A stretch of DNA of 34,722 nucleotides from a virus, in the IMG/VR virus record IMGVR_UViG_3300013130_000018, positions 1 to 34,722 of that record, one strand, 5' to 3'. This document shows positions 1 to 34,722 of the stretch, one piece after another. The position numbers and the translations under genes are program-made. Position 1 is the stretch's first letter, and each line of letters starts with the position of its first letter. The notes under the pieces were generated by a model. It saw nothing but the letters and a program-made list of their open reading frames with translations, was not told the origin of the DNA and ran no database searches.

Positions 1-274
1 CTTCATCTGATTCAGATGTGAAGTTAAACATGTTTGGATTTTCTTCTTTGAAATCCACAATTGAGTTAAAGTCGTTTTCGTCAACAACACTAAATGGAAC
101 TTCCTGACCTCCAACACTAACATTTAAGTTTTTTTCGGTTTGTTCTTTGTCTCTCATTTCCGCCATTTGTTTCATAACTCTATTTAGTGCATTGTTCATT
201 GCGTACTTTTCTTGATTTACTCTTCGGTTTCTTTTTGCTACTTTTTCTCTGTGTTTTTTTGCTGCTTTTCCCAT
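1..274 (-). CDS. Incomplete lysine-rich hypothetical protein (C-terminus outside window)
   Basis: The frame is open from an ATG at 272-274 to the window edge, giving at least 91 residues with no stop. The first 20 residues are strongly basic (MGKAAKKHREKVAKRNRRVN), followed by a mixed helical stretch rich in Met, Gln and Glu, then an acidic end containing DENDF and FKEENPNMF. The start lies 10 bp downstream of the stop of the preceding membrane protein, as expected within an operon. I do not recognise the family. The basic N-terminus could bind nucleic acid, but that is inference only. Confidence 0.65.
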   Translation of the reverse strand, partial: MGKAAKKHREKVAKRNRRVNQEKYAMNNALNRVMKQMAEMRDKEQTEKNLNVSVGGQEVPFSVVDENDFNSIVDFKEENPNMFNFTSESDE

Positions 275-284
275 AATTTAATTT

Positions 285-677
285 TTAATCATTTAATATT
301 TGTTCATCTTCTTCTGGAATAAAAAATTCTTGTTTTGCCGGACGATTTTCTTCAAACCATTCTATTATTGAGTTGATTGCCCAAACAGATCCGGCAGATA
401 ACATTCCGTCAAAGAATACAGAAAAATATTTATTAAGTCCAATAAATTCATTTACTGGCGAAAACATAAACAAGGACAGAAAAAATCCGACCCAGGTTCC
501 TGTACATAACATACAGGATATCAACCCAGATAAAAACTTTCCAACTCCGTTAAATGCGTAATAGTAAGAGTTTCCCCAATTGTGAATCCAATTTCTTACT
601 TCATTAAAAATTGATCCGTAAACTAAAATTGTGGTCATTCCATATGCCACGATCATAAAAATTAAAACTTGTATCAT
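285..677 (-). CDS. Small membrane protein with CxxCxGxW motif (DUF1360-like)
   Basis: The 130-residue product has three hydrophobic segments: residues 2-22, about 42-72 and about 83-104. Between the first two is an amphipathic stretch with Asn and Trp. The second segment contains SCMLCTGTWVGFF, a Cys-x2-Cys-x-Gly-x-Trp pattern resembling the signature of the DUF1360 family (small membrane proteins found in Bacillus spores and in phages). The C-terminus is acidic and probably cytoplasmic. The ATG at 675-677 overlaps the TGA of the upstream coiled-coil gene (ATGA), so the two are probably translationally coupled. The function of the family is unknown to me; the assignment rests on the motif and topology only. 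Confidence 0.6.
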   Translation of the reverse strand: MIQVLIFMIVAYGMTTILVYGSIFNEVRNWIHNWGNSYYYAFNGVGKFLSGLISCMLCTGTWVGFFLSLFMFSPVNEFIGLNKYFSVFFDGMLSAGSVWAINSIIEWFEENRPAKQEFFIPEEDEQILND

Positions 678-1282
678 AATGTATCATTTATATTTGAACC
701 TCTCATAAAAAATCCTTTCATTGGTTTTGTATTACTTTGAAGTTCTTGGTTTATTTTTTCTAATTTATCTATTTTTTGGTTTTTTTCATGTAATTCTTGT
801 CTTAACTTCTGGAGTGTGTCTTGAAGAAGTTTTGTCTTATCATTCTGTTTTGAAATGTCTAAATTACGTCTAAACTCCTCTAACTCTTCATCTTTTTTAG
901 ACATTTCATATTCCAACTTGGCGATTTTTTCACCAAGTTCATTTTCACTTTCTTTGTCACTAATATATTCTATTTTGGTGACAATTTTTTCTACAGGAAC
1001 CTCTTTTATAACTTCAATAATCTTTTCAACTTCCTTTATCACTTCAACCGGTACTTCCACCATTTTCTCAACAATAACTTCCTTTATTAACTGTTTTTCT
1101 TCAACAACACTTATTTTTAAGTCTTTTTCACCCTCATTAAGTGGTTTTCCTAAAAGTCCGTACTTCTCAATATTAAATCCCGACTGAAAACATTTTTCAA
1201 TAAACCCATCAATATCTTCAATATTATTAAGTTTACAATATGCAGACACTGCCTGCATTATTTTTTTATCTTTCAGTTCCAT
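674..1282 (-). CDS. Coiled-coil protein with Val-Glu-rich segment
   Basis: The 202-residue protein starts with a globular-looking region (residues 1-55, including AVSAYCKLNNIEDIDGFIEKC). It continues with a repetitive Val/Glu/Ile/Lys segment at about 65-105, where 'EVPVE' and 'VEKIV' units recur. A long heptad-type coiled coil (about 110-185) ends in a Gly/Phe-rich tail. Such EV-repeat plus coiled-coil proteins are common as uncharacterised proteins in phages. The function is unknown; a rod or oligomerising role is inference. The start is 20 bp after the stop of the HNH gene of module 1, and the stop overlaps the next start. It may once have directly followed the SbcD-like gene before the HNH module entered. 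Confidence 0.7.
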   Translation of the reverse strand: MELKDKKIMQAVSAYCKLNNIEDIDGFIEKCFQSGFNIEKYGLLGKPLNEGEKDLKISVVEEKQLIKEVIVEKMVEVPVEVIKEVEKIIEVIKEVPVEKIVTKIEYISDKESENELGEKIAKLEYEMSKKDEELEEFRRNLDISKQNDKTKLLQDTLQKLRQELHEKNQKIDKLEKINQELQSNTKPMKGFFMRGSNINDTL

Positions 1283-1302
1283 TTGTTATTTTAATATCAC
1301 TT

Positions 1303-1929
1303 TCAATATCTTTTTTCTAAATTTTCATACCACCAAAGAGGTTGTAAATTTGTAAAATGACACAACTTATAAATTTCATCTTCAGTTTTACCACTCACCA
1401 ACGGAACAATATGATCTATATGCCAACCATTCAATCCATAGTTTTCCCAATTCATCCCTTCCTTAAATTGTTTTTCAATATGTTCTTTTAATTTTATTGG
1501 TTCGCACCCAACAATTTCAAATGTTTTATTTTTTTTTGTTATGTTTTTACTTTTAAAAAAATTTTTAACTCTACTTCTAATGTTACATCTTAATTTAAAA
1601 ATAATGTCGTGTTTTTTTCTTTTTTTTCCGTAATTTTTTATTTTTTCTTTATTATTTTCTTTCCATTTTTCAACTCTTATTTTTTGTTGATCCTTAGTGT
1701 TTTGTCTATATTTTTTCTTTGTTTCTTTATGGTTTTCAATATTTCTATAATATGTTTCCCTATTCCATTTATTAGTCTTTTCTTTATTTGTTTTACGATA
1801 TTTGTTAATTTTAACTCTGGTACAAACTTTACATTCATTTCTAACACCGTCTTTTGAATCTTTCCTACTGTGGAAGTCAATTATTTGTTTTTCAACAAAA
1901 CAAACATTACAAATTTTTGTATCTTTCAT
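1303..1929 (-). CDS. HNH endonuclease, free-standing homing type (module 1)
   Basis: The 208-residue protein has an N-terminal zinc-finger-like region with two Cys pairs (C7/C10, C33/C36). A long, very Lys/Asn/Arg-rich helical linker (about 38-110) follows, probably for DNA contact. The C-terminal HNH nuclease core has WHIDHIVPL (H170, D172, H173), then LCHFTNLQPLW with the conserved Asn near 194 and a final ENLEKRY. This order is typical of phage free-standing HNH endonucleases that cut DNA and promote their own spread. Its start lies inside the 3' end of the ribbon-helix-helix gene (23 bp overlap). It is clearly paralogous to the HNH gene at 4375-4932. Catalytic residues are intact, so it is probably active. 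Confidence 0.88.
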   Translation of the reverse strand: MKDTKICNVCFVEKQIIDFHSRKDSKDGVRNECKVCTRVKINKYRKTNKEKTNKWNRETYYRNIENHKETKKKYRQNTKDQQKIRVEKWKENNKEKIKNYGKKRKKHDIIFKLRCNIRSRVKNFFKSKNITKKNKTFEIVGCEPIKLKEHIEKQFKEGMNWENYGLNGWHIDHIVPLVSGKTEDEIYKLCHFTNLQPLWWYENLEKRY

Positions 1930-2068
1930 CTTTATAATCTTTAAGAAGTTTATTTACCAAAGAAGATAAATTAATATGTAATGACCGATAAAATTTTAAT
2001 AATTCAGGATCAAGAGCAACAGACACTTTAGTTTTTTTATCTTCATCTTTTATTTTTAATCTTCCCAT
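1907..2068 (-). CDS. Ribbon-helix-helix (CopG/Arc-like) small protein, module 1
   Basis: A 53-residue frame runs from ATG 2066-2068 to TAA 1907-1909. The sequence begins MGRLKIKDEDKKTKVSVALD and contains a short beta strand (TKVSVAL), helix (DPELLKFYRSL), turn (HINLS) and second helix (SLVNKLLKDYKDE). That is the strand-helix-helix layout of CopG/Arc-type DNA-binding proteins. The gene is almost the twin of 4913-5071, sharing KKTKVSVALD and YRSLHINLSSLVNKLL. Its end overlaps the start of the HNH endonuclease gene by 23 bp, which implies joint expression. A regulatory role over the nuclease is inference; it could also be an antitoxin-like partner, although no toxin domain is seen. Confidence 0.8.
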   Translation of the reverse strand: MGRLKIKDEDKKTKVSVALDPELLKFYRSLHINLSSLVNKLLKDYKDERYKNL

Positions 2069-2107
2069 ATATAATATAAATACCTCAATAAATTAAAAAG
2101 TGTGAAT
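2069..2107 (-). promoter_or_regulatory. Leader of RHH/HNH module 1, shared with module 2
   Basis: On the minus strand this stretch holds ATTCACACTTTT (complement of 2096-2107), then TATTTATA (complement of 2075-2082) six bases before the start codon. The same two elements in the same order, nearly the same distance apart, precede module 2 (5072-5107). The conservation between paralogous modules suggests a promoter and/or an operator for the RHH protein. This is inference from the pairwise comparison. Confidence 0.45.
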
Positions 2108-2115
2108 AATAGTAA

Positions 2116-2895
2116 TTAAATATTTAATAATTTTTCTGTTCCGTTTTCAATATCCTCAAACGATTTTATTGAAAATTTTAAGAAAGGTTTAGGATTAAAT
2201 AATTCTTTATATTCGTATTTTTTACTTTCAACGTTATACAAACCATATCCGTGTTTGGTTATTGATTCTCCAATGTTTTGTTGTATACAAGACCCGATCA
2301 TAAATCCTTTACCTGTTTTAAAATTAAATTCTTGTCTTTTGTGTATATCACCACATAAAACCATATCTAATCCATTAAATTTATCAACATCATATGCGTG
2401 TTCCCCAAAATCATACCCTAAATCAGTGGTCATTCCTTGTATGGGTCCGTGAAATAATCCAATTTTGATACCCTTGGCAAAACTTAAATCCGGTGGAATG
2501 TTTCCTTGAAATTGTGAGTATACGCACCAACTAATATTTTCATCTTCATATATACCTCTATCTTTATAATAATATAATTTTTTATTATTTAAATTATCAA
2601 CTATGGGTGTTATACTATCCAGTCTATCTTGATTATTTAAATTAGTATCGTGATTTCCAGGAATTATAATTGTTTTTGCAATATATGAACATTCTTTTAA
2701 AATCCAACTAACCATTTCAATAAGTTCAGGTGTCATTTGGTTTTTAGAATGAACAAGGTCTCCAGTAAAAATAATTCTATCCGGTTTAATTTCTTTCCAC
2801 TGATTGATAGCGTCTTCAAGTATTGACTTATACAAGTCATGATCCTTAAATAATCGAATGTGTAAATCCGAAAAGTGTATTAGTTTTCTAATCAT
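2116..2895 (-). CDS. SbcD/Mre11/T4 gp47-like metallophosphoesterase
   Basis: The 259-residue protein has the full set of calcineurin-type phosphoesterase motifs: FSDLHI (D10, H12), FTGDLVHS (D46), PGNHDTN (N81, H82, D83), FHGPIQG (H149) and CGDIHKRQ (D183, H185). These bind two metal ions and cut phosphodiester bonds. This arrangement matches SbcD/Mre11 and T4 gp47, the nuclease subunit that pairs with an SbcC/gp46 ATPase in recombination and replication-end processing. It is shorter than T4 gp47 (about 340 residues) and seems to lack much of the C-terminal region. No SbcC/gp46 gene is in the window; it may lie beyond position 1. The start overlaps the upstream small gene by 8 bp. Confidence 0.85.
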   Translation of the reverse strand: MIRKLIHFSDLHIRLFKDHDLYKSILEDAINQWKEIKPDRIIFTGDLVHSKNQMTPELIEMVSWILKECSYIAKTIIIPGNHDTNLNNQDRLDSITPIVDNLNNKKLYYYKDRGIYEDENISWCVYSQFQGNIPPDLSFAKGIKIGLFHGPIQGMTTDLGYDFGEHAYDVDKFNGLDMVLCGDIHKRQEFNFKTGKGFMIGSCIQQNIGESITKHGYGLYNVESKKYEYKELFNPKPFLKFSIKSFEDIENGTEKLLNI

Positions 2896-3127
2896 TTAAT
2901 TGTTGTTTATTCTCGAATGTAATATCCCAAGATGGTGATGTTGGATTATGTTTAGGTATTGGGTTAACTGGAACTGGTATTTGCTCAAATTGTTTAATTA
3001 ACAACTGTGGTTTTTCATCAACCTTACTCATTTTTTCAACAATTGGTGTAATATCAATATGTTTACTCTCAAGTTTACCGGTTAAATACCCTTCTAACCA
3101 AATGTAAAATTCTTTATAACTTAACAT
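2888..3127 (-). CDS. Hypothetical 79-residue protein
   Basis: The product begins MLSYKEFYIWLEGYLTGKLE, a short helical region, and ends in a Pro-rich tail (PVPVNPIPKHNPTSPSW). The pattern 'F..WLEGYL' resembles small uncharacterised phage proteins, but I cannot name a family. It overlaps the upstream 48-residue gene by 7 bp and the downstream phosphoesterase gene by 8 bp, so it belongs to the same tightly coupled operon. No catalytic motif, signal peptide or membrane segment is visible. Confidence 0.65.
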   Translation of the reverse strand: MLSYKEFYIWLEGYLTGKLESKHIDITPIVEKMSKVDEKPQLLIKQFEQIPVPVNPIPKHNPTSPSWDITFENKQQLND

Positions 3128-3267
3128 AACTCTCTACAATAAAGGTTTGCCAACACAATTTTTGCAAATTTAAATTCTTTTGCTCTGTTTAATCTTAATC
3201 CATACGCCAAAGCCACTGTTTTAAGGTGTGGATATGCTTCGCTGATTGTCATTTTTCCTAGTTCCAT
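3121..3267 (-). CDS. Hypothetical 48-residue protein
   Basis: A short frame runs from ATG 3265-3267 to TAA 3121-3123. It starts MELGKMTISEAYPHLKTVAL and ends FAKIVLANLYCRELC, and is predicted to be helical. It fills the gap between two neighbours exactly: its ATG is 2 bp after the stop of the zinc-ribbon gene and its end overlaps the next start by 7 bp. The fit and the ordinary amino-acid composition support a real gene. The family is not recognised. Confidence 0.6.
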   Translation of the reverse strand: MELGKMTISEAYPHLKTVALAYGLRLNRAKEFKFAKIVLANLYCRELC

Positions 3268-3269
3268 GG

Positions 3270-3488
3270 TTAATCAACAAATAATTCAAAGTCTTTGTTA
3301 ACATGTTCGCATTCATTACACATATAGGTTGGAAATGGTACAATGGTGTCTTCATGACTTCCGGTTAATAATTTAGGAACTTTTTTTAACATGGTTACTT
3401 CTTTGAAGAACTTTGACTCACACTTTTCACATTTTAATGTTTCTTGTTGTCGTAAGTCAATTCTTGGTTTAATAATTTCGTCGCTCAT
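3270..3488 (-). CDS. Small zinc-ribbon protein
   Basis: The 72-residue product carries two Cys-x2-Cys pairs (CEKCESKFF near residue 19 and CNECEHVNKDF near residue 57), separated by a beta-rich stretch. This is the usual layout of a zinc ribbon. Such proteins in T4-like phages are mostly uncharacterised and may bind nucleic acid or a protein partner. It lies 23 bp downstream of the PD-(D/E)XK nuclease gene, within the replication/recombination operon. Zinc binding follows from the Cys pattern; any specific role is unknown. Confidence 0.7.
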   Translation of the reverse strand: MSDEIIKPRIDLRQQETLKCEKCESKFFKEVTMLKKVPKLLTGSHEDTIVPFPTYMCNECEHVNKDFELFVD

Positions 3489-3511
3489 AATTTTTTTATT
3501 AAAAATATAGT

Positions 3512-4378
3512 TTATTTTTTAAGGTTAGTCAAATACTCTTTCATGTCCATTTCTAAAATGGTATTGATTGTTTTTCTTTCAACACGATATTCAATAAATT
3601 CTCTATCATCCGTTAATCTGACGATAATACAACCCAGAATTTTAATATCTTGATACTTCGTTCCTTCCAACATTTTTAATAACAATTTACCATAAAATGG
3701 TAATTGAGTATGATAATGTCCTAAAGCATTATTTGGTAAATATTCAAATGGAATTCTCATGGGTTTTATGTATTTTTGAGTAATAAAGTTTTTTTCTTTA
3801 TTTGTTTTATAATCGGTTATTATTATACCAAACCCATCTTTATTTTTATTTTCAATCAACCACCCAGTATCCCCCTGTCCAGTATAACCCAATTCGGGAT
3901 GTCCCAGAACAATTTCAGTATCGATCAAATGAGCACCTCGATCTTTCATTGTCTCTAAAAATTTTTTCCCAGCAGTAACCATAGAATCGCTTTTAATGAT
4001 TTGTAAGGGATCACAATTAAATATTGGTTCTCGTATTGTTTTATTGTAATTGAACATTTCTAATGAATACTTCTCCAATAAAAAGTGAACTCTACTACCG
4101 ATATTAGTTGAATATTCACCTGATAATCTCCATTCATTAAGTAATTCTTCTGTTTTATCAGGATCACCTCCTGACATTTCAAACGCCTTTTTTTCGGATG
4201 GGAATTCATCATAAAATGCCTTCATAACTTTAGATACTGAAGGCCAATCGTCAGTTAATTTACCATCTAAATCTAGCATTGTGTATTTATGAGTTTCTTC
4301 TTCAAAGGTTAGTTGAAATTCTTTCCTTTTTTCATCCAAAATTCGTCTAATGTCTAATACAGTTTCTTCTATTTTCAT
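3512..4378 (-). CDS. PD-(D/E)XK nuclease, Cas4/RecB-like
   Basis: The 288-residue protein shows the ordered motifs of the RecB/Cas4 nuclease group. These are GSRVHFLLEKY (H98), an acidic site near E155, GQGDTGW (D170), IIITDYKTNK (D189 and K191 as the D-x-K pair) and HYHTQLPFYGKLL (Gln-x3-Tyr-type motif near 225-229). These enzymes cut DNA with metal ions, often as exonucleases in end processing. No iron-sulphur Cys cluster is evident, unlike classical Cas4. The start codon shares ATGA with the stop of the HNH gene of module 2. Neighbouring primase and SbcD-like genes support a role in DNA replication or recombination. Confidence 0.8.
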   Translation of the reverse strand: MKIEETVLDIRRILDEKRKEFQLTFEEETHKYTMLDLDGKLTDDWPSVSKVMKAFYDEFPSEKKAFEMSGGDPDKTEELLNEWRLSGEYSTNIGSRVHFLLEKYSLEMFNYNKTIREPIFNCDPLQIIKSDSMVTAGKKFLETMKDRGAHLIDTEIVLGHPELGYTGQGDTGWLIENKNKDGFGIIITDYKTNKEKNFITQKYIKPMRIPFEYLPNNALGHYHTQLPFYGKLLLKMLEGTKYQDIKILGCIIVRLTDDREFIEYRVERKTINTILEMDMKEYLTNLKK

Positions 4379-4932
4379 AATATTTTTTTTCCTTTTTTAT
4401 AATTTTCTTCACACCATAATGGTTGTAAGTTTGTGTGGTGACATAATTTGAACACGTCTTCTTCAGTATTTGCCGATGATAATGGGATTACATGGTCAAT
4501 ATGCCATCCCTCGTGGTTATGATTATCCCATGTCATTCCATGTGTAAATTGTTTTTCAATATAAATTTTAAGTTCTTCAGGTGTACAACCAACAATATTA
4601 TATGTGTTATTAATCTTAATGTTAAAGTTGGTACTCTTTAAAAAAAGTTTAACCCTGTTTCTAATATTAAATTTTAATTTATATAAAACATCATTCTCAT
4701 ATTTTTTTTGATGTCTTTCGTTTCTATTTTTTTTGACTGTTTCCAAATTATTTTTTTGGTAGGATACTTGTCTTTGTATTTCTTTATCAATATTAGAGTA
4801 ATAAAACTTTTTATATTCTTCTCTTGTACAATCTTTACATCTATATCTTAATCCGTCTTTACTATATTTGTCTTTATTATATTCACATAACTGTTTTTCT
4901 TCTAAACATTTTCTACACACCTTTGTTTCCAT
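4375..4932 (-). CDS. HNH endonuclease, free-standing homing type (module 2)
   Basis: The 185-residue protein has N-terminal Cys pairs (C6/C9 and C32/C35) and a Lys/Asn-rich linker. The C-terminal HNH core is GWHIDHVIPL (H144, D146, H147) with LCHHTNLQPLW (N168) and EENYKKGKK. It is paralogous to 1303-1929 over the whole length: IRNRVK, NIVGC, IEKQF, GMTWDN and the HNH core all correspond. The linker is shorter than in module 1. Its start lies within the RHH gene (20 bp overlap) and its TGA overlaps the ATG of the nuclease gene, so the module sits in the operon without breaking the next gene. It is probably an active homing-type nuclease. Confidence 0.88.
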   Translation of the reverse strand: METKVCRKCLEEKQLCEYNKDKYSKDGLRYRCKDCTREEYKKFYYSNIDKEIQRQVSYQKNNLETVKKNRNERHQKKYENDVLYKLKFNIRNRVKLFLKSTNFNIKINNTYNIVGCTPEELKIYIEKQFTHGMTWDNHNHEGWHIDHVIPLSSANTEEDVFKLCHHTNLQPLWCEENYKKGKKIL

Positions 4933-5071
4933 TTTTATAATCTAAAAGTAGTTTATTAACCAGTGAAGATAGATTGATATGTAAGGATCTATAGTATTCT
5001 AAAAGCTCTTTATCCAGTGCAACAGATACTTTTGTTTTCTTGTCCTCTTCTTTTTTTAACTTTCTTCCCAT
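4913..5071 (-). CDS. Ribbon-helix-helix (CopG/Arc-like) small protein, module 2
   Basis: A 52-residue frame runs from ATG 5069-5071 to TAG 4913-4915. It begins MGRKLKKEEDKKTKVSVALD and continues with helix ELLEYYRSL, turn HINLS and helix SLVNKLLLDYKN. This gives the strand-helix-helix order of CopG/Arc DNA-binding proteins. About three quarters of the residues match the module 1 copy at 1907-2068. The two copies differ mainly at the extreme C-terminus, where each overlaps its own HNH gene. It probably represses or tunes its own module; this is inferred from position and fold. Confidence 0.8.
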   Translation of the reverse strand: MGRKLKKEEDKKTKVSVALDKELLEYYRSLHINLSSLVNKLLLDYKNGNKGV

Positions 5072-5107
5072 AATAATAAATATACTAAAATTTGTAAAAG
5101 TGTGAAT
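5072..5107 (-). promoter_or_regulatory. Leader of RHH/HNH module 2, shared with module 1
   Basis: The minus strand reads ATTCACACTTTT (complement of 5096-5107), followed by TATTTATT (complement of 5075-5082) three bases before the start codon. The same elements precede module 1. The leader begins 8 bp after the primase stop codon, so it may give the module its own promoter inside the operon, or it may mark the left edge of the inserted unit. Confidence 0.45.
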
Positions 5108-5114
5108 ATTATTA

Positions 5115-6011
5115 CTATTTAATTATTACATAATAGGGATCAATTTCCCCCTTTAAATCACAAACATCTTTATCTGTTGGTAATTTAACTATTTTTATTC
5201 TACCCCATAATTCACCTCCATTTAATTCGTGATATAGTTTTACACCATCTTTAAACGCATCCCCATCCAAACAAATAATAACATCTTTTTTACAATTTTT
5301 GTATATTGTTTCAAATAAAAGTTCGGACATATGTTTTCCAAGCATAGGAATTGAGTTATTTAAAAATAACCCATCGAATACACCTTCGACTAAATGTATA
5401 TCTTGATTCCAGTCAATTAAACTTTCCCAAAATATTATCTTTTCTTTTTCTGCTTCTGGATTCTTGTATTTAGCCTTTGTAAATGGATACCAACTTCTTG
5501 CAACATAATAATTCAATTCTCCTGTTTTACTAAAAGATGGAATTACAATTCGACCAGCATGATCTCCTTGATCACAAAAACCAATTTGGTATTTTTCAAT
5601 CATATAATCGGAAATTCCCCGATTATGTAGGTAATTTATAGCAGCCTTTCTGACAGGATAAACAGGATGTGATTCTGAAAATTTTGTGAAGTGATCTGGA
5701 AGTTTTAGTTTTTTTCTTACCCTTTCTTTTTTTTCTTTGGTTTCAGGTCTTAATACTTGAAATAATTTTTTTTGTTTTTTATTTGCGTATTTGTCAAAAA
5801 GTTTTCCCAAAGACCCGTGTGTTCCCTCATAGTCACCACACGCCCAACATTTATAGACATTTTCAATATAGTTAATTTCTAGATTGTGTTTGTTTCTATC
5901 TTCATCACAGACCGGGCAGTTGAATGATATTTGACCTCGGTTCGGATAGTGTAGACCGTGATCTCCTAAAACATCTTCCAATAATTCAACTAAACCTTCA
6001 TTTTCGTCCAT
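5115..6011 (-). CDS. DNA primase (CHC2-type zinc finger plus TOPRIM), T4 gp61-like
   Basis: The 298-residue protein starts with a primase-type zinc-binding region (CPVC at 32-35, CWAC at 55-58). After a basic linker comes a DnaG-like core with YLHNRGISDYMIEKYQIGF, then TOPRIM motifs: LVEGVFDGLFL (E209), IICLDGDAFKDG (D249, D251) and LPTDKDVCDLKG. Primases of this group make short RNA primers for lagging-strand synthesis and act with a replicative helicase. It is somewhat shorter than T4 gp61. No helicase gene is in view; it may lie elsewhere in the genome. The gene is followed directly by RHH/HNH module 2. Confidence 0.88.
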   Translation of the reverse strand: MDENEGLVELLEDVLGDHGLHYPNRGQISFNCPVCDEDRNKHNLEINYIENVYKCWACGDYEGTHGSLGKLFDKYANKKQKKLFQVLRPETKEKKERVRKKLKLPDHFTKFSESHPVYPVRKAAINYLHNRGISDYMIEKYQIGFCDQGDHAGRIVIPSFSKTGELNYYVARSWYPFTKAKYKNPEAEKEKIIFWESLIDWNQDIHLVEGVFDGLFLNNSIPMLGKHMSELLFETIYKNCKKDVIICLDGDAFKDGVKLYHELNGGELWGRIKIVKLPTDKDVCDLKGEIDPYYVIIK

Positions 6012-6048
6012 TGATAAAATGTAAGTAATTTAGTTTGAAAAATCAATT

Positions 6049-7362
6049 TTATGATTGTTGAGTCTGTATTGGTGTTAATTTTAAATAAACATATCTTTTA
6101 TTATCTTCCGTCTGTAGATTTTGATTAACCCCTTTTGATGTAATATTTAATTCTCCTATTTTGTCAAATGACGTGTATAGTGTTGCAGAATAATTTGGCG
6201 GTTGTCCAGTTATGTTTGTGGTAATTGTGAATGTTGCAAATAATTGTGAAATATTACTTGAAGGTACTCCATCAACAATAATTTTTCGATTTAAAAAATT
6301 AAGTGCTCGTTTTGCTTTAGTTGTGTCGTTTTTTTCCGGAACTTGATTTAAATAAACTTTGGATGGTGTATAACCCGATATTTTAATTTCTCCGCTTTGA
6401 TATTTGTTTAAAAATTTGTCGAGTAGTTGTTCTCCATTATCTAGTGGTGCCGCTCCTACCGTTTTTCTAAAAACTTGAAGTCTGGTAAATTGGTCCGCGT
6501 CATTAATAATGTTGTTTTGCATATATTGTTCTTGATTGAAATTTTCGTGGGTTTTTAAGTAAGCGGGTTCTCCATTTTTGGTTAAGAAATTGTCGATAAT
6601 ATGACCCATCTCATGTTTAATGGTTTGGTCCATTGGACTTATATAATTTTTTCCGTCGTGCATTGAAAAAACATTTAGATTAATTGTTTTGTATCTTGGT
6701 TCGTTGAGTTGTGTAGTAGTTTTTGGATTATATACCCAACCATATGCATTTTTTACAGGTGTTGAGTTTTCATCATAATAATCTTTAAACAATCCTAGAC
6801 TACTAATATATTGTTTTAGTGGAACCACAAGGTTTTTATTTTTAAATTTACCAACAGTCCCTGGATTTGAGTACCAATCAAGATATTCTTGTTTGGCCCT
6901 TGAAATTAAATTTCGAATATCGGTTTTAATTTTTTGTTTAAGTGGTGACACTGGTTGATTATTATTGGAACCCATTTCACTTAAATATTTTTTTCCATAA
7001 TATCTCCAAGCTTCTTTTGTTCTTTTACCATACAATCCGTCAACACCATCTTTTTTTGGTCCAAATGGTCCCAAATTATGATTTGGATAGTTTTTTTTAA
7101 CCCAAGTTTGGAATTTTGCGCATTCTGTTTTGTTTTTTAATTTAGGTTCGTATTCGGCCGGTGACATTGCGGATACATTTTGCTCTGGATTTTTTGTATT
7201 TTCTTGTTTCCAAAAAGTGTTTGCGTTTGGATTTTCTTTTCCTAGACTATCTGAACAATAGTCTGCACTTGTTATATCGCTAGAATTTTCGCCATCTTCT
7301 TTTATGATGAATTTTTTCAAATACTGTATTTGACTTTCCGTTAAAAAATATTTTTTGTTCAT
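6049..7362 (-). CDS. Putative zinc metalloprotease (HEMGH) with peptidoglycan-binding-like segment
   Basis: I take the start at ATG 7360-7362 (437 residues, MNKKYFLTESQIQYLKK...). An ATG 30 bp upstream is in frame, but a TATTTATT box lies between them, and FLTESQ at the N-terminus is a pattern I recall from other Bacteroidota phage proteins. Residues about 82-127 (CAKFQTWV ... GVDGLYGKRTKEAWRYYGKKY) resemble a peptidoglycan-binding-1 domain, with the DGxYGxxT core. TIKHEMGHIID at 248-257 is a zincin HExxH active site (H250, E251, H254); the third zinc ligand is not obvious. The C-terminal part is beta-rich and unassigned. Cutting host cell-wall or surface peptides, or phage protein maturation, is possible but unproved. 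Confidence 0.7.
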   Translation of the reverse strand: MNKKYFLTESQIQYLKKFIIKEDGENSSDITSADYCSDSLGKENPNANTFWKQENTKNPEQNVSAMSPAEYEPKLKNKTECAKFQTWVKKNYPNHNLGPFGPKKDGVDGLYGKRTKEAWRYYGKKYLSEMGSNNNQPVSPLKQKIKTDIRNLISRAKQEYLDWYSNPGTVGKFKNKNLVVPLKQYISSLGLFKDYYDENSTPVKNAYGWVYNPKTTTQLNEPRYKTINLNVFSMHDGKNYISPMDQTIKHEMGHIIDNFLTKNGEPAYLKTHENFNQEQYMQNNIINDADQFTRLQVFRKTVGAAPLDNGEQLLDKFLNKYQSGEIKISGYTPSKVYLNQVPEKNDTTKAKRALNFLNRKIIVDGVPSSNISQLFATFTITTNITGQPPNYSATLYTSFDKIGELNITSKGVNQNLQTEDNKRYVYLKLTPIQTQQS

Positions 7363-7435
7363 TTTTTTTTTAATAAATATATAAAAACACAATTAAAAAT
7401 AACCACTACAAAAATTTTTTTAATTTTTTATATTT
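7363..7435. promoter_or_regulatory. Divergent intergenic promoter region
   Basis: This 73-bp, almost purely A/T stretch separates divergent genes and must hold starts for both directions. The minus strand has TATTTATT (complement of 7372-7379) nine bases before the metalloprotease ATG. The plus strand has TATTTATG at 7431-7438, which runs into the ATG at 7436. If that box is a -10 element, the plus transcript would begin near the second in-frame ATG at 7445. No Shine-Dalgarno sequence is visible on either side. Confidence 0.45.
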
Positions 7436-7666
7436 ATGAATGATATGCCAGTAGATATTACAATTTCTTCAATTACAGGTCAATCACCGTTTAACATATT
7501 TATTTGTGATTCAGGTGCCACAACTTGTATATATGTAAATACAATTTCGATTTCGGATATTCCTTATAAATTCGGAGTTCCTGTTGTGTATGAAAACATG
7601 AGTAGTTTTAATGTTCGTGCTGTTGACGCAAATGATTGTCAAATTAATGAAATAGTGAATAAATGA
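7436..7666 (+). CDS. Small adhesin-like beta domain protein
   Basis: The 76-residue product is a single small beta-rich domain: DITISSITGQSPFNIFICDS, then a Cys pair (ICDSGATTCIYV), a hydrophobic mid-section and NVRAVDANDCQINEIV. It is alignable with the 72-residue product of 16245-16463 (ITI...G..PF...CD....C...; V.A/LVD..C..). Both resemble one unit of the SprB-type repeat seen in Bacteroidota adhesins. An internal ATG at 7445 (MPVDITISS) could be the true start. The stop overlaps the ATG of the next gene (ATGA). It is probably a virion tip or fibre component; the role is inferred from homology to the fibre-cluster gene. Confidence 0.65.
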   Translation: MNDMPVDITISSITGQSPFNIFICDSGATTCIYVNTISISDIPYKFGVPVVYENMSSFNVRAVDANDCQINEIVNK

Positions 7667-9219
7667 TGTCGTGTTCAATTTCAACATACTGTGTAAAAAC
7701 AGAACTTGAGTCCTATGACGGTGAGTATAACATCGCAGGAACTCAAAATGGTCAAGACTATTTTACTGGCGGAAGTTATTTTATCTATTATTCTTTAACT
7801 GGTGGTAGTTTATGGTGTTTATCCACAGTTTTGGATGGTTCTTGTTTACAATTTGGCCCAAGTCCGTCTTCTTCAAGTTGTCCAGATTTGGATTTATCGT
7901 TTTTTTCGTCCGGATCTTGTCCTACTGTAACCACAACCACAACTTCACCTTGTGATGTCTTTGATTTTACTGCGGTTTTTGATTGTTTGGTACCACCGAC
8001 AACAACAACGACAACCACAATACCTCCAACTACCACCACAACTACAACTATATTTGACGCTTGTAAGGACAATGGTATGATTGTAATATTGAGTGCATAT
8101 ACAACAACGACAACAACTTTACCTGTCACGACAACAACCACCACAACGGTTGTAAGACCCTGTAATTTTAGTGGGACAGCACAATTTAACATATTTGACG
8201 AATATATGAGATGTGGAAATACAAAACTATTTAAAGATTGTATTACAGGATTAGAATATTTTTCTTCTCAAGTTCTTTTAACTCCTTTTGGTACTTCACC
8301 AATTCAAAATTATGTTTATAAAATAGATGTTAATGGTGTTGAGTCTTGTGTTGTGTTCATAGGTCTTGTTGATAACATTAGTGGTATTGATCAAATAGAA
8401 ATAAAAGAAGAACTGGGTCCTGAATTGGAAGGTAAATGTCTTGATTGTGTTCCTGAACCTTTTCCAAATTGTATAACAATACATTCTGAATGTGGTGAAT
8501 TAACAATTAATCCAATTGATAATTTAAATGGTAAACCTCATTATGTTTGGAGTTTTTTGAACATACCTGGCGTTCCTTTTGAAATTTACTGGGATAATTC
8601 AAATAACAGGTGGGTTGTTCAAAACCAAGTCGTTGGAATACCTGCGGCGTACCTTGATATTGATTCGCCGTTACCTTCAGGATCTTTAGTAGAATGGGAA
8701 GATACAAATCTTTATTTTGTATGTGTGAGTACGGTAGCTGGATTTTATACTTCAATACCTACAACTCCTTGTCCTGGTCAGGAACCGGAAATTTGTTATT
8801 GTTATATTTTATTTGGTGGTGATTTGTTTCCACAAACAGTATTTGATTTGAATGGTTGTGATGGTAAATTATCTAGTGTTACGGTACCTTCTGGAACTAC
8901 AGGTTATACTTGTTCATTCACAGTACCATCTGTTGTTTCTGGCGATGGTATTGTTTTAGGTATTTTAAGTACTTGTAGTGCCGATTGTCCGGTTCCTGTT
9001 CCGACACCAACACCTGAACCTTGTGTGTTATATCAATTTAATGTTTATAATGGATCTATTTTGACAAATCAATTTACATATCAACTATGTGATGGATCTT
9101 TAGTTACAAATACTATTAATTCATATCAAACTGTTGTTATTTGTTCTTCAACAACACCAACGTCACCATCTGGTAATGTTCAAATAACAAGTCCTATTAC
9201 ACCTATACCTTGTTCATAA
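7663..9219 (+). CDS. Modular Cys-rich tail/adhesin-like protein with polythreonine linkers
   Basis: The 518-residue protein is built from small extracellular-type domains. Residues 1-75 have the pattern of a recurring beta unit (YDGEYNIAG ... GGSLWCLS). Residues 88-162 hold five Thr runs (5-7 Thr each) split by short Cys-containing pieces. Residues 167-265 are unassigned. Residues 268-350 hold a second beta unit with FEIYWDNSNNRWVV. Residues 374-450 are Cys-rich, then PTPTPEP leads to a C-terminal domain (454-518) like the tandem repeats of the 980-residue protein at 9930-12872 (CVLYQF ... VVICSST). No signal peptide is seen. It and the small upstream gene are the only plus-strand genes here. 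It is probably a virion adhesion protein. Confidence 0.7.
   Translation: MMSCSISTYCVKTELESYDGEYNIAGTQNGQDYFTGGSYFIYYSLTGGSLWCLSTVLDGSCLQFGPSPSSSSCPDLDLSFFSSGSCPTVTTTTTSPCDVFDFTAVFDCLVPPTTTTTTTIPPTTTTTTTIFDACKDNGMIVILSAYTTTTTTLPVTTTTTTTVVRPCNFSGTAQFNIFDEYMRCGNTKLFKDCITGLEYFSSQVLLTPFGTSPIQNYVYKIDVNGVESCVVFIGLVDNISGIDQIEIKEELGPELEGKCLDCVPEPFPNCITIHSECGELTINPIDNLNGKPHYVWSFLNIPGVPFEIYWDNSNNRWVVQNQVVGIPAAYLDIDSPLPSGSLVEWEDTNLYFVCVSTVAGFYTSIPTTPCPGQEPEICYCYILFGGDLFPQTVFDLNGCDGKLSSVTVPSGTTGYTCSFTVPSVVSGDGIVLGILSTCSADCPVPVPTPTPEPCVLYQFNVYNGSILTNQFTYQLCDGSLVTNTINSYQTVVICSSTTPTSPSGNVQITSPITPIPCS
7924..8148 (+). repeat. Polythreonine linker array
   Basis: This segment encodes five runs of 5-7 threonines separated by short pieces (for example IPP, LPV). 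The Thr codons are a mixture of ACA, ACC, ACG and ACT, so the runs are not simple recent trinucleotide expansions. The same style of run occurs in the 980- and 746-residue proteins. Long valine-rich frames on the opposite strand are by-products of these runs. Confidence 0.85.
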
Positions 9220-9223
9220 AAAA

Positions 9224-9249
9224 AAATATCGTCCAAAAAGACGATATTT
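9224..9249 (-). terminator. Intrinsic terminator between convergent genes
   Basis: A perfect 10-bp inverted repeat (AAATATCGTC / GACGATATTT) encloses a 6-base loop. Read on the minus strand it is followed by a run of nine T, the classical form, so it should end the long minus-strand operon after the resolvase gene. On the plus strand it begins 4 bp after the adhesin stop codon but has only three T after the stem, so termination in that direction would be weaker. Confidence 0.8.
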
Positions 9250-9274
9250 AAAAAAATCGGTATATTAAACGATA

Positions 9275-9877
9275 TTATTTCCAGATCTCTTGAGACTTCA
9301 TAAAACCTAAAACACATGTGTATGCATCTGTTTGGTCAAAACATTCTTTTTTAAGTGTGTTGTTTTTGGTATAAGCCCATGTAATTTGTGGTTCTCTTTT
9401 AGCAACCTTTTCCCACACAATCATTTTTTTATCCACATCTTTTGGTAAACCACCAAATAAAACATATTTTCCCTTGTCATTTGGTTGTACTAATTCTGGC
9501 CAAGCAAATTTTCTTGAGTTATACGTTGATATAAATTCTGGAACAATACCTAGAATTGTATAGATTTCTTTGGATATAAAACTATTAAATCTTAATAGTG
9601 TTTGAATTGTATAAATATTATTTGAGTTCAACAGTGGTTCTTCAATTACAACTTTAACGATACCCAAGTTTTTATATGTTTCTAATTTACTCGAAAATAC
9701 CTCAGCCTTTAATAATAGTTCCAACATTTTTTCTTGAGTTTTAACTTTTGGTCTAGGTGAAATATGTGTTAGTTCTAACAACTCTTCACTTTTAATATCA
9801 AATAATGCCCATCCGATTGTTTTGGTGGATATATCAAGACCCAAAACCTTTGGGGTGTTTTTAACTGCTCGACTCAT
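9275..9877 (-). CDS. RuvC-like Holliday junction resolvase
   Basis: The 200-residue protein has a ribonuclease-H-like resolvase fold signature: VLGLDISTKTIGWAL (D15), KVVIEEPL (E79/E80) and ECFDQTDAYTCVLGF near the C-terminus (D181, D184). These give the acidic residues that bind metal at a RuvC-type active site. Phages use such enzymes to resolve branched DNA before packaging, a task done in T4 by the unrelated gp49. It is the last gene of the right-hand minus-strand operon and is followed by a strong hairpin terminator. It lies 52 bp after the tail-fibre gene, and an AT-rich gap with TATAATATTTC may give it extra transcription. Confidence 0.82.
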   Translation of the reverse strand: MSRAVKNTPKVLGLDISTKTIGWALFDIKSEELLELTHISPRPKVKTQEKMLELLLKAEVFSSKLETYKNLGIVKVVIEEPLLNSNNIYTIQTLLRFNSFISKEIYTILGIVPEFISTYNSRKFAWPELVQPNDKGKYVLFGGLPKDVDKKMIVWEKVAKREPQITWAYTKNNTLKKECFDQTDAYTCVLGFMKSQEIWK

Positions 9878-9929
9878 AAAATCTTTTTTTATTATTATAA
9901 AAGAAATATTATAAAATTGTAGTTTTAGA

Positions 9930-12872
9930 TTAAATATCTATTTTAATAACGTATTGTTGAATGCCTTGTCTTAATGTTGGTGATTGTAATTTAGACATAA
10001 CTAAAATATCTTTATTATCATCTAACAACGCAATTTCAGTAACATATGATTTAGATCCAAAAGTCCATGATGGGTTTGTTGAAACCTGAAACTCTGTTGA
10101 GCTTAAATTAATTTTATATTTCATCTCATAAATAGTTGCCGCGATGTCGGTTTCGATTCCACCATAGAAATAATACTCGTCACCAAAATTTAATTTTGGT
10201 CCTGTTGTATTATTTGGTGTCAACTTTATAAAATTGTTAAGATTATAAAATGGTGCTGAATTATAGTTATCTGGTGAAATTATAAATGTGGTACCGGTCA
10301 AAGAATCTTGTGTAATCCAACCATTAATAAAGTCATTACTGATCTGACTGGTGAAATCAATAAGTTTCCACTGTGTAGGATCTGGTCTTTGTCCTGTTGG
10401 TACTTTTTGTGCCAAAATTTGAAATTTATCAGCAAAATATCCTAAAGGTAGATCACAAGTTGGACAAAAAGTTGTGGTGGTTGTTGTAATTGGTAACGTT
10501 GTCGTTGTAGTTGTTGTGGGACAAGACGGACAATTACCAGTATTTGTTATTGTTGATGCCGATGAACTTGGTATAATAACAGTACTTGAACAAATAATTG
10601 CACTTGTTGATTGTGGTAAAGTATATGGTGATGTTTTTGTTTCTCCACAACAAGGCGTAAAAGTTAATGTAATACTTTTTGTGTCTGTATTTGTTATTTG
10701 GTACGAGTCACATTGTGGTAATGTTGTGGTTGTTGTTGTACATCCAGGACAATCACCTAAATTGGTTATTGTCACCGCAGATGAAATTGGGTTAATATCG
10801 GTGCTTGAACAAAGTTGTGTACCTGTCAATCCGGGTAATGCTAGTGGTGATGTTTTTGTTTCATCACAACAAGGTGTAAACGTTACGACCACACCTTTAA
10901 TACCATTATTAATTATTTGATATCTTTGACAAACTGGTATTGTTGTGGTTGTGGTTGTGATTGGAAATGTCGTCGTAGTCGTAATTGGTGTATATCCTGG
11001 TTGTACCAAACATCCAAATTCTCCGCCAAATCTAACGGCAACATTTTTAGATACATCCGGATTACATTCGTTGTTGTTTCCAACAATATATGGATAATAA
11101 TTACAATGAAGTGACTCTGTGTAACAATATTCATTAGATAATCTATATGTTATAAACATAGTTTCACTATTTCCTGTTAGAATTCCTTGAGAAGAAGATG
11201 TTGTGTCACAAGTATTTGGTGTGATCAATGATACTTGAGGTGCTGGTAATGTCCAATTACGATTTGATTTGTAAGACATTGCTGCAATTATTTCCTCATC
11301 ATCAATCACTATTAGTTTACTGTCTGGAAAAACTTTACCTATCCTACTAGGATATCCATCTGTATTTGCAAAATTATCCCACAAATGATAATACCTTAAT
11401 CCAGGATTATTCATATCATCATTTTTTTTGGATTTTAAAAAATATGGTCGTAGTAAATCTAATTCTTCGAATCCTGGAGGGTCTACCCAAAATGTTTGTC
11501 CAAAACAACAATCTGGATTTTTGTGCCACATCAACCAAGGAATATAAACTCTAAAGTTTCTTGCTTGACCCATGGTATTGAGTGGGTTCACGGTGTCAAA
11601 TAGTTCGAGAGCAAATTTTTCACCATAAAAGAAATCTATTGTTTGATTTGTATAATGAATTATTGAAATTGCTTTTTGTTCTTCTGGAGTTACAGTTATT
11701 TTTTCATCAAATGAGTTATAATAAAAAACGGAACTTGTATCTGTTTGACCTGAACTAGAGTTATAACCAAAATATTCTTTACTTCCAATGTAATTTATCG
11801 ATCCAAATTTGGTGTAATCTTCATATGTATTTGGAATTAACCCCGCTGGGTTTTCAGTCCACGGAATATTCATGTTCCAAACTTTAACATCAAACTGATC
11901 CGTATCACAAATAGATTCAAAATCTATTACCTGTTCACCCCAATGTGGTGAAGGGGTAATACTATCATAAATTTGATTCATATTAGGCGGATATATTAAA
12001 ACTCTTGAGTAACAATTTAATGGAAAACAAGAATAATCTGGGGTATTTCTATCTAATGTGATCTCATTTAAACAAACATCAACAATTCTATATGTTAAAA
12101 TTGTAAAACAACTATTAAAAGGCATGAAACATTCAGGTGCCGGAGGAAGTGGACATTGTGGGCTTGGCGATGGTGTAAAACAAGGTGTTTTACTTGGTGT
12201 TGGTGTAGGTGTAGGTGAAGCGCATGGATCACCAGAAAAAGTCGTTGTAGTTGTAGAAATTGATGATGAAACGCTTGGTGTTGGTGTTGGGGTTGGGGTT
12301 GGTAAATTCACACATTCACAGTTGTATTTTGCGTTACCGTCAAAATATATTGTCACAATATCACCTATTTGTGGCGTATTTGTTATTGAGGTATTACATC
12401 CAGAATAAATTAATGTTATTTTGTTAGTGCCATTTACAGTAGACATATCAACCACGTAATTTGGTGTTCTAACATATTTATCACCTATTAAAACATCCCA
12501 GTTTATTGTACTGGCGGTTGTGTTTCCACTAAAAAAACCTCGAAGTGGAGCTCTGTTAAAAACTTGATCAATAACAGAATCCATAAAAGGAATACCATAT
12601 GTATTACTTTGATTTGAATCCGCATAATATGGATATTTTACATATTGTTTGTTAGATTGTGGAATACCGCTAGCGTTTTGGCTATTAAATTGTGGTTCTA
12701 AAACGAAACTATTACTTTGTACGTAAGATCCTGGAAGTTTATCGTATGACACTTCGCTATCTCCAATTTGGAAATACGAAATTTTAAAATTTCCTTGCGA
12801 TATTTTTTGTCTTCCAACGTCAGTTATTCTTGTACTGACTAAACCTGATGTATTTTTTAATATGTATGCCAT
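9930..12872 (-). CDS. Large tail-fibre-like protein with Pro-Thr linkers and tandem Cys repeats
   Basis: The 980-residue protein begins with MAYILKNTSG and TRITDVGRQKISQGNFKISY, a phage fibre-like N-terminus. A (PT)n/Ser/Thr linker follows at 191-245. A long beta-rich region with aromatic and Trp-rich segments occupies 250-625. Thr runs at 631-645 lead to two tandem 64-residue Cys repeats (648-711 and 721-784), each bracketed by Thr runs (712-717, 786-801). A C-terminal domain (about 805-980) contains DPTQWKLIDFTSQ and resembles a fibre end. Linkers seem to be inserted between parts of one large fibre. A TATTTATC box lies 7 bp before the start. It probably contributes to the distal tail or receptor contact; the receptor is unknown. 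Confidence 0.72.
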   Translation of the reverse strand: MAYILKNTSGLVSTRITDVGRQKISQGNFKISYFQIGDSEVSYDKLPGSYVQSNSFVLEPQFNSQNASGIPQSNKQYVKYPYYADSNQSNTYGIPFMDSVIDQVFNRAPLRGFFSGNTTASTINWDVLIGDKYVRTPNYVVDMSTVNGTNKITLIYSGCNTSITNTPQIGDIVTIYFDGNAKYNCECVNLPTPTPTPTPSVSSSISTTTTTFSGDPCASPTPTPTPSKTPCFTPSPSPQCPLPPAPECFMPFNSCFTILTYRIVDVCLNEITLDRNTPDYSCFPLNCYSRVLIYPPNMNQIYDSITPSPHWGEQVIDFESICDTDQFDVKVWNMNIPWTENPAGLIPNTYEDYTKFGSINYIGSKEYFGYNSSSGQTDTSSVFYYNSFDEKITVTPEEQKAISIIHYTNQTIDFFYGEKFALELFDTVNPLNTMGQARNFRVYIPWLMWHKNPDCCFGQTFWVDPPGFEELDLLRPYFLKSKKNDDMNNPGLRYYHLWDNFANTDGYPSRIGKVFPDSKLIVIDDEEIIAAMSYKSNRNWTLPAPQVSLITPNTCDTTSSSQGILTGNSETMFITYRLSNEYCYTESLHCNYYPYIVGNNNECNPDVSKNVAVRFGGEFGCLVQPGYTPITTTTTFPITTTTTTIPVCQRYQIINNGIKGVVVTFTPCCDETKTSPLALPGLTGTQLCSSTDINPISSAVTITNLGDCPGCTTTTTTLPQCDSYQITNTDTKSITLTFTPCCGETKTSPYTLPQSTSAIICSSTVIIPSSSASTITNTGNCPSCPTTTTTTTLPITTTTTTFCPTCDLPLGYFADKFQILAQKVPTGQRPDPTQWKLIDFTSQISNDFINGWITQDSLTGTTFIISPDNYNSAPFYNLNNFIKLTPNNTTGPKLNFGDEYYFYGGIETDIAATIYEMKYKINLSSTEFQVSTNPSWTFGSKSYVTEIALLDDNKDILVMSKLQSPTLRQGIQQYVIKIDI
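10521..10931 (-). repeat. Two tandem 64-residue Cys-rich repeats
   Basis: Residues 648-711 (10740-10931) and 721-784 (10521-10712) of the fibre protein align closely. Shared features are C..YQI.N, TFTPCC.ETKTSP, a LP.. segment, CSST, SSA.TITN and a closing C(P)xC. They are separated by TTTTTTLPQ. The C-terminus of the 518-residue plus-strand protein (about 9022-9216) is a diverged third member, retaining the Cys spacing and VICSST. Confidence 0.85.
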
Positions 12873-12879
12873 GGTTAAT

Positions 12880-12887
12880 GATAAATA
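12880..12887 (-). promoter_or_regulatory. TATTTATC box before tail-fibre gene
   Basis: The minus strand reads TATTTATC seven bases before the ATG at 12872. The gap between the two genes is only 30 bp. The same box occurs before several other starts in this window. A -10 element at this distance would imply a leaderless or nearly leaderless transcript. Confidence 0.35.
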
Positions 12888-12902
12888 TTATAATATTCTT
12901 TT

Positions 12903-15143
12903 TTATAATTTAGGTGTTGGTGGACCAAACGATGGATTTATTATAGTAACAGGACAACACTCACATTCATTTACAACAGCATTTGATATGAATATTGTAA
13001 AACTATTATTATCACCCGAACAATCATCATTAGGTGCGTTTATTATTGTATTTGTGTATGATCCGGTGATGATTTGATTATTAGTTAAAGTAAACGTGTT
13101 TCCATATTCTTTATGCTCATTATTTTTTGGTGTTGGTGTTATTGAGCAATATGGCAAAATTATAGTTTGAAATTGTTGGTTAATATTTTGTGTTAAAGGT
13201 CCAAATCCAGACACCGAAACAAGGTTATTATAAACCGGGATTGGGCTTGAGCTTGCTGGGTAATATCCGAAATCACTGACGTGATTAATATCGAATGTGA
13301 GTGTTAATCCTGATGGTAAATTAGATGAAATAACAAAGGTTTGTGATAATGTATTTGCCGATAATTGTACTGTAACTGCCGGTGCTGGTAAAGATGGTAC
13401 ATTAACTAATTTAAGAATTACTGTTCCGATTGAATCTTTAACGTAAACTTGGTAATTTGACGGTCCTAGATTTTGGAATATAGGACTTTGCTGATATGTA
13501 AGTCCGTTATTTATTGAATATTGATATGGTGGTGTTCCTCCTATGGCGTTTATTATCATAGACCCATTATTTCCACATTGTGCTGGAGTTACAGACGTAT
13601 CAAAATCAATTATACTTGATGGTGAACAATTACCAGTCAAAATAACCATATTATTATATTGGAAACTTCCGAGTATTTGCCATCCTGTTAGTGGTGGTGT
13701 GGATGGATTATTATTAATGAAACTTACACCAACAAATGTATTTCCAGTAAAAATCCAGTTGTTTGTATTTCCAGTGTTCCAATATAATGTATATTGACTA
13801 CCAGATGAAGACCATGATGGGTATTCGTTTATATCAACATCTGGTTCTAATTGAAACTGTTGGATTTCATATCCTTTAGGTGCTCTTACTGTCATATTAA
13901 CACATAAATTTTCGTATGATGGTGGAGGAGCAATAGTTGTTGTTGTGGTTGTTGTTGGTGTTTCTGCGGTAAGAATACAAGTAGTAATGGCAGTGAAATC
14001 ACCATAAAAGTCAGTAATTGTCGCCGGGTATTGACCAAAGTCTAAATTTGTTATTGTTTGTCCAATACTTCCAATATCCCATGAAATTGTATATGGTGGA
14101 GTTCCTCCGGTTATTATAAGGGTCGCTTCTCCATCATATGCGTTAGGTCTTGTTGGATGTTGTACCATACAAAAAACTTCCATAGGAAAAATAGTCAAGA
14201 CATCACATTCGTTTCTTGATCTGATTGTTGCCACTGATTGTGGTGGGCATTCTCCGTCAATACAAAGACCTCCAAGTTTTACTGGTATTATTTTTTCAGT
14301 ATCAAAGTATGGTCTTACATAACTACAAATACTAAATGTTTGTCCGGTTGGTAAATATAATTTTAAAAAATTATAATTACAATCAACAAAACTGGTTTCG
14401 AATTGTTCTTCTGGTGTTTTAAAAATAAAACATCTGCAGTTACATTCAGTGGATGCGGAAAGTATTGTGAAGGACACGTCATTTCTACACCCAATAACTC
14501 CCATGTCCGAAACTAGAAATGGTGTGTTTGGGGTGCTTGGAATTGGTCCTGTAATATCAATATATACAAAAGTATTTACATATGCGGATAAAGATGGATC
14601 ATCACTTGTTATCATTTCTTGTAATCCATCACAAGCCATTAATGAATAACATTGTTTTATACATGGATTTTCTTCTAAACATTGTTGACAGCCCAAATCC
14701 TGATAAATTTGATATTCGTTAATAGCACTTACTAAATTGCCAACTATTGGTGGTGTTGATGAAAAGTTTTTGGAGTATATTCTTGAACACTGAAAGGTTT
14801 GTGATAACCCGCTATTACTTAAAATAAAGTTATTTCCGTATATTACATCATCTATTGATAATTGGGAATTAGATCCCATAAATGTAAAAAATTGAGTGTC
14901 TTCACAACATGAACTGAAATAAAATGCCGTATCGACTTTTGATATTGACAAGGTGATTATATTTCCTGATGTGTTACCGCTTATTTGATCATCTAAACAA
15001 AAATTTAATACTGTTTCTGTGTTTGGTTGTACAAATACTGTATTTGTATTTCCACTGCAGTCGACAAATATCAGATTATCTTCTGTAAATCCCGTATTTT
15101 TTACGTGTAATACCCTACAACTATTATAACAACTTAAACTCAT
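12903..15143 (-). CDS. Modular adhesin/tail protein with SprB-type repeats
   Basis: The 746-residue protein is a chain of extracellular-type domains. Residues 1-85 resemble the Cys repeat unit of the fibre gene (CRVLHVKNTG ... VDCSGNTN ... VLNFCLDD). Residues 150-310 are Cys-rich. Residues 338-392 form a SprB-type repeat (LIITGGTPPYTISWD ... YPATITD). TPTTTTTTT at 395-403 is a linker. Residues 414-505 contain the YTLYWNTGNTNNWIF unit also found in the 518-residue protein. Residues 523-575 form a second SprB-type repeat (GGTPPYQYSINNG ... NYQVYVKD). The C-terminus has a CECCP cluster. SprB repeats are typical of gliding-associated adhesins of flavobacteria. The gene ends 30 bp before the fibre gene and begins directly at the stop of the glycosyltransferase gene. 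Confidence 0.72.
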   Translation of the reverse strand: MSLSCYNSCRVLHVKNTGFTEDNLIFVDCSGNTNTVFVQPNTETVLNFCLDDQISGNTSGNIITLSISKVDTAFYFSSCCEDTQFFTFMGSNSQLSIDDVIYGNNFILSNSGLSQTFQCSRIYSKNFSSTPPIVGNLVSAINEYQIYQDLGCQQCLEENPCIKQCYSLMACDGLQEMITSDDPSLSAYVNTFVYIDITGPIPSTPNTPFLVSDMGVIGCRNDVSFTILSASTECNCRCFIFKTPEEQFETSFVDCNYNFLKLYLPTGQTFSICSYVRPYFDTEKIIPVKLGGLCIDGECPPQSVATIRSRNECDVLTIFPMEVFCMVQHPTRPNAYDGEATLIITGGTPPYTISWDIGSIGQTITNLDFGQYPATITDFYGDFTAITTCILTAETPTTTTTTTIAPPPSYENLCVNMTVRAPKGYEIQQFQLEPDVDINEYPSWSSSGSQYTLYWNTGNTNNWIFTGNTFVGVSFINNNPSTPPLTGWQILGSFQYNNMVILTGNCSPSSIIDFDTSVTPAQCGNNGSMIINAIGGTPPYQYSINNGLTYQQSPIFQNLGPSNYQVYVKDSIGTVILKLVNVPSLPAPAVTVQLSANTLSQTFVISSNLPSGLTLTFDINHVSDFGYYPASSSPIPVYNNLVSVSGFGPLTQNINQQFQTIILPYCSITPTPKNNEHKEYGNTFTLTNNQIITGSYTNTIINAPNDDCSGDNNSFTIFISNAVVNECECCPVTIINPSFGPPTPKL

Positions 15144-16139
15144 TTAGAATATAAATAATTGGATTTTTGTTTTTTCTAGATAAGATTTCATCACATCAAC
15201 ATATTTGTTTGTTGAGCTGTTTTGTTCTATGTAGTTAAAATAATTTTTATCTTTTGTTAATTTTTCTAATGGATCTTGGTTTATGAACTCACCTTTATAG
15301 AATTTTGTTGATTTTAGGTCATCAGTGACTCCGGCCATATGTAAAATTGGAGCCTCTTCGTATCTTTCTAAAGTATCTGTTGCCCAAGAAAAGTCCAAAA
15401 GTTTTGTGACTTTTGTTTCTTTACCGATCATCCAAAGATTCCAAAGTAATGCCCACATATCTGCGGTCCATATTTGAAGTCCTCCGTGTGGTATTTGGTG
15501 TTTTCTATCAAAACTTAACACACTAAAATATAATTTAGAACAATCATCATAAACTTTTTCCCAGAATTCATGTCCTACATTTTTTAACAAATATTGTGCT
15601 CCTCCAGAATTTTCTTGGTTTTCTTTGACAATAGATAAATCAACTCCAATTATGTTTGTCATAAGGTTCAAAAGATGATTTTTTTCTAAATCGGGATATT
15701 GATTTTCATATCTTTTTCCACATTGACTCACATAATCATAACCTATATAACCTATTGTATCTGATAAATAACAAATATCATCATTTATCATTTTTTCAAA
15801 ATTTGGAATCTCTCTAAAAATAATATCAGAATCGTGATAAAAATAACATTCTTTTAATTCTGGTTTTTCCTTCAACCATCTAGAAAGTGCGAGTGGTCTT
15901 AAACTTGGGATATATCTCTTATCTTGTCTATCATCTAAATAATGATGTACTTGTATTCCTAAATTTTTTAACTCTAATGATTCTTTAGTCGGTTCGGTAG
16001 CTCCTTGTACCATAACGAATAATACGTGGATATTTTCTGGCTTAATCCCTAATTCTATAAAATTATGGGTATATACCTTTGTTTGCCAGTGAAAGTAAGG
16101 TATGTCTGGGTGTGCTGATACGTATACTACATTTTTCAT
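15144..16139 (-). CDS. GT-A glycosyltransferase, similar to Ser/Hyp peptide glycosyltransferases
   Basis: The 331-residue protein has VVYVSAHPDIPYFHWQTKVY at the N-terminus, LRPLALSRWL near residue 80, YFYHDSDIIF with a D-x-D sugar-nucleotide/metal motif (D103, D105), NSGGAQYLL near 180 and ILHMAG near the end. This order (WQ...; ...RPLAL..WL; DSD; SGG; HMAG) resembles hydroxyproline O-arabinosyltransferases and peptidyl-serine galactosyltransferases as I remember them. It lies between fibre-like genes encoding proteins full of Thr runs, and its stop codon directly abuts the next start. Modification of virion proteins is therefore a plausible role. DNA or host-surface sugar modification remains possible. 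The GT-A call is firm; the subfamily is tentative. Confidence 0.7.
   Translation of the reverse strand: MKNVVYVSAHPDIPYFHWQTKVYTHNFIELGIKPENIHVLFVMVQGATEPTKESLELKNLGIQVHHYLDDRQDKRYIPSLRPLALSRWLKEKPELKECYFYHDSDIIFREIPNFEKMINDDICYLSDTIGYIGYDYVSQCGKRYENQYPDLEKNHLLNLMTNIIGVDLSIVKENQENSGGAQYLLKNVGHEFWEKVYDDCSKLYFSVLSFDRKHQIPHGGLQIWTADMWALLWNLWMIGKETKVTKLLDFSWATDTLERYEEAPILHMAGVTDDLKSTKFYKGEFINQDPLEKLTKDKNYFNYIEQNSSTNKYVDVMKSYLEKTKIQLFIF
15150..15157 (-). promoter_or_regulatory. TATTTATA box before modular adhesin gene
   Basis: The minus strand reads TATTTATA six bases before the ATG at 15143. It lies inside the last codons of the glycosyltransferase gene. Its spacing matches that of the box before the module 1 RHH gene. 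Confidence 0.3.
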
Positions 16140-16244
16140 AAGAAAAATATATTTAAAAAAAATAATAAGTGAATCAATTTACCTTGTTTATTGTTACAAT
16201 TAAAGATGGTATTAAAATTACATTTCCTGATGTTTGTTGGTATT
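16140..16244 (-). other. Intergenic stretch holding a frame-shifted coding-like tail
   Basis: After the stop of the 72-residue gene, another minus-strand frame reads about 30 residues (KNGSNQLFIKYQQTSGNVIL, then IPSLIVTINKVN and TGA near 16175). It would join the upstream gene by a one-base slip in the six-A run of GAAAAAATGG at about 16269. It has no ATG of its own. It could be a remnant, a frameshift extension or an assembly error in the homopolymer. The rest of the gap is A/T-rich and leads to the glycosyltransferase start. Confidence 0.4.
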
Positions 16245-16463
16245 TTATAAACAATTGATTACTTCCATTTTTTCACAACCTGTTGTATCAACCAATTTAA
16301 GTCCTATTGCTGGAACTAAATCAAATTGTGGTGGAAGTGTGATTACTGTTGGTATAACATTTATAAGTCCCAAATAATAACAATTATTTCCATACACATC
16401 GCATGCGTAACCACTAAATGGTGGAACAAACCCGATAACTCCGTTTATTGTTATTTGTGTCAT
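16245..16463 (-). CDS. Small adhesin-like beta domain protein
   Basis: The 72-residue product (MTQITINGVIGFVPPFSGYA...) is one compact beta domain with CDVYGNNCYYLG, a Pro-rich middle and KLVDTTGCEKMEVINCL. It is homologous to the 76-residue plus-strand product of 7436-7666, with matching Cys and D..GC positions, and resembles a single SprB-type unit. It follows the SprB-repeat gene by 3 bp, so it may supply an extra domain to the same structure. A six-A run close to its 3' end could allow slippage into a longer frame (see 16140-16244). No signal peptide is present. Confidence 0.65.
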   Translation of the reverse strand: MTQITINGVIGFVPPFSGYACDVYGNNCYYLGLINVIPTVITLPPQFDLVPAIGLKLVDTTGCEKMEVINCL

Positions 16464-16466
16464 TTT

Positions 16467-16808
16467 TTAATTACATTCAACACATGATATATCATATGCG
16501 ATTATAGTATTCACAACAAATCTTGTGTCGTTTAATAAATTATAATTTTGTGTGCCACAATTTTTTTGTATCTCTTCACAATCATTTGTTATCATTACTC
16601 TGTTATTTTCATAATCAATTGTCACTTCACCAACACCATAAAAAGAAAGAATAAGATCACGCATTGTATCTCCCCACAAAATATCACTTGGGTAATCATT
16701 AAGTGCCGTTGAGGTGTAAAATATATTTTCAACTTCGTCTTCACCAACTTTCACAACTAATTTAAATGTTGCCGAATTTAAAATACAATTTGTATCTCCA
16801 GATGTTAA
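16467..16808 (-). repeat. Shared C-terminal domain, copy A
   Basis: Residues 635-748 (from DTNCILNSATF to SCVECN) correspond to residues 900-999 of the neighbouring 999-residue protein. Matching points are the CILN start, a Pro-Ser-Asp/Ala...Trp segment, a D(Y/T)xNN(R/S)V hydrophobic strand, a central Cys and a final Ile-x-C. Confidence 0.65.
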
Positions 16809-18713
16809 ATCAAAATAACCTTCATTAAACATTTGTTTCATGCCTCGTTTTCCGATGATACTTGAATTTTCAAAGTTATTAGAACAAATTGTTGTTGTTG
16901 AGTATGTACCTAAAAGTTCAGTGCCTGAAAGTGTTACGGTTTGATGTTTTGTACACCCACTTTTATCCGTAATCAAAAGAGAATAAGATCCACTCGTAAG
17001 ACCAGTTATATATGTACCTGTTTGTCCTCCAACATTTGCAGACCAATTGAATGTGAATGGTGGTGATCCGCTTGTAATTATAACTTGTATTTCGCCGTCG
17101 TTTCCAAATACTGGGTTTACACCAAATAGTGTAAAGTCCATGGGTTGTGATAGTGTAATAAATATTGGTATTGATTGTGAACACCCACTAGAATCTGTTA
17201 CCGTCAGTAAATAATTTCCGCTAGCCAAATTTGTAAAATTACCATTTGGTTGTGTAATTGATTGTAAATTATTTGATGGTCCTGTCAATGTATAAGTCAC
17301 TGGAAATGACGCAGTATTTGATACAAAGGCCGATAATGAACCGTATTTTCCACCACACGTACTTCCAGATATTGTTGTATTAATTGAAAATTTGTTTACG
17401 TTTTGGATTTGAACTATTTGTGTGTAAACACAATCACTAGAATTTGATACTGTGACTAAATAAGTTCCAGAACTTAAATTTGTAAATGAATGTGATAAAC
17501 CGGCGTTTATAGATTGTGTTGATGATCCTGTATTACCAGATATTGTGTAAGTGTAATTTCCTATACCTATGGCGTTATTTATTGATATTGAAACTACTCC
17601 GTTGTTTGAATTACATGTGGAATCAACGGTACTAATGTTTATACTTCCAAACGCATTTGGTGTGACAAGAGTTGCTTGAGTTGTAAAGGTACAAAAACCA
17701 GCATCTGTGACTGTGAATGTATAAAGACCACTACTTAATCCTGTGAATGTATAATCACTATCAAAACTAATTTCAGATTGCCCATTGGATCCATAGTAAT
17801 AATAAGGCGCCGTTCCTCCACTAACAAGAAGTTGTACAATTCCATTATTTTGAAAACAACTTGGTTGTGTTATGTAAATTGCTGCCGGTCCTACAGGTGG
17901 TATATTATATATTGGTATTGTTTGAGTTTCGACACAACCATCAGGACTTGTAATTTCAACAGTATATGATGCCTGTGTCAAACCAGTTATTGTAGATCCT
18001 GTTTGTCCATTGACATTAGACAACCAATTTATTGTATATGCACTTATCGGATTTGTTAATCCAGTAATGAATATTTTACCGCTTCCTTGTCCTGGTATGC
18101 AACTAGCATCATTTACCGTGTAATATCCAAAAGTAAATGTTGTACTAGATTTAACAACAACAGACGCACTAGTACCAGAACACCCAGCATTGAATGCTTC
18201 AATATAATAACTCCCTGGTGATAAATTATTAAATTCGTAAAAATTATCAAAATTTAATAATGTATTACTATAACTTGACTGGCCGCTTGAAATAAATGCC
18301 CCTCCAACATCGTAAAGATAAAAGTCCGTACTTGTTAAATTTGCGAAAACATCATCTTGTGTAAATCCAGTAATTACTCCATTGTTTAAATTACATGTTG
18401 TATCTTGAACTAATGCATAGGCGCTAGTTCCACTTGATATCATAAATGGATAAGAATATTGTACTGGGGTTGCTGGTGGAACTGCGGTGTCCGTAACATA
18501 AAGACTATAAATCCCATGAGTTAAATTATCAACATAGTATATATTACTAGATGTTGTAAGAGCACTTGTCGGTAAAGGTCCTCCGGTTGTTATGTTGTAC
18601 CCAGTTACAATCCAGTTTGGTGAGTCTCCCGTTACTTCAACATAAAATTCACCTGTGGATCCTAGTGAACAATCGCCAGTTAAAGATAAATTAGAAAGTA
18701 ATATATAGCTCAT
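16467..18713 (-). CDS. SprB-repeat virion protein (about seven repeats)
   Basis: The 748-residue protein consists of about seven immunoglobulin-like repeats of 70-90 residues (about 10-90, 100-190, 200-270, 278-350, 358-440, 445-522, 526-596). Typical features are a leading C..NNG, then SGGTAPYYY or TSGSPPFTFNW, LSSGLYTFTVTD and a closing GC. This is the SprB repeat type, known from the gliding adhesin of Flavobacterium johnsoniae and other Bacteroidota surface proteins. A C-terminal domain (635-748) matches the C-terminus of the preceding 999-residue baseplate-like protein. The start overlaps the stop of that gene (TAATG). It lacks the secretion signals of host SprB, so it is probably a virion fibre mounted on the baseplate protein. 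Confidence 0.75.
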   Translation of the reverse strand: MSYILLSNLSLTGDCSLGSTGEFYVEVTGDSPNWIVTGYNITTGGPLPTSALTTSSNIYYVDNLTHGIYSLYVTDTAVPPATPVQYSYPFMISSGTSAYALVQDTTCNLNNGVITGFTQDDVFANLTSTDFYLYDVGGAFISSGQSSYSNTLLNFDNFYEFNNLSPGSYYIEAFNAGCSGTSASVVVKSSTTFTFGYYTVNDASCIPGQGSGKIFITGLTNPISAYTINWLSNVNGQTGSTITGLTQASYTVEITSPDGCVETQTIPIYNIPPVGPAAIYITQPSCFQNNGIVQLLVSGGTAPYYYYGSNGQSEISFDSDYTFTGLSSGLYTFTVTDAGFCTFTTQATLVTPNAFGSINISTVDSTCNSNNGVVSISINNAIGIGNYTYTISGNTGSSTQSINAGLSHSFTNLSSGTYLVTVSNSSDCVYTQIVQIQNVNKFSINTTISGSTCGGKYGSLSAFVSNTASFPVTYTLTGPSNNLQSITQPNGNFTNLASGNYLLTVTDSSGCSQSIPIFITLSQPMDFTLFGVNPVFGNDGEIQVIITSGSPPFTFNWSANVGGQTGTYITGLTSGSYSLLITDKSGCTKHQTVTLSGTELLGTYSTTTICSNNFENSSIIGKRGMKQMFNEGYFDLTSGDTNCILNSATFKLVVKVGEDEVENIFYTSTALNDYPSDILWGDTMRDLILSFYGVGEVTIDYENNRVMITNDCEEIQKNCGTQNYNLLNDTRFVVNTIIAYDISCVECN
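16926..18686 (-). repeat. SprB-type tandem repeat region
   Basis: About seven diverged units of 70-90 residues with the common pattern C-x(2)-N-N/G-G ... G-P-Y/F-x-Y/F-x-W ... L-x-S/P-G-x-Y-x(3)-V/I-x(2)-x-G-C. The units differ enough at the DNA level that the array looks old rather than freshly duplicated. Confidence 0.75.
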
Positions 18714-19015
18714 TATTGGTTACAAAGTATTGAAAAGTTTATTCCCACATTTATTTCAAAAACATTTTCATTATCCACCGGAATGCAATTTATGTTATAA
18801 ATCGCAACAGAATTATTTTTAGTATCAATATCATAATCAAAACCAAATGTTTGTAAATCATCAAGACTTCCGATTAGTGCATTGTACCAATCATTAGCCG
18901 ATGGAAAATTCTGATATCCAACCGTAGTTGCAAATTGATTTGATACTAATGGTACTCCGTTATATTTTAGCTCTACATACCATAAAGATGTTACCGTATT
19001 CAAAATACAATCATT
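18713..19015 (-). repeat. Shared C-terminal domain, copy B
   Basis: Residues 900-999 (from NDCILNTVTSLW to SILCNQ) are the counterpart of copy A at 16467-16808. The two copies end adjacent genes, which suggests duplication of a docking or chaperone-type domain or a shared attachment function. Confidence 0.65.
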
Positions 19016-21712
19016 TGGTGTTAAACCACTACTTTGTAAATAATCAACTAGGGTATTTGCAAATATAGTACCAAAAGATAGAAAATCAGGATTTGCATCC
19101 CATGGGTAAATCGGACATTCCAAAACCTGTACTGGACAATCAAAATCAAATAATTGTGTTGTTAGTTCACATGGATTACAAGGTATAGGAACTATTTTAC
19201 AACCAAATTGTCTTCTCCAAACAAATTTTTGTCTGTGAAAAATTGAGTTTTCATATTTTACACCAGTATTCCAAATAGTTGTTGCTGGAACCATTTGTTC
19301 TATTAATCTAACCCAATAATCTCCCATTCCGTTCAGATAATCGATAATAGGTTGGTAGGTAAAGTTATCATTTTCAACACCTATCAATTTTTCAGATTCC
19401 AGGTATTTCCAATAAATTGATGATAATGTTGGATATCCTCCGGTTTTACCATCGGTAATGAATTGTCTATTTCTTACATTAATCATGTTTTTCCAAAATG
19501 TTTGAAGAAATTCAAAAAATGTTTTTTCTTTTGGTTTTGGTATTATTACGGTCCAGTCAATACCTCCTGGAGATGGGTAAACAGGTTTTGGATTTGGCAC
19601 ACAATAAGTCGGCTTAATATAAAAAAGTCCTTCATTTGGTATTGGAAAGTTATATCGATTTGACATACTCCAAACATCATAAGCAAGTGCTAAACTAGGG
19701 TTTAACATAATGTCAACATTCTTAACATTTAACACTAAACAATCTTCCGACACTTGATAATATGCGTTGAAATTTCCTTCAAAACTACTTCTTTGAGGTA
19801 AATCGGTATCAGTCCAACTTTTTTTGTTATCATTTACTCTTCTCAATCTAAATCCAAGATTCATAAATGGAAATTGTCTATATCTTTGAAGGTATTCTTC
19901 TCCATAATTAAATGGTAATAGGGTCGTTTGAAATGATGGGTTTTCTCCTGTAAAAACAGATGTTGTCAGATCTACCTTTTCTGGCATTCTGTGTTGTGGT
20001 GTTGATTCAAACCACCCTCCTCCTATTTGGAAAAAATAACTATCACTTTCCACTGGCATACTTGGGCATCCAAACTCATCTAAAGGATAGTCAATTGTAG
20101 TAACTGTAATATCTTTTGTGACACTTGATAATGTTACTCCAGTATATTGGACTCCCATAATTGAGTAAACATCCGTTAGATCTAAAATAGGTGTTTCTTG
20201 AACATAAGTCCCTCCTGATATTTTTAAATACTGTTTTTCAAATTCATTTATGTTAATTCTTTGATCAGCCAAATAAATATACTCATTAAAGTCTATTAAA
20301 AATTCAGGAGCCCCTATAAATTTCAACAATATTTCAATTGATTTTCTAGTACCTTTCGACTTAAAAAGATAAGCCGCGTTCATTATTAAATTTCTATAGA
20401 ATTGGTAGTTCAGTTCATCTGGTGTCTTACCGGCTGCAACTCCACTGAATTGGTTTGTTTGTGGTGAAAAAACAGAATTTAAAAAATCAGTTTCACTTAT
20501 TGGTGAAATATTAGTTGCCCACCCTAAAGTTTGTGCAAAATTTTGTAATAATTGTGATGGTATATCATTTTTTACCGTATAATTTACAGAATTCATATTG
20601 GCCAAAGTTCCTATAAATGTTTTGGTGTCGTCAAAGCTTCTTCCGTATATTTGAAGTACTTTGTCGTATTTTCGATCTACAGTATCAAATTCGACAAGGG
20701 CCGATGTGGTAAAAAATCTAGATATTAAATTAGTGTTGAAGTTATCTAAACTTACCGCAAATTCATTTAGTTTATCAATATAGTTTTGAAATGATAAACT
20801 TCTGATGTCCAAATTCCAGGACCCTTCGGTTGGAAACTTCAGACTTTCATATGTAAAACTGTAAGTACCATCTTCGTTTTCTCTTGCAACTTGGAAATAT
20901 GCCGTGTATTTTGGTGTTATTTGTCGGTTTAATAAAAAGTTTTCAACCGCATCAAAATTTTCATTAAAAACCTTGTTAACGTAAAAATCGGTTGGTCTTA
21001 TAATAAAACCAGAACTACTAAAATACTCGTTTGGAAAAATTTCACCCTGTACGTAAATCTTAAATGTTATACTATTATTGTCGACCGGAACGATATCATT
21101 TATAGTGTATTGATTTCCTCCTATAAAAATTGAATACTTTCCATAATTCTTTTTCATGTTTCTCAATTCAGAAGTTGATACTTCATAAGCGGCGGTATTT
21201 TTTTCCGCATTTACTGAAAAATCAATTGCAAATGGATTACTAATTGCATCCAATAATATTTCCATTGTTGTTTCTTTTTCAATACTATCATAAGAAATAT
21301 TAATGACTGTATATCCAGTACTAAAATCTTGTCTTAATGGTGAAACTTCTAATGCTGCAGGAAAAAAGTTAATTATTTTAGTTATGGAATAAGATAATCT
21401 AGTCACTAATGAACCATATAATGTAAAATTGGTTATTTGTGAAAGATCATAATTTGGATATACTTTAAAATTTTTGGCAATAATCATTTTAGATTGCTCA
21501 ATATCATTGATATTCATAGATTCTAAAGAAATAGGTTCTGAAAAACTACCTATCTCAAAAGTTCTATTTTGTTTCTCGACAATATTTGTTGAAAACTCAA
21601 AATTACCTTGCGTTAACCCTCCTCCGTCGACTACCTGTAGTCCAACTATGTTGTCAGAAAATGAAAATCCTCCGGTAGCTTGTGGTGGACAAGTAAATTT
21701 TTTGATCGCCAT
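18713..21712 (-). CDS. Baseplate protein with phage tail gpI-like (Tail_P2_I) segment
   Basis: The 999-residue protein begins MAIKKFTCPPQATGGFSFSD. Residues about 330-470 contain LQNFAQTLGWATNISP and then YLFKSKGTRKSIEILLKFIGAPEF near 445-470, the KGTR/AIE helix pattern characteristic of P2 gpI-like baseplate proteins (related to contractile-injection gp7-like wedge parts). A Trp-rich middle (about 690-860) and a C-terminal domain (900-999) follow; the latter is shared with the SprB-repeat protein. The start overlaps the previous stop and its own stop overlaps the next start (TAATG both). A role linking baseplate wedge to fibres fits the position and the shared domain. The gpI link is from one motif region only. 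Confidence 0.6.
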   Translation of the reverse strand: MAIKKFTCPPQATGGFSFSDNIVGLQVVDGGGLTQGNFEFSTNIVEKQNRTFEIGSFSEPISLESMNINDIEQSKMIIAKNFKVYPNYDLSQITNFTLYGSLVTRLSYSITKIINFFPAALEVSPLRQDFSTGYTVINISYDSIEKETTMEILLDAISNPFAIDFSVNAEKNTAAYEVSTSELRNMKKNYGKYSIFIGGNQYTINDIVPVDNNSITFKIYVQGEIFPNEYFSSSGFIIRPTDFYVNKVFNENFDAVENFLLNRQITPKYTAYFQVARENEDGTYSFTYESLKFPTEGSWNLDIRSLSFQNYIDKLNEFAVSLDNFNTNLISRFFTTSALVEFDTVDRKYDKVLQIYGRSFDDTKTFIGTLANMNSVNYTVKNDIPSQLLQNFAQTLGWATNISPISETDFLNSVFSPQTNQFSGVAAGKTPDELNYQFYRNLIMNAAYLFKSKGTRKSIEILLKFIGAPEFLIDFNEYIYLADQRININEFEKQYLKISGGTYVQETPILDLTDVYSIMGVQYTGVTLSSVTKDITVTTIDYPLDEFGCPSMPVESDSYFFQIGGGWFESTPQHRMPEKVDLTTSVFTGENPSFQTTLLPFNYGEEYLQRYRQFPFMNLGFRLRRVNDNKKSWTDTDLPQRSSFEGNFNAYYQVSEDCLVLNVKNVDIMLNPSLALAYDVWSMSNRYNFPIPNEGLFYIKPTYCVPNPKPVYPSPGGIDWTVIIPKPKEKTFFEFLQTFWKNMINVRNRQFITDGKTGGYPTLSSIYWKYLESEKLIGVENDNFTYQPIIDYLNGMGDYWVRLIEQMVPATTIWNTGVKYENSIFHRQKFVWRRQFGCKIVPIPCNPCELTTQLFDFDCPVQVLECPIYPWDANPDFLSFGTIFANTLVDYLQSSGLTPNDCILNTVTSLWYVELKYNGVPLVSNQFATTVGYQNFPSANDWYNALIGSLDDLQTFGFDYDIDTKNNSVAIYNINCIPVDNENVFEINVGINFSILCNQ

Positions 21713-22620
21713 TATTGTGTGATGTTATTGAATGATTTACTAAAATCTATATTAACTCCTCTGTCTTCTCTAACTTCATAAAGTAATTCATTGAATTGGT
21801 CTCGGATTTCATATAGGTTGTATTGTTTATAAATGTTGTTTTGATTATCGTAAATTGTATATATACCATCATCGATCGATTTGGTTTGATTACCATAAAG
21901 AGCGATTGCCAATGTTGATATGTCGTGTTCCACAATTTCTATTTCAGTAGTTATGGGATTGAAAAAAGTATTTGTTATTATAATATTCTGATTTGGTTGA
22001 CCTATAAATGGTGTCGCATTAGGTTTGTTTGTTGGTGATGAAGATGGTGATAAAGTACAAAACAAAAGATTTGTTGAGTTTTCCACATACCTATATCTTA
22101 TCGATTTTTGTGACGTATTTGTTAAATTAACATACACTGGTTCACAATAAAAACTAGAAGTTATTATTCTAAAAAAATTAGGTATTTTTGCACCATTATC
22201 ATTCAGATATTCAACTCTGAATCCGACTAAACCTTGATTTACAAATTTATTTCTAAACTCTGATGGAACAGAATTTAAGTCCACCACAATCCCTTTAACA
22301 TTAGGTAATGAAGATAAAACACCACAATCAGTGATTTTTGTTCTAATTTCCGCCGGTCTTATGTATAGTGTATATATACCTAATTTGTTAAAAACGTCGG
22401 CCGGTAGTTTTAAATTATATAGTCCGCCAAGTATTTCTATATTAGCATTACCTCCAGTATCATTATTATGAAAATAAGGTTTTAAGACATTTCTAGCGTC
22501 TAATTTTGTTAGTAAAAAATTATCAGTATTATCTCTTGTTGGGGTATAATTTAGAATTATCTCGACATCATCCGGACTAACATCTGATGGTCTTATAGTT
22601 CCGTAGGTTCCTGTTGCCAC
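21712..22620 (-). CDS. Hypothetical structural protein (GTG start)
   Basis: The 302-residue protein starts at GTG 22618-22620 (MATGTYGTIRPSDVSPDDVE). No ATG lies nearby in frame that would keep the conserved-looking N-terminus. The sequence is beta-rich with a Ser/Pro stretch near residues 190-205 and an ending with YEVREDRGVNIDFSKSFNNI. It sits between unknown virion genes and the gpI-like gene, and its TAA overlaps the next ATG. A TATTTATA box lies 29 bp upstream. I do not recognise the family; a baseplate component is inferred from position only. Confidence 0.65.
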   Translation of the reverse strand: MATGTYGTIRPSDVSPDDVEIILNYTPTRDNTDNFLLTKLDARNVLKPYFHNNDTGGNANIEILGGLYNLKLPADVFNKLGIYTLYIRPAEIRTKITDCGVLSSLPNVKGIVVDLNSVPSEFRNKFVNQGLVGFRVEYLNDNGAKIPNFFRIITSSFYCEPVYVNLTNTSQKSIRYRYVENSTNLLFCTLSPSSSPTNKPNATPFIGQPNQNIIITNTFFNPITTEIEIVEHDISTLAIALYGNQTKSIDDGIYTIYDNQNNIYKQYNLYEIRDQFNELLYEVREDRGVNIDFSKSFNNITQ

Positions 22621-22649
22621 AATTATTATTTTTCTTTGTTTATTATTTC

Positions 22650-22657
22650 TATAAATA
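22650..22657 (-). promoter_or_regulatory. TATTTATA box in gap before GTG-start gene
   Basis: The minus strand reads TATTTATA within the 43-bp gap between 22664 and 22620. It is followed by an A-rich leader of 29 bases to the GTG. It is the longest leader among the boxes in this window. Confidence 0.3.
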
Positions 22658-22663
22658 CAGAAA

Positions 22664-23836
22664 TCATGTTTTTTTTATCTTAAAAAATCCATATCCATAT
22701 TTGATAAGATCTCCAAGACTATCGACTTCACCTAACCTTTCAATTGTTTCAAGTGGTGACATTTTACCTCTTTCTATAAAAATGTTTGATTGAAGTTGCG
22801 GTTCATCAATTATATTTAGTAATGCTTCATCTTTTGTTATCGCAGATAAAACATAGTCATTTGTATTAATACCATCTGAAGACACAAAATAAAGTGTTGT
22901 CCCGTCTTTCATATCCCAGTAAAGAATATTATTTATTGTATATGCAGTGTACTCATTTGTTGGGTTTGGCCCATATACCATTCCTACACACCCAGAACTT
23001 CCAGTTATTTGTAAGTTCAAAACATATTTACCATTAAATAAATTGTATTTAGGTCCATATTGAGTTAAATCATTTAGACTACTTTTAGTGTACCCAGTTA
23101 TTAAGAATGGTGTTGTGGTGTAATTACTTGAGTCGTAATCATTTAGTATATAGTTTGAATCTCCGGTGAAAATATAATCATAATTAATTGGTGTTCCGGT
23201 CCAATAACATCCCGCCGGTAAAAAATTTGCAGTTCCTTGTGGATTATTAATTGTAACGCCAGTTAATGGTAATTTTATTGGTTTTTCGACATATGAGATT
23301 CCCCATGGTGAATAACACGTCATTTTAATAACATATTCTGCCGGTGTTGAAACATAAGTATGATTTACAGGTGTTTGACTTGTTAAGGTAATCAAAGGTG
23401 AGTTATCCCCCCAGTCTACAACATAACTACAAAGAGATAAAAACTTAATAAATCCTTCGTCACTGGTATTATAAAACACAATATTATACGGATTTAAACT
23501 ATTTCCAGACCATAAAAAGTTTACAATAGTGTCTTTCTGAAGTACGGCACCATCAAATGGGGTGTAATAACCTAAATCTACAGTGTTTTCAGTAAATAAT
23601 ATTGGTACTGAAACGCAATTCAGTAATGATTCACCATCTGTTCCACCGCTTAACACATGTTGCAATGGTAGGTAATAACCTGTACTTCCAGTAAGTTGTG
23701 TTATAGTTGATGCTGTAATTGGGCAACATGGATCTATATATATAGAAATGTCGGTAGATCCTGTGTAGTCCCCATAAATTATATCACCTTTTATATTCTC
23801 TGGTGATATTTTAAAATAATATTTTTGTTCTTGCAT
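22664..23836 (-). CDS. Virion protein with PKD-type domain
   Basis: The 390-residue protein has a PKD-type beta-sandwich signature at about 115-190: CSYVVDWGDNSP (W142, G143, D144), VNHTYVSTPAEYVIKM and a strand pair up to KPIKLP. PKD domains are common in extracellular Bacteroidota proteins and in some phage tails, where they serve as protein or sugar contact units. The last 80 residues (ITKDEALLNIIDEPQLQSNI ... RLGEVDSLGDLIKYGYGFF) look helical and may be a docking end. Its start overlaps the stop of the previous gene by 1 bp (TAATG). It is probably a baseplate or fibre component. Confidence 0.65.
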   Translation of the reverse strand: MQEQKYYFKISPENIKGDIIYGDYTGSTDISIYIDPCCPITASTITQLTGSTGYYLPLQHVLSGGTDGESLLNCVSVPILFTENTVDLGYYTPFDGAVLQKDTIVNFLWSGNSLNPYNIVFYNTSDEGFIKFLSLCSYVVDWGDNSPLITLTSQTPVNHTYVSTPAEYVIKMTCYSPWGISYVEKPIKLPLTGVTINNPQGTANFLPAGCYWTGTPINYDYIFTGDSNYILNDYDSSNYTTTPFLITGYTKSSLNDLTQYGPKYNLFNGKYVLNLQITGSSGCVGMVYGPNPTNEYTAYTINNILYWDMKDGTTLYFVSSDGINTNDYVLSAITKDEALLNIIDEPQLQSNIFIERGKMSPLETIERLGEVDSLGDLIKYGYGFFKIKKT

Positions 23837-24648
23837 TACGGGTTCACATATTCATACCAACGAATTGGGTTTATTTCGTCTCCGACTCTGTTGTTTGTCT
23901 GGGTTGAAAACACTTCGTATGTTCTACTTGGGTAATCCATTTTTAATTTGTAGAAAAAATAATCATCGCTATTAAAAGTATAATAACTACCAATTAAATT
24001 AGATTGTGGTTGATTCATCATTCTTACAAATATTCCAAGTCTTGCATCAAAAAACTTTGCGCTCATAAAAAATTCATCCACGTCAACATATTCTCTATCT
24101 CTCAACCAATAAATAAAAAATCCTTCTTTATCACCAATAAAATCTAATCCCATTTTAGGTTTTTTAATTTGTACGTTTTGTAAATAATTTGATATGTTTA
24201 CCGTATCTGTAAAACCTTGTTGTACTGGAAGTATTATAGAAAAATATAATATCTGATCTTGTTGATCTTTTTTATCATAAAAATCAAGTTTGAAAAAAGA
24301 TTTGGTAAATGGTTTTGAAAATGAATAAACTTCAAGAGAATTAAATCCTTCGGTTAGATAACTATTAACCCAGGATGATTGATTACTAATTGTTTGACCT
24401 GTATCAAAAAAATAAAACTCATAAAATATTTTCGTAACTTCAGTGTTTGTGTTTGCGGACAAATATGAATTGTGCGAAAATCTAAAAAGTTCAAAATCAT
24501 TTGGTTCTCCAATTATATTTTCAATAACATTCAATTGATATTGATCGATCGCTTGATCTCTATCTGTAAAATCCCATTTTATTTCAATTGGGATGTCTAC
24601 CTGTCTGTCATCAGTTGGTCTTGTTAATTTATATTTATTCACACTCAT
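23836..24648 (-). CDS. Hypothetical structural protein
   Basis: The 270-residue product (MSVNKYKLTRPTDDRQVDIP...) is rich in aromatic residues and beta-type sequence, with no Cys and no membrane segment. It overlaps the upstream gene by 14 bp and the downstream gene by 1 bp, so it belongs to the same co-translated block of virion genes. No known family or motif was recognised. Position suggests a baseplate or tail-associated role. Confidence 0.65.
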   Translation of the reverse strand: MSVNKYKLTRPTDDRQVDIPIEIKWDFTDRDQAIDQYQLNVIENIIGEPNDFELFRFSHNSYLSANTNTEVTKIFYEFYFFDTGQTISNQSSWVNSYLTEGFNSLEVYSFSKPFTKSFFKLDFYDKKDQQDQILYFSIILPVQQGFTDTVNISNYLQNVQIKKPKMGLDFIGDKEGFFIYWLRDREYVDVDEFFMSAKFFDARLGIFVRMMNQPQSNLIGSYYTFNSDDYFFYKLKMDYPSRTYEVFSTQTNNRVGDEINPIRWYEYVNP

Positions 24649-26392
24649 CGATTAATGGATCTTCAATTGTTGTTATGTCTTGTATTCCTATGCCTTCGGA
24701 AAAAACTCTAAAAATGGTATTCTTAAACGGATAATGTTTTCCATTTGTAAATGGATAGTCAACCCCCACTCCGTCTGGATCTATAAAACCATAGGGATAT
24801 AAATCCCTGTATCTAAAACTACCAGACAAATTAGAATAAAAAGCGTATGGTGGAATGTTAATTACACTATCTGGATCCGCCTCTTCAATGTAAGGCGAAT
24901 ACTCCCTTAATCTTATAGATGAATGTGGAAAATAGTAATAACCAAATTTATTATTCACTGGTGATATATTTGATGGAGTAAAATAACTTTGATTAAATGT
25001 GAACTTGTGTATTTTTCGAGATATTACCCTTTCGGTCTGTTCGAAATCATTCCATTCACAGTAATCCCCTTCTATTGTATCTCCACTTACTAAATCTTGT
25101 GTATAATAACATGGAAATAACCCACCTGGGTTATTAGGGAAATATTGTGATGTTGGTATTGAGCTATTTGATAAGTTATTTGATAAGTCCCACCACCAGT
25201 TTGGCGCCGTTCCATCTAAATAAGCATTAAATGAAAATCCTTCTTTTAATTTATTTGTCCATCCATAATATCCTTTCCATATTGTTGTAAAAAATAATTC
25301 GGATATTGGTCTTTTTTGATTGTCTAAAATGGTATCGATATCAAAATCTTCATTAAATGATAGCGAGTAATTTTGACTTCCTTCCAATGTCGAAGTTCTC
25401 GGGCAAGACGGTGGACTTAATGCTTGGAGTGGTGTTCCTCCTGAATAAACTAATTCTTGTTTTGAAATAATGTTGAATATACTTTGTTCGTATCCACTAT
25501 TAACCATTATGGCATCTTGTGGGTTTGAAATTATTTTATGTATTCTAACATAATATTTAGATGTTGTTTCGCCACTATTTGCGACATTGAGAACTCTCTT
25601 AAATGTTCCAGTGACTCCAACGCTGAATGTTGCTCCAAGATATCCTATATTATCTATTTGAAATATGTACCCATCACTTCCAAAACCGACATCCCCTATT
25701 TTTGAAATTTCAAAAAAACTATTTCCATTATAATTTATATTTAATTCGGCAAATTCACCAACGTTTAATCCATGTTTTATAGGACACTCAAAAACAATAA
25801 ATTCATCGTTTATTTCTTTAATATAAAAAGGTATACCATCACCAGCAATCCAGAACCAAGTAATAATTTTTGTTGGGTCGTTGAGGTATAAAATTTTTGT
25901 TTCGTCATTAGAAAATGCGTAAGACATGTAATGATTCCAGTTGTATGTCGACGCACTTTTATTTATAAAAGGTTGGTGGTTATTGACACCAATTGTATAA
26001 CCAAGTTTATTGTTATCTTTTCTTACAAAATCGAATTCATCATATTGTGGAAATCCGGACCAAAAAATAGGAGCATTCGGAAAACAAGCAACTTGTTGCG
26101 TATTTTCTATTAAATTTGAATAATATAAATAATTGTAATAGGGGAAATAGGATGTTACCCCAGAATATGCGTTTTTGAAAATCATTACATATTTTGAAGT
26201 TGGTCTAAAAATTGTTGATTTTTGTCTTTCAAAGTTAAATACTTCTTGTAGATTAACATCTAAAGTTCTTTCATATTCTACTTGCTCTTTTACGGTTTGT
26301 TCCAATACAATCTTATCAGAGCCATCAACATTAACGCTTCCTTGAAATCTTTTGGATCCTAATATTATATTACTAGTTTGGTCGACACTCAT
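24635..26392 (-). CDS. Hypothetical structural protein, Tyr/Trp-rich
   Basis: The 585-residue product begins MSVDQTSNIILGSKRFQGSV and is unusually rich in Tyr, Phe and Trp (for example FFTTIWKGYYGWTN and NWWWDLSNNL). It looks like an all-beta carbohydrate-contacting or fibre-type protein, but no family was recognised. It starts 2 bp after the stop of the 1865-residue gene and overlaps the next gene by 14 bp. Cys are few. A tail or baseplate role is inferred from position. Confidence 0.65.
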   Translation of the reverse strand: MSVDQTSNIILGSKRFQGSVNVDGSDKIVLEQTVKEQVEYERTLDVNLQEVFNFERQKSTIFRPTSKYVMIFKNAYSGVTSYFPYYNYLYYSNLIENTQQVACFPNAPIFWSGFPQYDEFDFVRKDNNKLGYTIGVNNHQPFINKSASTYNWNHYMSYAFSNDETKILYLNDPTKIITWFWIAGDGIPFYIKEINDEFIVFECPIKHGLNVGEFAELNINYNGNSFFEISKIGDVGFGSDGYIFQIDNIGYLGATFSVGVTGTFKRVLNVANSGETTSKYYVRIHKIISNPQDAIMVNSGYEQSIFNIISKQELVYSGGTPLQALSPPSCPRTSTLEGSQNYSLSFNEDFDIDTILDNQKRPISELFFTTIWKGYYGWTNKLKEGFSFNAYLDGTAPNWWWDLSNNLSNSSIPTSQYFPNNPGGLFPCYYTQDLVSGDTIEGDYCEWNDFEQTERVISRKIHKFTFNQSYFTPSNISPVNNKFGYYYFPHSSIRLREYSPYIEEADPDSVINIPPYAFYSNLSGSFRYRDLYPYGFIDPDGVGVDYPFTNGKHYPFKNTIFRVFSEGIGIQDITTIEDPLIDECE

Positions 26393-26394
26393 TT

Positions 26395-29300
26395 TTACTC
26401 TATATTTACATATAATTTTATGAATTTATCAACTGCTGTATTTCCATTATTCAAACCAAAATAAAAATGGAATGGTGCTCCAACCACAACAGGTTTTCCT
26501 TGTGGTACTCCATTAACCACATTATTTGTAAGTGTTAAAGGTTGGTTATTGTTTGTAAAATTAGAAATGAATCCAAAGTTTGTTGTTGACGTTTGATAAT
26601 ATTCATTTGGGTTATCAAAATCTAAATTTTGATAATATTGTGAATAAAATCCGGTTGCCGTAGAATTTTGATCGGCCGTTGTGACCCAATTATTATCTTC
26701 AGATCCAAATATGTTTAAAGATGGACCATCAATTTGCCATTTATAGTGTGGTACTATTTGATCAGTACTATAACCAAAAAATCTAACCACACTACAATTA
26801 TTTGAGTTTGTAAATGTTTCAATACCTGGAGTTAGTTTTCTTCTATAATCTTGGTTTTGTGTTGATGATGAAAAGAAAATTCCAAATACCGGTCTTTGAT
26901 CTGGGGTATTATCAGTTCCAAAAAATAAAAAGTTTGTGGGATAATTTATTTCTATATATGGTGTAACTTTCCATTCTGAATTAATCGAGAGGGCTTGAGC
27001 AAAATCACCATCAATTCTATCCCCCTTTCTATTACTATTAAAAAATTGTACAAGTCCTTTACCTTCACTATTTCCTCCACTAGGAGTTCCTATTGGTAAC
27101 ATTTGTTGTATGAAAGTAGAGTTTAGAATTCTAGATAAAAAACCAACTTGTATTAAATCTGAATTATCTTGGTATGATGTTGATTTAACTTGATCAACAA
27201 TATAAGATCCAAAATCTTGACCACTACAAATAGACGATATAAACTCATCTCTTGGTCCCATATCCATAACAGTTGTTGGGAATTGTATTTGTTTGTTGTT
27301 GTATGCTCTATTATTTTTTGGGTCGGGTGGTGAATCTTTTCCTATGAAATCAGTACCATTCCATGGCGAACTTCTATAATAGAAACTATTAGTAATATCA
27401 TTGTAGACCACAATGTCTTGACAATATTCATATTGTGGATCATTTGGTTTAGTTAAAGAGTATATACTATTTTTTTCAAACGCAAACATGTATAAAACAC
27501 CATTGATCCAGTTGTTTTGGAATGTTTGAGCAAACACTCCTTGACACATTGCATACATTAAAGTTAATCTAGTCTTCCATTCGACAAATAATTTTGCGTC
27601 TCTAAAATATTCTGGGATTAAATATAATTTTTTAAAAATTGGGTTGTCTAATTCATAATAATTCAAAAGACAATAACAACCATTCACAATCCTATTCGAT
27701 TCAACATCACAATTAGGATTTACACCTATATTTGTTCCACTACCGGTATAACATTGTAAGGATACCATACCTTCACAAGATAATGTTTCAGTAAGATTTC
27801 GAATTAATTGTGAAGAGTCTTCAGATTCTTGACCTAAGTTCAAATCTGGTGCAAATGTTATGGTTGGGTTTGCAACAATTTCCGCACTATAATAAGTAAA
27901 ATTATTGTTCTGATGTAATCCAAAACTAGTTTGATTAAAACACTCTTCAGTTCTAGACGATGTTGGTATTCTATCACTCCTCATAACTAATCTTTGACTA
28001 ATCAAGTTTGTCGGGTCTGGATAATTAATTGGTGTTGGATTAAATTTGTAGTATGCTGGCGAATAAATTGCAAATTTTCTTATTGTTGGTACTGGCCAGT
28101 ATCTGGTTTTGTAATTAGGAGTTTGAAAAGGCGAAGAATAATAGCTTGCCGCAGCCCCATTAAAGGTGGCTGTGAAAGAACCTCCAGCAAAGTAGTAATT
28201 TGTTGTAGAATTTCCAAAAATTGGATTAAAAGGTGTAATAAGTGGTAAAAATAAAAAACGATTAATATTACCAGAATTCATAATAAATTGACCCGTTGTA
28301 TTTAGTTGTGATATGGATAAAAACGCCGAACTTGGTTTGTAGTTAAATGCGATGGGTTCATCTGGACACAAATAATAATAAGGTAAATTAGATGTAAACG
28401 CAGTATATTTATTTCTTGTTACACCATTAACATCAATATAGCTTGGACTTAATTTAAAGTTGTATGCGTTGAAGTATAAATTTGGTGCGGTAGTATTTGA
28501 AGAAATTAAATGGCTAGTTGGTTTATTCCCGACTCCTTTAATTGGTATGTTCAAATAATATTCTCCCTCGACAATTACACTATTATTTATCGATGGTTGT
28601 CCAAAAATCAAAGACAAATCGTATCTGTTTTTATGTTTACCAGAATGAGGATCAACTCCTCTTGTAATAATTAAAATTTCATAATCTTCATATTCATCGA
28701 TATTTCGAATTGTATTTGGTAATGCTTTGAATATTGGTGTTGGTGGTAATCCGGTAATATAGGGTGGGTCACATTCCCATTCATAAAAATAAACCGATCC
28801 ATGATTTAAATATTTTCTTGGAAATCTGTTGAATGTTGAGTTGTTATATGATGGGTGACTTACAAATTCATTATAAGTATATCCGGTTATAATTTGAAAG
28901 TATTCAATGTCTGTAGCATGTTTCAAATAGGTTTCCGTTTGTCCTGTGTTTGTGATTAAATAAGAAACCGGTATACTACTAAAGTTGTTTGATGGATCTG
29001 CATAACTTACAGAAATATTTGTCACCGCTAGTGATGTTCCGGTAAGTGAATTGTTACCAAACTGATTTTTAGTGTTAGCGGTGATCGAATTGTAGAATGT
29101 GGCTCCAGTTAGATTTTCATTACAGTTAGAAAGTTTTGGGTCTTGAAATGAAAACAATTTACCTACTCCTATACTTTGAAGTGTGTTTTTCCTTGCCAAA
29201 ACCACGAGTGGTTGATCTAAATGGTTTGCGGCGTTTTGTGGGTAATTGAAGGTGGCCTTGATTCTGTTTTCATTTAAAAAATACTTTTCTCTGTAGTTGA

Positions 29301-31992
29301 ACTCATTTAGTTTTTGTGAATATGCTTCAGTTTGGGGAAAAGCTAACCATCGGTGATTATTCGAAAAGAATCGGTCGGCCGAAAATAAAAAGGGTAGTGG
29401 GGCGTGTAAAGATACTTTAGGGGGTATGCCTGTTAAATCATTTCCTGGGTCTAAAGATTCACTTCCGGAAAAAATTCTATTATATCCTAAAGTGGCTCCA
29501 ACTAAAACATTTGATCCAATATGTTGTTGTCCTAAACTATATGTAAATGATTTATATTGGTCTATGAGTGCTGGTCCAGGTACATTACAATAAAACTTAC
29601 CTTTGGTATTATCGGTTGGGTCATCATTAGTTGATATTTGGGAAGTATTTGGGTGTTCTTTGGCATATGAATTCACATCATTAATCGGAGCCAAAAATGA
29701 AGTTGATGTACTAGCGGATAGTGGCATCCCAGGAATATTAGAACCTGTGGTATTCTGTAAATCGGATATTTGTTGAGTTATTGAGTTTTCATCAAAATCA
29801 TCCGCCAAGTCTGCGTTTCCACAATCACAATCACAAGAAGCACAATCCGGATATGTTATCATCGGTAATCCAATTCTAGGAAAGCCGGTAACTTTAATTG
29901 CCGCAAATATTGCCGCTGCAGTAAATAATAATGACATTGCCACAAAAAACGCACATTTAATCCCGACAAAAATTAAAACGAATATTAATCTTATAATTTC
30001 TAAAATGTTGGTAAGATTTACAACAAATCCTGCACCAACACTTATTATTCCAGCAACCTCATTTATATTTTGAATTGCAGTTGTTACAGCTTCATAACAA
30101 AATTTTAAAGCCAATTGAATTAAAACAATTCCGAGAAAAATTAGAACAAATTTTAATATAGGCCACATTAGTGCAATTAAATGGGCGACAAATAATATTA
30201 CTAAAATTGGTATTGATAATATGTTTATTAACAGATTAAATGTGAAAAATTGTAAATTGAAATTTCTAATAATATCATTTACTGGAAATGTGTTCACTGT
30301 GGATTTACACGATCTTTGATCAATTTCTTTTATGCCCAGGTGTTTTGCTCTTCCTTTACCATTCTTATACCTATCTAAAAACATTGCAGTTGTATAGACT
30401 TTGTTATAATGATATTCATAAAATGTGTCCTCGCAATCTATCGCCGTTTGAGGGTCTACATAGTCATCCCAGTCCAAACTAAAGGTGTATGAACGAAGAA
30501 GATTAAAATAGTCTTGATTATAATAATTATACTTAATTAGTGAAGGTTGGTTTGGGTCGGTAACTGTAATTGTTACTTGTATTATATCTCCAGAGTTTAT
30601 TGGTATCAAACTTATATCACCATAGTAAGGTTGTGAATTTATTGTAATAGAAACTGAACTAATATTATTTGTGTCCGACAAATTCAACCCCCCCGTTCCA
30701 AATGGTGGGTTAACAACGTATGTATTTACAAATACACCGGGTAAAAAGTTTAAATTTAAAACTGGTGGTGTTAAAGGTGCGTTTATTAATGGATCTGAAT
30801 TTGAATTTGTCCAACCGTGTTCTTTTATATTTGGTACTAAAAAATTTGCTCTTAAAACATCATTTTCATTTCCACCTTCATTTTGCCATTTAAATTTCAA
30901 ACGATACTTACCTTTTGTTGGTATACCAACTTTTGGGTCTAACGAAATTACTGGTTCTCCAAATTCGTTTGTATAAATATAATCCATATTCATCGGTATA
31001 TTTATCACATAAGATCCATCTCCATCAATAAGTTTTCCGTCTTGTGGGAATTTATATTCTTCAAGAACTGGAAGTCCTTGATTATCTAAATTTATTGTCT
31101 GCCTAATCGCTAATACCTGACCTTGTCCCGCTCTTAATTCACAAAGATTTCCAGTGTTATTTTTTGGTTTACAAGATCTTGCTCTAACCGCATCATCATC
31201 GGTATTAGAAATTATAGATCCCATCAAGATTGATTTAGGTTCTATTTTAATATTCGCCTCTTTTGTTAAGTCAAAATCAACTCTAGTTATTCCTAACTGA
31301 CATAAATCCTCTTCACCCCACAATGGTGTTATTTCTACAATTTTAGTTAAACTTTTTATCTGTGGTAGTTCATTTAAATTAGTAGAACTTTTAAACTTAT
31401 TGCCATCAACTTGGGATTCAGTTGCCATTCCGGCTTCAATTAGATCTTGTGGTACAAATGAAAAACAACCTATATCCGACAAATCAACATCCATGAATAT
31501 AGATTGTGTTCCAATCGGAACACCAAATATCATAAAATCCCCACTTTCATTAGTTTTAGTTGTGAACTTATAGTATTTGTCGTAAACTTCAATATAGGTT
31601 TGGTCTAATAATACTTCTTTTTTAGTTGGGAATACTCCTGTAGAAACATGCCCATCATACGATGGGTCTTTGGAAAGTAGGTTATACCTATACCCTTCCT
31701 CTGTCGTGTCAGACATTGTGGTATAGGGATATAATTCAGTTATAAGTGGATTAGTTGAGTCTTCAACTGATAATGGTACAAAAATGGATATTTTTGAATT
31801 AGGTAGACCAAAACCTCCATTTACAAAAACTCTACCGACGACAACCCCATAATCAGAACATTGTCTTGTGTATATATCTTCTTGTAATATTTTTAAAGAT
31901 AGTATATTGATACTTTCAAAGTCCTGTTCTAAATCTACTTTGATCGCTTTATCAACACCTACTTGTATTCTTATTCTATATGATTTTGGCAT
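26395..31992 (-). CDS. Giant virion protein with regulatory-like beta domain and membrane-helix cluster
   Basis: The 1865-residue product is the largest in the window. Residues about 48-170 (YGVVVGRVFVNGGFGLPNSK ... TNESGDFMIFGVPIGTQSIF) resemble a carboxypeptidase-regulatory-like or transthyretin-like beta domain, with the usual (T/S)-(D/N)-E-x-G-x-F pattern. Residues about 575-705 are strongly hydrophobic with four to five likely membrane helices. A Cys-rich motif, CASCDCDCG, follows near 715-723. The remaining 1100 residues are beta-rich, with Asn, Tyr and Pro abundant, and unassigned. It lies directly downstream of the gp6-like wedge gene behind a TATTTATC box. A virion protein that enters or crosses the host membrane during infection is a reasonable inference. 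No tape-measure-like coiled coil is visible. Confidence 0.65.
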   Translation of the reverse strand: MPKSYRIRIQVGVDKAIKVDLEQDFESINILSLKILQEDIYTRQCSDYGVVVGRVFVNGGFGLPNSKISIFVPLSVEDSTNPLITELYPYTTMSDTTEEGYRYNLLSKDPSYDGHVSTGVFPTKKEVLLDQTYIEVYDKYYKFTTKTNESGDFMIFGVPIGTQSIFMDVDLSDIGCFSFVPQDLIEAGMATESQVDGNKFKSSTNLNELPQIKSLTKIVEITPLWGEEDLCQLGITRVDFDLTKEANIKIEPKSILMGSIISNTDDDAVRARSCKPKNNTGNLCELRAGQGQVLAIRQTINLDNQGLPVLEEYKFPQDGKLIDGDGSYVINIPMNMDYIYTNEFGEPVISLDPKVGIPTKGKYRLKFKWQNEGGNENDVLRANFLVPNIKEHGWTNSNSDPLINAPLTPPVLNLNFLPGVFVNTYVVNPPFGTGGLNLSDTNNISSVSITINSQPYYGDISLIPINSGDIIQVTITVTDPNQPSLIKYNYYNQDYFNLLRSYTFSLDWDDYVDPQTAIDCEDTFYEYHYNKVYTTAMFLDRYKNGKGRAKHLGIKEIDQRSCKSTVNTFPVNDIIRNFNLQFFTFNLLINILSIPILVILFVAHLIALMWPILKFVLIFLGIVLIQLALKFCYEAVTTAIQNINEVAGIISVGAGFVVNLTNILEIIRLIFVLIFVGIKCAFFVAMSLLFTAAAIFAAIKVTGFPRIGLPMITYPDCASCDCDCGNADLADDFDENSITQQISDLQNTTGSNIPGMPLSASTSTSFLAPINDVNSYAKEHPNTSQISTNDDPTDNTKGKFYCNVPGPALIDQYKSFTYSLGQQHIGSNVLVGATLGYNRIFSGSESLDPGNDLTGIPPKVSLHAPLPFLFSADRFFSNNHRWLAFPQTEAYSQKLNEFNYREKYFLNENRIKATFNYPQNAANHLDQPLVVLARKNTLQSIGVGKLFSFQDPKLSNCNENLTGATFYNSITANTKNQFGNNSLTGTSLAVTNISVSYADPSNNFSSIPVSYLITNTGQTETYLKHATDIEYFQIITGYTYNEFVSHPSYNNSTFNRFPRKYLNHGSVYFYEWECDPPYITGLPPTPIFKALPNTIRNIDEYEDYEILIITRGVDPHSGKHKNRYDLSLIFGQPSINNSVIVEGEYYLNIPIKGVGNKPTSHLISSNTTAPNLYFNAYNFKLSPSYIDVNGVTRNKYTAFTSNLPYYYLCPDEPIAFNYKPSSAFLSISQLNTTGQFIMNSGNINRFLFLPLITPFNPIFGNSTTNYYFAGGSFTATFNGAAASYYSSPFQTPNYKTRYWPVPTIRKFAIYSPAYYKFNPTPINYPDPTNLISQRLVMRSDRIPTSSRTEECFNQTSFGLHQNNNFTYYSAEIVANPTITFAPDLNLGQESEDSSQLIRNLTETLSCEGMVSLQCYTGSGTNIGVNPNCDVESNRIVNGCYCLLNYYELDNPIFKKLYLIPEYFRDAKLFVEWKTRLTLMYAMCQGVFAQTFQNNWINGVLYMFAFEKNSIYSLTKPNDPQYEYCQDIVVYNDITNSFYYRSSPWNGTDFIGKDSPPDPKNNRAYNNKQIQFPTTVMDMGPRDEFISSICSGQDFGSYIVDQVKSTSYQDNSDLIQVGFLSRILNSTFIQQMLPIGTPSGGNSEGKGLVQFFNSNRKGDRIDGDFAQALSINSEWKVTPYIEINYPTNFLFFGTDNTPDQRPVFGIFFSSSTQNQDYRRKLTPGIETFTNSNNCSVVRFFGYSTDQIVPHYKWQIDGPSLNIFGSEDNNWVTTADQNSTATGFYSQYYQNLDFDNPNEYYQTSTTNFGFISNFTNNNQPLTLTNNVVNGVPQGKPVVVGAPFHFYFGLNNGNTAVDKFIKLYVNIE

Positions 31993-32006
31993 TAAAAGAT
32001 TTTTTT

Positions 32007-32014
32007 GATAAATA
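32007..32014 (-). promoter_or_regulatory. TATTTATC box before 1865-residue gene
   Basis: The minus strand reads TATTTATC 14 bases before the ATG at 31992, in the 72-bp gap after the gp6-like gene. This gap is long for this operon, which supports a regulatory site. The rest of the gap is A/T-rich with no clear hairpin. Confidence 0.35.
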
Positions 32015-32064
32015 GTTTATTTCCTATTTTCAAAAAATAATAAGAATCTTTAAAAAATAAATTA

Positions 32065-33903
32065 TCAAGAAAAGTTGATTGTTTTATAATTCAAAACTCT
32101 CACGTTTATGTCTTTTCCTGGGAATCTGATTTGGTAGGTTTGTGTCGGTTCAGCAAATATTGTGTCGGCAATTAATTCAATTTGTCTTGTTTGTGGGTCA
32201 ACATATTTTTGTGATGTTTGAGATGAAGAATATTGTCCTCCAACTAAATTGAAAAACAACATGTCTGAAATACTTATAACTCCATTTAGTTGTTGGATTT
32301 GTCTTCTGATTTCTGATACAAAAACATTTTCGCCCATTTGTCGGTTTGCTGGTGAAAAATAATTTGACACAATATCGATTATTTGTGTAACTAATGCTCC
32401 TTGATTTTGTGTTGCATCCAAAACAACATCTACTGTAACCGCCAAATCAATAACATTTGCACTTTCAACAGAAATATAATCATTGATCATCCTATAATTT
32501 GACAAATAATTTGCAATATTTGTTTTAAGTGTGTTAGATGAAATTTCGGTTAACTTACCGTCATTATCATACGACAATAGTTTGATTTTAATTTTATTGT
32601 TTTCTTCTGTAATACTAACCTTACCTGGGGCGCCAAATTGTGATGGCATCGTTCTAATAATTGATTCGTAATCATTAACTGTTACCGCTCTATTTTGTGC
32701 CGCAAAATTGAATGCCACCATTTGTCTAACTTCCTCTGTCGTTGGTGGATTTGCACCTCCGATTGCTGCCGTTAAATTATTACATCTTAAAGAATTTATT
32801 ACGGTTCTATTAACACTTTCAGATGGTCCAGTAACCGCAAAAGATACAACACCAATTTGATTTATAACACCAATACCTAAATTTGTTGATTGTCCTCCAC
32901 CAACTCTATATTGTATAAACATGGTAGAATTTGGTTTAAGAGCACTTCCAAGACTTAAATTGTTTGAATACTTTGATAAATTAAAACCAAAACCATTTCT
33001 TGTAAACTCTCTTAATTGTTCTTCCGCAGATATGTTTCCTCCTCCAAATGTCATTTTAAAAAAACCTTCCGGTGTAAATTCAGTAATAAACTTGTTATTT
33101 GTTATGATATACTTTCCGACTTTAATTCCTGGGTTATCAGAAACTTTAGTAGGATCTTCCACAAATACACGGTCTTCCATAAGGGCCTTTACTTCGTACC
33201 ACTTATTTTCTAAACCTAAAAATTCTTGTGGTTGTGGAACCGTAGTGTATTGTGTTCCTTCTTTAATCAAAACACTTGTTACTCCAAGGACATTTTTTTC
33301 CGGTAAAAACAATTCGAAAAATGGTCTAACATCATTTGGTGTTATTACTCTTTTAAACACTTTTGTTGTTCCGTTTACTACGACTTCTCTTTTAGTGATT
33401 GTATAATTGATTAGCTTACCTGAAGCGTCAAAATTTGGTGTTTTTAATCTATTAGGAAACCCTTCTGAATTTACCGCAGATGAAAAATCAATATCATATA
33501 CGGACTCAAATGGTTGTCCGCCACCATTAACTTGAGCTCCTCTTCTTAATATTCCACAATATCTCAAATCTTCTTTGTCACCAAATGCGGGCACGGTAAT
33601 TGAAAAGTCAACTAGAGCAACTGATGGTCTTTGTCCTGGTATTTTAAGACCATAAGTTCTTGCAATGTTGTATATTGATGATCTTTGTTGTGCAAATTGT
33701 AAAACGGTTTCTTGTAAACTTCTATCAATATGAAAATGTAAGTTGTCAGTTACCGCCGCGTTTAAATCCATCAACACGGAAAAAATCCCAGCATCATTAA
33801 AATTTTGAACTAGATCTGGATAATACTGCCTTGTAAAATTTATAAGTTCAGTTCTTATACCTTGAAAATCTCTTGTCGTATATGATATTTTTTTATCTGC
33901 CAT
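32065..33903 (-). CDS. Baseplate wedge protein, gp6/J-like
   Basis: The 612-residue protein begins with KISYTTRDFQGIRTELINF and PDLVQNFNDAGIFSVLMDLN, then LHFHIDRSLQETVLQFAQQR. This is the N-terminal pattern of T4 gp6-like and baseplate-J-like wedge proteins. The central part (about 285-415) includes FTPEGFFKMTFGGG and a beta region. The C-terminal half has NRAVTVNDYESIIRTMPSQF, the conserved 'R.VT..DYE.I' motif, and a final beta domain. The wedge protein forms the ring around the central hub. It follows the gp25-like gene by 6 bp, the order seen in many contractile tails. It is shorter than some giant gp6 proteins but looks complete. Confidence 0.85.
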   Translation of the reverse strand: MADKKISYTTRDFQGIRTELINFTRQYYPDLVQNFNDAGIFSVLMDLNAAVTDNLHFHIDRSLQETVLQFAQQRSSIYNIARTYGLKIPGQRPSVALVDFSITVPAFGDKEDLRYCGILRRGAQVNGGGQPFESVYDIDFSSAVNSEGFPNRLKTPNFDASGKLINYTITKREVVVNGTTKVFKRVITPNDVRPFFELFLPEKNVLGVTSVLIKEGTQYTTVPQPQEFLGLENKWYEVKALMEDRVFVEDPTKVSDNPGIKVGKYIITNNKFITEFTPEGFFKMTFGGGNISAEEQLREFTRNGFGFNLSKYSNNLSLGSALKPNSTMFIQYRVGGGQSTNLGIGVINQIGVVSFAVTGPSESVNRTVINSLRCNNLTAAIGGANPPTTEEVRQMVAFNFAAQNRAVTVNDYESIIRTMPSQFGAPGKVSITEENNKIKIKLLSYDNDGKLTEISSNTLKTNIANYLSNYRMINDYISVESANVIDLAVTVDVVLDATQNQGALVTQIIDIVSNYFSPANRQMGENVFVSEIRRQIQQLNGVISISDMLFFNLVGGQYSSSQTSQKYVDPQTRQIELIADTIFAEPTQTYQIRFPGKDINVRVLNYKTINFS

Positions 33904-33909
33904 TTTACA

Positions 33910-34371
33910 TTAAATATTTATTATAACAAAATCGCTTGATTCTAACGCACTATTTGTGATTTTATAATCAATTCTTACTCTTGCGGTATACTCCTTAACA
34001 GTTAAACCAGGCACCCTATATTCTCTTGTACCATTTTCACTTATATAAGTCGCTCCAGGATCTTCATAACTGTCAGTTGCTGGTTTTATTTCTATGTTTG
34101 AAATTAATATGCCCGGCAAGTATCTTCCAACAGAATCCCTAATTTCACTTTCTATATCAGAAAAAGTTGGTCCGTCCAATGGTTCAAAAATATATTCGTA
34201 TAATCTGGTACCAAAATCTGGTAAAAAATATATGGTACCTTTTTTTGTCAATAATAAATGAATCAAATTACTTCTTATTTCAGAGTTTGAACTTTGGGTT
34301 GTCAATAAGTATCTACCATCTTGCGAATCGTAAAATGGGAAGTTTATACCATAAGTTATTCCATTTGCCAT
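33910..34371 (-). CDS. Baseplate wedge protein, gp25-like (GPW/gp25 family)
   Basis: The 153-residue protein contains SEIRSNLIHLLLTKKGTIYF, LPDFGTRLYEYIFEPLD, then IESEIRDSVGRYLPGILISN and a closing beta strand pair. This is the order of the GPW/gp25 family, lysozyme-related baseplate wedge proteins that act as sheath initiators in contractile tails. It is the first gene of the right-hand operon after the hairpin at 34412-34435. Two TATTTAT boxes lie upstream (34376-34383 and 34402-34409). Size is typical of the family. Confidence 0.88.
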   Translation of the reverse strand: MANGITYGINFPFYDSQDGRYLLTTQSSNSEIRSNLIHLLLTKKGTIYFLPDFGTRLYEYIFEPLDGPTFSDIESEIRDSVGRYLPGILISNIEIKPATDSYEDPGATYISENGTREYRVPGLTVKEYTARVRIDYKITNSALESSDFVIINI

Positions 34372-34375
34372 ATTT

Positions 34376-34409
34376 GATAAATATATTATTTAGGATTTTT
34401 ATATAAATA
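34376..34409 (-). promoter_or_regulatory. Two TATTTAT boxes before the gp25-like gene
   Basis: On the minus strand TATTTATA (complement of 34402-34409) comes just after the hairpin, and TATTTATC (complement of 34376-34383) lies four bases before the ATG at 34371. The terminator immediately upstream implies that the structural operon needs a fresh promoter here, which makes these boxes the best candidates in the window. Confidence 0.45.
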
Positions 34410-34411
34410 AA

Positions 34412-34435
34412 AAATCACTACCGAAGTAGTGATTT
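34412..34435 (-). terminator. UUCG-loop terminator overlapping a stop codon
   Basis: A perfect 10-bp inverted repeat, AAATCACTAC and GTAGTGATTT, closes a four-base loop. On the minus strand the loop is TTCG with a C-G closing pair, the very stable UUCG tetraloop, and the stem is followed by a T-rich tract. It overlaps the last codons and TAG of the DUF5522-like gene. It should end the upstream operon that includes the reductase gene. Confidence 0.82.
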
Positions 34436-34645
34436 CTTTAATTCTTTATTCCCTTTTTTAAATTGGGGTTCGTAAGGACAATGTTTACAACCGGATCCAC
34501 AACAACTTCCTCTTTTTATATGATAAGATTCGGTCATAACAAACTTACCATTTTCATCTTTATAAAAGTCAGGTTCAGGAGATTTTTTTGTTGTCTCCTG
34601 AACATATAACTGTTGTATCCAATCGTTTGATGCACTTATTGTCAT
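34418..34645 (-). CDS. DUF5522-like small zinc protein
   Basis: The 75-residue product has FVMTESYHIKRGSCCGSGCKHCPYEPQF in its middle. The H-x-KRG-x-CCGSGC-x-HCPY pattern, with four Cys and His, is the signature I associate with DUF5522, a small family widespread in Bacteroidota and other bacteria. The function of the family is unknown. The start is 2 bp after the stop of the probable reductase gene, and the stop lies inside the terminator stem, so it is the last gene of its operon. It may have been picked up from the host. The family call rests on the Cys motif. Confidence 0.65.
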   Translation of the reverse strand: MTISASNDWIQQLYVQETTKKSPEPDFYKDENGKFVMTESYHIKRGSCCGSGCKHCPYEPQFKKGNKELKKSLLR

Positions 34646-34647
34646 GA

Positions 34648-34722
34648 TTATACTATTTCACAAGCTCCACCTGCACAAGCAGCTTCACCAGATAAGTTAG
34701 TATTATCTTGTAGTTCAATTAC
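34648..34722 (-). CDS. nrdA: Incomplete 3' end of probable ribonucleotide reductase large subunit
   Basis: Only 24 codons are inside the window. The product ends NLSGEAACAGGACEIV, and TAA is at 34648-34650. The C-x4-C pair three residues from the end matches the swinging C-terminal tail of class Ia ribonucleotide reductase large subunits (E. coli NrdA ends CESGACKI), which passes electrons from thioredoxin or glutaredoxin to the active site. T4-like phages often carry nrdA. The call rests on this tail alone; another redox-active protein is possible. Confidence 0.5.
   Translation of the reverse strand, partial: VIELQDNTNLSGEAACAGGACEIV

Follow-up and report, generated by a model that had tools for sequence, protein, structure and literature searches.

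Within a virus record of 34.7 kb, analysed over its whole length and referred to here as the window, a gene for a small ribbon-helix-helix (RHH) protein followed by one for an HNH endonuclease occurs twice on the minus strand, as module 1 (1303-2115) and module 2 (4375-5115), and we consider it likely, with good confidence, that such a module is a site-specific, free-standing homing endonuclease cassette equipped with its own repressor. The original prediction had described two RHH-HNH units under a common leader, and both were recovered with matching leaders, RHH proteins of 53 and 52 aa and gene overlaps of 23 bp in module 1 and 20 bp in module 2. Its further suggestion of a self-regulated homing unit gains support from natural empty sites, from HNH clades that each keep to one site, from co-transfer of flanking DNA and from a putative operator that tracks the RHH strand. 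The parts of the modules and the genes around them are as follows.

674..1282 (-), cc202, 202-aa coiled-coil gene right of module 1
1303..1929 (-), HNH1 endonuclease, 208 aa, with zinc knuckle, helical middle and HNH C-terminus (phrog_1035, 2e-22)
1907..2068 (-), RHH1, 53-aa ribbon-helix-helix protein, CcdA-like by Pfam (CcdA 28 bits, cutoff 22.4)
2076..2082 (-), TATTTAT promoter-like box of module 1, 7 nt ahead of the RHH ATG
2096..2115 (-), operator-like block of module 1, TTACTATTATTCACACTTTT (aligned leader class; tracks the RHH beta-strand)
2116..2895 (-), SbcD/gp47-like nuclease, host gene left of module 1 (phrog_100, 3e-22)
3512..4378 (-), exonuclease right of module 2 (phrog_298)
4375..4932 (-), HNH2 endonuclease, 185 aa (phrog_1035, 1e-18)
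4913..5071 (-), RHH2, 52-aa ribbon-helix-helix protein (Pfam CcdA, 27.2 bits)
5076..5082 (-), TATTTAT promoter-like box of module 2, 4 nt ahead of the RHH ATG
5096..5115 (-), operator-like block of module 2, GTAATAATATTCACACTTTT, its first base being the last base of the primase stop codon
5115..6011 (-), primase left of module 2 (phrog_47, 3e-37)

At the protein level RHH1 and RHH2 are 75% identical and HNH1 and HNH2 49%. The claim that the modules are paralogous holds in sequence, but each is also orthologous by site to modules of other phages, where its nearest kin lie, so that neither arose by recent duplication in the window phage, an origin that we rejected. The module genes are under purifying selection (dN/dS about 0.05-0.17 against close relatives; between the two modules 0.14 for RHH and 0.31 for HNH). 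Each module leader starts at the stop codon of the gene upstream, and both share ATTCACACTTTT and a TATTTAT box; exact matches to ATTCACACTTTT in the window are confined to these two leaders, while the 12 found with up to two mismatches are at chance level. The predicted insertion beside gp47-like, nuclease and primase genes agrees with the matches to phrog_100, phrog_298 and phrog_47. Module 2 indeed ends on the start of the next gene, the TGA stop of HNH2 overlapping it (ATGA, 4375-4378), and the accompanying remark that it does no harm there is valid for the preserved reading frames only.

An AlphaFold2 model of RHH1 (pLDDT 82) places helices at residues 21-29 and 34-52 and, before residue 21, only a turn at 8-10; helices that follow an extended segment, taken with the Pfam CcdA score above cutoff, are those of an RHH beta-alpha-alpha core. 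The RHH proteins measure about 50-54 aa and end with helix 2, lacking a toxin-neutralising C-terminal region. The HNH family corresponds to phrog_1035, endonuclease VII, and its AlphaFold2 model consists of a zinc region, a row of helices of about 15 residues and a poorly modelled C-terminus; the top Foldseek match, to Hpy99I, spans 40 columns only (E 0.17). Foldseek with the 53-aa RHH monomer was uninformative, and sequence searches of solved structures with HNH and RHH returned no informative match. Residues D172, H173, N194 and N203 are invariant in 46 relatives, as are the zinc cysteines, and the predicted catalytic residues of a homing-type nuclease are intact.

The RHH-HNH unit is, as far as sequence searches can tell, widespread in related aquatic phages. 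Loci were pooled from RHH-only queries of viral contigs, an HNH-only query and a search by leader pattern, giving 208 RHH ORFs that reduce to 125 units distinct in RHH sequence or leader, of which 123 could be judged after setting aside two that run off their contig. An endonuclease follows the RHH gene in 120 of these 123: 115 are HNH, three PD-(D/E)XK/NUMOD3 (NUMOD3 being found in the tested L242 and L248, with L319 similar by eye) and two LAGLIDADG (L128 tested, L215 near-identical by eye). The three exceptions are L021 and L192, where the RHH gene runs straight into the next phage gene, and L116, where a methyltransferase-like gene follows. The overlap between the RHH and nuclease genes is 20 bp in 72 cases, 23 bp in 18 and 11 bp in 16. 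Counted from the HNH side, an RHH gene is present in 43 of 74 judgeable loci and absent in 31 (about 40% solitary), and no diverged RHH was seen by eye ahead of the RHH-less HNH genes. The predicted co-occurrence of the pair was thus met with in over a hundred other distinct loci, and the notion of a dedicated RHH partner applies in one direction: the RHH protein goes with a nuclease, whereas the HNH family can live alone. RHH1 had no match at E 0.01 among 50,697 records of cultured phages, and the genomes of 84,980 bacterial and archaeal species yielded no confirmed match to RHH.

Evidence for mobility comes from relatives that carry the same operon without the modules, which the original prediction had proposed to look for and which were found for both sites. 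Site 1, between SbcD and cc202, carries a module in the window, L004, L005, L007, L035, L036 and others, with empty counterparts in L017, L021, L039 and L055; site 2, between primase and exonuclease, holds one in the window, L017 and others and none in L004, L005, L035 and L036. In the HNH tree, the group around HNH1 consists of site 1 enzymes and that around HNH2 of site 2 enzymes, HNH2 being 90% identical to the L058/L017 HNH at that same site. Clustering the proteins encoded to the left of the modules gives a UvsX/RecA-like recombinase for 41 modules, DNA polymerase for 12, SbcD for 8, primase for 7 and a helicase for 7; these names are a reading of the sequences, with SbcD and primase also matched by search.

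The borders themselves point the same way. Between the window and L035/L036, DNA identity rises from 63% in the preceding 100 nt to 97% about 75 nt ahead of the SbcD stop, stays at 79-98% throughout module 1 and drops beyond it. For site 2, the module and its L017 counterpart share about 90% identity, the primases 69-83%. The exonuclease to the right of module 2 is 88-90% identical in protein to those of L017 and L021, both carriers, and 57-67% to those of the empty-site L004, L005, L035 and L036. Such jumps in identity at the module edges argue that the units moved between phages, and the steps, together with the co-transferred SbcD tail or exonuclease gene, form a signature of flank co-conversion. 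Three findings together speak for homing: the empty sites, the tie between HNH clade and site, and the co-transfer.

At the SbcD site the module is flanked by a direct repeat, which comprises the following features.

2116..2154 (-), left SbcD tail copy, flanking direct repeat that ends SbcD, carried with module 1
1258..1310 (-), right SbcD tail copy, degenerate in the window (compared with L005, L035, L036 and the empty sites of L017 and L021)
1303-1310 (-), HNH1 stop in the right SbcD tail copy, GATATTGA, with the ATG of the next gene at 1282

In empty relatives the end of SbcD overlaps the start of the next gene. In L005, L035 and L036 the SbcD tail is doubled, the left copy ending SbcD and the right copy following HNH, where the HNH stop (GATATTGA) and the next gene's start lie inside it. 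L035, L036 and the window have identical left tails, whereas the right tails of L035 and L036 differ, which suggests that the left copy moves along with the module and that the right one is the recipient's own. At most other sites a flanking direct repeat of this strength was not found, and a general target-site duplication was rejected, the repeats being clear only at the SbcD site.

A second, shorter repeat bears on how the nuclease gene may be lost.

4926..4940 (-), 15-nt in-frame repeat (14/15), first copy, TTATAAAAATGGAAA, in RHH2
4388..4402 (-), second copy, TTATAAAAAAGGAAA, in the HNH2 tail

The two copies are in register when read in the frames of RHH2 and HNH2. L021 retains the operator and RHH gene with HNH deleted, holds a single hybrid copy of the repeat, and has its RHH stop overlapping the next ATG; recombination between repeats of this kind would explain so clean a loss.

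Almost every module leader has the same order, with an operator-like block of about 20 bp, then GATATTTAT or TATTTAT, then the ATG, usually 3-8 nt further on. Absence of the leader from modules elsewhere would have spoken against the original prediction; instead, the leader accompanies the modules and finds them even as the sole query. Scanned over viral contigs, the leader pattern alone gave at least 120 stretches, of which, among the matches listed, 31 lie ahead of an RHH gene (one weakly) and others precede genes resembling GIY-YIG and HNH nucleases as well as non-nuclease genes. The box, a putative promoter, is common to both modules as had been noted, but is not specific to them: within the window TATTTAT also lies within 30 nt ahead of five of the 27 other starts, where random positions would give 0.35, which makes it a general phage-wide element, and its use as a mark of the module was rejected.

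The block upstream of the box is operator-like. Its main class, comprising 36 aligned leaders (35 distinct), has a conserved TTGTGAATATTCACACTTTT with a dyad, in which each C of CACAC contributes about 3 bits and the best dyad centre, with a complementarity of 0.67, is clear of the runner-up at 0.47. The dyad is visible only in the aligned class, the left half-sites of the window being poor, and a palindrome test of single leaders against shuffles was not significant (7.85 versus 7.61 matches). By analogy with Arc, residues 14, 16 and 18 of the RHH strand should presumably face the DNA, and RHH proteins sorted by these residues have different blocks: TTGTGAATATTCACACTTTT-like blocks predominate with KSA proteins, TTGTTAAAAATAACAACTTT or a similar sequence goes with SSA, AAAGTATAACTTTTCATACTTT with KAS (KIKFAISL), and another two types with KGS. 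Similarity between operators follows similarity between RHH strands (partial Mantel r=0.38, p=0.001, controlled for HNH and helix 2), compared with r 0.11 for HNH similarity and 0.03 between the strand and a control region further upstream. As operator and strand are close together, linkage accounts for some of their correlation; the 10-nt spacer that separates the operator from the gene, however, tracks the strand less well (r=0.23) than does a 10-nt piece of the operator (r=0.51), which argues against linkage alone. Among ten phages of 60-309 kb, nine have the TCACACTTTT operator core a single time, next to an RHH gene; one extra copy occurs in the remaining phage, of 73.5 kb. The block is probably the operator of the RHH protein, which would read it through its beta-strand, and such tracking supports self-regulation.

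This control head of operator and RHH is, on the evidence of the loci compared, exchangeable between nuclease genes. On the HNH tree 45 changes of RHH class are needed, against 52.5 when classes are shuffled, and the starred branches force at least seven changes for the SSA class. In the pairs L252/L300 and L241/L284 the HNH is 96% identical while operator, strand and helix 1 differ, identity resuming in the INLSSLVNKLL codons in the former pair and near the gene overlap in the latter. Operator and recognition strand are therefore exchanged together in near-identical HNH pairs, with HNH and box unchanged.

We propose that the promoter-like box drives the overlapping RHH-HNH operon and that RHH dimers would dampen this operon by binding to the block immediately upstream of the box (TGTGAATATTCACACTTTT type), so that HNH would be made only briefly, for example on entry of the module into a naive phage genome. 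The HNH enzyme would then cut a co-infecting, module-free phage at one of its conserved replication or recombination genes, and repair of the break would copy the cassette and adjacent host-gene sequence into the cut phage. In this scheme RHH binding, repression rather than activation, cleavage and homing are all what we infer from sequence, and, with the module inside an operon, read-through could yield HNH whatever the module's own promoter does. More speculatively, the head may be a control cassette that defines compatibility groups, in which a resident RHH, even one left alone as in L021 and L192, would repress any arriving module that shares its operator, and head swapping by recombination in conserved RHH codons would offer escape; we regard this as a tentative and rather unlikely possibility.

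The Pfam CcdA score above cutoff, the antitoxin-toxin gene order and the overlapping genes would also suit a toxin-antitoxin system, in which a CcdA-like RHH antitoxin neutralises an HNH toxin and so keeps the pair in the phage. We judge this very unlikely, since the RHH protein stops with helix 2 and so has no antitoxin tail, its last codons lying in the overlap with the nuclease gene, and since what lies downstream of RHH is an HNH, LAGLIDADG or PD-(D/E)XK nuclease and not a CcdB/BrnT-type toxin. An RHH family that stands ahead of three unrelated nuclease classes and HNH relatives that exist without RHH argue against it further, and a specific protein-protein pair would hardly tolerate the shuffling of RHH types among HNH clades.

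Repression of its own operon by RHH also has to be weighed against a role as an activator or timer of the module (a late switch), or as a regulator of neighbouring phage genes. RHH proteins of this size are mostly repressors, and an operator core that nine of ten phages have nowhere but at the module gives no sign of a wider regulon; this role is accordingly an unlikely one, even though the operator lies upstream of the box, a possible activator position, and the box resembles elements ahead of structural genes. It is most improbable that RHH and HNH merely hitch-hike together without regulatory contact, the likeness of their leaders reflecting common descent. All parts do lie within a few hundred bases of a mobile module, but head swaps change operator and strand jointly while HNH and box stay, the spacer beside the gene tracks the strand less than the operator does, and the RHH family recurs with three nuclease classes at a similar overlap.

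Pairing of this kind has a precedent in the moraphages, where a CcdA/HicB-like antitoxin is paired with PacI-like homing endonucleases and regulation was proposed (PMC12619734, 2025); the general idea of a CcdA-like antitoxin/homing-endonuclease pairing is thus already known, and the pairing is alike in kind, in its multiple copies and in its occurrence in large aquatic phages with likely Flavobacteriaceae hosts. Compared by its description, and as far as that source was available to us, the work mentions neither an operator nor insertion or empty sites, nor an exchange of heads or further nuclease partners (PMC12619734). T4 I-TevI, which represses its own late promoter, is likewise a homing endonuclease whose phage promoter has an operator that controls it, but it is intron-encoded and itself the repressor (PMC2988022), whereas here a separate RHH would repress free-standing nucleases, the operator tracking RHH rather than HNH. 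The free-standing Seg and Mob endonucleases of T4 share intergenic insertion in phage operons and spread with flanking DNA, yet have no dedicated protein regulator described, being regulated by promoters, transcript processing and RNA hairpins, and translational control is not obvious for most free-standing homing endonucleases (PMC2988022). CvkR, in the part of the source available to us a MerR-type repressor of CRISPR-associated transposons, is another dedicated transcription repressor of a mobile element, with a different regulator fold and mobility mechanism (PMC9938897). The open-access literature searched yielded no description of an operator code, of swapped heads, of partners from the LAGLIDADG or PD-(D/E)XK classes or of the anatomy of insertion, and these features appear to be new.

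A widespread, mobile and probably self-regulated cassette, with a putative dedicated repressor and private operator beside three unrelated nuclease classes, bears on how free-standing homing endonucleases are restrained. Its natural head swaps and empty alleles make autorepression, cross-repression between modules and homing immunity directly testable, and the matched RHH-operator pairs are a natural set for studying DNA recognition by a beta-strand. The baseplate and primase of the window phage are closest, though distantly, to those of Flavobacterium phage immuto, a Microcystis phage and a metagenomic phage.

In HNH1, the endonuclease of module 1 (window 1303-1929, minus strand), and in its relatives, the middle region is built of helices of about 15 residues in a row, its total length differing among relatives from 77 to 139 residues and reaching 184-185 in two. 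Such a row may serve as a ruler or as a modular array that reads DNA.

At two loci on related viral contigs, L021 (6001-6159) and L192 (3602-3787), an orphan RHH gene retains the operator-like block while the nuclease is gone, and the RHH stop overlaps the start of the next phage gene. These orphan RHH proteins are possible resident repressors of incoming modules. Other genes, named by appearance, lie behind the box or an RHH gene in related contigs:

L142:2606, plus strand: GIY-YIG endonuclease-like gene immediately 3' of a GATATTTAT box, without an RHH gene
L182, minus strand: GIY-YIG endonuclease-like gene, likewise placed and without an RHH gene
L116:322 onward: RHH gene and overlapping long ORF, apparently a cytosine methyltransferase split by an intein

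Within the window, TATTTAT also stands shortly upstream of structural gene starts on the minus strand (12872, 22620, 31992, 34371 and others), and is a candidate promoter motif for this phage group. Its distance to the ATG is sometimes so short that the predicted mRNA would be nearly leaderless.

Further window genes are as follows:

6049-7359, minus strand: protein with an HEMGH motif, possibly a zinc metallopeptidase
7663-9219 (plus), 9930-12872 and 12903-15143 (both minus): long proteins, tail-like, whose linkers are poly-threonine (TTTTTT)
9275-9877, minus strand: 200-aa protein, RuvC-type resolvase by appearance, beginning near KVLGLDISTKTIGWALFD; a Pfam search gave no significant match
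15144-16139: 331-aa ORF, glycosyltransferase by appearance, adjoining the tail-like genes
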